64,000 bases of DNA from Buxus sempervirens (lineage: Eukaryota > Streptophyta > Magnoliopsida > Buxales > Buxaceae), in the NCBI GenBank assembly GCA_947561395.2, contig OX387190.1:29258858-29322857 (forward strand), read 5' to 3'. The position numbers were made by a program, and so were the translations under genes. The notes below the pieces were generated by a model that saw only the letters and a program-made list of their open reading frames with translations, was not told the DNA's origin and made no database searches. Below are positions 1-64,000 of this stretch, piece after piece. Within the stretch, counting starts at the first letter, position 1, and the number at the start of each line of letters is the position of its first letter.

Positions 1-263
1 TCTGCCTCGTGTTCGGGTTGATGGTTTTTCTTATATCTTGTCATGTTTGTTGGTTGGTGACTATCTTACGGACAATTAGGTTTGTTGATGGTGTTTCCTA
101 TTTTAGCTGAAGTTGACCAATTGCGATCATGGTAATGCTTACTTCTTACAATAATGAAATTAAGTAATTGTTTTTTGAGTTTTGTGGAAAAGTTAGTTGC
201 AAATTAGTTTAACGTTTTAAACACAGTCATTGGTTATCTACATTCATTTTTTTCACAAAGGCA

Positions 264-1133
264 ATGGCTAATCAAGTTGTGATTCAAGCTAAACAAGATG
301 TTCTTTTGAAGGTTGTTAAACTCAAGTATGAGCGTCTAACTATCGGTGAGATTCTAAAATTTGAACCAATTGTGCGTGTAAATTTTTTTACATACGTTAA
401 TTTGATAATTTATACTTCAGTTTTCATTTTATTAATTTTTAGTGTTGATAACGATGTTAGAACAACACGTTTGAGTGTAAGCAATGGATCGTTTCGGTTA
501 GCACTCGGCAAGACCCTTGGTACGTTGCATGTTTAGATTGCAATGCAAAATTAGAGCTTATCAATGGTTCATTTATTTGCCAAGCATGCAAGTTACCAAG
601 AGAGACATACAAGCATAGGTTTATCTTGCTTGACCTTTGTTTATATTGTTGCACTTAGTGTATAAATACTATGTTCTTTTATTTAGTAATGTCTTTAACT
701 TTTATCAGTGGCAAAATGCAAATTAAAGTTGCCGATAACATTGGGTCACTTTGGGTTACAGTGTTTGATGTGAGGGTTGAAAAGTTGTTTGGTTACAATG
801 GATTCACTACGAAAATTAAAGGTTTTATATATTTTATATTATTCATAAGTCATGTAACATATGTTGTTGGATTTTGATGCGTTTGTGTATAATTATTTTT
901 TTTTTATCATTTCCTTCTTTTGATTCAATTTCATATTGGTCTAGGAAATGAACTTTGTTGAATTTTTTCGCGTGATCGAAAAATGTGTTTGGAAGCTTTA
1001 TATAGTTATAATTCGAAAAAGTTTACATTTAGCTAAGAATGGTGAATACAACTACAGTTGTGAAGATTTTGTTGAAATTAGTGTTGATAGTGCAGGGTAT
1101 ATTCCATCTTCAAGCATCAAAGGGAAATATTGA
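264..1133 (+). pseudogene. RPA1-like (replication protein A large subunit) C-terminal fragment
   Basis: At least three exon-like blocks on the + strand match the C-terminal OB-fold/zinc-ribbon domain of plant replication protein A 70-kDa subunits, which bind single-stranded DNA. The first block (from 264) ends in the linker motif YERLTIGEI. A second (about 467-625, read in another frame) has the zinc ribbon: WYVACLDCNAKLE followed by FICQACK, a C-x2-C...C-x2-C pattern. A third (from about 711) reads ADNIGSLWVTVFD and KLFG, typical of strand core residues in this domain. A fourth (948-1133) continues with FFRVIEKCVWKLYI. GT/AG-like borders separate them, but N-terminal OB folds are absent upstream and the frames contain stops near the junctions. 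RPA-like genes also ride in plant Helitrons, so this may be a transposon-borne copy cut by the window edge. The family call is fairly sure; functional status is doubtful. Confidence 0.6.
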
Positions 1134-2620
1134 AATGGTTAGACTAATCTCTTATACATGTATATATTTTTTTTATTCATAAATAATATATTTATAAAAA
1201 CATCAATAAGATGTAGCCAAAAATGGCTTTTTCGATTTTGTCTAATTAGATAAATTCCTGATATGTTGTTCTTTTATGTTCAATTTGCAGGTCGTGAAAC
1301 TTATTAATTTCCTATTGGGAAGTTTGTGGACAATGAATGATGATTCAAGAATGTTTATATATATCTTGTTTTTGATACAATTACGCACAATGGTAGTTGG
1401 TTTTGGTACATTTAAATTCCTGATTTGTTGTTTTTGGCATGGTTAATGATTTGGTTATTTATTTTTGCTTTTTTCTGTTTGCATTACTGCTTTGGTATTA
1501 TAAATTATAATATAACCTACTCTAAGAACATGCAAATGAATAAGGATCACAATAGTGTCCTTATTTCAGTACTACAATTGTAAGATGATGGATATGAGTT
1601 CCTCATATTTGACTTGGAAGTCTCTTATTCCGTCAAATTTTTGTTATGCATTTTGGCCACAAAGGTATCATTTAATCTTGAAGTTTGCATTACATTTCTT
1701 CAACTATGGTACAAGTTATATGTTTTTTTATCAATTTCATTCTTCTCTCAGGGCTATGGTAGAGGTTACTCCTCATTTTTGGACTATTCCAAGCCCATTT
1801 TTTAGACTGTGGGCCCAACGGGCCCACCAAGGCTTCTTGGGCCCCAGCATGGCCCACATCCTGTCTGGCCCAACCAAGGCCCATTTTGATAAATGGGCTA
1901 AAGGCCACTTGGGTAATTGCTCGTGGGCCAAACCCAAGCCCATTAAGCCCTAAAAGTTTTAATCCAGTAACTTTGTAAATATTCAATAAATCCTTGAACC
2001 AAATAGTCAAAATCCAATAAGGGTTACCCAGAACCCGAATTGGGCCTTGGGCTTGACTTAAGCCCAACTTAGCATCCCAACAAGCCTTCCAACAGGGCCT
2101 GCACCTGACTCACTTCACAAAAAAGTTAAAAAGATAAAAATCAATTAAAGTAAAAGGGATCTACACCTTCAGTGGTCCCCACCAGACCAAATAAGTGTGC
2201 ATGCTGGCCTAGGAGTTGGGTGAGAACTAAGTTGATTCAAACCAGGGAGACCCATGGGATTCATCGACCAACGGGGCGGGCTAGGGTGTCTTCGGACTTC
2301 CCTAGACGTAACCGAGAACTTGCTCAGATCTCTAATAAAGCCGCATACCACAAAAATTAGGCCCGGATAGGTGCCCCTTTGTGTCTGCCTGCACCTCTTA
2401 GGTAGTGGCGACTGCGAAAAAGTCCTGAGGCACGCACACGCCACGTGCACCTCACGTGCGACTGATTTTAGGTGCACACAGCACTGCTGCAAGAACTTGA
2501 ATTCCTTCCCTTCTTGCTGCAATTGTGTTAGGCTACATGGCTGGTTCTGGGTAAGATTTCTTCCCTTTATTGGTCTACCAGAATTGTTGCACATTCTCAC
2601 AAGCCTTTTTTAAATTTTTC
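1134..2620. other. Non-coding stretch with GGCCCA-rich block
   Basis: No convincing gene. Between about 1800 and 2070 the sequence is crowded with GGCCCA/TGGGCC words, giving open frames on both strands by composition alone. Around 2360-2480 lies a GC-richer patch with CACGTG-like words. Nothing here could be matched to a family. Confidence 0.4.
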
Positions 2621-2624
2621 CCAA

Positions 2625-3510
2625 GAATAACCTATTATATGTTGTCACACTACAGGGTGCCATCTACTGTGAAAGTCTTCCATCCAGTTATTTGCTGTGG
2701 ATTATTTGCAGATTTGGCTACACTGGCATTTGGGTATTTCTTCCAATCTGGGTTGGATGCTATTCTAGCTACAAAACCCACTTCCATTCTAGAATTTGTT
2801 CACTATTCATTATGTTTGTCTCTGTTACTTCTACAACAAAGTTGAATTGTTTGTGATATGTAATAAGACTATGTTGGAGATTTGTAGTTCGCATACCTTA
2901 CAGAAGATTAGAAGGGTGTCCTTTATAACAATATCATATTCCTAAATAGTACTTAGAAAAAATGTTTAGTCTTTAATTCTTTTGCTCCTATAAATATATT
3001 ACGTCAATATTCAAAGGGTTTCTACAGGATATTACCTTACAAAGATGCCATCTAATCCTGGAGTTGGTGACATTCTGATGGGATTTCTAGGATTTGTTAT
3101 TATTTCTTTGGCCTTTTCAATGTTCAAACAGAAAAAGTTAACCAACTGTTCTTGATAGAATTTTCACATGAGCAGTTGCTTCAATTCACGTCTTCTTTAT
3201 ATTTAATACCATTCCCTTATCAGTAGCTCATCTAAAAGCTACTTAGTTTCCTTTAGGCAATTACAAAGAACCTACTATTCTCCAAAGTGACCGTGGTTCT
3301 CTTTTAACTTTGCAGCTTGTTACGAGGCAAGCAACAAAGATTTTTACATCCATAATTATTGCAACATTATTCTCATTGTATTCAACCGCATTCATAGGGC
3401 GTCTTGTTGGGTTAGAACCTAATTTGACTATATCTATTCTGCCCAGATGCATAACTGTTGCATTAGCACTCAGCATTGTGTCTTTATTTGAAGGTACAGT
3501 GAGCTACTAA
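2625..3510 (+). pseudogene. PLGG1-like plastid glycolate/glycerate translocator fragment
   Basis: Three blocks in order resemble the membrane region of PLGG1 (LrgB-type plastidial glycolate/glycerate translocator of photorespiration). Block one (about 2640-2790) reads VKVFHPVICC and LAFGYF. Block two (about 3025-3155) reads YYLTKMPSNPG and GDILMGFLGF, then FSMFKQKKL before a stop. Block three (about 3314-3510) reads TSIIIATLFSLYSTAFIGRL and LPRCITVALALSIVS before a stop. Introns are apparently retained between blocks, so this is a genomic rather than processed copy. The N-terminal LrgA-like half and the last transmembrane helices are missing, and the frame closes at 3510, so it is a dead fragment. 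It ends about 230 bases before the duplicated RLK unit begins. Confidence 0.72.
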
Positions 3511-3737
3511 TACTCTGTACTTCTTTCTGTTAGTTCTTCCTGTTTTTTGATTCTGTCTATCATCAGTAACATGATTAAACAAAATCCAATATGTGTCAAG
3601 TATAGCATATTACTTGCATCCAGAATTTCATTCTAGCCACCAGGTCAGTCTTGGTCGTGATCACATCACTTATCATGGTTAAAAATCTTATTAACTAGGA
3701 CTGTGGTTTCTAATTGATGCAAGCCACTAGACTTTGT

Positions 3738-3921
3738 AGAGGAAATTGAGATCCAGAGACACATGAGAAGAGCGAGAGTGCAAGAGTGTTTGATTTTGAT
3801 ACTTAGCCTTAGAGTCGCGTGTTCTATGGAATCTCCCAGAGAAAGGATCGATATTGTCGACGTTGCCAATGAACTGCAAGCGATCAAGAAGTTGATTCTC
3901 CAAATCCGGGAAATGCCGTAG
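3738..3921 (+). pseudogene. 3' tail of an LRR receptor kinase (RLK0)
   Basis: Only the end of exon 2 of a receptor kinase is present, encoding the C-terminal lobe from [14 protein letters not shown] to QIREMP and a stop. It aligns without indel to the ends of the three RLK genes further along the window. Everything 5' of 3738 is unrelated, so the copy is truncated at a duplication breakpoint. Diagnostic bases in its first two thirds (GAG for the third codon of the block, ATCGATATTGTCGACGTT) agree with RLK3, while its end (GCGATCAAG, ATGCCGTAG) and its 3' flank agree with RLK2. This looks like a recombination or gene-conversion mosaic. Confidence 0.85.
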
Positions 3922-5354
3922 ACTTCCACATTGTCGATGCTTATTTCTGCTTATGACTTATTAGAAGATCGAAGACATGAAAAGACGAAAGGGTTTCTTC
4001 CACAAACCCACGAGATTCCTAGTCCTCTCCTTCACCAGCCCTTCATCTCTCCTCCCTTTTACGTTTTTTGCATCTGGGTCTTCAAAGATGCCTCATGGAT
4101 CTCTCAAGAACATTTTTATTTACGAGATAAGCCGTTTTGTGTTTTTAGCGACTGAGTATTTTCTTTACAGTGTTTGCAGATGTTGGTGATTGCTTCTTCG
4201 CTTTTTCTTTTGTTTAGCCTCTCGTAACTGCAAATATCGACTTTGGGGTATGTTGATTAATTTAATTTCCCCTTTCCTTTTTCAATTTTTTATTTGTTGC
4301 TTCGTTGAAATCAGATGGAATCTGAAGACAATTTGGATGTTTTAGACGACTTTGTCTGTGTTGTTATTGTGGGGTTTGAGGGTTTCTAATCTGATCTTTG
4401 ATTGTTCCCTGTTTTTACCCCTTTGTTTATTTCGAATTGGGGGCATTAATTTGACGGAAATATCTTTTGATTACCAGAACTTGTAGGGTTTTTGCAGTAC
4501 TGGTTGAAGAAGCCCTTGCTCATGGGTAGTGAAGGATTTTCCCTAAATTACTAATTTTAGAGATTGTGATGGTTGCAAAGAACATAGAGTTCCTTCTTAA
4601 CAGGTCTTTAACATAATATCAAAGCAAGAGATCTTGTGTTCCAACTTTTGTAAGTTTGCCATGACATTTATTTGTATCCAGGGTATGACTGCTATATGTT
4701 TGCCCTCCCCTTATATATTCCTCCAAATTAGTTACCATCTGTGAAATATTTGTCCCACCAAGGTTTCAATTAGGGTTAGCTGATTAGTCAGTGAAGCTTT
4801 ATTATTTGTATTAATCTCTTTTTTATGTTCATGATTATTGTTACAAATGATTAAAGATGACCAGAGAAGCTTGAAAGACTACTTTCGTTGTCAAACATAA
4901 CGCTCAATATTTCTTATTAACTTTTTTATTAATTTAATGTTTTTCAAATAATCTTGTATTTAGCTTAATATATTAAATAATAGGGGCAGAGGTACAATAC
5001 TCCTGGTTTCTTCTTCATTATCCTTTTATTTCTTCAGTCATTAATTAGAGATCCGAAGTGAAGTTTCATTCAAATTAATGTGAGAATATTTACCCAAGTG
5101 TGGGATTTGGTCACTATCAATGCTGGTCAAATTTCACAACCCGCTTTCTATGGCTGTTGGCTCCAAGGCTTTCTGGACCAAGGAACCTACTTGTAAAGAA
5201 ACTATTCATATATGCTGGGGAAGGATGGCAAATGGGGGGAGTTAAATAGGTAACCTGCTCCAATCCACACACACTGATTAGGGTTTGGTGTTGCCAAAAT
5301 TGAGTTAGGATAGGTTAGGGTTTAGTCCAACCTACCTTGAACCTGACATACTTG
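3922..5354. other. RLK 3' flank, non-coding, duplicated
   Basis: This AT-rich sequence is nearly identical to 49952-51180. No reading frame with recognisable domains was found. It probably holds the 3' UTR of the ancestral receptor kinase followed by intergenic DNA. Several small indels separate the two copies. Confidence 0.7.
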
Positions 5355-7275
5355 TTAGGGTTTGGTGTTGCCAAGATTTTGCGTAAGGATGGCTCCAATA
5401 CCTATTCCTGAAGCATCACATTCAATAATGAAGGGTTGAGAAAATTCCGGAAGTACGAGAATAGGAGCTTCTGTCATAGCCTGTTTCAGAAAGTTGGACT
5501 GTGTAGCTTCCTCGGTCCAAAGAAAGGAATCCTTTTTTAACATTTGAGTCAAAGCCGTGTGATGCTGCCATAATTTCGAACAAACTTTCGATAATATCTA
5601 GTCAAACCAAACAACCCACAAAGAGAGAATTGATATCCATGGAAAACCCGTCTTGTGAGATGATATGGCCCAAATAATTGATAGAAGTTTGTCCAAAATG
5701 CATTTCTCCTTTTCGATAAAGAGAGAATTAATATGTAGAATATGCAAAACCTGCTCCAAATGCTGCAAATGGTCAACTCATGTTTTGCTATATATAAGCA
5801 TATCATCAAAAAAGACAAGAACAAACTTTCAGATGAGTGCCTTAAAAATGTCGTTCATGAGGGCTTGAAAGGTGGATGGGGCGTTCGTAAGCCCAAAGGG
5901 CATAACAAGAAACTCATAGTGGCCTTGATGAGTTCGAAAAGCCGTTTTTTTTTCCACATCGTCCGGATGCATACGAATTTGATAATAGCCGGAACGTAAG
6001 TCCAACTTAGAAAAAAAATTGGGCTCCATACAGCTCATCCAATAATTCATCGATAACCGGGATGGAAAATTTGTCTTTGATGATAATCTCATTGAAAGCT
6101 CTATAGTCAACATACAAGAGCCATGATCCATCATGCTTCTTGACTAAAAGAACCGGAGAAGGATATGGACTTGTACTAGAATGTACCACCCCTAAATTAA
6201 GTAAGCCATCCACCAGTTTTGAATGATAGGTATTTTATGGTCATGAGCCCTACGAGGAGGAAGTTTCATAGATTCGTTGAAAAGTGAGCCGTAAGGATTT
6301 AAGAGGTGATCCAATGATGGATCCAACGTGGAACTTTGGTTAAATTCCCTTGAATTTGAACAACCCAAATTGATACTCAAAAGGAACACGTCATGAGGTG
6401 ATGCTTTGATTGCCTTCCTCATCTCTTTGTCTGCAACCACTCGATCTCAAGGGATGATCATGCCATGTAGTTGGATTTCAAAATCCCAAAGAATGGTGCC
6501 AAGAGTTCGAAGCCATTGAGCGCCAAGAGTAGCATCACAACCACCAAGAGATACCAAATAAAAATCAATAATAAAGATGCTATCCTGTAGATGTAGTTGA
6601 ATTCCACGGCAAAACCCCACACTATGATTATGATCACCATTAGCGACTACTACTTGAAGCTTTGTACTTCCAGATGATTTTAGACCCAGACGCCGAGCTG
6701 CCGACACGTTGATGAAGCTATGTGTACTTTCGGAATCAGCTAAAAGAATAATAGGTTGCTTACCAATAAGCCCTTGAACTCACATGGTTTGAGGGGTGTG
6801 GATTCCAGAAATTGCGTGTAGAGAAATTTCGGGAATAACATTATCATTATCTGGCAAGACTTGTGGTGGTGACTGAGAAGTATCCTCCATGGTTGACAAC
6901 GATGACCCTGAGTGTAGCGCTCATCGCAATTGAAACACAAACCACGGGACCTTCTGTCTTGCATTTCAACTGGAGATAAGTGACGGATCGGAGGGGATTT
7001 TGCTCAAGATAGTGTTGAGGAAGGCATGGGCAGATGATGCTCAGAAATAACAGATGAGCTGGGTGTGGGCAGCCTTAAATGATCTAGAGCCAAGAAAGGA
7101 TTAAAGCAACGTTGAGCCAAAATGTTACCAAAATGTTACGGTTCTTGGTAGTGGAACGCGTAATGGGGCGATCCACAGGAAAGGATGAAGGATCTTTTCT
7201 ACGTTGATTCCCTATTTTGAAGATCCCAGTAATATTTGGTAGGTTGGTTGGAGACAACCTGAACCTTTCTAACAA
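5355..7275 (-). mobile_element. Decayed Ty3/gypsy retrotransposon gag-pol remnant, copy 1
   Basis: On the minus strand, broken frames read in gag-to-pol order from 7275 downward. The zinc knuckle is GLCFNCDERYTQGHRC (about 6910-6945). A protease-region stretch has LGAQWLRTLG and ILWDF (about 6490-6560). Reverse transcriptase has [30 protein letters not shown] and [13 protein letters not shown] (about 5880-6170). RNase H has FIIECDASGIGIGA (about 5390-5450). Frameshifts and stops separate every piece, the RT active-site aspartate pair is not readable, and no integrase or LTR pair was seen. It is a long-dead fragment that was duplicated together with the RLK; the partner is 51185-53060. Confidence 0.85.
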
Positions 7276-7774
7276 AAAGGAATGCTGGAAATTTGTTTAT
7301 TCTCCCCTTTTTATTCATATTTCAGCCTCTATATATAGAGGTTTACAATAAGCAATCTAAGCTGTAGCCAGAATAATAACAAACCTAATCAAATTTAAAA
7401 TAAAAAAGGATAATGCCTATCAAAATAATAGTTCATGCCTATCAAGATAACAATGAATAAAATAAACAATTGAGATAAAAGATCCAACTTCAAACTTCCC
7501 TAAAATCTGCATAAAACAATCTCCAACTTATATCCATCCGTAACAGATTTAGGGAACCTGGGAGTCGTGCAGGTGGTGCTGAAGCTGGATTGGACGGTGG
7601 GAGATCTGATAGCGGCGGCTGTACAGCAGTACTCGAAGGAAGGGCGAAGGCCGGAAACAGTTTAGGAAGCTCCAAAAACTCGACTTCTATATAGGTTAGA
7701 CATAAAGCAGGCAATGAGATCAGCCCAAACACAACTAAACAATTGTAGGTCCTGAATAAGTTTGTGGAAATAGT
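7276..7774. other. Flank between gypsy remnant and hAT insertion
   Basis: This sequence is duplicated at about 53061-53809, where it is interrupted by a MITE. It contains TATATATAGAGG near 7330, which might be a former retrotransposon promoter. No gene was recognised. Confidence 0.5.
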
Positions 7775-8265
7775 TAGGGGTGGGCGGCGGGCCGGCCCGG
7801 CACGCCTGAGGCGTGCTCGGTCGGGCCGCGGCATGCCAGGCCCGTTTGCCCATAACCCCAGCCCGGCACGGCACGCCCCAGCAGGCGTGCCGTGCCGGGC
7901 CTAGCCCGCCGGGCCGGCGGGCCAATTAATTTAAAATTTAAAAAAAAACTTGAAAAAAATCCCAAAAAAATCCCAAAAAATTTCTGTAAAATACTTTTAT
8001 TGTTCACAAAATTGTCTTACACATATTGAGATAAATTTTGCTCAAAAAAATATAAATTCATTAATTATCACAAGTACACTTACAACTTTGCAAAAATTAC
8101 ATAATTACTTGAACAAATAATACTGCATCACTATAGTATAAGCACATCCCAACTAGGTTGGCACCCACTCATCTATCTATCATTTGCAGTTTAAAAGAAA
8201 CAAAAAAAAAGAAGATAAAGTACAATTCCTATACTTTGATTACAAAAATTATAACAAAACTTAGA

Positions 8266-10336
8266 CTACTCTGGTTGACTAAAATCAATATTCAAATCAT
8301 CAAAGTCTCCAGCAAGTTGATCATCTTCATATTCTTGTTCTCTCAGTTCTGCCCTTAACCAATCTGTAAGACTGACACATGCTTGCACCATCTCCGGCGT
8401 TAATCTGCTCATGTAATCATCCACGGTTCGTCCACCTGCGCTAAAAGCTGATTCCGATGCAACTGTGGACACCGGAACCGTTAGTAGATCACGTGCCATG
8501 GCGGAAAGCACAGGATAATTAACCTGATTTTGCTTCCACCATGTCAAAATGTTAAAAGCATTATGCTCCTCTATAGTATTGAAACTCATTGGGGGGCTTT
8601 CTAAAAAAATCATTAATTCAGATGATCCCCCACTACTAGATGCTGGTTGTTTTCCCTTTCTTCTCCCACTTAAAAAATTCCAAGGGGAATTATCTGGTAG
8701 TGTTTGTTGGGTTCGCGTATGACCTTGTATACTACTACTAGTATCGTATTCACAAAAAAGTCTTTCTAATAGATTTCTTATTTTTCTTATATCTATTTGA
8801 AAAGTAGAATTCATATTCTCATTTATTCCATCTATTAAGTCTTCAACTCCTAATTTAACCCTAGGGTCTATTGTAGTAGCTAAACAATATAAATTAGGCA
8901 TCTCTTGCCAATATTTTAAAATTTTAGTTTCCATTGCAGGGATAATTTCCTTAGCAATGGGTACATTTCTATATTGTTTAAAACAAATACTTATTTGATA
9001 TAAACAAGTTATAATACTTGAGGATGTTGGGTAATAAACTACTGATAAATATCTTGTTGCATCATAAAAAAACTTTTAAAAAATCTCTTAAAATTTCGGC
9101 TATTTGCTAATCAAGATCCTCTAAGTCACTTTCAGGCATTTTACTTTTATAAAATATTGTAATTTCTTGTTTTAATCCTAATGCAGCTTCTAGCATTATA
9201 TATGTTGAGTTCCACCTATGTTCAACATCTAGGGTAATTTTTTTATATTGTTTTCCTAAAGTTTCACAATAATATTTAAATTCTCTAGCGGTTGTGCTAG
9301 ATTGTTTTATAAATCTTACTGCATCTCTAATATTTATTAAATGATGTTGAACAATTTTTAATCCATCTTGCACAACTAAATTAAGAATATGACAAGCACA
9401 CCTAACATGAAATAAACTTCCATCTATATTTAAGTTTAATTGTTGTCTTAATATTCCTACTGCAACATTATTAGCACTTGCATTATCAAGTGCTAGAGCC
9501 ATTATTTTATTGTGTATTTTATAATTTCATAGATTTCTACTTATAGCATTTGATATATTTATTCCAGTATGGCTAGCATCTAGTGGTTCAAAAGTTATTA
9601 TTCTTTTTTCCATATTCCAATTTTCATCAATATAATGTGCGGTTATAGCTAAATAACTTATTTGTTGTCTACTTGTCCAAATATCTGAAGTTAAAGCTAT
9701 TTTAAAAGTACTGTTTGACAAAGTTTCTATTAATGCAGTTTTCATTTTTCCATATAATTTTATGGCATCCTTTCTTAAAGTGTGGCGTGAAAAAGGTTTA
9801 AATTGTGGTGCTAAATATTTAGTTAGTAAACGGTGAAATCTTTTAGAATCTATTAATCTAAAGGGTAATTCTTCTTGAATTACCCACTTTACTATTTCAA
9901 GCCTAGTTTCTTCTTGATTAAAAATAAAATTACTTATAGCAACACTACTAGTAGAAATTTGGGTTTGCCTAGGGTCAATTTGGCCATGTTTTGGAAGGTA
10001 TTTCTGCAAATGCCGGTTCAAGTGGCCTGTACCACCTTTGCCTTTACAACTAAACTGTTTTTTGCAATGGTTACACACTGCCTTCTCTTCACTCCCTACA
10101 CTTTCAATTGTAAAATTAAGCCAAACACTAGAGGTTCTACTCCTCTTAGTGCTCTTAGGTGGTAGGGAAGACGATCCCATATCTTGTGAAGGTAATTCTG
10201 TTTCAAGATCTTGGATGGGAGGATCATTATATTGGGGTTGGGTTATATCATCAGAAAATACTGGGTCAGAAAGGGGTCTAAGATATTCCCTTTCTTCAGT
10301 GTCAAAAAACATAGGATACCTAGGGTCCATTATCAA
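8266..10336 (-). pseudogene. hAT transposase, broken copy
   Basis: This is the counterpart of the intact gene at 61189-63258. It starts with MIMDPRYPMF at 10336 and keeps the BED zinc finger and the C-terminal dimerisation domain. It carries three lesions relative to the intact copy. An Arg codon becomes TGA just after NAISRNL (about 9529). A Trp codon becomes TAG after SDLEDLD (about 9107). One extra A sits in a poly-A run near 9066-9072 and shifts the frame. Downstream reading resumes from METKILKYWQEM at 8934. No functional protein is expected. Confidence 0.92.
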
Positions 10337-10888
10337 ATTTTTAGAAAAAAAAAATCTTAATAAATAATATTATAATAAATATTTGGTGATACTAATTTAT
10401 AAGAAAGGTAGAAGGAGAGACTTACTTATAATAATAATATTTATACTAATTTTAAAATCGGAAAATTAAATAAAAGAATACCTCTTTAGAATGAATCTTG
10501 AACTTTGAAATTGAAGCCTTCAACCTCCAGAGTCCAATTTCCCACTTTTGATGCTTGAACAATTTGAAGAGATTGAGTATCACCAATTTCCAATTACAAC
10601 AATTAGAGCAAAGAAACTATTTGATAATCAATTAGAAGAGAGTAGGAGATTGTAGAAGTGGTGTGGTTTGGAGTGGGAAAGGGAGTGGCTATTTATAGAA
10701 AATTAAAAGTGGCTTTTTACCACCTCTACCCTTCAATATGACTGTTATTTTGCAGTTGGAAGGGTAGAAAAGGTCTTTTAATCATCAATTACAACTATAG
10801 CCCCCCAATATAGCTGTTATATGGCTGTTGGGGGGGGGGGGGTAAAATGGGCATAAAAGTGGCTTTTAGCCACTTTTATGGAGGGAAA

Positions 10889-10915
10889 AGAGAGCTAGCC
10901 AACGGCTAGCTCTCT
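10889..10915. repeat. Perfect hairpin inside the hAT right arm
   Basis: AGAGAGCTAGCC, loop AAC, GGCTAGCTCTCT: a 12-bp perfect stem with a 3-base loop at the junction of the AT-rich body and the GC-rich terminal arm. The same hairpin occurs in the second hAT near 63804-63831. Confidence 0.85.
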
Positions 10916-11064
10916 GGCCCGCGCGCGGGCCAGCCCGCCTGGGCACGCGCGGCCCACGCGCGCCCGCTCAGCGCCGGGGCCCGGGCTGGCACGCGGGCCG
11001 TGCCCCCAAGGCCAGGCCCGTGGCGTGCCGGGCTCGGGCCGGCACGGCCCGTTGCTCATGCCTA

Positions 11065-12262
11065 GAAATAGTTTTTTTAAGTGGTGCTCCATGACAATGA
11101 AATGGGTACCAATCAAGAATTAGAATTGTCCAGAATCAAACTAATCTGGTTTTGATTTATTTCGAAAAAAACACTTTTCTATGACTTTACAAAGTCTTTG
11201 AACAGTGAAAAATACAAGCTTAAGTTATTAAAGGAACTTGGTCAATGGGGAAAATAGATAGTGCATGATCTACTAGAGGCAGGTCTGTAGATGATAAGAT
11301 AGGAGGTAAGGCTATGTCACCGTACTTTTCTCAGCTCTGCCAAATGGCTAGAAAGAGGCATCTTTCCTTACCTCACCCAATTGTTCAGGTTTATTAGAAC
11401 ATAGCATCTGATGAGTCAGAGTTAGTGCGGGACGCTCTTATGAGAAATTAACACAAGTATCTCTTCCAAGCAGAAAAAAATAATATAATTGTTTGGGGGA
11501 TTGAGGCCTAATTGCCTAACAACAAAAAAGTAACTTATGCTATCATGGATCTAGGGAAGATTTCTTATGGTTCCCATCTTCAAGTTTTGAGCTTTAGGGT
11601 TTTTTCATTGTTTAGTTTTCGGCCACAAACTATCGATATGTTATAATTTTTGTTTTATTTGACTTTTTTTCTCTTTTTTCCAAATTTGAAGTGGACTTTT
11701 TGTATTACTTATTGTGTTCTCCCCTAGAGTGAAAAAAAAAACAATTTAAATGAAGGCTATAAGTTTCTCCAATTTGGCTTATTGCCATTCTAGATCTATG
11801 CTATTATATAAAGCCAAAACCCTGTTTTTTGCCTAACATTCTATACCGAAAGTGCCCTCTAATTTTTTTCAAATTTATTCCATCAATCAAGTTTGTCAAC
11901 GCCACATGTGTGCTCAGTCTTTGTTTCTAATTCTTTTGCTACGCGCGTGCACTCCCCTAATAATGGTAAAAAGGTTGCCATGTGACTCAAATTCTGCTCT
12001 CTAAGAAAATTTTCCCCTCAATTAGCTTATCCTGTTTTGATGTAGGGCTGTAAATGTGATCTTTGCTGTAGATGATGCTGTAGTCCCCAATTTATCATTT
12101 GATATTATTGCTTATGCACTCAAGCTTTAGTTGAAATATGCTCAGGAATTCAATCGAATTCGTAATAGAATAAATATTTTATTCTTGAGAGTAACAAGCT
12201 ATCTCAGATCTCACAGTAACCCCTTCATTGTGATTTGTGACCTAAAGTTAGCTTGCTACCAT
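11065..12262. other. Duplicated intergenic flank
   Basis: This matches about 53802-55015 with scattered substitutions and small indels. No coding sequence was recognised. Confidence 0.6.
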
Positions 12263-14083
12263 TCGGAGCTGTAAGTAGGGCGGGCTAGGTTGGGCATCAA
12301 TGAGTTCGGGCTCAACCCTAACTAAAATTAGTGAACCCAAACTCTCCTCGGCCCGCCCTAACCTAAACTCTTTGAGCCCAAATTCAATCCTAAAATTATT
12401 TCTTGAGTTCGGGTTGGATTCGTGCCAGCCCAAACTTTTTTTTCCTATTTGATACAATGATACATTCACATATATAAGACTACAATATTTCGATATATAT
12501 AATAAAATTTATTGGTATACATTGATTTGTTTGTGCATTAGGTTAAAGAATGATTTCTATAAGTCCACCAAACTTTTGAGCTTGTTGTGGACCTGTGGTA
12601 TTAGGTAAACTAGCTTATGAAACTAAGTAGCACAATAAAGCAAGGATATTTAGACATAATAACTACTTTCAAATAAATAGAAATTTTAGAACATATTAAA
12701 GCAAGGTAATTCAACTCAAACTTCAAGTTCATTTCTTGGTTTTAAGTCGGCAAAATTTAAATATATTACATACTTGGTTACAAGCCCAAACCAATGCATT
12801 TGAAAGCAAAGCCTTACAGTTACAACATCCTCTAATGAACACAGATCTTCAGTATCAAACAGCATGGCTATAGTTAAGTCTTTGTAACTGCAAAGAGCAT
12901 GGCTACAGTGAAGTTTCACAAGTTTAAAAGAATACCTTTGAAATTCCAGAATTAGTTTCATTGCATTTTCACATTGTTTAAGTATTCACACCTTAATCTA
13001 AAAATAATACCTTTTACAAAATCAATCAACTTTTGTAATTTTAAATTAAATAGACTTAATATTCATGTTTCCTATCTCTTCCAATTACTTTAAAATCTAC
13101 GTTTTTTTTTGCTGAGTTAGAATCTACGTTTCAAATATTAGAACCACAAAATTACGTAAGAAACACATAACTCATTTGCATATGACCAAATAAGAACAAT
13201 AAATCAAGATTTTAGGGGATATATATTGATGTTAAAAATAACATAAAATAAAATACTACTAAAGTAACAAGATTTTCTGTTTTGCTACCTTATCGGAAAT
13301 CAAATTTTAATGAAATTTTGCATCTAGCAGTAAAAGACTGGGGATTGAAATATCTGAAGTAACTTTGTAGTCAAAGGTAGGTATATAGTTTTAGATTATA
13401 TGGTGCATAGCCAAGGAAGAGAAACAAACCCTCCCAAGCACACATTAATGGATCTCATCTAGATCAAGTACTAGAAAAGATATGAATTAAATAGTACCTG
13501 AAAGCAGTGAACAAATGGGGAAAGATGAGATGCCCAATTTGACAAAAATAGCAATCGCAAATCCCTTGTGACTTGTGAGCGATGGAACTGTATCGCAAAT
13601 CCCTTGTGAGCAATCGCAAATCCCTTGTTGCCGGAACTGTATCCCATTGTATTGACGGCGACGCCGACGGCAACTATATTTCTAGCTCTTGCCGATCGAG
13701 CTCCTTTGTTGGGGGTTTCTCTAGCTAGGTTGTCTTTGAGATGTGAGGTATTGATAATAGAAGAGAGGGACAGTGAGTTAGTGAGAGGGGCGAGCAATTC
13801 CAACTTTCGTGGTAGAGATATGGGAGAAGACGAGAAACTTTAAGGTTTGAAGGAGACAATCGTATGGAGGTTTGCAGGAGGGGGGTTTTAGTGGTATATA
13901 TATTTCGGGTTATTCGGGTTTTTTCGAGCTGTACCTTGTGAGCTCGAGCCCAGCCCGCACTCAACTTCAAGCTCAAGATTGAGCCCGGCCCAAACCCAAA
14001 CCCAAACTTATTTTTTAAATCGGGTTGTTATTCGGGCTAGGTTGGACGGGCTTCGGGCGGTCCGGGCCAAACTTACAGCTCTA
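12263..14083. mobile_element. Non-autonomous hAT-like element
   Basis: This sequence is absent from the second duplicated unit (junction near 55005). The ends carry an 11-bp perfect inverted repeat, GAGCTGTAAGT at 12266-12276 and ACTTACAGCTC at 14071-14081. They are flanked by a CTACCAT direct repeat at 12256-12262 and 14084-14090. The subterminal 150-200 bp on both sides are rich in GGGCTNGG/CGGGCT words, mirrored between the ends. The body has no transposase. Around 13545-13635 a short unit, GCAAATCCCTTGTGA, is repeated three times. Size (1.8 kb) and a 7-8 bp target duplication suggest a hAT-derived element mobilised in trans; superfamily placement is an inference. Confidence 0.75.
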
Positions 14084-14090
14084 CTACCAT

Positions 14091-14724
14091 GGGTCTACAT
14101 CTTGCTTGTTTTAACTTTTGGCAATAAGACTTACTCCAAAAAAGTAAGAAAAGAAGCTGCAGTTAATTCATGTATCGTTTAAGAATCTAAGGATGGCTGA
14201 CCAAACGGAGATGGTCCCGTTAGCCCATCGAAAAATTAATATTTAGTTTACTTTTGGACTTAATAAAAATTTGGTCAGCACAATATCACTAAAATTTAAT
14301 TATTTTGATAAAGGTTTTTGGACTTTGTTGACTGAATTTTAATTATGTTAAAAGAATATCACTAAAACTTAATTTTCCCTATTTTGTAAATGGAAAAAAA
14401 TCCTTGTCTTTTTTCTCTTGTCTGCGCTTTACTGGAAGGATTCAAAAAGCAAGTTCTTTCCTTCTTAATGCTTACTAATTTTCTTCTTTAGTTGAGCTGG
14501 TGTGCTTGTGGAGGAACATGTGGAGTTCTGGTATGAACAGAGGCACCAGTAAGAGTCAGTTAAGACTTGTTCAAGAGGATTTCAAACATATTAATTTGGC
14601 CGGCTCTAGAAGTTGCTTTGACCACGTAAGAATTATTACAAATATTATCATCGTCCTCCTCGTCTCTACATGCACCGTGTGGATACAACAACAGACGCAT
14701 TAATTCGTTCTTACAGTTGCAGAC
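14091..14724 (+). promoter_or_regulatory. RLK1 upstream and 5' leader region
   Basis: This sequence is shared with the regions upstream of RLK2 (from about 31500) and RLK3 (three times, 55445-56295). The most constant part starts at about 14400 with CTTGTCTTTTTTCTCTTGTCTGCG and runs to the start codon. It holds a small upstream open frame. No clear TATA box could be fixed. It is probably the core promoter and 5' UTR. Confidence 0.55.
14500..14703 (+). other. Upstream ORF in the RLK1 leader
   Basis: This is a 67-codon frame from MCLWRNMWSSGMNRG with a hydrophobic stretch IITNIIIVLLV near its end. It stops 21 bases before the RLK1 start and is in the same frame. A 65-codon version precedes RLK3 (56077-56274). 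A 78-codon version precedes RLK2 (31604-31840), where an indel shifts the last part so that it overlaps the RLK2 ATG. It may act as a translational uORF, or it may simply be duplicated leader sequence. Confidence 0.35.
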
Positions 14725-17700
14725 ATGAGTTTGTCACCGTTATTTTGTTCAATCGCCGTTCTTCTCCTCTCCTACACGAGTTTTGGATCTCTGAATCATG
14801 TCATGGCAGCCCCCACCTTTGCTGGGAACGAGACCGATCGGTTGGCTCTAATGGCGTTCAAGGCTCAGATAACGGGTGATCCTTTCCGTGTTCTGAGCTC
14901 CTGGAATGATTCTCTGCATTTTTGTCAATGGCGGGGTGTTAAATGCTCTCATCAACATCAAAGGGTCACCTCATTAATTCTACAGTCATTGCGTCTCGTG
15001 GGGACAATATCTCCTTTCTTAGGAAATCTCAGCTTCCTGAAGGAGCTCGTACTCCCAAACAACAGCTTCCATGGCCAAATCCCTCAAGAACTCGGCAGTT
15101 TGTTCAGGCTAAAAGCATTGTCGTTGGGAATTAACTCATTAGAAGGACAAATCCCTGCAAACTTGTCCCGATGTTCAAATCTCAAGGAACTCAGGTTTGG
15201 TGTGAATAAGCTCGTCGGAAAGATCCCAGTCGAGCTAGGGCACTTGTCAAAGCTTGAGAAACTTGATCTTCAGAGAAACAATCTGATAGGTGAGATCCCA
15301 CCTTCTCTTTCCAACGTTTCTTCTCTGCAAGTGATTTCTCTCGGAGTGAATAATCTCGAGGGGAGCATTCCAGACTTTATAGGGAGGTTCAGAAGCTTAA
15401 GGCGACTTGACATCGGTGAAAATAAATTCTCTGGTACGGTCCCTCATTCAATCTACAACCTGACTTCTATTGTAGACATCGATCTTGTTCAAAACCAACT
15501 TCATGGGAGTCTTCCTCATGATCTAGGCCTCACTCTTCCCAATCTTCGAGCCATTTACATTGGTATAAACCAGTTTTCAGGATCTGTTCCACTCTCATTA
15601 TCGAATGCTTCAGAACTTGCACAAATCGATATAGCACAGAATAATTTCATGGGGAAAATTTCTGTGAATTTCGGAAGGTTGGAGAATCTCAATTGGCTAA
15701 ACATGGCTTCTAATCTTTTGGGTAGTGGAGGAGAAGATGATCTTGATTTCATCATTCCTTTAACAAATTGCAGTAAATTATCAGTGTTGGCAATATCTTG
15801 CAACCATTTTGGCGGGGCATTTCCAACTTCCATAACCAACTTGACAACCCAACTCAAACGCTTGATGATGAGACACAACCAGATCCATGGAAGCATTCCA
15901 GAAGGAATATGGAACCTTGTGAATTTGGAGAAGTTAGGCATGGAATTCAATCAATTGACGGGTAGTATCCCATATTCAATTGGGAAGCTTCAAAAGCTAC
16001 AATCTTTGACTTTGTCTATGAACAAGTTATCAGGGAAGATTCCATCCTCTCTAGGAAATCTTACGATAATGTTGGAAAATATATTTTCCCATGTGACAAA
16101 ATGCATGACAAAGAGTATTGAAATTTAATAAAACATTCAGTTTGTTGATGAAGTGAAGTATGGTTGAATGTGTGACTTGAGATAGCTTCTAGCAAGGTTA
16201 AGTGTAACTTGCTGGAGCTACTCAACCAATTGGATTCTCGGGCAGTTCTCAGAATCAGTTGGGTTTGTTTCTAGTTAGTTAGGTTGTTTTCAAGATTAGT
16301 TACAGGTGGTTACAGCAATTATTAAGGGGTTAATAACTCTTGATTTAAAGCTTCTTGAAGCAGGGGAGAAGGTGTCTTTTGTGCTGGGAAACTTGGTGAA
16401 GAGGAAAACCAGAGGAGACTAAGGAGGAGAGGCTGCTGCAGTGTTCTGGAGGGCTGTGAAAGAACAGAGAACAGGAACATTTGAGATCTGGAAAGACTGA
16501 AATGGGCTGCCTCTTCCATTGTGAAGCATACGTGTGAAGTTTTTGAAGTTGTGTTAAAGCATGAAGTTCAAATTGAAGAAAAGGTTGAGGATTCAATCTT
16601 TGTAAGTAACTTTTTGGTTGGGAGAAAGGTTCTATAAATTTGAACATAGTTGAAGTGTCTTGTTTATCTTAATACAATGTTTCAGGCTTGTTTTACCTCA
16701 AAGAAACTTGAGGTTTCTTCTTGACATTTGTATAGGTTTTTGTTGTTAAATAGTATGAGCACTTGTCACTGTTTGTTTTCTGATATTGTAAATTTGTTCC
16801 TGATTGTTTAGAATCCAAGAGAACAGGGACCTGAGATTAGAAATCTCAGATAATCAATGTAATCGGTTTGGGCTTCAACAATTTAGAAGGGAGCATACCT
16901 AGAAGCCTTAACGGGGATTGTCGATATTTGTATCATTTGGATCTCAGTGCAAATAATCTCAGTGGTACAATACATCGAGAAGTTCTGAGCATTCCCTCTT
17001 TATCTCTCCACCTGGGCCTATCTTACAACTCTTTCAATGGCTCCTTACCTGTGGAAGTTGGAAACTTGAAAAATCTAATGTCTTTGGACATCTCTGAGAA
17101 CAAGTTATCTGGGGAAATTCCAAGCAGCAATGGAAGTTGTACTGTCTTAGAACATCTCCATATGGAGGGTAACTTGTTTCAAGGACCAATTCCCTCAACC
17201 TTCAATTCATTGAGAGGAATTCGAGAATTAGATCTTTCACGCGATAAATTGTCTGGTCAAATTCCAAAGTATTTGGGGAACATGTCGTTGGAGAAATTAA
17301 ATTTGTCTTACAACAATCTTGAGGGTGAGGTGATTGTGGAAGGAGTCTTTCGAAATGTCAGCTCAATTTCAGTAGCCGGAAACATTAATCTTTGTGGGGG
17401 AATACTTGAATTGCAATTGCCTTTGTGCACCATTGAAAAGCCAAGAAAACGTCAAACTTCTCTTGCACTGATCACGTTAGTGACTCCAATTGTTTGTGGG
17501 GTTCTAGGATTAACATTGTTGTCATCTTTCTTGATCTTTTGCTGGTTAAGGGAGAAAAGAAGGGAGCCTCCTTTACCTAACTCATCGTTGTGTTCACTTT
17601 TGAATGTTTCCTATGAAAGGCTACTTAAGGGGACTGATGGGTTCTCTTCAAATAATTTGATTGGAGTGGGGAGCTTTGGGTCTGTTTATAAGGGAGTTCT

Positions 17701-18731
17701 TGATCAGGACGAAGGAGTAGTTGCGGTGAAGGTACTCAACCTTCAATATCAAGGAGCATCCAAGAGCTTCGTCGCAGAGTGTGAAGTCTTGAGAAACATC
17801 CGGCATCGGAATCTCATCAAGATTTTGACTGCTTGCTCGAGCGTTGATTTTCGAGGTAATGATTTCAAGGCTCTGGTGTATGATTTCATGCCTAATGGGA
17901 GCCTAGAAAGGTGGCTACATCCAATTCCAGAGACAGAAGAACCCAAGAAGTTGAACCTTGTTCATAGATTAAACATTGCCATTGATGTGGCTTTTGCATT
18001 GGATTATCTTCACCACCATGTTCAAACGCCAATAGTTCATTGTGATCTGAAGCCAAGCAATGTTCTTCTTGATAACGACATGACTGCCCAGGTGGGTGAC
18101 TTTGGGTTGGCGAGGTTCCTTCAACAAGCCACTGGTATTGGCCATCCAAATGAAACCAGCTCAGTTGCCCTAAAAGGGTCCATCGGTTATGCTGCTCCAG
18201 GTAACAAATTCACTAAACTTTCTTTCTCCTTTTGTTCAATGATGGTAATGTGAGAAGTTCTAATTTGCAGAGTATGGCTTGGGAAGTGTGATTTCAACAA
18301 ATGGCGATGTGTACAGTTATGGGATCCTGTTATTGGAGATGTTCACAGGGAAGAGACCCACAGATGGAATGTTTAAAGATGGCTTAAATCTTCATACCTT
18401 GGTGAAGATGGCTTTGCCTGATCGAATGACGGAAGTCGTGGATCCCATACTTCTTTCCACGCAAGAAGCAGACGAAGAAGAAGAGGTAGTAGTTGCAGAG
18501 GAAATTGTGATCCAGAGACACATGAGAAGAGCGAGAGTGCAAGAGTGTTTGATTTTGATACTTAGCCTTGGAGTCGCGTGTTCTATGGAATCTCCCAGAG
18601 AAAGGATCGACATTGTCGATGTTGCCAATGAACTGCAAGCGATCAAGAAGTTGATTCTCCAAATCCGGGAAATGCCGAAGACTTCCACACGAAGGAAAAG
18701 AAAAGAAACAGAGAAAAATCACTCTTTTTAG
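14725..18731 (+). pseudogene. LRR receptor-like kinase RLK1, split by a solo LTR
   Basis: This is a subfamily-XII LRR receptor kinase. Exon 1 is 14725-16069 plus 16854-18200, and exon 2 is 18271-18731 after a 70-bp GT-AG intron. The two halves of exon 1 total 2692 nt, exactly the length of exon 1 in RLK3. The product has a signal peptide ([17 protein letters not shown]), an LRRNT domain with FCQWRGVKC, many LRRs, a transmembrane helix, and a kinase with [25 protein letters not shown] (non-RD) and DFG. The 779-bp LTR falls in an LRR codon and introduces stops at once (MLENIFSHV to a stop at 16126). No other lesion is visible, so loss is recent. The C terminus (KTSTRRKRKETEKNHSF) differs from the other copies. 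Exact splicing of the LTR seems unlikely, so a truncated secreted LRR protein of 467 aa is the most it could make. Confidence 0.93.
16070..16848. mobile_element. Solo LTR (Ty1/copia-like) inside RLK1
   Basis: The element starts TGTTGGAAAATA and ends GAAATCTCA (TG...CA). It is bounded by the 5-bp duplication GATAA at 16065-16069 and 16849-16853. Removing it with one GATAA restores the sequence seen in RLK2 and RLK3. It is 779 bp with no internal coding region, hence a solo LTR left by LTR-LTR recombination. A TATAAATTTG box at about 16633 fits a retrotransposon promoter. Assignment to copia rests on the TGTTGGAA end and size and is tentative. Confidence 0.92.
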
Positions 18732-19250
18732 GCTCTACAATTCTGGGTCTCATCTTACCATCTAGCTTATATATTGTGTGGAGCACTCTCTCTCTCTCTC
18801 ATTGTCTAAGGCTGTTTTAAGGAGTGCTCAATTGAGCACTTTATTTCTGTTTATGAATTATTAAAGCATTTTTTTTAATGCAGCCTAACTATTTAATTCG
18901 ATTCAAAAAATTTCATTTCATTCAAAATTTTATTTATTGAGCTTTTAATTCTGTAAATTTCTCTATTAGTTTTTCATGGGCCTTAATATCTATTTACATA
19001 TGTGGGGAATAACCTACCCTATTCACAAAGGGGTGCTTCCACTTGAGGCATTCTTTAAAGTGAATGGATGCCTTAAAAAGGAATTATGTACTTTTGACAA
19101 TCATCGTTAAGGAATTTCCCCCCATTTTTTTGGGGTCAAGTAAAGATAAATTTATCAATGCAACTGCCTTTCTTTTATAAACACTAACCTAGTTTGGTTG
19201 CTTTATATATTACTAGTGGTGGTACGTGCATACTGCATGTCCTGAGCCTA
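18732..19250. other. RLK1 3' flank
   Basis: This is homologous to 59489-60063 downstream of RLK3. It includes a short CT run (about 18787-18803) where the RLK3 copy has a much longer one. It probably holds the 3' UTR and terminator. There is no gene. Confidence 0.6.
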
Positions 19251-19283
19251 TCTCTACTACTTAAAAAGCACGAAGGGGCTTAA

Positions 19284-20046
19284 GTGTTTGGGCACATTTG
19301 CATTCCCAAAGTGCCCTCCATCATTTTGCATATTGCTTTTGTGAATCCCTTCCTATTTTTGAGGTACTTCGGTACTTGTTCCCCACTTTTTATGTTGTCA
19401 GTAACCATTATTTTTATTGGCTCAGTAAATCCTTTCCTCCTTTTCGATACTTGTTCCCCAAGCAACTCCTATTCGATAAGTGTTTGGGCACTTTTACATT
19501 CCAAAAGTACCCTCCACTATTTGCTTATTTCTTCCCCAAACTCTTCTACAAACATATTCTTAAAAGGAAGGTTTTCTGGTTTTGGTCCGACTCTTCGAAC
19601 CGACCAAATTGCCCTTCCTCCCCCACATATTCACGGAATTAGCATAGACCTCTTTTTCTTCGTTCCATTTTTCGAATGGACCAAATTGCCCTCCATCATC
19701 CCAACTATTTACCCAACTCTTCAAGTGATTAGCTTGCCATCCGTTATAATTTGCCTTCTTCCCCAAGTAACCATGTTCATGCACATGCCTGGTTTCTATG
19801 TCGCTGCTCAGCCAAGACCGCCTTCGCATTGGGCGAGGCTGCAAAGTTTCTCAATATTTACCATGTCAGCGTCCTTCCTCCACCATTGGCGGGTTTCATT
19901 TCTGATACTGTCAGGAAGTCCTTCAGTGAGTTTGGCATGAAGATAAAAGGTCCACTTACTCCCCAAATTTGCTTAACGTCTTCTCCAAGATTGATTATAT
20001 TCTTCTCCAAGATTGCGTAATGCATTCCCAGTAACTTCATCCCCAA
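19284..20046 (+). other. Unassigned captured DNA in the Helitron 5' half
   Basis: Long open frames occur but no domain was recognised. A stretch reading AKFLNIYHVSVLPPPLAGFI around 19850-19910 could be an exon of an unidentified host gene. Direct short repeats (AAGTGTTTGGGCAC at 19281 and again near 19479) suggest internal rearrangement. Confidence 0.3.
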
Positions 20047-20478
20047 GATAAGATCTGTGTGTTTCTATTTGTTCTGCGGACTTTCTCTTCTGCTCTCCTT
20101 CCCAAGACCGACCTTCGTTCAAGACTTCCTGGGTGAGTCGGATTGATTCACACTTCCTTCTTCAATATGTACACGAAATACATATCTCGAACAAGGTAAG
20201 AGTGAGATCCGATTCCTCCTCTTTATTCCTGTTCTCTATCTTTCTTCGGTTCGAAAAGATCTTTCCCTTGTATTATGCTGCGCTATGGTCATATTTGCCT
20301 TAGAGTAGAGGGACACACTTATTTCCTTGGATCGAGGCCTCTGTTATCTTTCGTTTTCTGGGGTTCATTTGATTTCTTCGTTTCTTTTTCGATTTTTATT
20401 GTCTTACTTTGAGGTCCCTTTTATGTTTCAGATCTACCCTGGACCATTTATGCATCTCCGTTAAAGATAGCGAAAACG

Positions 20479-21155
20479 ATGTTAACTCAGAAGCAGGCCG
20501 TAGAATCGAACGGCTTGAGCATTAACGAGACGGAGCATGAAGAGAAAAAGGAAGAAATGGGGGATCAATCTAACTTGAGCTTCAAGAGCTTTCTCTCACA
20601 TGGCGGCTTTGTGTTAACTGCGCTTTGAATCGAGTAACTTTGCGAAATCCCAGATCGAAAAAAATGTAGAAAACGAAAATCCCCTTTGCTTCCTTTCAAA
20701 TCATTTAACGAATTCTAATTTCTCTTCAATTCATTTACAAGTCGCCCAGGTACTGTTAACGCTACTATATTCTTCTCTCGAATGGGTGTGCTTTCCGGCA
20801 TCTTACTTTAGCTGTTCTACGGTCTGGTTGGTAGCTGGACAGCATACGTCATCAGGGTTCTGTATGTCGACTACCGAAGCCGGAAAGATATAAAGTGAAT
20901 GTTAGCTTCAAGGACCATGTCATACAGGTTAGCTGCTCACACCTACGTAGATCAACTTGACAGATACTTCTGGTTCTGGTTCTAACTCTTCTATTTTCAA
21001 TTCCACTAATGAACGAAAGAAAAACTTCCTTTTGGCCAGCATTGGTTCGAAGTAATGGACGGATTGCTTGGTCCCTACTGAAAAGTCATGGGACTCGCCT
21101 CTATCTATGCTTTTCTCTTGTTTGGATCCTTTATAAGGCTTGTACCTTGCGCAAG
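20479..21155 (+). pseudogene. Captured AUX1/LAX auxin influx carrier fragment
   Basis: Three exon pieces with introns retained match plant AUX1/LAX auxin permeases (LAX2/LAX3-like). Exon 1 begins at 20479 with MLTQKQAVESNGLSINETEH and runs to LSFKSFLSHGG, then goes out of frame. A second piece (about 20781-20930) reads GVLSGIL, FYGLVGSWTAYVI, LYVDYRSRK and NVSFKDHVIQ, ending at a GT donor. A third (about 21042-21155) reads WFEVMDGLLGPY, a stop in place of the family Trp, then KVMGLA and FLLFGSFI, ending at GCAAG|GTAAGG. The rest of the 11-helix carrier is absent. It is in the same orientation as the Helitron. No transporter can be made; it is a hallmark of Helitron gene capture. Confidence 0.85.
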
Positions 21156-22125
21156 GTAAGGTTTTTTATCCCAAGTTCTTTGTCGAGCAGGGTACAAACT
21201 CCTAAAACTTTGGCCCTGGTAACAGACAAGAATATCACTGCGATTTCTCGTTGGGCAACTAGCTAACTTTCGGAATCATCGAGGAGGTGCATGCGGTACA
21301 TCTCGGCGATTTGATTGCCCCAAGTCCGCAAGCGGTTCTTGGTGTTGGGAATGTATTGCTTGGGAATGTGTTGCTTGCCATAAAGCGGTTTTTCTTCGGC
21401 TGTGCGTCAAGGCAAACATTGCATGGGTTTTAAAAAAATTGATGAGGAGAAGACCAGACTTGTTCTTGTCGCTCGTTATAGTTCTTGTTCCGGTTGTTCT
21501 TTATATATAGAGATTCTGAAGTTTCACGGTTTCTCCCTGTAAGTTTCAATGAAGAAAGAAGCAAGGAAGAAAGCCAAAAAAAGTTCACTGTTTCTTTTCT
21601 TTTTATTTTTTATTTTTTTATATGTTCTGTTTTCCTCTTTTATTTTTAAATAGATCTATTTCTTTTATTGTCTTTTCCGTAGCTAGCTAGAAACGAATTT
21701 ATTGAAGATGTTTCAACTATTGTTAGTAATAAATTTTACTTTCATTACCGAAAAAAAAAAAAACTTTACTTTCAGTTGTACAAACTGCTACATCTCATCT
21801 TCTTTACCATGATTCTGTTACATGGCACATAATATTTACATTTGCTTACGAGAGATCTACCTGGGAATACAAGAGTATTTGAAAGTAAAGTTTATTGGAA
21901 ATCAAAATTTATTATTGAAATAGATTTACTATTGTAAACATGTTATTGTTGGCCTGATGATATTTGGCTATGAGTAATCCAAATTGGCTATTTGGTGGAT
22001 TCTGATATGCAATGGTGTTGCAGGCGGTTAAACAAAGCCACAAGAAGCACTACTACATTGGTTGTTTCCTTATGCAAACCTATTTTATTTGCATCATGAT
22101 GGCCTCCTATTATCAGGATTTTGTA

Positions 22126-22128
<3 letters not shown>

Positions 22129-22182
<54 letters not shown>
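22129..22182. repeat. (CT)n microsatellite in the Helitron
   Basis: An uninterrupted run of about 27 CT dinucleotides, followed by a short TATATATA. It creates a spurious Ser-Leu open frame. Confidence 0.98.
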
Positions 22183-22186
<4 letters not shown>

Positions 22187-23538
22187 ATATATTTAGGTTA
22201 TGTGCTCATTTCATCTTCCCTTTTCTGTATGGGAGCTAGCAGATTCCTTGTGAGTACTGGTGAATGGTGATTCATTTCAAAATCATGCAACATAGCTTTG
22301 TATTATACAATTTATTTCATTATTAGCTCTGAAAAAATCATGAGTTATATTTAAATAGGTAGGTTGGGTCCACTCAAGGTTCTTAATCAACAACTTTGGT
22401 CATTTTTCAACAAGCACAACCTTCCTTAGCAGCTCTTGCAGACTGGTTGGAGACTATCCAATGAACAACCATACTTTTGGTAACCTCATTCTTTTTCTAA
22501 TTAGTTTTGTGAACTTAAATAATAAATAAAATAAATAAACCAATTTTCATGACTGTTATAGTAGTTCTTTGGCCGGGATCTTGAAAATGTGTTTGTTTGG
22601 TTGACCATGATGATGATGAAATCCATTTTGTGATGCTAGCGTGATGGGTTGATCATTAAATTTTGCCTATGCCATTATAAAAATCATGCCTTTATGTGAG
22701 ATCCTGTGTATATGAAAAGTAATAAAATCCATTGGGATAGATATATCCAAATAACTTATACTCTCTATTTTGCGATTTTAACAGCATGTATTGACCAAAT
22801 TTCGTCTATGCCATTGAATAGGTGAAACCTTTATATGAGATCCTATGCATATACAAACTAACGTTATCCCATGGCATAGATATATCTGAATAACTTAAAT
22901 TTTGATTAATATATTTGAGTTAAGTGGGTTAGGTGTTTGGTTAACTTGGCTGGTGATTAATATATTTGAAGCCACAAATATTACTATCAACAAATTGTCA
23001 AGATAATTAAAATATCTGTTCAAAGAAAAGTTGGTCTCGACTAGGTCCTCTTAGTGAGCTTATGATGAGTTTACATTCTCGTTCGTGATGGTAGCATGAT
23101 GGGTATACAATATCCATATTCAAGAAAAATAGTTTAGACCTATAGGCTATTTGTTGGGCCTTTATTGGATATTTGCATGGATATGTATGGGCCGAATTGT
23201 AAGGAAATATCTACAAGATGCACCTACATGAAGTTGATGCCTAAGGAAAAGTTTTGATTAGAGCTCTTGCATATTATGATCCTATTACAATGGATTTTTA
23301 CTTTTAAATGCCTTATATTTAAATATCCCAATTCCCATATATTTTGTTTCATTAGTATTTCACATATTAATTTTTCATAATTGTTTCTTATTGTTTGAGC
23401 ATGCACTTTGTTTTAAAAGTAGATTTATTAAGTTTCATACCTAAAGAAACCATTAGAAAGTTAATTTAACCAATTTTGACTCTTTTCTATAAATCTTTAA
23501 AAAGTTTTTTATTTTCTTTTTTTTTATTTATTCAAAGG

Positions 23539-23565
23539 CCCTCCACGTGCGTAGCACGTGGGGGG
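23539..23565 (+). repeat. Helitron 3' terminal hairpin
   Basis: CCCTCCACGTGC, loop GTA, GCACGTGGGGGG: a 12-bp stem with one G-T wobble. It ends 8 bases before the CTAG terminus, the usual Helitron termination signal. Confidence 0.92.
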
Positions 23566-23841
23566 CTAACTAGTGTAGTATAGAAGTAGGATGGTTTTAA
23601 ATTTGAAAGTGGTGGATGTGGTGGTTAAAGTTTGAGATTTTGTTGTTGTAGAGGGAAATCTTTGGAAAAAAAAAAGGGGGGAGGACCAGAATCTAGGGAA
23701 TATTCCCTCCAATTGACTTTCCTAATAGTATAGATAGATGAAAAAACGTTTTCGTTAGACAAGGCCCTTTAGAGTTCAGACTTTTCCTAAGAGACTAAAC
23801 TTCTGAACATATGAACTCAGCTCTACCCACATCAGTTAGTA

Positions 23842-24078
23842 CTAGCAAAGTGCACGTGCAGTACTGCATGTGTGTAAGAAAGAAGGTAGGGACTAGGGAC
23901 AAAGAACGTGGGAGAGGACAATTGAAGAACTGATTTTGAGTTTTGAAAAATTGAACAGTTATGACCATCGTACCCTTAAATTAATAAATCTTCTCAATAG
24001 GTGTGTAAGGCTATTTTAGAAATCTACACGTTATGTTCGCACGCTTTCCAAGGAGCCTATTCCCATTATATATACTAG
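23842..24078 (-). mobile_element. Short minus-strand Helitron-like repeat, truncated
   Basis: Read on the minus strand the element ends in CTAG followed by T (plus 23841-23845), preceded by a GTGCACGTGCAC-type palindrome. The homologous region after RLK3 (60345-60584) keeps a TCTCTACTATATAT 5' end. Here the 5' end is replaced by the start of another CTAGCAGGGTGCAAG end at 24075, so two related elements abut. Confidence 0.5.
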
Positions 24079-25889
24079 CAGGGTGCAAGTGCAGTACTGC
24101 ACGTCGTATGTATGTTAGGACACTTCAGAGATGAAAAAAAAAACTGTTTAAAAATTTCTTTAAAAAATGAGAAAGATAAAGTTACCCATATAAATAGATA
24201 AGAGAATATAACATTAGAAGGTTATTTTCAAAAGAAAAATAATATTTAGAACATAAAAAATTTGATATTTTAATATATGAAGGTCAGGTTAAGGACGGGG
24301 TATAGGCGGGTTGGGCTAATCCCAACCTCGGCCCTAACCCGATTTCAGCCTCCCAACCTTAAACCGATTTTAGCCATGTCATATCTTAATCATTATTAGC
24401 AGGTGGGTTATCTATTTAATCGTACGTTACATGATCCATGGCCATACCTCACTGCAAAACACTAACCGTTGGTAGTGATGGTAATCGGACGGGTTCGGGG
24501 TAGCCTTTGGTGAACCCCAAACCCACCTCCATATAGGAGTTTAGCAAGTACCAACCCTTACCTTGCCTTTGCTGTTCCAGTTGGTGTATAAAATGAAAAA
24601 AAAAATGCTTTTTAAAAATAGAATATATATACATTAATAATACATTCATTAATAAAATATATATTTTTATATATAAATAACTGAAATAATATTTAAAAAA
24701 TATTAAAAATAAATATAATAATATATGAAGGTCGGGGTTGGGGAGGGTTGGGCTTAACCCGAACCTATCACTAACCTCGATTTTAGACATACCAAACCCT
24801 AACCATAAAGAGTGGGGCGAGGCAATGTGGGTTACCCGTTTAACTTCATCCCATTCCCATCCCAGGTCCATGAGTAACAGCATCCCACCCTAACAGAGGA
24901 ACCACCTCTCTATCGGGAAAACAGTAACTGTGGGTGAAAGCAACCCTCTAACAGCAAAACACTAACCGTGGATGAAAGCATCCCACTCAACGGAGGGGAA
25001 CCTCCTCTGTCTAAGCAAAACAATAACCCAAAAGCATCCCACTCTAACAGGGAACCTGCAATAATGAATTGCAAGATTTCATCTCGTAAAGGACGGTGGG
25101 TAATGCAGACTTTAGACGATTTCTGTTCAGGGTCAACCATCGAAATTAAGTAGTAGGGAGGCAATTGGAACCTAATTTTCGCCGATGAAGCCTGTGTACA
25201 GAGTCCTAGCAGTCTTACTCCTTGCTGCAACGCCGCCACCTTGATCTTCCACGGTTCCACCCATTTGCTCTGTCACCTGAACTTTGCTTTATTGCTCTTT
25301 TAAATTGATTGATTATAATAATTCCTTAATCTACAAAAAAGCACTTGTGGAATGAGGTTGGGTTTCTAAATATTGCAACAAAAGAAATATGATGATGAAA
25401 GAGCAAAAGATGATGCTCACATTATTTTACGGTATCGACAGCCTGGTTGCTTGCTGTGCTGGGCGATATCAGGTAATTACCCAACAGTTGCTTAGTCATT
25501 TGAACTTTGCCACACCATTGAAGGGGAAAAAGTTCTACTCGCAGTGATGGTTGAATTTCTCTTGAGCACCCCACATGAGTTCCTGAAGAAAAACTCATTA
25601 AGGGCTTTTAAATAAAGGGAAAAAAAATATATAAATATAAAGAAGCTTTCGATCAAGAAATCGCTTTTCTAGTTTTATTTTTAAAAGAAATGTTAAAATG
25701 ATTTCGGCCCATGAATGTATCTCTCAAAGAGACTAATCGTGTAATTGAAAGGATCTCATTCTCTTTCATCTTTTTTCCATGTCAAGTGCTCTATATAGTG
25801 TCAAGGATTTTGGTTTGAAGAGGTATTGGGTTCTTTGAATTAACAGTGTGATTGTTTTTACTTGAAGGAGGAATTCTTGCCAATTTGTG
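24079..25889. other. Repeat-rich intergenic DNA
   Basis: Two blocks (about 24280-24375 and 24480-24830) consist of GGGTTNGGGC/AACCCGA words and look like ends of another hAT-like repeat beginning TAGTGATGG near 24472. From about 24895 to 25060 a ~40-bp unit containing CACTAACCGTGGATGAAAGC is partly repeated three times. No gene was recognised. Confidence 0.4.
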
Positions 25890-27329
25890 ATGGCTTTAAA
25901 GGATGAGAAGGTCATGAGTTGAAGTGATGTTCGTCTTCCAGGAGAAGTCAAGGAGATTCTGATTTCTTTGGCTTCCAGCTGGGGTGATGTCAATGATTCG
26001 AATGCGTTGCAGGTGATCCCACTTAAGGGTGCGAGGACAAATGGGATTTACCAAATAAACTGGCCCATGAAGACAGAAGATATCCCCAGAAAGGTCCTGG
26101 TTCGGATTTATTAAGAGAACAAGTTTAGGTTAGTGGTGGTTACAAAATTTTATTTTCATAATTAATGACGTACTTTGCTGGTTCTACAGAAGTTAAGAAA
26201 GAATTAGACTCAACCAGTGTTTATTTTGGAGGGGAATGTGGAAGAATTGATGGTTGTAGAAAATATAATTCTGCCAATACAATGTTGTTTTATATCATTT
26301 ATGGTTTCCTTTTGTGATGTCCAGACACTATCAGCAGTTGACCTGCATGACCCCGAAATATCTGCTCTGATAGCTGCCAAGATGAGAGAGTTCCATGATC
26401 TTGAAATTCCTGGTCCAAAGAATATTATCCTCTTCGTCAGATTGAGGTATTAATTTGCTTTTGACTGACTTAGTTTATGTATGTTAGTTAATATACTACT
26501 GAGTCTTTTTTTTCCTTCAGAAAATGGCTTGATCAGGCCAAAAGACTCTGCTCTACCTCTCCTCAGGATGCCAAGGCATTTCGCTTAGACACTTTGGAAG
26601 AGGAAATCAATACATTGGAAAAGGAATTATCACATAAGGATCAAGATATTGGGTTCTGCCACAATGATCTTCAATATGGTAACATAACGGTTGATGAAAA
26701 GACAAGATCAATCACTATAATTGTAACCATCCTACTTCATCTATAGTTAATTATATCTATAATCTTCATATATAAGGTTATTATGAAAAAATATCTTCTT
26801 TTGATTTTTGGATTTTCCCTTTTCTCCAATTTTCATGGATCTGTTTTATGTAATAGATGGGCTGCTATACAGGAAAAGAATCTGCCATATAAAATAATCA
26901 GGAAATGATTTTCGTTATGGGAGTAACAATTGGATGGGATGATGAACACACACGCAGCACGTGCATGGACACACACACCTGTATACACTGTCTTGTTTGC
27001 ACAAGAAATTGCCAGTTAGCAGTTATCCCCTTAAGACTCTTACTCTGGTATAAATTTAACATGAAATTCCAGGAATGCAGTTTTCTTTTTCTCCTAACGA
27101 TGGAAACAAATTGCTTCTAACTGACCATGAGATATTTCTGCCGGTTCAACTTACCACAAAAGGGTGTAGGAAATTTAATTTGCTGTAGCAAGCAAATGAG
27201 GAAAATGTGATGATTTGAATTGGGAAAAATGGATTTTGATTGTCTAGGGTGTCTGAGTCCAAAATTGAAACGCTTTTTTAATTGAGCTTGTAAAATGCCC
27301 GCTTGACTAAATAATCTGAGGGGGTGTTT

Positions 27330-27520
27330 GGTGGGCATTATAGAATCTGGATTCTAGTAGAATTCGATTCCATAATCCAAAAGGTGTGTTTGGTTGGGAT
27401 CTTAAGGCCGGATTCTACTATCCAATTGTATAATCAAACCCATAATCACTATCTACTTTTTTGGTGATTATAAGGATTATGGATATTGTTGCTTAAATTT
27501 TCATAATCTGTGATTCTAAA
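27330..27520. repeat. Possible MITE arm
   Basis: GGGGGTGTTTGGTGGG near 27320 and GGTGTGTTTGGTTGGG near 27382 are the sort of start seen in many plant DNA MITEs. The expected opposite inverted end was not found after the A+T block, so the assignment is uncertain. Confidence 0.3.
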
Positions 27521-28560
27521 GATTATGTGTAACATATTATAATAAATAATAACATTATAAGTATTATAATATAATATATTTTGTTATATGATATATAATT
27601 GATAATACAATATTAAATTATATTACATGTAATATAAATATCATTATTATAACAATATTATACATTATTATATTATATATAATAATATATATAATAAATT
27701 ATAAATTTCAATTAATCTACATTATAAATAATAATTATTATTGTAATATATTATTTTAATAACAACAAATTATAATATAACTTATATTACATTATAAATT
27801 TTATTATATTATTATTATAATAATATAATATAATTATAATAAACATATTATTATATCATAAAATATAATAATATTATAAATTTATGATATAATAAATTTA
27901 TTATGATATTATGTTTATAATATCATAATAAATTTTATATATTATAATATATTGTAATAAATTTAATATTATAATATATATATTATTTTTAATATAATAA
28001 TATTCTATAAATTATATTATAGTATTATTATATAATAATCTGAAACATATTAATATATTATATTTTTTAAACAAATTAATATGTTAATATTAATAATATT
28101 ATATTGTTACAATAAAGATATTATATACATATATATTTAATATATAATATTTAATATAATAATATTCAAATTTAATATTATATTAATGTTAACATAATAA
28201 TATATATTAATATATTTAACAAATTTAATTTAATATTATAATATATTATATTTTATTAAATTTAGTTTTACAATAAATTTACTATATGTAATATACATAA
28301 AGTTTGAGTAATAATAAACATAAATTATATTATTATAAAATTAATATTATAATAAGTTATAACATAATTTATGTTATAAATTATAATATAGTTTATATTA
28401 TAATATACATAATATTTTATTATTATATTATTATAATATTATAATATTATATTATAAATTATAATACTATTATAACTATTATATAATATTTATAACATCA
28501 TATAATATTATAATAATAATAATATATAATATATTTTATTATATTATATTTTTTTTATAA
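27520..28560. repeat. ~1 kb nearly pure A+T block
   Basis: This is a cryptically simple TATAAT/ATTATA sequence with almost no G or C, inside the choline-kinase intron. It has many short overlapping palindromes but no fixed repeat unit. It could arise by slippage from a MITE core. Confidence 0.95.
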
Positions 28561-28683
28561 AATCTCAATAAAAAACTCCAAATTTAATAACAAAGGGAAA
28601 CAGATTTGTAACTTTAAAATACTCCCTGTTTTGCAGGATTATGAGTATGCAGGCTCCAATCCTGTTGCAGATGATACCGCAAA

Positions 28684-30843
28684 GGACTCGGATCCTCTAC
28701 GGTGGGACTCGTAACGGATTCCAACCCGTAACCAATTGATGGACGACACGTCAGCAAAATTGCAGTACCAGCCGTGTCAGCAAACGAAATCAGAGAAACG
28801 GGACCGTGTTTAACGTTTAACGCGAATATTCATTTTTTATTAGGACGCAACAGTGGATGTGCATCGACTGCCGCGCCCTCTCCTCGCAATCGAGGAACAC
28901 GTTTTCATCCCTTCCAATACGGCCTCCTTCCCTAGCTTATCCTTTGCTTCTATCCCTCTAACCAGCCTCTTCTATTTGAGATTTTGAAAAACAGGTGACA
29001 TCTCTTTCCTGCATAAGATTACTGCTACTTTCATTTGATGAAGAAAGTAGCAGCTATCTCGATTTATTCCTTTCAAAGTATATCCGATTGTGGATGATAT
29101 CCAGCCCGATTGCCATCCCGACTGATCAGTATATCCAGCTTGAAGATATTGACACTTCTGGTTCAACAAGGATAGCATATGATTGCATGAAATTGAAGCA
29201 AGCTTTGATGATGTCAGAGAAAAAAAAAATGCTTTCTCATTACAATACACTTGCTTGTATAGGCGACGAAAGAATCTTTTTTTAAGAATTCTCCTCATTG
29301 TGGATGATATCAATATCACAGATAGCAATGCCCCTACTGCCAGTATGAAATCAAAAGAGCACTAACAAAAGCAATAATTTTAAAAATTTTGTTATCCTTA
29401 ACTTCAAACATTATTTCCTCAAGGTAATAAGGACAAAATTTGAAAATTTACCAAGCGTCATATGATTACTGAAAACCTGAAGAATCATTACAGCAGCAAA
29501 AATTTGGATGGAACATTCAACAAAATAAGCTAATCCATATCAACAGATCCTTCTTCTGTCAAGATAAATTTGTGGACAATCCAAAAACCCAGCCATGCTC
29601 CAACAAGAACAAAGCAAACAAGTAGAAAGATACCCAACTACAATTACATTTTGAACAACAATCAATGTCAGTGATTACCAATATTTTCCTTCAAAATGTT
29701 ATTTACAATTATGAACAGCATCCCAGCCGTAGGTAGGGGCAGCCCATGAACTCTGAGAACAAACGTATCGGTTCCTACTCAATGCACCATCAGCAGGAAC
29801 TGATTCATGAAAATAAGATGCCCACTAAAACACTTGCAAAACTTGTTCCTCTCCGCACGTCAAAACAAACATCTTTTGGTCTTTACGGTTGTAGAGAAAC
29901 ATTGAGACAAGGAGGGTGCAAGAAGAAGAAGAATTCTTTCGTGTTTCAGAGCCTTGGGAATTTTCTAGCATCGAACAAATCTTCAAATCTCCATTAAAGG
30001 TGTATCTCAGGCGAAATCATCCAGTAGCAATTTCAATCCTGAATGAAATTTCTCCAGCGGCAGTAATAACTCCAGAAGGTATGGAATCCGTTTCTTTGCC
30101 TCTAATTTCATCCACGCACCATTATCTGCTTTATTTGAGTATTCTCGTATTCTTCGGACGAGCCCAAGTCACCAGGAAACAGAGGAACTTATCGGTGGAG
30201 ATGTTAGCGCTGGCAATTTCCCTTCAGAAATATGTTCGCACTTTTGATTGTTAATAATCTCTTCATTCTCCATCAATTTCTCTGTAATTGAACGCTCGAC
30301 TTCAAGAGAAGAGTGAGGAACTTGCGAGGCCTCGCCATTTGCCACCCCAACCACGACTGCCTCTTCCGGACGGCAGACGAGAGATAGGGAAGCTGCGAAT
30401 CGTCAATTTCAGAAATCGTTTCGGATTGTAGTGAGTTCGGAACCTCTTCGGTCTCGGCCAAAAGACTATCAAGGAAACTAAAAGCAGAAACCAAAAGCCT
30501 TCGCCGTCGATCACAGAGTACTAGGTTCCTGCCATCGAAACATCTGAAACCCACATCCTCATCTTCCTTCTTATTCTTTCGGTAAGGCCTGAGAGAGGAA
30601 CAGAGGTTAGGAAAGGAGGTCGCCTGAGAGGGGAACAGAGGTGCGGCAGTCGAGGCGCAGCCATCGACTGTCGCGTCCTAACGAAAAAAGAATATTCACG
30701 GTAAACATTAAACGCCGTCCCGTTTTTATTTCGTTTGCTGACATGGCTGGCACTGCAATTCACTGCAATTTTGTTAACGTGCCATCCAACGATTGATTAC
30801 GGGTTGAGTCCGTTACGAGTCCGACCGTAGATGATCCAAGTCC
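28684..30843. mobile_element. Non-autonomous MULE in choline kinase exon
   Basis: The inverted ends start GGACTCGGATCCTCTACGG (left) and GGACTTGGATCATCTACGG (right, reverse complement) and stay similar for about 150-180 bp. The 9-bp target duplication is TACCGCAAA (28675-28683) and TACTGCAAA (30844-30852), one mismatch. Removing the 2160-bp element and one 9-mer joins GSNPVADDT to ANHFCEMV in frame. There is no transposase inside. Confidence 0.95.
30273..30554 (-). other. Open frame in MULE interior, possible captured exon
   Basis: A 93-codon minus-strand frame includes SFLDSLLAETEEVPNSLQSE and ends GWQMARPRKF... Composition is more protein-like than its surroundings, but no family was recognised. 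It sits just inside the right inverted end, where Pack-MULEs often carry captured exons. A possible exon only. Confidence 0.3.
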
Positions 30844-31049
30844 TACTGCAAATCATTTCTGTGAGATGGTTGCATGCTATCATTCTGAGACACCTAATTA
30901 CCCCATTAAGACTGCTTATTTCTATGTGCTGCCTATGCTGTCATTTTTTGGAATCCATACAATGTCTCATTGTTTGCTGTTTTCTCCTGCTATGGAAACA
31001 GGTCTGGAGGAGCTGCGAAGATTTGTTCACCCATATCTGAGTTCTTCAG

Positions 31050-31836
31050 GTTGGTCGATTAGTTTTCAATTCACTATCTCGTTATGCGACAGAGGATACA
31101 GATTTATACTTGCTTTAAAGTTTCAACTTATTAGGAATAATATGCTCATGCAGATTTATACTCGAATTTATACTTGGAGCTGTGCGTTTATTATTGGCTG
31201 AGGTGAATAAGCATAACTACTGGCCTTACATATGCTTGACTAGGGGCATACTGTGTGACCTCATAGTATACAAATTCGAGTTGGAAGATCAATCACCTTG
31301 TGTTGGGTCTGCTGTCTGGCCTTTATTTCTGGTTGTTCTGGGTTTCTTCTGAACAGAGACATAAAAAAATAAATATAGGCATCTTGACTAGGAGCATACA
31401 CCCGACCTCGAAATAATTTTAATTCAGTGAGAAAATATTATTCACTTTTATTGGCTCTTCTGCTAGGAGTCCCTGAATACCTTCTAGTGCAAACTATAAA
31501 ACCATTCTTGTCTTTTTTCTCTTGTCTGCGCTTTATTGGAAAGATTCAAAGAGCAATTTCTTTCCTTCTTAGTTCTTACTAATTTTCTTCGTCAGTTGAG
31601 CTTGTGTGCTTGTGGTGGAACATGTGGAGTTCTGGTATGAACAGAGGACCCAGTAAGAGTCAATTAAGGCTCGTTCAAGAGGATTTCAAACTTATTAATT
31701 TGGCTGGCTCTAGAAGTTGTTCTGAGTCTTCAGACCACGTAAGAATTATTACAAATATTATCATCGTCCTCCTCGTCTCCATTGCACCGTGTGGATACAA
31801 CAACAGACGCATTAATTCGTTCTTACAGTTGCAGAC
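31050..31836 (+). promoter_or_regulatory. RLK2 upstream region and leader
   Basis: From about 31500 the sequence matches the leaders of RLK1 and RLK3. Before that it is unrelated to their upstream DNA and follows the choline-kinase pseudogene. RLK2 therefore sits behind a different distal promoter than its sisters. The upstream ORF 31604-31840 overlaps the RLK2 start codon. Confidence 0.5.
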
Positions 31837-33371
31837 ATGAGTTTGTCACTGTTATTTTGTTCAATCGCCGTTCTTCTCATCTCCTACACGAGTTTTGGAT
31901 CTTTCAATCTTGTCACGGCAGCCACCACCTTTTCTGGGAACGAGACCGATCGGTTGGCTCTAATGGCGTTCAAGGCTCAGATACAGGGTGATCCTTTCCG
32001 ATTTCTGAGCTCCTGGAATGATTCTCTGCATTTTTGTCAATGGCGGGTTGTTACATGCTCTCCTCGTCATCAAAGGGTCACCTCATTAACTCTATATTCA
32101 TTGCGTCTCGTGGGGACGATATCTCCTTTCTTAGGAAATCTCAGCTTCCTGAAGGAGCTCGTACTCACAAACAACAGCTTCCATGGCCAAATACCTCAAG
32201 AACTCGGCGGTTTGTTCAGGCTAAAAACATTATTGTTCGGAATTAACTCGTTAGAAGGACAAATCCCTACAAACTTGTCCCGCTGTTCAAATCTCAAGGA
32301 ACTCAATTTGGCTGCGAATAAGCTCGTCGGAAAGATCTCAGTCGAGCTAGGGCACTTGTCAAAGCTTGAGAAACTTTATCTTCAGAGAAACAATCTGATA
32401 GGTGAGATCCCACCTTCTCTTTCCAACATTTCTTCTCTGCAAATGATTTCTCTCGCAGTGAATAATCTCGAGGGGAGCATTCCAGACTTTATAGGGAGGT
32501 TCAGAAGCTTAAGGAATCTTAGCATCGGTGAAAATAAATTCTCTGGTACGGTCCCTCATTCAATCTGCAACCTGACTTCTATTGTAGAAATCAATCTTAA
32601 TCAAAACCAACTTCATGGGAGTCTTCCTCATGATCTAGGCCTCACTCTTCCCAATCTTCGAGGCCTCTACATTGCTATAAACCAGTTTTCAGGATCTGTT
32701 CCACTCTCATTATCAAATGCTTCAGCACTTGCACAAATCGATATACCAGAGAATAATTTCATGGGGAAAGTTTCTGTGAATTTCGGAAGGTTGGAGAATC
32801 TCAATTGGCTAAACATGGATTCTAATCTTTTGGGCACTGGAGGAGCAGATGATCTTGATTTCATCAGTCCTTTAACGAATTGCAGTAAATTATCACTGTT
32901 GGCGATATCTCGCAACCATTTTGGCGGGGCATTTCCAGCTTCCATAACCAACTTGACAACCCAACTCAAACGTTTAGTGATGGGACAAAACCAGATCCAT
33001 GGAAGCATTCCAGAAGGAATATGGAAACTTGTTAACTTAGAGCTGTTAGGCATGGAATTGAATCAATTGACGGGTAGTATCCCATTTTCAATTGGGAAGC
33101 TTCAAAAGCTACAATTTTTGACTTTGTTGATGAACAAGTTTTCAGGGAAGATTCCATCCTCTCTAGGAAATCTTACGATAATCACTATAATCAGTTTAAG
33201 CCACAACAATTTAGAAGGCAGCATACCTAGAAGCCTTAACAGGGATTGTCGATATTTGTATTATTTGGATCTCAGTGCAAATAATCTTAGTGGTACAATA
33301 CCTCAAGAAGTTCTGAGCATTCCCTCTTTATCCCGCCACCTGGGCCTATCTTACAACTCCTTTAATGGCTC
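31837..33371 (+). pseudogene. LRR receptor-like kinase RLK2, 5' part
   Basis: This encodes the signal peptide, the LRRNT domain (FCQWRVVTC) and most LRRs, up to SYNSFNG, in perfect register with RLK3 (33371 corresponds to 57830). The large MULE then interrupts the reading frame; the chimeric frame runs on into the element and stops at 33507. The remainder of the gene resumes at 48315. Alone this half could at most give a secreted LRR protein with a short transposon-coded tail. Confidence 0.92.
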
Positions 33372-33438
33372 GGACGATTTCCTCTACGGCCGATTTCTCT
33401 ACGGTCGATTTACGGCGTCAATCCATTTAAGACGCGTG

Positions 33439-33477
33439 GATAAGAAGGTCTCGTGCGGCTCACGAGACCTTCTTATC
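33439..33477. repeat. Left-end hairpin of the MULE
   Basis: A 17-bp perfect stem (GATAAGAAGGTCTCGTG and its complement) with a 5-base loop, about 65 bp inside the left terminus. A twin with one wobble pair lies at the right end (48205-48243). Confidence 0.95.
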
Positions 33478-33911
33478 ATTTTTAACCTGGTTCATGGGTC
33501 GACCTAGACGAACCGGTTTTCATGACCCAACCGACCATCTGGTTCGTCCAAAGGAAAATGAGGGAGGACGATGGCGACTGAGAGCTCGCGGGGATTTTCA
33601 ACTTTTACCAAAAAATATTTGCCGCCAATCATTTCGTTTACACCTTTGGTTGGATGCAACGAAACAGTGGAGCAACCCATTTCCTCTACTCTTTCGTTGC
33701 GACTTCATTGTGGATTGGTAGGAGATTTGAAGTGGTGTCTGTTGATGCACATCTAATTTCAATCGGGATGACGATTTCTAAGCCTTCTTCTACCTCTGCG
33801 TCTTTTGCAAATCGTGGTAAGTTCATCCTCTGCTACTCGTTTTCCCTTGTTCATTTTGTTTTATTTTATTCTTGAACCCACGTTTCACATCGAAACCAAT
33901 TTTGTTCAGAT

Positions 33912-36731
33912 ATGGAAAATGGGAGTCAAATGATGTCTGAGCCAATAAATGGCATTGCAGACATCAACGCTCATTTGGTTGACCAATGTGACGTTATACA
34001 ATTGAGCAGTGAAAGTGAGTTGATACCGATGGTTGGCATGGTTTTTGCCACTGAAGAGGACGGTTTTAGATTTTATAAGGAATATGCCAGAAGCACTGGG
34101 TTTGGTATTAGAAGAGATACGGTTCACAGAAGAAAAGATACGGGGGTCATTTTTGATAGAATTTTTTGCTGTTCAAGAGAAGGTCATCGACAATATGATA
34201 AAAGAGATACGGAAGTTCAAAAGCACCGTGCTGAGACCAGGATTGGTTGTATGGCACGATTGAGGATTTTGATGAATGGCGAGGGAAAATTTGTGGTGTC
34301 GCAATTTGAACCAAAGCATAATCATCAGTTACTTTTGCCTAAGATGGCTCATATGTTAAGATCTCATAGGCAAGTAAGTGAGATCCAGGCTACGGAAATC
34401 GATTTAGCAGATAAAACAGGAATTGCTCCGAAAGCAATTGTAGAACTTATGCAAAGAGAAGCTGGGGGTGTTGATACTCTTGGATTTATGCATGCGGATT
34501 GTCAAAACTATTTGCGTTCGAAACGCACGACTGCCATAGAAGCTGGGCAGGCAGGGGCCTTGATTCAATATTTTGTTAAGAGGCAGGTAGAGGATCAATC
34601 ATTTTTCTATTCTATTGAGCTCGACACCGAAGATCTGATAACAAGTCTTTTTTGGGCGGATGGAGGAATGATAGAGGATTATAAGGCTTTCGGTGACGTT
34701 GTATGTTTCGATACAACGTATAAGACGAATAAGGAAGGCCGTATTTTTGGATTATTTGTTGGGGTAAATCATCATAGACAAAGTATTGTCTTTGGAGCAG
34801 CCTTACTTTATGATGAAACAATACCGACGTTTTGCTGGCTCTTCAAAACATTTGTTACAGCTATGTCTGGGAAAGAACCAAGAACACTTCTCACTGATCA
34901 TGATCAAGCAATGACAAGTGCAATTGCTTGTGTATTACCAAGAACGTATCATCGTTTTTGTGTGTGGCACATGTTTCAGAACGCGGCAAAACATCTAAGT
35001 GATGTGTTTAATCGTGAGAAATCTTTTGCAAATGAATTTTCACGATGTGTGTACGAGTATGAGAATGAAGATGAGTTTGTGGATGCGTGGAATGCGATGA
35101 TTACCAAATATAATCTGTCTGACAATAGTTGGTTGCAGGCAAGATTTGATGAGAGAGAGAAATGGTCATTGGCATACGGTAGGAATACGTTTTCTGCTGA
35201 GATGAGCACCACACAAAGGTCTGAAAGCATGAATGCAAACTTGAAGAAGCATTTGCAAAGTCAGAAAGAATTTATGCGGTTCCTGTGGCATTTTGACAGA
35301 CTACTAGAGGATAGAAGGTATGAGGAGTTGAAAGCAGATTGCAAAATGCTTACTACTGTTCCAGTTATTGAGGCTCCAAGTATGATGTTAGATGGTGTCA
35401 AGATGATATACACAATGTCAATTTTTGAGAAGGTTAAGAAAGAGGCATACAATGTCATGAACTGTGTCCCCTGCAAATGCGGTGAGATTGGCACACTTTC
35501 AGAGTATAAGGTTGTTAATAATCTTGAGCGTGGGCGTAGAGAGCACACAGTTACATTTGAATCTTCGACTGTCACCGTCAAGTATAGTTGCAAGAAATAT
35601 GAGTACGCGGGAATACTGTGTTGCCATGTCCTTATTGTGTTGCTAGTAAATGGAATCACACATATCCCAAAGCATTACATCATGAAGCGATGGACAAGGG
35701 ATGCGAAGAACTTGGATATTTTGCCACGAACCGAGGGATCAATGGAGGAGAATGATCCTAAAGTCGAAACAACCAAAAGATACAAAGATCTATGTTATAT
35801 GTATATGCAGATTATAAAGCAAGCTGCACAATACCGGGAGTCGTATGAGCATGCTGTGGAATTGGCAAATAAGTTAAAAGACGGCGTCCGTACAATTGCA
35901 ATTGGCAAAACATTGGAAAATCAATCTCAAAACCATCCCACCGCAACATATAGTACAGCCGGCTCCCAAAATACAGCGGCTGACTACGTTGTAGGCGGCA
36001 CTGAGGGAGTAAGCACGGGCGGTGCTACTGACAATCATACTTCTAATGACGGAGCTTTGATAGAAGATGTACTTTCTAAAGTGAAAGGTATTCGGAAGAA
36101 GCATAAGGGTGGTCGTGCAGGAACAAGTGTGCGTCGAATTCCAGGAGCACTCAATAAAGCCATCAGGAAGAGATCCAAAAGATCAGAATATGCTGGGAGC
36201 CCGTTGCATATAAATGCTATCAAACAGAACCATAAAAGCGGAACAAAGGGTAAACGTTCGAACTTTGAAGTTGGTACCTGTTCCAATGCAACTCCTATTG
36301 TCAATCATACTGTTCCATCGGCTCCATTTGGAAATGAGCTATTGATGATCCCATCCGATGTGCATTTGAATCCATATACTCTTTGCATTCAGGTATTTGC
36401 TGTCTTTAATTTTTGATTCACTTTCTACAACTGTGGCGGATTATTTATGTTGGATAGTTTGTGCGTTGTACAGCAACCGTTACGATATACGCGTGGGGTA
36501 GAAAGTAGTGTGGATGAACACACTAATGGCTCGACACCAAGCACGTATGACTCATCTCAATGCAGCCGGGATTCTCTTCGTCAATGTGATCAACCTTTTA
36601 CTCAATTGTTGCAGGTGCGAATACTATAAGTTGTTGAGTTTTTTTCATAATATCACATGTATTTAACGCAACACTTTTTTCTTCAGACGTATTTATCTCC
36701 TGTTGGATCTCAACCATATAGAAACGTTTGA
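33912..36731 (+). CDS. FAR1-domain MULE transposase (FRS/MURA-like)
   Basis: Exons are 33912-36392, 36474-36614 and 36687-36731, with GT-AG junctions that keep frame, giving about 888 aa. A 5' UTR exon may end at the donor near 33817; TTCAG precedes the ATG. The FAR1-type DNA-binding domain (about residues 45-140) has GFRFYKEYARSTGFGIRR, CCSREGH and HNHQ. The MULE transposase core (about 262-355) has FDTTYKTN with Asp about 267, LLTDHDQAM with Asp about 329, and FCVWHMFQN. The SWIM-like zinc finger reads YSCKKYEYAG...CCHVL: the usual first Cys is Tyr (about residue 558). The tail is basic. It would bind the inverted ends and cut DNA. No stops; the frame is open, so the element may have been autonomous recently. 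Confidence 0.88.
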
Positions 36732-36909
36732 AGGTCGCAAACAGGTAATTGAATTGTTTTATTAGAAATTATTTCACGTGCAAATTGTTTAATCTATATT
36801 TTAAACTAAAGGAATGCTTGCTAACTTATTGATCCAGAAAACATGATTTGTTCCCAATGCACAGTGTCTAATCTATATTTTGAACATGATTTTGTTATAT
36901 TGCATTTAG

Positions 36910-37059
36910 GTTGTTGAGAGTGGGGGAAAACACATAGAAATTGCTGTGATGACAAAAGATAAGGGACTGCAACAGCTTGATGAGGCGGCAATTGATGCAA
37001 CTGTTACTGAGCTCGAAGCAGAGAAAGCAGCAGCAGAAGCTGCAAACAAGGCTCTTTGA
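36910..37059 (+). pseudogene. Captured last exon of 20S proteasome alpha-4 (PAD1/PSMA7 type)
   Basis: Preceded by TTTAG, the frame reads VVESGGKHIEIAVMTKDKG, then LQQLDEAAIDATVTELEAEK, AAAEAANKAL and a stop. This matches the C-terminal tail of plant 20S proteasome subunit alpha type-7/PAD, including its Glu/Lys/Ala helix. Earlier exons are absent. It lies on the same strand as, and 178 bp after, the transposase stop, inside the MULE, so it is a transduplicated host exon. It could be spliced onto the transposase transcript, but no donor was shown to do so. Confidence 0.9.
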
Positions 37060-37463
37060 TTGTTGGGATACTTAATTCTTTACTTCAAAATTGTGGAATT
37101 ATGTATTGAATCTTTGTTTTAAAATAGGTTGTGATTCACTTAAAATTCGAAGTGAATAGTTATAGCAATTGATTATTACTCCCGAATATTACGAATCAAT
37201 GTCTTGCCAAGAAGAAACGCTAATTTCCCTAAGTGAACGTATGTTAAATGAAAGACCACAAGCATTTCGAAGAAAGTAAGCAAAATAAAAATCGTAACTC
37301 CAAAACATTGGAATAAGGAGCACAATTAGTGTGCTACATTTTGAAGAGTGCAAGCCACTAATGGGTACAACCTTAAATACATATAACACAAATACAACGT
37401 TTGTACACAAAATATAGTTAAAGGCTACGACAAAATACTAAAATTTCAGCTCCCCTCCTTGCT
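37060..37463. other. Intergenic gap between convergent MULE genes
   Basis: No gene was seen. Transcription of the transposase (+) and of the 37464-38600 frame (-) converges here, so it should hold both terminators or poly(A) sites. Confidence 0.5.
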
Positions 37464-38600
37464 TCAGTCTGCCTCACGTTCTTCATCGTCATCATCCTCG
37501 TCATCATCCTCGTCTTCCTCCCCCTCTTCGTCCTCTTGCTCCTGGTTAAAGTGCAGTTGAAGTTGCGACACTGCTCCCTGTATCTCTGCAAGCTGCCGGC
37601 TTTGCGTCTCTTGGGTCGACCGGATCAGTGCCACTTCTGCGCGCGATTGTTGCTGGACTTCATAAATCCTTGACAAATAATCCATAATGGTAGGTGGATC
37701 AAATGAAGGAGCAGCCGAAGATGAACCAGAATGAGAGGTTCCAGCCTGGGAAGATAATTGACACCGTGGACGAAGAGCACCAGCCCGAGTAGCAGTATTA
37801 GCATGCGCAACACTCTGTGCTACGGTCGTAGGCCCAATAGGCGGTGGAAGCACTAGAGGTCGCTCAATTTCTGGGATTACTACGTCAAGTCCTTGCATGA
37901 GTTGGGTAATGAGGCAAGGGAATATAAGTTTCCGCTTCCGTTTGAAGTGCATTATAATGTGTAGCATGGAACGAATCATTTGAGAAGGAAGGTCTATTGA
38001 ATGACCTTGGAGTAATGCATAAAAGAAGCTAAGTCTCTGGAGTGGGAGGGTATGTAAATGAGCCACTGGGCATATGTTAGTGCTCATAATCCGAAGAACA
38101 ACCGACCGATGAGTTGGAATATTATCAATCACTAGATGTGTTCCATAGAAAGGGGTTGTACTGCCTAACACAAATGATGCCATAACAGTAGGTGAAGGGG
38201 TGTTTGTCTCATGGTAAGGATATCGAGGCTCAGACACTCTTGGTATCCCTAATATCTCAGAGATGATACCAGGGGTGATGGAAATTGTTCGACCACGAAA
38301 ATACACTTTAAATCTGGGAGGGGTAAGGGACCAATCATGCACGTTTGCATAGAACTCCCGAACAAGGATGGCTTGGGGTGCAGGAAGATTTGTGAGCAAA
38401 GGCTCCCAACCCCTAGAAGTAAAAACTGAAGTAATCTCGGGATCAAGCTCGCGGATTATTACCTCCCGCTCTAACAAGAGACTCCGGTTGTGCAGGTATT
38501 GACGAAACCTCATTTACGCATGACGGTCAATAAAATATTCAGTATCAAAATCATGAGGTTGTACGTTAGACGTAGACCCTCGGCTGCGTTTTTTAGGCAT
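37464..38600 (-). pseudogene. 'Putative plant transposon protein'-type ORF with one internal stop
   Basis: The frame starts at 38600 with MPKKRSRGSTS, meets TAA at 38516-38514, and continues in the same frame from MRFRQYLHNRSLLL to 37464 (379 codons in all). The body resembles the conserved domain found in plant 'putative transposon protein' families: REFYANVHDW, FKVYFRGRTISIT, ISEILGIPR and YALLQG, followed by a Ser/Pro linker, a predicted coiled coil (IYEVQQQSRAEVALIRSTQE) and an acidic Glu/Asp tail. Its function is unknown. The stop may be a single-base change in an otherwise intact gene, or translation may begin at the downstream Met to give 349 aa. It is on the same strand as the Ulp1-like gene. 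Confidence 0.72.
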
Positions 38601-38694
38601 CTGCATTAACAGTATAGTATTAGATCGCGATGAAAAGAAAGGTTGAGATGCACATATTCAAGCAATGGAAGGAGAAAGGAAATATAACAAAAAA

Positions 38695-38720
38695 AATATA
38701 TATATATATATATATATATG
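38695..38720. repeat. (AT)n microsatellite
   Basis: About 12 AT units upstream of the 37464-38600 frame, in its presumed promoter. Confidence 0.9.
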
Positions 38721-39120
38721 AAATCGTTTAAAAACCAACGAAAAGATACACCCAATGCATGAACGACAAGCGTCATTGGTTAAATAAGATGAAATCGTTT
38801 AAGAAGTGTGACGAAACAACGACAAGAGTCATTTTCTTCAATGTATAAACCATCCTAAATGAAATCCTAAAACATGGAAATGTGAACGAAATATTGGGCG
38901 AACGAAATATTGTTTGAAGAGAAATGTGAAATATTGTCCCCACGTACCTTGGGCGAACGAAATATTGCCCTGGATTCAATCTGAAGCACAAAATTGCAAA
39001 TGCGTGGCGAATCGACTTGGAGTAGTGGAAGGGGTGGTGATGGTCGCAACAAGGAGAGAATACCAAGAAGAAGGGATCGCAGGGTTTTTAAGCTCGGGTT
39101 TTATTTTTTTTAAAATTATA

Positions 39121-39500
39121 GCTTGACGCTCGAGCAGCTCCAAGTCGCGCGCAGAGCGTCACTTGTTCGTTCTCTGTGGTTTTTTCAATTTTGCCTTGAC
39201 GCTCGAGCGGCCCCAAGTCGCACGCAAAGCGTCGCTCTCGGGTTCTCTGAGGTTTTTTCAATTTTGCCTTGACGCTCGAGCGGCCCCAAGTCGCGCGCAA
39301 AGCGTCGCTCTCGGGTTCTCTGAGGTTTTTTCAATTTAGTGTTGACGCTCGAGCGGTCCCAAGTCACGTGCAGAGCGTCGCTCTCGGGTTCTCTGAGTTT
39401 TTTAATTTAGTCTTGACGCTCGAGCGGCCCGAAATCGCCCCGAAAGCCCCATACTTAGACTTTTCTGGGTTCGCGCATGACACGCTTGACGCTCGAGCGG
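39121..39500. repeat. 73-bp tandem repeat, about 5.5 units
   Basis: Each unit starts TTGACGCTCGAGCGGC and contains AAGTCGCGCGCAAAGCGTCG and GGTTCTCTGAGGTTTTTTCA. Starts lie near 39123, 39197, 39270, 39343, 39413 and 39485. A 10-bp palindrome CGCTCGAGCG recurs at each start (the first copy has one change). The last two units are more diverged. It is GC-rich against an AT-rich background. Confidence 0.92.
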
Positions 39501-39555
39501 CGCGAAATCGCGCCTAAAGCGCCATACTTGGCGAATTTTTGCACCTCGTTCATTG

Positions 39556-40404
39556 TCCCTACCATGGTTGGACTTGTACCTAAGCATGGTTTGACTTGTA
39601 CCTAGGCATGCTTTGACTTGTACCTAGGCATGGTTGGACTTGTACCTAGGCATGGTTTGACTTGTACCTAGGTATGCATGGTTGGACTTGTACCTAGGCA
39701 TGGTTTGACTTGTACCTAGACATGCTTTGACTTGTACCTACGCATGGTTGGACTTGTACCTAGGCATGGTTTGACTTGTACCTAGGCATGCATGGTTAGA
39801 CTTGTACCTAGGCATGGTTTGACTTGTACCTAGGCATGCTTTGACTTGTACCTAGGCATGGTTTGACTTGTACCTAGGCATGCTTTGACTTGTACCTAGG
39901 CATGCATGGTTGGACTTGTACCTAGGCATGGTTTGACTTGTACCTACGCATGGTTTGACTTGTACCTAGGCAAGGTTGGACTTGTGCCTAGGCATGCATG
40001 GTTGGACTTGTACCTAGGCATGGTTTGACTTGTACCTACGCATGGTTTGACTTGTACCTAGGCAAGGTTGGACTTGTGCCTAGGCATGGTTTGACTTGTA
40101 CCTAGGCATGCTTTGACTTGTACCTACGCATGGTTGGACTTGTACCTAGGCATGATTTGACTTGTACCTAGGCATGGTTTGACTTGTACCTACGCATGGT
40201 TTGACTTGTACCTAGGCATGGTTATACTTGTACCTACGCATGGTTGGACTTGTACCTAGGCATGGTTTGACTTGTACCTATGCATGGTTTGACTTGTAAC
40301 TACGCATGGTTTGACTTGTAATGAGGCATGGTTTGACTTGTACGTAGGCATGGTTTGACTTGTAACTACGCATGGTTTGACTTGTACCTAGGCATGGTTT
40401 GACA
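39556..40404. repeat. 22-bp minisatellite, nearly 40 units
   Basis: The basic unit is GGCATGGTTTGACTTGTACCTA, with variants TTTGAC/TTGGAC, CATGG/CATGC and AGG/ACG. Some units carry a 4-bp insert (GCATGCATGG). Higher-order pairs of units recur. It lies between the 73-bp array and the CACTA element and is non-coding. Confidence 0.95.
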
Positions 40405-40892
40405 TCGATTATCTCTTCTATAATTTATTTTTTCGACTAAATTAAAAGAGCAAATTGGTCGACCAATGTAACTAATTAAGTAGGTCTTTTCTAAAATGTC
40501 TTAAGAGTTTAAATTTAAAAAAGAGATTGATAATATTACAATTTACAATTGTAAAAACGGAGAAAAGACCTGTCATCACAGTAGAAGGAAGTAACTTAAA
40601 AAAGGGATTGATAATATTGTAAATTTACAATTTTCTTCCTCTCACAAACAATTTCATGTACAATTTAATTCTACAACCATCTTCCGTTGTACAATTTGAT
40701 GTGTATGTACAATTTTAATGTACAAATAATTTAATGTATAATCGTCCGCTGTACGTTGATGTTTAAGATGGCCTTCAGCTTCTTCACCTTGCTATCAAGC
40801 CACGAATGCCGGAGTTGTGAATCTTGCAAATAAACAATGAAAAGTACGCACCTGAGTGTTATTAGTTTCAAATAACCTTGTTATTGAACATG

Positions 40893-43800
40893 CACTACAA
40901 AAAAAAGGTACTTTTAGCGGCAACGTTTTTACGACATTTACTCGGGTAGCCACTGAAACATCAAATTGCGACACCTTTTTTCATCTGCCGCAATTTATTA
41001 GTCGCCTTTTCTTATTTGCACGACGGCACCTTCTGTTTAGGCTTTTGCGACGCTCTTTTGTGTTTTCGCGACGATGACTTTTGTTTGGGCTTTTGCTCTT
41101 TCGCGCGCAACACATTTCTCCCTCCTCCGCGCGTGCATCTTCATTCTTCCCTTTTTCCTCTCACTATCTTGATCAAGCCCTAGTCCCACTTTTTATCTAT
41201 TGTGAAAGATAGAAGACACCCGATCAGCACTCAGTGAAGCAGACCCTCTGTGATTGTCAATCTTCGCATCATTGGAGGGTTTTACAGGTTTTTGGTTTCG
41301 TGATTCTTTTCCTTTCCCCTTTCTATGGTTCACTCAGAGATTTAATATGCGAAATTTTCTGGTTTAAATGTGCATCTCTGTTTTTCTGATCGTTTTGGAT
41401 TTATTTTTTTTCATCATCTGTTTCTGCTTAAGTTCTTCTAGCATATTGAACATTGATCGATGGAACAATGTTAGCCCTCTAAAAAGAACGGCAACTACTA
41501 ATTGCTTTTTCTATTACAGAACCCCAACCTACCGTTCTCGACTACTCTCTATAAAGGAAACGCAACCTGCCATTGCCGTCCTTGGTGCTATTGTCATTCG
41601 TTGAAGGATTTTCCTTTTTCTTTTGATTCCACTCGTTACAATCTGAGGTAAGTATTATTTATTTCACATCTCATTATTTTCATAGAAAATTTCTTATCTT
41701 TCTTCTATCTTTCGTTTTCCCCAATTGGTGTTTCATACCTATTTGTAGGAGTCTACTGATTTTGCTCTTATGGAGTATTGCAATCTGGAATTTGTCTTTT
41801 TTACCTACTGATTTTCCCCAATTGGTATTTCTTAGCTTTTTTGTATCTTTTGTTTTCCCCAATTGTTGTTTCATACCTATTTGCTGATCAAGCTTTTCAT
41901 GACAATTCCTCCCTCTCTAGAGTAGTTGTTTTCTACGTTGTTGGGTAAGTTTCAATTTAATGTTCTCTGTCTGAGTTCCTGAAACATGTTAATTCTTATT
42001 GATTGAGATGGAGAATATTATCTACAACTTCAATTTTGTATGATGCATTTCTTGCGTGATGATTGGTTTCAGGAAATAAAAAAGACTTTAGGTTCTTAGT
42101 AATTAGAGGCTTGATGTATTGTTTGAATTGAACTGAATACCATGTGTACAGAAAGAAAATTTTTACAATTTGCTATCATCTTTCTTAGCTCTTATAATTT
42201 ATAAGAACGCACATATAGAGATTGGATTTGGTTTATACTGTTAGACTTTCACTTTATATGCATCAAATTGTTGGGATCAGATGACAGTGAATCCAACAAG
42301 GAACTTATCCCTACTGTACAGGTGACTACAAACAACAGCCCTATTGTTCATAGTCTTCCTTTGTAGTATTAATTTTGTCCTGGTAACTTCTATTATACGA
42401 TCATTTTAAAAAGAAAAATCTTAGTAAGATTCACTCTAAGGATTCAATGTAATTCTCTTTTCTGCAAGAAGAAAAAAGACAAGAAACAATTGCCTTTTGT
42501 TTGGTACTTATGCATGTGGATAATGATATGTTACTCCTTTCCTTTACGTCTGAAGTATGCCAAAAATTTATTGGACCGACTTGAATGCAGCCATTTTGTG
42601 ATTTATTGCCTTGTGGCTGAATATTTACCCATTAGTTTTTATCATATTGCATTCCTTTTGTTGCTTTTTAATTAATAGCATTTGAACCTTGCTTATGACA
42701 TGCATGATTATGAAAATCATAAAATAATTTTTTCTGGGTGGGAAGCTAGGATTTTGCATCTCCTACCATGTACGTAACAATATATTTATATCTGGTATTA
42801 TTGTGACTCCGAATCTCTTCCTCAGTCCTATACCACAGTCAAAAGACACAAGTATATACTGCATGCTAGAGTGCTTGAGTTATCTAAAGATAATTATTTC
42901 TGTATGCTATCTACAAAATTGAAATAATGTTACCTAGAGTTTACTTGCCTGAAGTTGATTATAGGATTCATATTAGAGAACTTGATGCTAGGATTGGCCC
43001 ATTCCACTGTGTGTTAAAATCAAGTTCTAGGCAGCTATTGCAGATGGGTTCTTTGCTGCAAAGTTGTTCCACAGATTTCTAGGAAATCCTTCTTCTTTTT
43101 ACTTTCATTTTTCTCATGCTTCATGTCTCTCAAAATTTTCTTTTGGCAGAAATTTATTTGAAGTTTTATCAAGCAACTAATTAAATTATATTTTGTCTTT
43201 TGTGTTTATTTTGTAGGCTTTTAGCTTTAGCAATACAAGTGCAGAGGAGCTCTTGGCGAGAGAACAAACAGTGATATTTGTGTAAATGACCATTAGAATG
43301 TATATGCATAGTTCAAAGACATTGAAATTTGTTTAATTGTGTACTTTGAGTTTATAATTTTGAGAGATTTTAATTTCTTTTAGGTTAAAAACAAGTAATT
43401 TGAATGTTTCGTGTGATTTTCCTAATAAAATTATATCTTTGGATGTTTTAACCATCTTAAGTTATGCTTCACAATTCTCTTTTTATTGCAAATCAGGTTA
43501 GATTGTAATTACCAAAAAAAAAAAAGGGATTATTTGGCCACAGTACTTTGTATTTTTAGCGGCAGCCTTATTCCGTCGCAAATTTAATGTCATCAAAAGT
43601 ACAAATTTTTAGTGGCAACTTTCGCGACAATTGCCTTCTGTCGCCAAAAGTTTTTCAGTAACTATTAGCGGCGGCCTTACTTCGTCACGAATTCAAATGT
43701 CTTCGTCGCAAATTCAAATGTGAACTTACAGTTACCAAGCTTTCGCGACAACAATGGTTGCCGCTAAAACTCTTAATATTAGTGGCAACCGTCGCTTATG

Positions 43801-43932
43801 TTGCCGCAAATAGTATTCTCGACGGCCTTTTTTGCGACGACCACTGGTTGCCGCAAAATCTTTTTGGCGGCGGCTCATCTATTATTGGTGGCAACATTAG
43901 GATGCCGCAAAAAATTGCATTTTCTTGTAGTG
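40893..43932. mobile_element. Non-autonomous CACTA element nested in the MULE
   Basis: It begins CACTACAAAAAAAAGG and ends TTTTCTTGTAGTG, with the 3-bp target duplication ATG at 40890-40892 and 43933-43935; length 3040 bp. Both subterminal regions contain many short motifs such as TTAGCGGCAAC, TTGCCGC and GCGACG in both orientations, as expected for CACTA transposase binding. There is no transposase. The interior (41100-43320) resembles a spliced plant transcript unit, including a short frame AFSFSNTSAEELLAREQTVI ending near 43285. This is probably captured host DNA, not identified. Confidence 0.92.
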
Positions 43933-43955
43933 ATGTGACAGATAGGTCTTACCTC

Positions 43956-46900
43956 TTAGGCTTCTTCACCTTCACTACTCTCCTCTTCACGCGCCTCTTC
44001 ACTTGTGTTTGCTGCCTTAGAAACAATGATATCCCGTACTTGGTTTGAAGGGTGCTTAACGAAGTTAACAAGGAACTTATCCCTACAGTGTGCGATATTA
44101 CTCTGAATTCATAGAAGACGTACTTGTGTGTTACTAGCGACGTACTTGATAACTATAATTATAAAAAAACATTTAACTCATATACGCACCTGATCAAATG
44201 CTGGAGACAAGGTGCTGCCATCCCACACCTCCATGAATTTCATCACAAAAACACCACAATCATACCTAACAACACATCACTTGTAAGAAACTAGCATATG
44301 TATGACGCGAAACAAACCTACGTATGAAGCGAAACAAACCTAACGGCTTACCCGTTGGTTTGGTGTGGGACCGTAACCTGCCGCAACTCCCACTGTAAAA
44401 GTGGAAATTCATCACCACCTCCGAAGTCATGTAAGATCTTATCCAACATCTGGATCTAAAAGTGACGAAGCGAGTGTCAATATAATAAGTATTGTAAATG
44501 GTATGAGAAAAATTCATTAATATCAAAATTACTTGTGTTTCAATTCTGGATTGATGTCCCGCACGACGCGCCCCATCCATTGAGTCAAGCACATCCACTC
44601 TCCGCTCTTTTAGGTTTAAAACTAAAAGAAACCAATGATTGCGCCGATGCATGGGAACAAAAATCTACAGTATAGTAAGATAACCTTATAAATAAAAAAC
44701 CGATTACAGACTGCTAAGTAAGGATAAAAGTATAAAAAATCTGAAACAAATAATTTATGAAGGTGGCACATTGCATTGCATCACAAGAAACTTACAAGAT
44801 CGCATGCAACCACAGAATATCCAAGTCGCCCTGGATCGAAGTGAGGACGCAAGGATTCGGTGGAACCACGATTAATATTCATTATCCACTCCTGCATGAT
44901 ACATGCAAGGAAATTTTATTCATTAGTCTGGCCTTGAACAAAAAACAAATAAAATACAAAGAAGTCCTTACACAAACGTATGTGGGGCAATAATGTCGGC
45001 TGACTTTGCGGGTAGTCGACAATTGTTGGTTCTTTGTAAGACATGCTCCAAAAGCATTGATAGCCTATAAAAAAAATACCATTGAGCGATGACATGTACA
45101 ATTGAACAACCAATATATAATTCACAAGATAGGATTTGCATACCACACTATTAACATGTTTGTTGTCTAACAAACATGCCAATTCAGATGCCGACGCATA
45201 GATGGAATCAAATTTGAATATAATTTCACTGACAAAAACGAGGAGGAATTATTCACTACGAATTATAATACATAAATTACATTTACAAGTTAGTTTTGAA
45301 ATATTATCTTACTCAGACTTCTTGTTTTTGCGAACGTATCGTAGGATTGAGCTTTCTTCTGGGCCCAATCGAGGACGGAGGCGATGGCCAATATATGGAG
45401 TGCGACAAAGTTTACCACGTGACTTCTTGCGTGACCCTCTTCGGGGTTTGGTGACCTCGGTCCCTGTGACGCTTCGAGCAGGAACTATCTCCACCTCATC
45501 CACTTGCATTTTATCTGTCTGGACCTCCGCAAACACCGCTGTGTCGAGAGCATCGGTATGATCCCCGCTCTCGTGGGTGGTATGATGGGAGGGTGACATC
45601 CTTGCTTCATCAGGGACATTGGGCATGGGAGAATCGGGAGCATCCATATGATCAAGGCTTTCACGTGGCACGTGGATATCGGAGGGGTTGACAGTTTCCC
45701 TTGACTTCACGTGATTTAGAATCTCCCTATACGTGTCCAATATCTTCGTAAGATGACCCTGAATAACCTGGAATACACAACACCCAATCATAAAACATGC
45801 GGATGTGTTCTTAATAAGAAAACGTGCGGTATAAGACAAAAATAAAATAAAATAAATAAACCAATCTTACAGGATCTGGATCTCCACGAAATTGCCCAAG
45901 ATCAATGATATTTAGTTCATCTGCATTGCCTGATGCCTCATCTTGCACCTGGCTCTCGGCATGGTGCTCAACCACCTACAATATTAGTGAGTACGTATAA
46001 ATGTTGCGTTATTTGAAAAATTGACAACAAAATCTACAAGTGACGAAGCAGTTCAACTCAAATTTATATATGTATACCTTCCCCTTCACAAACGCGAGGT
46101 AATTGCACAAAAATGCAAGCTTGTGTGCATTCAAACATTATACATGTTTATATTTGAAGATAAAAATTCATTCACAGTGTGGCATCTGTCTGTAAGTGAG
46201 GGAGGGTGTTTTTTTCTCAGAAATTAACTTCACTCAGTCGTAATGATATTGCTTGTAAAACAATACTTCATTCATACGTATACAATTTTATGAAGGCAAT
46301 TTTTAAAGAATGATGGCATATTATTGTACTTCTCTATGCAGTTTGTGTTTTGAAATACTTTACACACTCCAACTAAAAGTTACAATATGAGTCCTAGAAT
46401 AGAGGTGTGTTGACAGTTCTTCCATTTCTAATCATCCCTGTGCAATGATGCTTACAATTCAAAAAATAAAATAAAGGTGTTCCAAATATTTGAGCAAGTG
46501 TATTCAGATATCCAAAACAATTTTAAAAAAAAATTTTGTACAAAAAGAAATTATGCCTACAATTTCTATGCTTGTATAACAAAACCGTCCAAATATACAC
46601 CAGGAATAGAACTAAAAGTCACTGACAAAAGGAAACCCAAGCCATCACCTAATTCTCAAAAATGGTCACATTCAAAGAGTCAAATATATAAACCAAAATG
46701 GATAATATTCGACATATATAGATGCATATAAACATGGATACATACACATATATTGCCAAATACATGACACACAAACACAGATATAATTACTATATAACAA
46801 TAATTTACTCATCCCAAGCAACATCAAATAATGAACAATGAAATGACTAATTCCAAAAAACTCTTTGTTGGAAACATACAATTGAAAACGATTTTTTACA

Positions 46901-48142
46901 AGTTAAATAATACCTGTGAAGATAAGTTCTTGAAATCCAAGATCCTGTATTCTCCAAAGGCTGCCTTACCAAACCAGACAACCTACTGAATGCTAAAATA
47001 TTTTTTTTATAAGTGATGATATGTATTAATACAAAGTATAAAATAAGTACTGAATGCTAACATATCACCGAGACACAAAAAAAATATATATTGTTTTTGT
47101 TTTTTTATTGACTTATTTATATTTTCTGAATGCTAGCATATCACCGAGACAGAAAAATAAATAAATAAAATAAACAAATACAAGTTCATCTCAAATGGAT
47201 TGGTGCATGTAAATAATCAATCTGATGTTTCTAAAATAGGTGAGTTCCAATGTCTATATGGTAGAGCTAACTGATGATCTTCACATTCATCATATCTTTA
47301 AACATCCAAGGGAGAAAATTGAAACGTATTAGACATAAAGGAAGCACATTCTCAACAAGATAAAAAATTCTGAAGAGTTCTAATCAAGTGGCTTCATAAA
47401 TCTCATTAAAAGAACTAAGATTTTAAAAGAAGAGTAGCAACAAATTGATCAAAAAATATATGATTGGCATGCCCAATTATTCTCATTGGAGGGAAGTCCA
47501 CTCCAGCCCTTCACAATACTCTTCTAGTAATACACAAAGCAATTAAATTTTTATTTCATCAGGGTATTTCAATTCTTTCCTTTATCTTCACTTAAGTTAT
47601 AATATATGGCTAGGCTTGTGTGTTTACAAGACCTAACACTCATTAAGCGATTATGCATCCATGCACCAAAGAAGAAGAAGAAAGAATAATTTCTTCTTGT
47701 TCCTAGCTTCAAAAGGCAGCAGAATCATCCATGTTACCACTTCGGTTTTATTTCTGCTTAGATACACACTGAGACTAAAACAATCCATAAAATCAATCAC
47801 CCCAAAAGCATCATTTCAGAAGACGACAATCGATTTCAAAGGCCATGTATTCATATTGTTCGCATACATTCATTCGAAATTACAGTACACAAAGTCGTCC
47901 AAATTTAAACAAAACAAATAACGTAACTACTTCTCTTCCATTCAGGTTTCAAATATGCAAAGAATTAAAGAATCTTCTTCTCGTACCTGAACAGACGAGG
48001 GAGACGGTGTTGCGACAGAGTCTGATAAGAGATTGAAAGAAGTTGGCGCGAGAGAGGTTGTGACAGGAGCAAACGTTGCAGGTTTTTTGAAATTCCTCGC
48101 TCTCGCGCTCGTAAATTGGGGATTGGTCGGATGAATAGGCAT
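43956..48142 (-). CDS. Ulp1-like (C48) cysteine protease of the MULE, multi-exon
   Basis: Exons read on the minus strand with matching GT-AG phases: 45975-45871, 45767-45313, 45228-45144, 45064-44972, 44891-44796, 44664-44533, 44449-44352, 44265-44190, 44102-43956. The catalytic set is complete: His in RRNHWFLLV, Asp in VDVLDSMDG, Gln in VPHQTNG and Cys in YDCGVFVMKFMEVWDG. Ulp1 enzymes process SUMO-like proteins, and Ulp1-type genes are known from plant MULEs. Two further exons upstream are possible and in phase, 48142-47987 (MPIHPTNPQFTSARARNF) and 46982-46914 (VVWFGKAAFGEYRILDF), starting near the right inverted end. No stop interrupts the frame. The nested CACTA ends 23 bp beyond the stop codon. 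The protease call is firm; the 5' exons are tentative. Confidence 0.85.
45976..46913. other. AT-rich putative intron of the Ulp1-like gene
   Basis: No coding signal was seen on either strand. If the two upstream exons are real this is the second intron. Confidence 0.35.
46983..47986. other. AT-rich putative first intron of the Ulp1-like gene
   Basis: No domain-bearing frame. A duplicated phrase CTGAATGCTANCATATCACCGAGACA occurs near 47049 and 47128. If the exon at 48142-47987 is real this is intron 1. Confidence 0.35.
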
Positions 48143-48204
48143 GGTTTGGTGGTTTTGGGCCGAAATCGGTTCGGGTTGGTCGACCGATCGACCAGCTGAA
48201 AATT

Positions 48205-48243
48205 GATGAGAAGGTCTCGTGCGCCTCACGAGACTTTCTCATC
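48205..48243. repeat. Right-end hairpin of the MULE
   Basis: GATGAGAAGGTCTCGTG, 5-base loop, CACGAGACTTTCTCATC: a 17-bp stem with one wobble pair. It mirrors the left-end hairpin at 33439-33477. Confidence 0.95.
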
Positions 48244-48314
48244 CACGCGGCATCCGTCCATTGGGGCCGTAAAAATGCCGTAGGGACGGTGCCGTAGAGG
48301 AAATCGGTGCGCTC

Positions 48315-49951
48315 CCTACCTGTGGAAGTTGGAAACTTGAAAAATCTATTGTCTTTGGACATCTCTGAGAACAAGTTATCTGGAGAAATTCCAAGCAGCA
48401 TTGGAAGTTGTACTGTCTTAGAACATCTCCATATGGAGGGTAACTTGTTTCAAGGACCAATTCCCTCAACGTTAAATTCATTGAGAGGAATTCGAGAATT
48501 AGATCTTTCACGCAATAACTTGTCTGGTCAAATTCCGAAGTATTTGGGGAACATGTCGTTGGAGAAATTAAATTTGTCTTACAACAATCTTGAGGGTGAA
48601 GTGCCTGTGCAAGGAGTCTTTCGAAATGTCAGCTCAACTTCAGTAGCCGGAAACATTAATCTTTGTGGGGGAATACTTGAATTGCAACTGCCTTTGTGCA
48701 CCATTGAAAAGCCAAAGAAACTTCAAACTTCTCTTGCACTGATCACGTTAGTGACTTCAATTGTTTGTGGGGTTCTAGGATTAACATTGTTGTCATATTT
48801 CTTGATCTTTTGCTGGTTAAGGAAGAAAAGAAGGGAGCCTCCTTCGCCTAACTCACCGTTGCGTTCGCTTTTGAATGTTTCCTATGAAAGGCTACTTAAG
48901 GGGACCGATGGGTTCTCTTCAAACAATTTGATTGGAGTGGGGAGCTTTGGGTCTGTTTATAAGGGAGTTCTTGATCAGGACGAAAGAGTAGTTGCAGTGA
49001 AGGTACTCAACCTTCAACATCAAGGAGCATCCAAGAGCTTCGTCGCAGAGTGTGAAGTCTTGAGAAACATCCGGCATCGGAATCTTGTCAAGATTTTGAC
49101 TGTTTGCTCGAGTATTGATTTTCAAGGTAATGATTTCAAGGCTCTGGTGTATGAGTTCATGCCTAATGGGAGTCTAGAAAGGTGGCTACATCCAATTCCA
49201 GAGACAGAAGAACCCAAGAAGTTGAACCTTGTTCATAGATTAAACATTGCCATTGATGTGGCTTTTGCATTGGATTATCTTCACCACCATTGTCAAACGC
49301 CAATAGTTCATTGTGATCTGAAGCCAAGCAATGTTCTTCTTGATAACGACATGACTGCCCGGGTGGGTGACTTTGGGTTGGCGAGGTTCCTTCAACAAGC
49401 CACTGGTACCGTCCATCCAAATGAAACCAGCTCAGTTGCCATAAAGGGGTCCATCGGTTATGCTGCTCCAGGTAAAAAAATCACTAAACTTTCCTTCTCC
49501 TTTTGTTCAATGATGGTAGTGTTAGATGTTCTAATTTGCAGAATACGGCATGGGAAGTGAGATTTCAACAAATGGCGACGTGTACAGTTATGGGATCCTG
49601 TTATTGGAGATGTTCACAGGGAAGAGACCCACAGATGGAATGTTTAAAGATGGCTTAAACCTTCATACCTTGGTGAAGATGGCTTTGCCTGATGGAATGA
49701 CGGAAGTCGTGGATCCCATACTTCTTTCCACGCAAGAAGCAGACGAAGAAGAAGAGGTAGTAGTTGCAGAGGAAATTGTGATCCAGAGACACATGAGAAG
49801 AGCGAGAGTGCAAGAGTGTTTGATTTTGATACTTAGCCTTGGAATCGCGTGTTCTATGGAATCTCCCAGAGAAAGGATCGACATTGTCGATGTTGCCAAT
49901 GAACTGCAAGCGATCAAGAAGTTGATTCTCCAAATCCGGGAAATGCCGTAG
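48315..49951 (+). pseudogene. LRR receptor-like kinase RLK2, 3' part
   Basis: Exon 1 continues from [11 protein letters not shown] to the donor at 49471, and exon 2 is 49542-49951 after a GT-AG intron, joining as GYAAPEYG. It contains the last LRRs, a transmembrane helix, and a complete kinase ([25 protein letters not shown] non-RD loop, DFG). There are no stops. The 1157 nt of exon 1 after the MULE equal the corresponding RLK3 segment. A frame opening at a GTG in the MULE end (48307) could in principle give a kinase-containing protein without signal peptide, but no promoter was shown. Confidence 0.92.
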
Positions 49952-51184
49952 ACTTCCACATTGTCGATGCTTATTTCTGCTTATAACTTATTAGAAGATC
50001 GAAGACATGAAAAGACGAAAGGGTTTCTTCCACAAACCCACGAGATTCCTAGTCCTCTCCTTCACCAGCCCTTCATCTCTCCTCTCTTTTACGTTTTTTG
50101 CATCTGGGTCTTCAAGGATGCCTCATGGATCTCTCAAGAACATTTTTATTTACGAGATAAGCCGTTCTGGGGTTTTAACGACTGAGTATTTTCTTTACAG
50201 TGTTTGCAGATCTTAGTGATTGCTTCTTCGACTTTGGGGTATGTTGATTAATTTAATTTCCCCTTTCCTTTTTCAATTTTTTATTTGTTGCTTTGCTGAA
50301 ATCAGATCGAATCTGAAGACAATTTGGATGTTTTAGACGAATTTCTCTGTGTTGTAATTGTGGGTTTCTAATCTGATCTTTGATTGTTCCCTGTATTTAC
50401 CCCTTTGCTAAAATCATAGAAAACCTTGACATTTAAATTGTAGGGTTTTTGCAATACTGGTTGAAGAAGCCGTTGCTCATGACATTTATTTGTATCCAGG
50501 GTACGACTGCTGTATGTTTGCCCTCCCCTTATATATTCCTCCAAATTAGTTACCATCTGTGAAATATTTGTCCCACCAAGGTTTCAATTAGGGTTAGCTG
50601 ATTAGTCAGTGAAGTTTTATTATTTGTATTAATCTCTTTTTTATGTTCATGATTATTGTTACAAATGATTAAAGATGACCAGAGAAGCTTGAAAGACTAC
50701 TTTCGTTGTCAAACATAATGCTCAATATTTCTTATTAACTTTTTTTATTAATTTAATGTTTTTCAAATAATCTTGTATTTAGCTTAATATATTGAATAAT
50801 AGGGGCAGAGGTACAGTACTCCTGGTTTCTTCTTCATTATCCTTCTATTTCTTCAGTCATTAATTAGAGATCCGAAGTGAAGTTTCATTCAAATTAATGT
50901 GAGAATATTTCCCCAAGTGTGGGATTTGGTCACTATCAATGCTGGTCAAATTTCACAACCCGCTTTCTGTGGCTGTTGGCTCCAAGGCTTTCTGGACCAA
51001 GGAACCTACTTGTAAAGAAACTATTCATATATCAAATGGGGCGAGTTAAATAGGTAACCTGCTCCAATCCACACACTGATTAGGGTTTGGTGTTGCCAAA
51101 ATTGAGTTAGGATAGGTTAGGGTTTAGTCCAACCTACCTCGAACTTGACGTACTTGTTAGGGTTTGTTGTTGCCAAAATTTTGC
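49952..51184. other. RLK2 3' flank, non-coding, duplicated
   Basis: Partner of 3922-5354, with several small deletions (for example around 50230 and 50420-50480). No gene was recognised. Confidence 0.65.
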
Positions 51185-53060
51185 ATAAGGATGGCTCCAA
51201 TACCTATTCCTGAAGCATCACATTCAATAATGAAGGGTTGAGAAAATTCCGAAAGTACAAGAATAGGAGCTTCTTGTTACCAAAAAAAAAAAACAAGAAT
51301 AGGAGCTTCTGTCATAGCCTATTTTAGAAAGTTGGACTGTGTAGCTTCCTCGGTCCAAAGAAAGGAAACCTTTTTAAACATTTGAGTCAAAGCCGGGTGA
51401 TGCTGCCATAATTTCGAACAAACTTCCTATATTATCCAGTCAAACGACCCAAAAACCCACAAAGAGCTTTGATGTTGGTGGGTTTAGGCTAATCAAGAAA
51501 GGCAGAGGCCTTATCTGGATCCATGGAAAACCCGTCTCGTGAGATGATATGGCCCAAATAATTGATAGAAGTTTGTCCAAAATGCATTTTTCATTTTTGA
51601 TAAAGAGAGAATTAATATGTAGAATATGCAAAACCTGCTCCAAATGCTGCAAATGGTCAACTCATGTTTTGCTATATATAAGCATATCATAAAAAAAAAG
51701 ACAAGAACAGACTTTCAGATGAGTTTGAAAAGCTGTTTTTTCCAAATCGTCTGGATGCATACGAATTTGATAATTCATCGATAACCGGGATGGGAAATTT
51801 GTCTTTGATGATAATCTCATTGAAAGCTCTATAGTCAACATACAAGAGCCATGATCCATCATACTTCTTGACTAAAAGAACAGGAGAGGGATATGGACTT
51901 GTACTAGAACGTTAATAGGCCCTTTTCTTTGAATGATAGGTATTTTATGGTCATGAGCCCTGCGAGGAGGAAGTTTCATAGATTCGTTGAAAAGTGAGCC
52001 GTAAGGATTTAAGAGGTGATCCAATGATGGATCCAACGTGGAACTTTGGTTTAATTCCCTTGAATTTGAACAACCCAATTAATTGATACTCAAAAGGAAC
52101 ATGTCATGAGGTGATGCTTTGATTGCCTTCCTCATCACTTTGTCTGCAACCACTCGATCTCCAGGGGTGATAATGCCATGTAGTTGGATTTCCTTATGTG
52201 ACACGGTGAACGTCATCCAAAGGTTTTCAAAATCCCAAAGAATGGTGCCAAGAGTTCGAAGCCATTGAGCGCCAAGAGTAGCATCACAACCACCAAGAGA
52301 TACCAAATAAAAATCAATAATAAAGATGCTATCCTGTAGACTTAGTTGAATTCCCCGGCAAAACCCCACACTATGAATATGATCACCATTAGCGACTACC
52401 ACTTGAAGCTTTGTACTTCCAGATGATTTTAGACCCAGACGCCGAGCTACCGACACGTTGATGAAGCTATGTGTACTTTTGGAATCAACTAAAAGAATAA
52501 TAGGTTGCTTACCAACAAGCCCTTGAACTCACATGGTTTGAGGGGTTTGGATTCCACAAATTGCGTGTAGAGATATTTCGGGAATAACATTATCATTATC
52601 TGGCAAGACTTGTGGTGGTGACTTAGAAGTATCCTCCATGGTTGGCATCTCTTCCTTGTAACATTCTTTGATTAGGAACAATTTTTGACAACGATGACCC
52701 TGAGTGTAGCGCTCATCGCAATTGAAACACAAACCACGTGACCTTCTGTCTTGCATTTCAACTGGAGATAAGTGACGGATCGGATGGGATTTTGCTCACG
52801 ATAGTGTTGAGGAAGGCATGGGCAGATGATGCTTAGAAATAACAGATGAGCTGGGTGTGGGCAGCCTTAAATGATCTGGAGCCAAGGAAGGATTAAAGCG
52901 ACGTTGAGCCAAAAAATGTTGCGGTTCTTGGTAGTGAAACGCGTAACGGGGCGATCAACAGGAAAGGATGAACAATCTTTTCTACGTTGATTCCCTATTT
53001 TGAAGATCCCAGTAATATTTGGTAGGTTGGTTGGAGACAACCTGAACCTTTCTAACAAAA
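51185..53060 (-). mobile_element. Decayed Ty3/gypsy remnant, copy 2
   Basis: The minus-strand partner of 5355-7275. It has a zinc knuckle (CFNCDERYTQGHRC, near 52700), a protease region (LGAQWLRTLG, near 52260) and RT scraps (QIRMHPDD, near 51760). A deletion has removed much of the RT fingers/palm present in copy 1. A ~20-bp tandem duplication with an inserted A-run sits at 51270-51310. It is dead. Confidence 0.83.
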
Positions 53061-53439
53061 AGGAATGCTGGAAATTTGTTTATTCTCCCCTTTTTATTCA
53101 TATTTCAGCCTCTATATATAGAGGTTTACAATAAGCAATCTAAGCTGTAGCCAGAATAATAACAAACCTAATCAAATTTAAAATAAAAAAGGATAATGCC
53201 TATCAAAATAACAGTTCATGCCTATCAAGATAACAATGAATAAAATAAACAATTGAGATAAAAGATCCAACTTCAAACTTCCCTAAAATCTGCATAACAA
53301 TCTCCAACTTATATCCATCCGTAACAGATTTAGGGAACCTGGGAGTCGTGCAGGTGGTGCTGAAGCTGGATTGGACGGTGGGAGATCTGATAGGGGCGGC
53401 TGTACAGCAGTACTTGAAGGAAGGGCGAAGGCCGGAAAC

Positions 53440-53685
53440 AGTGAGCATACATCCTCTACAGCGGGGGCTGTAAACAGCCCCTCACATTCGGTGTGGGCCC
53501 CACCATTCATTTGGGGGGCCCCACACCATACATGTGAGGGGCTGTAGACAGTGAGCATACATCCTCTACAGCGGGGGCTGTAAACAGCCCCTCACATTCG
53601 GTGTGGGCCCCACCATTCATTTGGGGGGCCCCACACCATACATGTGAGGGGCTGTCTACAGCCCCCGCTGTAGACGATGCCCACT
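53440..53685. mobile_element. Dimeric MITE (MULE-like)
   Basis: Absent from copy 1 (junction about 7660). The ends are AGTGAGCATACATCCTCTACAGC and, reversed, AGTGGGCATCGTCTACAGC. The interior is almost wholly inverted-repeat (CAGCGGGGGCTGT, GTGAGGGGCTGT, GGGCCCCAC). The first 110 bp are repeated from 53550, so the element is a tandem dimer. Flanks CGGAAAC and CGGAAAG suggest a 7-9 bp target duplication. Confidence 0.82.
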
Positions 53686-53801
53686 CGGAAAGAGTTTAGG
53701 AAGCTCCAAAAACTCAGACTTCTATATAGGTTAGACATAAAGCAGGCAATGAGATCAGCCCAAACACAACTAAACAATTGTAGGTCCTGAATAAGTTTGT
53801 G

Positions 53802-53809
53802 GAAATAGT
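53802..53809. other. Empty target site of hAT copy 1
   Basis: A single GAAATAGT, duplicated around the hAT in copy 1 (7767-7774, 11065-11072). It proves the insertion and its ends. Confidence 0.95.
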
Positions 53810-55187
53810 TTTTTTTAAGTGGTGCTCCGTGACAATGAAATGGGTACCAATCAAGAATTAGACTTGTCCAGAATCAAACTAATCTGGTTTTGATTTATTT
53901 GGAAAAAATCACTTTTCCATGCCTTTACAAAGTCTTTGAATAGTGAAAAATACAAGCTTAAGTTTTTAAAGGAACTTGGTCAATGGGGAAAATAGATAGT
54001 ACATGATCTACTAGAGGCAGGTTTGTAGATGATAAGATAGGAGGTAAGGCTATGTCACCATACTTTTGTCAGCTCTGCCACTTGGCCAGAAAGAGGCATA
54101 TTTCCTTGGCTCATCCAATTGTTCAGGTTTATTAGAACATAGCATCTGATAAGTCAGAGTTAATGTGGGACCCTCTTATGAGAAAATAAAACAAGTATCT
54201 CTTCCAAGCAGAAAAAATAATATAATTGTTTGGGGGATTGAGGCCTAATTGTCCGACAACAAAAAAAGTAACTTATGCTATCATGGATCCAGGGAATATT
54301 TCTTATGGTTCCCATCTTCAAGTTTTGAGCTTTAGGGTTTTTCATTGTTTAGCTGTTGGCCACAAACTGTTGATATGTTATAATTTTCTTTTTATTTGGC
54401 TTTTTTTTTTCTCTTTTTTCCAAATTTGAAGTAGATTTTTTGTATTAATTATTGTGTTCTCCCCTAGATTGCAAAAAAAGAAAAACAATTTGAATGAAAG
54501 CTATAAGTTTCTCCAATTTGGCTTATTGCCATTTTAGATCTATACTATTATATAAAGCCAACAACCTGTTTTCTGCCTAACATTTTATACCGAAAACGCC
54601 CTCTAATTTTTTTCAAATTTATTCAATCAACTAAGTTTATTAATGCCACATGTGTACCAAATCTTTGTTTCTATTTCTTTTGCTACACGCGTGCATTCCC
54701 CTAATAATGGTAAAAAGGTTGTCATGTGACTCAAATTCTGCTCTCTAAGAAAATTTTCGCCTCAATTAGCTTATCCCCACAATTTTGTTTCATGATGTAG
54801 GGCTGTAAATGGGATCTTTGATGTAGATGATAGTGCCCCCAATTTTCATTTGATATTATTGCTCACACATGATGCTTTTGTTGAAATATGCCTAGGAATT
54901 CAATCGAATTCGTAATAGAATAAATATTTTATTCTTGAGAGTAACAAGCTATCTCATATCTCACACTCACAGTAACCCCTTCATTGTGACCTAAAGTTAT
55001 CATTGCTCACACATCTTGCTTGTTTTAACTTTTGGCAATAAGACTTATTTACTCCAAAAAGTAAGAAAAGAAGTTACACTTAATCTATGTATGGTTTAAG
55101 AATCTAAGGATGGCTGATCAAACGGAGATGGTCCTGTTAGTCTAGCGCAAAATTAATTTTTAGTTATACTGTTGGAAATAATTAAAA
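53810..55187. other. Duplicated intergenic flank
   Basis: Matches 11073-12255 and 14091-14300. There is no coding sequence. It lacks the 12263-14083 element. Confidence 0.6.
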
Positions 55188-55323
55188 TGTAGCAAACAAA
55201 GTATCATTAAAATTTAATTATTTTGATGACGATAAGAACTTTGTTAGCAAACAAATGTAGCAAACAAAGTATCATTAAAATTTAATTATTTTGATGACGG
55301 TAAGAACTTTGTTAGCAAACAAA
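55188..55323. repeat. 68-bp tandem duplication
   Basis: Two nearly identical units starting TGTAGCAAACAAAGTATCAT at 55188 and 55256, followed by partial units with TTAGCAAACAAA. Present only upstream of RLK3. Confidence 0.92.
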
Positions 55324-55444
55324 GTGTCATTAATTTTGTTAGCAAACAAAATTAATTTTTAGTTATATTGTAAGATCTTTGTTGACTGAATTTTAATTAT
55401 ATTTAAAGAATATCACTAAAGGTTAATTTTCCATATTTTATAAA

Positions 55445-56295
55445 TAAAAAAATCCTTGTCTTTTTTCTCTTAACTGCACTTTACTGGAAGGATTCAAAGA
55501 GCAATTTCTTTCCTTCTCAGTTCTTACTAATTTTCTTTTTTAGTTGAGCTGGTGTGCTTGTGGAGGAACGTGTGGAGTTTTGGTATGAACAGAAAACTCA
55601 ATTAAGGCTCGTTCAAGAGGATTTCAAATTTATTAATTTGGCCGGCTCTAGAATTATCATAAAAGAATATCACTAAAACTTAATTTTCCCTCTTTTGTAA
55701 GTGGAAAAACAAAACCCTTGTCTTTTTTCTCTTGTCTGCGCTTTACTGGAAGGATTCAAAGAGCAATTTCTTTCCTTCTTAGTTCTTAGTAATTTTCTTC
55801 TTCAATTGAGCTAGTGGAGGAACATGTGGAGTTTTGGTATGAACAGAGGCCCCACTAAGACTCAATTAAGGCTCTTTCAAGAGGATTTGAAACTTATTAA
55901 TTTGGCCGGCTCTAGAATTATTTTAAAATAATATCACAAAAGCTTGACTTTTCCTATTTTGTAGATGGAAAAAAAAATCCTTGTCTTTTTTCTCTTGTAT
56001 GCGCTTTACTAGAGGCTTTCAAAGAGCAATTTCTTTCTTTCTTAGTTCTTACTAATTTTCTTCTTCAGTTGAGCTGGTGTGCTTGTGGAGGAACATGTGG
56101 AGTTCTGGTATGAACAGAGGACCGAGTCAATTAAGGATCGTTCAAGAGGATTTCAAACTTATTAATTTGGTCGGCTCTAGAAGTTGTTCTGACCACATAA
56201 GAATTATTACAAATATTATCATCGTCCTCCTCGTCTTCGCATGCACCGTGTGGATACAACAACAGACACATTAATTCGTTCTTACAGTTGCGGAC
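55445..56295 (+). promoter_or_regulatory. Triplicated RLK leader upstream of RLK3
   Basis: The block beginning CCTTGTCTTTTTTCTCTT and containing CTTACTAATTTTCTTCTT, GGAACATGTGGAGTT and GGATTTCAAACTTATT occurs three times, at about 55450-55675, 55715-55925 and 55975-56295. RLK1 and RLK2 have one copy. Only the last runs into the start codon. It probably multiplies promoter or 5' UTR elements, and the first two units may carry alternative transcription starts. Confidence 0.75.
56077..56274 (+). other. Upstream ORF in the RLK3 leader
   Basis: A 65-codon frame starting MCLWRNMWSSGMNRG, ending 21 bases before and in frame with the RLK3 ATG. See the RLK1 version at 14500-14703. Candidate translational uORF. 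Confidence 0.35.
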
Positions 56296-59200
56296 ATGAG
56301 TTTGTCACCGTTATTTTGTTCAATCGCCGTTCTTCTCATCTCCTACACGAGTTTTGGATCTCTGAATCTTGTCACGGCAGCCACCACCTTTGCTGGGAAC
56401 GAGACCGATCGGTTGGCTCTAATGGCGTTCAAGGCTCAGATAAAGGGTGATCCTTTCCGAGTTCTGAGCTCCTGGAACGATTCTCTGCATTTTTGTCAAT
56501 GGCGGGGTGTTACATGCTCTCGTCGTCATCGAAGGGTCACCTCATTATTTCTACAGTCATTGCGTCTCGTGGGGACGATATCTCCTTTCTTAGGAAATCT
56601 CAGCTTCCTGAAGGAGCTCGTACTCCCAAACAACAGCTTCCATGGCCAAATCCCTCAAGAACTCGGCGGTTTGTTCAGGCTAAAAGCATTGTTTTTGGGA
56701 ATTAACTCGTTAGAAGGACAAATCCCTGCAAACTTGTCCCGCTGTTCAAATCTCAAGGAACTAAAGTTGGGTGTGAATAAGCTCGTCGGAAAGATCCCAG
56801 TCGAGCTAGGGCACTTGTCAAAGCTTGAGAAACTTTCTGTTCCGAGAAACAATTTGATAGGTGAGATCCCACCTTCTCTTTCCAACATTTCTTCTCTGCA
56901 AATGATTTCTCTCGCAGTGAATAATCTCGAGGGGAGCATTCCAGACTTTATAGGGAGGTTCAAAAGCTTAAGGTATCTTCACATCGGGGAAAATAAATTC
57001 TTTGGTACGGTCCCTCATTCAATCTGCAACCTGACTTCTATTGAACAGATCGGTCTTGCTCAAAACCAACTTCATGGGAGTCTTCCTCATGATCTAGGCC
57101 TCACTCTTCCCAATCTTCGAGGCCTTTACATTGGTATAAACCAGTTTTCAGGATCTGTTCCACTCTCATTATCGAATGCTTCATCACTTGCAGAAATCGA
57201 TATATCACAGAATAATTTCATGGGGAAAGTTTTTGTGAATTTCGGAAGGTTGGAGAATCTCAATTGGCTAAACATGGATTCTAATCTTTTGGGCACTGGA
57301 GGAGCAGATGATCTTGATTTCATCAGTCCTCTAACGAATTGCAATAAATTATCAATGTTGGCGATATCTCGCAACCATTTTGGCGGGGTGTTTCCAACTT
57401 CCATAACCAATTTGACAACCCAACTTAAAAGCTTACTGATGGGACGAAACCAGATCCATGGAAGCATCCCAGAAGGAATATGGAAGCTTGTTAACTTAGA
57501 GACGTTAGCCATGGAATTCAATCAATTGACGGGTAGTATCCCATATTCAATTGGGAAGCTTCAAAAGCTACGATTTTTGAGTTTGTCCATGAACAAGTTA
57601 TCAGGGAAGATTCCATCCTCTCTTGGAAATCTTACGATAATCACTGTAATCGGTTTAGGCTACAACAATTTAGAAGGGAGCATACCTAGAAGCCTTAACG
57701 GGGATTGTCGATATTTGTATCATTTGGAGTTCAGTGCAAATAATCTTAGTGGTACAATACCTCGAGAAGTTCTGAGCATTCCCTCTTTAGCTGTCCACCT
57801 GGGCCTATCTGACAACTCCTTCAATGGCTCCTTACCTGTGGAAGTTGGAAACTTGAAAAATCTAATGTCTTTTGACATCTCTGAGAACAAGTTATCTGGG
57901 GAAATTCCAAGCAGCATTGGAAGTTGTACTGTCTTAGAACATCTCCATATGGAGGATAACTTGCTTCAAGGGCCAATTCCCTCAACCTTAAATTCATTGA
58001 GAGGAATTCGAGAATTAGATCTTTCACGCAATAACTTGTCTGGTCAAATTCCAAAGTATTTGGGGAACATGTGGTTGGAGAAATTAAATTTGTCTTACAA
58101 CAATCTTGAGGGTGAGGTGCCTGTGGAAGGAGTCTTTCGAAATGTCAGCTCAATTTCAGTAGCCGGAAACATTAATCTTTGTGGGGGAATACTTGAATTG
58201 CAATTGCCTCTGTGCAACATTGAAAAGCCAAGAAAACGTCAAACTTCTCTTGCACTGATCACTTTAGTGACTCCAATTGTTTGTGGGGTTTTAGGATTAA
58301 CATTGTTGTCATCTTTCTTGATCTTTTGCTGGTTAAGGAAGAAAATAAGGGAGCCTCCTTCGCCTAACTCATCGTTGCGTTCGCTTTTGAATGTTTCCTA
58401 TGAAAGGCTACTTAAGGGGACTGATGGGTTCTCTTCAAACAATTTGATTGGAGTGGGGAGCTTTGGGTCTGTTTATAAGGGAGTTCTTGATCAAGACGAA
58501 AGAGTAGTTGCAGTGAAGGTACTCAACCTTCAACATCAAGGAGCATCCAAGAGCTTCGTCGCAGAGTGTGAAGTCTTGAGAAACATCCGGCATCGGAATC
58601 TCATCAAGATTTTGACTGCTTGCTCGAGTGTTGATTTTCGAGGTAATGATTTCAAGGCTCTGGTGTATGAGTTCATGCCTAATGGGAGTCTAGAAAGGTG
58701 GCTACATCCAATTCCTGAGACAGAAGAACCCAAGAAGTTGAATCTTGTTCATAGATTAAACATTGCCATTGATGTGGCTTTTGCATTGGATTATCTTCAC
58801 CACCATTGTCAAACGCCAATAGTTCATTGTGATCTGAAGCCAAGCAATGTTCTTCTTGATAACGACATGACTGCCCACGTGGGTGACTTTGGGTTGGCGA
58901 GGTTCCTTCAACAAGCCACTGGTATTTTCCATCCAAATGAAACCAGCTCAGTTGCCATAAAGGGGTCCATCGGTTATGCTGCTCCAGGTAACAAAATCAC
59001 TAAACTTTCCTTCTCCTTTTGTTCAATGATTGTAATATGAGAATTTCTAATTTGCAGAGTACGGCATGGGAAGTGAGATTTCAACAAATGGCGATGTGTA
59101 CAGTTATGGGATCCTGTTATTGGAGATGTTCACAGGGAAGAGACCCACAGATGGAATGTTTAAAGATGGCTTAAGCCTTCATACCTTTGTGAAGATGGCT

Positions 59201-59488
59201 TTGCCTGATCAAATGACGGAGGTCGTGGATCCCATACTTCTTTCCATGCAAGAAGCAGAAGAAGAAGAAGAGGTAGTAGTTGCAGAGGAAATTGAGATCC
59301 AGAGACACATGAGAAGAGCGAGAGTGCAAGAGTGTTTGATTTTGATACTTAGCCTTGGAGTCGCGTGTTCTATGGAATCTCCCAGAGAAAGGATCGATAT
59401 TGTCGACGTTGCCAATGAACTGCAAGCGATGAAGAAGTTGATTCTCCAAATCCGGGAAAATGCCGTAGACTTGGTTCTTCAAATCTAG
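56296..59488 (+). CDS. LRR receptor-like serine/threonine kinase RLK3 (subfamily XII, intact)
   Basis: Exon 1 is 56296-58987 and exon 2 is 59058-59488, with a 70-bp GT-AG intron in the kinase as usual for the Xa21/EFR/At3g47570 group; 1040 aa. Layout: signal peptide about 1-30 ([17 protein letters not shown]); LRRNT about 34-75 with FCQWRGVTC; roughly twenty LRRs (N-LxGxIPxxLxxL) to about 615; NLCGG cap; one transmembrane helix about 653-678 followed by WLRKK; kinase from about 710 with [11 protein letters not shown], Lys about 741 (VAVKV), HCD at 844-846 in VHCDLKPSN, Asp about 864 (DFG) and APEYG across the splice. The HCD loop lacks the Arg of RD kinases, a feature of pattern-recognition immune receptors. 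It would sit in the plasma membrane; the ligand is unknown. It is the only uninterrupted member of the cluster. Confidence 0.94.
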
Positions 59489-59523
59489 GTCTCATCTTAC
59501 CATCTAGCTTATATTGTGTGGAG

Positions 59524-59525
<2 letters not shown>

Positions 59526-59582
<57 letters not shown>
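59526..59582. repeat. (CT)n microsatellite in the RLK3 3' flank
   Basis: About 28 CT units. The homologous position after RLK1 (18787) has only about 8, showing slippage since duplication. Confidence 0.97.
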
Positions 59583-59585
<3 letters not shown>

Positions 59586-60344
59586 TTAGACAATGCTGCT
59601 TTTGGTAGTGCTCAATTAAACACTTTGTTTTTGCTTATGACTTATTAAAGCATTTTTTTGATGCAGAGTAAGTATTTAATTTGATTCAAAAACTTCATTT
59701 CATTCAAAATTTTATTTATTGAGCTTTTAATTCTGTACATTTCTCTATTAGTTTTTCATGGGCCTTAATATCCATTTACATATGTGGGGAATAACCTACC
59801 TTATTCATAAAGGGGTGCTTCCACTTGAGGAATTCTTTAAAGTGAATGGATGCCTTAAAAAGGCATCATGTACTTTTCACAATCATAGTTAAGGAATAGG
59901 TTTCATAAAGTATGTATGCTTAGACGAATTCCCCCCATTTTTTTGGGGTCAAATAAAGATAAATTTATCAATGCAATTGCCTTTGTTTTATAAACATTAT
60001 TGTAGTTTGGTTGCTTTATATATTATTAGTGGTGGCATATGCATACAGCACATCCTAAGCCTATGTAATATAGAAGTAGGATGGGGTTTAAATTTGGAAG
60101 TAGAAAAAGTGGTGGATGTGGTGGTTAAAGTTTGAGATTTTTCTGTTTGTAGAGGGAAATCTTTGGAAAAAAAAAAGGGAAAATCAAAATCTAAGGAATA
60201 TTCCCCCCAATTGGCTTTCCTAATAATATAGCTAGATAGACGAAAATGTGTTTTCATTAGACAAGGCCCTTTAGAGTTCAGACTTATCCTAAAAGATTAA
60301 ACTTCTGAACATATGAACTCAGCTCTACCTTATATCAATTAGTG
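59583..60344. other. RLK3 3' flank
   Basis: Homologous to 18804-19250 plus 23574-23841. It contains the empty Helitron site between 60063 and 60064. There is no gene. Confidence 0.6.
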
Positions 60345-60584
60345 CTAGCAAAGTGCACGTGCACTGTTGCATGTGTGTAAGAAGGAAGGTAGGGAGGGAG
60401 AACATGCATGGGAGAAGACAGTTGAATAACTGATTTTAAGTTTTGAAAAATTGAAGAGTTATTGACTGTTGTACCTTTAAATTAATAAATCTTCTCAATA
60501 GATGTATAAGGCTATTTTAGAAAGCTGCACATTATGTTAGCACGCTTTCCAAGGGGCATATTCCCATTATATATATAGTAGAGA
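60345..60584 (-). mobile_element. Short Helitron-like element, minus strand
   Basis: Read on the minus strand it starts TCTCTACTATATATATAAT, preceded by A, and ends with a GTGCACGTGCAC palindrome, TTTG and CTAG. About 240 bp, non-coding. The base after CTAG is C here but T in the other copy (23841-23845). Helitron assignment rests on the end motifs only. Confidence 0.5.
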
Positions 60585-61188
60585 TAGTCTATCACTTGTA
60601 AGTAGGGGTGCGCGGCGGGCCGGCCCGGCACGGCCCGGCACGCCTCAGGCGTGCTCGGGCGGGCCGCGGGCCAGCCGTGCCGCGGGCCTGACGTGCCGCG
60701 GGCCTGGCGGGCCGCGGCACGCCAGGCCCATTTGCCCCAAACCCAAGCCCGGCACGGCACGCCCCAGCAGGCGTGCCGTGCCGGGCCTAGCCCGCCGGGC
60801 CGGCGGGCCAATTAATTTTTTTTATTTTTAAAAATCCCAAAAAATCCCAAAAAAATCCCAAAAAAATCCCAAAAAATCCCAAAAAAATCCCAAAAAATCC
60901 CAAAAAATTTCTGTAAAATACTTTTATTATTCACAAAATTGTTTTACACATATTGAGATAAATTTTGCTCAAAAAAATATAAATTCATTAATTAGCATAA
61001 GTACACTTACAACTTTGCAAAAATTACATAATTACTTGAACAAATAATACTGCATCACTATAGTATAAGCACATCCCAACTAGGTTGGCACCCACTCATC
61101 TATCTATCATTTGCAGTTTAAAAGAAACAAAAAAAAGAGAAAGTACAATTCCTATACTTTGATTACAAAAATTATAACAAAACTTAGA

Positions 61189-63258
61189 CTACTCTAGTTG
61201 ACTAAAATCAATATTCAAATCATCAAAGTCTCCAGCAAGTTGATCATCTTCATATTCTTGTTCTCTCAGTTCTGCCCTTAACCAATCTGTAAGACTAACA
61301 CATGCTTGCACCATCTCCGGCGTTAATCTGCTCCTGTAATCATCCACGGTTCGTCCACCTGCACTAAAAGCTGATTCCGATGCAACTGTGGACACCGGAA
61401 CCGTTAGTAGATCACGTGCCATGGCGGAAAGCACAGGATAATTAACCTGATTTTGCTTCCACCATGTCAAAATGTTAAAAGCATTATGCTCTTCTATAGT
61501 ATTAAAACTCATTGGGGGGCTTTCTAAAAAAATCATTAATTCAGATGATCCCCCACTACTAGAAGCTGGTTGTTTTCCCTTTCTTCTCCCACTTAAAAAA
61601 TTCCAAGCGGAATTATTTGGTAGTGTTTGTTGGGTTCGTGTATGACTTTGTATGCTACTACTAGTATCGTATTCACAAAAAAGTCTTTCTAATAGATTTC
61701 TTATTTTACGTATATCTATTTGAAAAGTAGAATTCATATTTTCATTTATTCCATCTATTAAGTCTTCAACTCCTAATTTAATCCTAGGGTCCATTGTAGT
61801 AGCTAAACAATATAAATTAGGCATCTCTTGCCAATATTTTAAAATTTTAATTTCCATTGCAGGGATAATTTCCTTAGCAATGGGTACATCTCTATATTGT
61901 TTAAAACAAATACTTATTTGATATAAACAAGTTATAATACTTGAAGATGTTGGGTAATAAACTACTGATAAATATCTTGTTGCATCATAAAAAACTTTTA
62001 AAAAATCTCTTAAAATTTCGGCTATTTGCCAATCAAGATCCTCTAAGTCACTTTCAGGCATTTTACTTTTATAAAATATTGTAATTTCTTGTTTTAATCC
62101 TAATGCAGCTTCTAGCATTATATATGTTGAATTCCACCTATGTTCAACATCTAGGGTAATTTTTTTATATTGTTTTCCTAAAGTTTCACAATAATATTTA
62201 AATTCTCTAGCGGTTGTGCTAGATTGTTTTATAAATCTTACTGCATCTCTAATATTTATTAAATGATGTTGAACAATTTTTAATCCATCTTGCACAACTA
62301 AATTAAGAATATGACAAGCACACCTAACATGAAATAAACTTCCATCTATATTTAAGTTTAATTGTTGTCTTAATATTCCTATTGCAACATTATTAGCACT
62401 TGCATTATCAAGTGCTAGAGCCATTATTTTATTGTGTATTTTATAATTTCTTAGATTTCTACTTATAGCATTTGATATATTTATTCCAGTATGGCTAGCA
62501 TCTAGTGGTTCAAAAGTTATTATTCTTTTTTCCATATTCCAATTTTCATCAATATAATGTGCGGTTATAGCTAAATAGCTTATTTGTTGTCTACTTGTCC
62601 AAATATCTGAAGTTAAAGCTATTTTAAAAGTACTGTTTGACAAAGTTTCTATTAATGCAGTTTTCATTTTTCCATATAATTTTATGGCATCCTTTCTTAA
62701 AGTGTGGCGTGAAAAAGGTTTAAATTGTGGTGCTAAATATTTAGTTAGTAAACGGTGAAATCTTTTAGAATCTATTAATCTAAAGGGTAATTCTTCTTGA
62801 ATTACCCACTTTACTATTTCAAGCCTAGTTTCTTCTTGATTAAAAATAAAATTACTTATAGCAACACTACTAGTAGAAATTTGGGTTTGCCTAGGGTCAA
62901 TTTGGCCATGTTTTGGAAGGCATTTCTGCAAATGCCGGTTCAAGTGGCCTGTACCACCTTTGCCTTTACAACTAAACTGTTTTTTGCAATGGTTACACAC
63001 TGCCTTCTCTTCACTCCCTACACTTTCAATTGTAAAATTAAGCCAAACACTAGAGGTTCTACTCCTCTTAGTGCTCCTAGGTGGTAGGGAAGACGATCCC
63101 ATATCCTGTGAAGGGAATTCTGTTTCAAGACCTTGGATGGGAGGGTCATTATATTGGGGTTGGGTTATATCATCAGAAAATACTGGGTCAGAAAGGGGTC
63201 TAAGATATTCCCTTTCTTCAGTGTCAAAAAACATAGGATACCTAGGGTCCATTATCAA
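61189..63258 (-). CDS. hAT transposase, BED zinc finger type, intact
   Basis: A single 689-aa frame from MIMDPRYPMF (63258) to the stop at 61189. The BED zinc finger is Cys88, Cys91, His105, His109 (VCNHCKKQF...HLNRH). The hAT RNase-H-like core includes TSDIWTSRQQISYLAITAHY, the CAxHxLN-type motif CACHILNLVVQDGL, and DVEHRWNSTYIML. The C-terminal hAT dimerisation domain (about 590-660) has WWKQNQVNYPVLSAMARDLL and STVASESAFSAGGR. It has the length and order of Ac/Tam3-type plant transposases (RICESLEEPER-like relatives). There are no lesions, in contrast to copy 1. It is likely able to cut both hAT copies if expressed. Confidence 0.93.
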   Translation of the reverse strand: MIMDPRYPMFFDTEEREYLRPLSDPVFSDDITQPQYNDPPIQGLETEFPSQDMGSSSLPPRSTKRSRTSSVWLNFTIESVGSEEKAVCNHCKKQFSCKGKGGTGHLNRHLQKCLPKHGQIDPRQTQISTSSVAISNFIFNQEETRLEIVKWVIQEELPFRLIDSKRFHRLLTKYLAPQFKPFSRHTLRKDAIKLYGKMKTALIETLSNSTFKIALTSDIWTSRQQISYLAITAHYIDENWNMEKRIITFEPLDASHTGINISNAISRNLRNYKIHNKIMALALDNASANNVAIGILRQQLNLNIDGSLFHVRCACHILNLVVQDGLKIVQHHLINIRDAVRFIKQSSTTAREFKYYCETLGKQYKKITLDVEHRWNSTYIMLEAALGLKQEITIFYKSKMPESDLEDLDWQIAEILRDFLKVFYDATRYLSVVYYPTSSSIITCLYQISICFKQYRDVPIAKEIIPAMEIKILKYWQEMPNLYCLATTMDPRIKLGVEDLIDGINENMNSTFQIDIRKIRNLLERLFCEYDTSSSIQSHTRTQQTLPNNSAWNFLSGRRKGKQPASSSGGSSELMIFLESPPMSFNTIEEHNAFNILTWWKQNQVNYPVLSAMARDLLTVPVSTVASESAFSAGGRTVDDYRSRLTPEMVQACVSLTDWLRAELREQEYEDDQLAGDFDDLNIDFSQLE

Positions 63259-63869
63259 ATTTTTTGAAAAAAAAAATTCTTAATAAATAATATTATAATA
63301 ACTATTTGGTGATATTAATTTATAAGAAAGGTAGAAGGAGAGACTTACTTATAATAATAATATTTATACTAATTTTAAAATCAGAAAATTAAATAGAAGA
63401 ATACCTCTTTAGAATGAATCTTGAACTTTGCAATTGAAGCCTTCAACCTCCAGAGTCCAATTTCCCACTTTTGATGCTTGAACAATTAGAAGAGATTGAG
63501 TATCACCAATTTCCAATTACAACAATTAGAGCAAAGAACTATTTGATAATCAATTAGAAGAGAGTAGGAGATTGTAGAAGTGGTGTGGTTTGGAGTGGGA
63601 AAGGGAGTGGCTATTTATAGAAATTAAAAGTGGCTTTTTACTACCTCTACCCTTCAATATGACTGTTATTTTGCAGTTGGAAGGGTAGAAAAGGTCTTTT
63701 TATCATCAATTACAACTATATCCCCCCAATATAGTTGTTATATGGCTGTTGGGGGGGTAAAATAGGCATAAAAATGGCTAAAAGCCACTTGTATGGAGGG
63801 AAAAGAGAGCTAGCCAACGGCTAGCTCTCTGGCGGGCCAGGCGGGCCACCGGGCGGGCCGGCCCGCGTG

Positions 63870-63901
63870 CCCAACGGCAGGCACGCGTGCCTGCCGTTGG
63901 G
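63870..63901. repeat. 32-bp perfect palindrome, first copy
   Basis: CCCAACGGCAGGCACG followed immediately by its reverse complement, no loop. It lies in the GC-rich right arm of hAT copy 2. Confidence 0.95.
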
Positions 63902-63929
63902 GCATGCCAAGCGGGCCGGCCCGCCGTGC

Positions 63930-63961
63930 CCCAACGGCAGGCACGCGTGCCTGCCGTTGGG
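63930..63961. repeat. 32-bp perfect palindrome, second copy
   Basis: Identical to the palindrome 60 bp upstream, with GGGCCGGCCCG between them. It is not present as such in the right arm of hAT copy 1. Confidence 0.95.
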
Positions 63962-64000
63962 CGCGTGCCCAGCGGGCTCGCGCGCGGGCCGGCGCGCGGG

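Follow-up and report, generated by a model that had tools for sequence, protein, structure and literature searches.

Within the window, i.e. the whole 64,000-nucleotide stretch of Buxus sempervirens DNA that was analysed, an LRR receptor-kinase gene is interrupted by a 15-kb Mutator-like element (MULE) with a FAR1-type transposase (Table 1). A comparison with two receptor-gene paralogues that carry no interruption here shows that the segment 33372..48314 delimited in the preliminary description comprises the insert plus one copy of a duplicated GCTC, i.e. a target duplication of just 4 bp in this copy and not 9. Inverted ends with hairpins had been reported and were recovered, the terminal inverted repeats (TIRs) being 77% identical in inverted orientation (33375-33519 against 48306-48163) and each holding a 39-nt palindrome with a 17-bp stem, the folding of which was equalled in 0 of 200 shuffles at either end.

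The open, spliced FAR1/MULE transposase gene noticed earlier likewise stands, as a predicted three-exon frame of 888 codons devoid of internal stops (all exons of the MULE genes given here are predictions from sequence), with FAR1 (3.9e-26) and MULE (PF10551, 2.7e-26) domains. Past its stop codon lies a 305-bp fragment that combines pieces of the last intron with the last exon of a host gene for proteasome subunit alpha type-7 (alpha-4; best PDB match 7qve, 3.5e-12), the source of which was found in the same genome, in line with the 20S proteasome alpha-4 exon first recognised there. The second accessory frame encodes a Transposase_32 domain (3.2e-26 in profile search); its existence had been noted correctly, its start at 38600 in the other copies and its stop at codon 29 in the present one had not. 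Since an ATG comes right after this stop and the Pfam domain lies downstream of that ATG, a shortened Transposase_32 protein may still be made from the window copy.

As regards the Ulp1-like gene, the H/D/Q/C set announced for it is present: within a Peptidase_C48 domain (1.3e-19), H, D, Q and C align with SENP/Ulp1 chains, SENP2 included, at positions that we take to be those of the catalytic residues (Q being the oxyanion one). The residue set of an active SUMO protease is complete and the product is a putative protease. What had escaped attention is that the 5' exons of this gene were lost in a deletion of about 2.0 kb and that, in other copies, the gene encodes an HMG-like/plant mobile domain (PMD)/Ulp1 fusion. 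In the same way, the 15-kb MULE is real but the 3-kb CACTA element nested in it had been overlooked; the latter exhibits CACTA termini (CACTACAA at 40893 and 43932) and a 3-bp target duplication, ATG, and its site is uninterrupted in all 10 other copies extending this far.

Table 1. Features of the MULE insertion and of the interrupted gene (positions in the window)
Feature	Positions	Strand	Basis or remark
LRR receptor-kinase gene (target), left half, interrupted	31837..33371	+	domains, paralogue comparison
GCTC, 4-bp duplication, left copy	33368..33371		paralogue comparison
MULE insertion, outer limits, nested CACTA included	33372..48310		comparison with two receptor-gene paralogues in the window; family termini elsewhere
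Terminal inverted repeat, left	33372..33519	+	inverted alignment
Palindrome, 39-nt, in left TIR	33439..33477		shuffle test
FAR1/MULE transposase gene, 888 codons, open	33912..36731	+	predicted exons 33912-36392, 36474-36614, 36687-36731
Captured host PSMA7 fragment	36779..37083	+	last-intron pieces, last exon (36910-37059), few bases past it
Transposase_32 gene, 378 codons in other copies	37464..38600	-	codon 29 is a stop here, 349 codons open beyond
73-bp tandem array, CpG-rich	39107..39438		repeat analysis
22-bp tandem array, 37.5 units, consensus CATGGTTTGACTTGTACCTAGG	39563..40403		repeat analysis
Nested CACTA element, separate from MULE	40893..43932		ATG duplicated at 40890-40892 and 43933-43935
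Ulp1 gene remnant, 9 predicted exons with catalytic set	43956..45975	-	profile and structure-chain alignments
Junction of ~2.0-kb deletion, HMG-like and plant-mobile-domain exons lost	46086..46093		comparison with other copies
Terminal inverted repeat, right	48163..48310	-	inverted alignment
Palindrome, 39-nt, in right TIR	48205..48243		shuffle test
GCTC, 4-bp duplication, right copy	48311..48314		paralogue comparison
LRR receptor-kinase gene (target), right half, interrupted	48311..49955	+	domains, paralogue comparison

Copies of the element in the genome

It is practically certain that the element is a defective member of a MULE family that has many copies, was mobile recently and encodes a FAR1-type (Jittery-like) transposase. 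With its left 1 kb as query, at least 40 scored places of 396 candidates were obtained, window copy included, and, in the 21 pairs listed, identity between copies reaches 99.7% across 2.9 kb of the transposase region. The order transposase, proteasome fragment, Transposase_32, arrays and Ulp1, with the transposase on one strand and the Transposase_32 and HMG/PMD/Ulp1 genes on the opposite one, recurs in nine of the ten further copies initially retrieved from this 677-Mb genome, the tenth (C11m) stopping inside the transposase gene, and again in C11q, a copy beyond these ten. Exact 9-bp target duplications flank 7 of the 8 copies with both ends read, a count made with a 12-nt end length picked after a look at the termini of other copies. 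Because gene order and 9-bp duplications recur among copies, the pieces can be said to move as a single unit; neither an absence of other genome copies combining these genes nor their entry by separate insertions, the two outcomes named in the preliminary description as speaking against its single element with a recurring arrangement, was found. All three genes are open at once in half of the ten other copies reaching all three, and the transposase gene in 7 of 11 copies (window counted), with dN/dS of 0.23-0.38 in nine of ten pairs and 0.49 in the remaining one. Two distant relatives are also present, namely D85, a decayed one (85%) with the order of the family minus the proteasome fragment, and D84, the match of which is confined to the left part.

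A MULE-type transposase, TIRs and, at the family level, 9-bp target duplications, inside the 8-11 bp range characteristic of these elements, place the family in the MULE superfamily. Jittery-group transposases are listed with an N-terminal FAR1 domain and a C-terminal SWIM or CCHC finger (PMC6446971, Table 1); FAR1 is clearly found here and the SWIM match (0.012) lies under its cut-off. The Jittery-like MULEs of grapevine, and of melon as cited there, share this type and a ULP coding sequence 3' of the transposase ORF (PMC2528002), whereas HMG-box, PMD, Transposase_32, 22-bp array and proteasome fragment go unmentioned in the description given there. The distinct MULE lineage proposed earlier amounts at most to a variant of the ULP-bearing Jittery-like MULEs described by 2008, and no new kind. 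Maize MuDR likewise pairs its transposase gene with another gene and has long TIRs and target duplications of 9 bp (PMC9569675), while by description the second gene of the present family differs in being HMG/PMD/Ulp1.

Selection and decay among the accessory genes

In other copies, the full HMG/PMD/Ulp1 gene comprises 768 codons in 14 predicted exons, encoding a marginal HMG-box, a PMD and then Ulp1. PMD (4.4e-11) and C48 (2.1e-17) score above cut-off; HMG_box (5.3e-4) and DUF1985 (0.012) remain below, the HMG call on the first 89 residues reaching 25.2 bits against a Pfam cut-off of 25.4 and the HMG part giving weak TFAM matches in the PDB (best 0.029). The gene is free of stop, frameshift and non-GT/AG border in six of the ten copies holding it, and catalytic H, D, Q and C are retained in all ten. 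Its dN/dS amounts to 0.24-0.43 for the whole gene and 0.08-0.16 for the HMG part (6 pairs), and to 0.33-0.49 for the Ulp1 exons remaining in the window (10 pairs, interval below 1 in seven); for the Ulp1 domain alone it is 0.33-0.73, with intervals exceeding 1 in 6 of 6 within-family pairs. Compared with D85, the Ulp1 part gives 0.51 (0.32-0.79) and the interval for the PMD extends to 1.55.

These figures bear on the improbable view that, transposase apart, the whole cargo consists of host or transposon DNA transduplicated passively, as in Pack-MULEs, and functionless for the element, a view already disfavoured for the Ulp1 gene by such a long, many-exon frame kept in most copies at low dN/dS. 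For Transposase_32 the signs are mixed: the frame is open in six of ten copies (window counted) and broken by stops in the other four, as well as in D84 and D85, the latter sharing the codon-29 stop, which suits passive cargo; on the other side, frameshifts are found in none of the ten copies and the dN/dS interval stays below 1 against D85 (0.64; 0.45-0.92) but not against D84 (0.80; 0.57-1.19). Values of 0.73-1.03 were obtained for this gene in the six pairs involving C22 or C12n. A further possibility, held to be still a little less probable than passive cargo, is that the Transposase_32 gene and the arrays are no MULE component but the remnant of an Athila-like retrotransposon inserted in the element, as Transposase_32 has been matched to an ORF of a sunflower Athila element (PMC11728184); against it, the arrays are the sole long direct repeats found in 31-51 kb, and the order is the same in the copies reaching this place and in D85, with the Transposase_32 frame unshifted throughout the ten copies.

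Passive capture does fit the proteasome exon. It occurs in 10 of the 10 other copies reaching its place and, used as query, yielded at least 40 scored places of 58 candidates, a search that cannot reveal copies without the fragment. It covers just the final 50 subunit codons with an altered tail, non-synonymous changes account for 7 of its 8 changed codons, one copy is frameshifted, and no match was found in D84 and D85. From its sequence, the fragment is best read as a decaying passenger, which may provide at most extra 3' sequence. The SUMO/ubiquitin-system theme put forward earlier, in which protease and proteasome pieces would act jointly on host control, has in its favour that both are present and that the fragment is so regularly retained; given this decay, the position beyond the transposase stop and the two unmatched relatives, it is largely refuted and highly improbable.

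A candidate anti-silencing system

The 22-bp array is found in 10 of the 10 other copies reaching it, with a length varying from 6.5 to 43.5 units, and a 16-base core, CATGGTTTGACTTGTA, is common to every consensus; D85 has a 22-bp array as well, its unit matching that of the family at 17 of 22 positions. The constancy of the core does not prove that it has a function, because tandem arrays homogenise on their own. Words of the unit are over-represented outside the array for 10-mers (5, against a maximum of 4 in 60 shuffles) and 9-mers (7, against 5), with no excess of 8-mers over shuffles and no unit-like site outside the array better than in shuffled sequence. The 10-mer and 9-mer excess stems from two places. 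A 13-base match beside the right TIR is missing near the right end of the eight other copies read and present in C11q.

VANC/KIU proteins carry DUF1985, and a weak, sub-cut-off DUF1985 match accompanies Ulp1 in the present fusion, together with the well-scoring PMD. Arabidopsis VANDAL elements with VANC/KAONASHI (KIU) share with this family a multi-gene MULE organisation, an accessory protein that can carry Ulp1, and noncoding tandem repeats differing between related elements (PMC5735166; PMC13317346), the 22-bp array being in this respect a candidate target. VANC proteins target tandem-repeat motifs of noncoding DNA (PMC5735166) and KIUs have been described as VANCs carrying Ulp1 (PMC13317346). 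Unlike the VANDAL type, with weak or no TIRs and a non-FAR1 transposase, the family has clear TIRs and a FAR1-type transposase; VANDALs are termed non-TIR (PMC13317346) or with degenerated TIRs (PMC10398659), and the TIRs of 46-174 bp listed for them (PMC6446971, Table 1) conflict with the other sources. According to the same table, PMD and/or DUF are listed for half of the VANDAL group, several MULE groups list PMD, often antisense, and the Jittery group (group 36) is entered without PMD, which is joined here to Ulp1 and not to the transposase. PMD capture is shared with other MULEs encoding PMD proteins, for which an anti-silencing purpose has been suggested (PMC5418596).

A VANC/KIU-like anti-silencing factor acting on the 22-bp array is the best mechanism we infer, at somewhat under even odds. 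The transposase would bind the palindromic TIRs and move the element; the HMG/PMD/Ulp1 protein would be recruited to the element through its HMG-like and PMD parts, with the 22-bp array as the most likely docking place, and its protease part would free the silencing proteins at that site of SUMO or a similar modifier, the element then being transcribed and able to jump, with Transposase_32 as a possible second helper. Counter to the SUMO step, Arabidopsis KIUs are described in a review as low in expression, with SUMO considered an unlikely substrate (PMC6117577).

Alternatively, and in our view rather improbably, the accessory proteins could resemble MURB of maize MuDR in assisting the transposition process as such, be it in cutting, in integration or in assembling the complex, and play no part in silencing, the arrays being slippage by-products. 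MuDR has an inward-facing two-gene layout, and here too the transposase reads inward from the left end and Ulp1 inward from the right end on the opposite strand. Accessory-gene dN/dS below 1 in most comparisons agrees with such a role, as does the apparent requirement of mudrB for integration (PMC6446971). Against it, PMD and Ulp1 domains occur in transposon or host factors linked to silencing or anti-silencing (PMC5418596; PMC13317346), Jittery and TED are reported without mudrB-like sequence (PMC9569675), and in grapevine certain MULE families are described with ULP while close relatives of theirs lack it (PMC2528002); because of the last two points, an optional helper fits better than a core part.

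Returning to the anti-silencing reading, we give a probability of about 0.42 to the MULE-family identity and this mechanism taken together. A bolder version would have a FAR1/Jittery-type MULE lineage own a sequence-specific anti-silencing system apart from that of VANDALs, the HMG-like/PMD/SUMO-protease fusion docking on the 22-bp array and stripping a SUMO-type mark from silencing proteins, with array and protein co-diverging between subfamilies; this is speculative and on balance doubtful.

Ulp1-type proteases are recurrent in plant transposons, where their role is described as unknown (PMC13317346). A lone broken copy is misleading in this regard, the parts that matter most being deleted from the one in the window. 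With recent copies that are nearly identical, an intact gene, a candidate array close by and the host genome, the family makes the Ulp1 question directly testable; should the array prove to be where the fusion acts, the stripping of a SUMO-type mark would be a concrete route for transposon escape from silencing.

Insertion site and gene content of the window copy

Within the window, LRR receptor-kinase genes form a tandem set, and one of them (start at 31837) breaks off at 33371 and continues from 48311, its halves being separated by a ~15-kb FAR1-type (Jittery-like) MULE. The empty site can be read from two window paralogues, which are uninterrupted there (AATGGCTCC.TACC), and GCTC constitutes the sole duplicated bases flanking the insert between the two receptor-gene halves. 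As exon 1 of the split gene contains no stop and equals that of the paralogue in length (897 codons, ~131 substitutions between them), the insertion would appear to be young. The inverted ends of the insert share 77% identity and each includes a 39-nt palindrome, which folds better than 200/200 shuffles. A 9-bp target duplication was sought at the window copy and not found; its absence would be compatible with 5 bp having been lost at one of the junctions. Rfam and tRNA scans of the whole window returned no match.

Features of the window copy of the element and other features of the window
Feature	Position	Strand	Description
FAR1/MULE transposase gene		+	three predicted exons, 888 codons, open
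Piece of the host gene for proteasome alpha type-7	3' of transposase stop codon		pieces of the last intron, the last exon and a few bases past it
Transposase_32 gene		-	stop at codon 29 (38514-38516)
Tandem arrays, 73 bp and 22 bp	after Transposase_32 gene		
CACTA element	40893-43932		CACTACAA termini, ATG duplicated
23-base stretch in CACTA element	42295-42317		96% match to last Ulp1 exon sequence of the MULE (44067-44089)
Ulp1 gene remainder	beyond CACTA element	-	nine predicted exons, eight introns with GT/AG borders
Mark of ~2.0-kb deletion	46086-46093		eight bases
Left copy of hAT segment	7778-10932		second copy, 95.5%, frame split
Second interrupted LRR receptor-kinase copy	14704-18731		~770 bp of other sequence near 16070-16840
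Frame with retroviral-type aspartyl protease domain	52079-52528		RVP_2 1.4e-9; likely retrotransposon remnant
Tandem duplication, 110 bp	53438-53655		two perfect copies, inverted-repeat-rich
hAT transposase	61189-63279		open for 696 codons

Regarding the Transposase_32 gene, an ATG directly follows the premature stop in the window, and 349 codons with the entire domain are still open from there. The same stop occurs in D85 (the 85% relative, from the same genome), reflecting either a recurrent mutation or the possible use of codon 30 as a start. In the remainder of the Ulp1 gene, H, D, Q and C align with those of SENP chains. This gene was considered as a component of the CACTA element and rejected as such, since it lies outside the latter and is present in 10 CACTA-less copies; the CACTA-free site, with a single ATG, is found in 10/10 other copies extending to that place. 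Besides, according to the copy-comparison coordinates, a ~2.0-kb deletion has left the Ulp1 gene of the window copy devoid of exons 1-4 and most of exon 5. This call is based on comparison with other copies and on the accessory-gene model, all 10 other copies used for that model containing the deleted stretch, and exact-word matching did not recover the opposite edge of the deletion.

Copies elsewhere in the genome and the proteasome fragment

With the left 1 kb of the element as query, 40 places were scored among 396 candidates; 20 of them, the window included, cover most of the query, and the other 20 begin mainly at base 375 or 406, most having a diverged left end. The right 1 kb gave 40 scored places among 222 candidates and the stretch with the proteasome fragment 40 among 58, fragment-less copies being undetectable with this last query. 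Twelve of the 19 other places matching most of the left 1 kb were fetched, i.e. a first set of 10, then D85 and D84, another more distant related element, and one further copy, C11q, was added from among the other 20 places.

The order transposase, proteasome fragment, Transposase_32, arrays and Ulp1 is kept in nine of the 10 first-fetched copies, the exception (C11m) ending within the transposase gene, and is likewise found in C11q; for the copy C12n, no right end was seen within 19 kb. An exact 9-bp duplication directly flanks the 12-nt ends (terminal GATTTCC) in 7/8 copies with both ends readable, C1b being the one without, where the 12-nt length was picked after viewing the family termini. 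The preliminary description had regarded the pieces as parts of one MULE, to be abandoned if no other copy combined these genes between the same inverted ends; as the gene order recurs between the same ends, together with exact 9-bp duplications, the single element stands. Since identity across a 2.9-kb stretch of the transposase region reaches 99.7% among the 21 pairs listed, movement is read as recent. Of note, the copy L029/L030 (G000:C11:1519570-1533464) is a mosaic, its right end being 99% like the window element and its left end only ~80%; a left-end similarity of this low level is also seen in most of the remaining 19 places that match mainly from base 375 or 406 on. Subfamilies may have swapped ends and bodies.

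As for the proteasome fragment, a degenerate pattern that fits the host exon and not the captured version has a single genomic occurrence, which lies in the host gene. Over 194 bases the fragment shares ~90% identity with this gene, and it includes a further piece of the same intron; 7/8 of its codon changes are non-synonymous and it is frameshifted in one copy. At its place, D84 and D85 have other sequence, whose similarity to the host gene does not exceed that of shuffles. The fragment would have been captured in the lineage of the window MULE family and have decayed since. Considering the non-synonymous changes, the frameshift and the lack of a match in D84 and D85, its candidacy as a working part was rejected, and the SUMO/ubiquitin theme initially proposed to join the protease with the proteasome piece is left unsupported. 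At the same place after the transposase gene, D84 (L032 3470-3830) and D85 (L034 3630-3990) carry another short stretch, 96% alike between the two; as it may likewise be a captured piece, this place may be a capture slot.

Integrity and constraint of the three genes

The transposase is intact in 7/11 copies and Transposase_32 has at least one stop in 4/10, the window copy being counted in both cases. The full accessory gene, which combines an HMG-like part, a plant mobile domain (PMD) and Ulp1, is modelled with 14 exons and 768 codons. Six of the 10 copies holding it show neither stops nor frameshifts nor non-GT/AG borders, the defects elsewhere being two changed acceptors in C11q, stops in C1a and C12n, and frameshifts in C22 and C12n; the catalytic residues are conserved in 10/10. 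All three genes are jointly open in five of the 10 other copies (C11p, C21p, C3, C12m and C1b), C11q having been assessed for the HMG/PMD/Ulp1 gene alone. In the full protein, Pfam recognizes C48 (2.1e-17) and, above cut-off, the plant mobile domain (4.4e-11), with HMG_box (5.3e-4) and DUF1985 (0.012) below cut-off. Residues 1-89 alone reach 25.2 bits vs. 25.4 required for HMG_box, and TFAM comes on top of the PDB matches of this part, yet weakly (best 0.029); the part is designated HMG-like as a putative assignment.

In comparisons between fetched copies, nine of ten transposase pairs give a dN/dS of 0.23-0.38 and the other one 0.49. The Ulp1 exons that remain give 0.33-0.49 over ten pairs (3/10 intervals exceeding 1), and the entire 768-codon gene 0.24-0.43 over six pairs. 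By part, the same number of pairs gives the lowest values for the HMG-like part (0.08-0.16), then 0.20-0.35 for the linker, 0.24-0.45 for the PMD and 0.33-0.73 for the protease domain, where 6/6 intervals exceed 1. In the comparison with D85, which itself has stops, the protease part gives 0.51 (0.32-0.79), the linker 0.54 (0.35-0.76), the PMD part 0.65 (0.39-1.55), Transposase_32 0.64 (0.45-0.92) and the transposase 0.35; with D84, Transposase_32 gives 0.80 (0.57-1.19) and the transposase 0.45. Within the family, four Transposase_32 pairs drawn from the window copy, C11p, C21p and C1a show 0.34-0.51 (one of four intervals exceeding 1), and six pairs involving C22 or C12n, both with a broken gene, show 0.73-1.03. 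As the pairs have branches in common, they are non-independent tests. On these substitution patterns, the HMG/PMD/Ulp1 gene is taken as constrained and Transposase_32 probably is as well.

The 22-bp array and a putative anti-silencing function

The 22-bp array is present in the window and in 10/10 other copies extending to it, with 6.5 to 43.5 units, and its consensus varies in the last six bases only, the core CATGGTTTGACTTGTA being constant; D85 also has such an array, with a unit matching 17/22. In the window copy, the 22-bp array lacks CHG sites and is poor in CpG; CpG are abundant in the 73-bp array and in the TIRs. VANC targets are described, in passages of PMC5735166 and PMC10398659, as tandem repeats differing between related elements, and the 22-bp array resembles them, a likeness that does not prove binding. 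Outside the array, short words of the unit are slightly in excess, no unit-like site is better than shuffles and the best short match is absent from most copies; with such weak and mixed support, a spread of the unit through the element was not retained. The resemblance to the VANC6 motif AGTTGTAC (ACTTGTAC here, one mismatch) was post hoc and was dropped.

Regarding D84, the left part alone was used. Its right part (L032 8816-9695, L033 761-2069) encodes a different PMD protein, with 33% identity and oppositely oriented, after which come 22-bp arrays that differ in sequence; their units are no closer to the family unit than shuffled ones are (the shuffle covering one of three units), and no right end was found within 16 kb. 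The equal period, associated with another protein and another unit, would fit co-divergence.

The element is one mobile unit: it has an accessory gene that other copies keep intact and constrained, a fragment carried along as a passenger, and an array that is conserved and variable in length. The palindromic TIRs would be the site of action of the transposase, and the array the docking site of the HMG/PMD/Ulp1 protein, which could there take off a SUMO-type mark and would thereby counter silencing. Counted in support are the KIU proteins, presented in part of a review as VANCs with Ulp1 (PMC13317346), and the suggestion, in a passage of PMC5418596, that PMDs captured by MULEs act in anti-silencing; the SUMO step is opposed by a passage of PMC6117577, which considers SUMO an unlikely target of the Arabidopsis KIUs. 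The main rival is a direct role of the accessory protein in transposition, for which mudrB, as described in part of PMC6446971, provides the model. Table 1 of the same paper reports PMD proteins, often antisense, in several MULE groups including VANDAL, with none given for the Jittery group. The portions of the open-access literature covered by the search contained no fusion of HMG-like part, PMD and Ulp1 accompanied by a Transposase_32 gene and a 22-bp array, and among further papers listed there none pointed to such a fusion in its title or the opening of its abstract. ULP in Jittery-like MULEs is already known (see the pertinent part of PMC2528002); within this open-access scope, the combination of HMG-like/PMD/Ulp1, Transposase_32 and 22-bp array is rated as a new variant.
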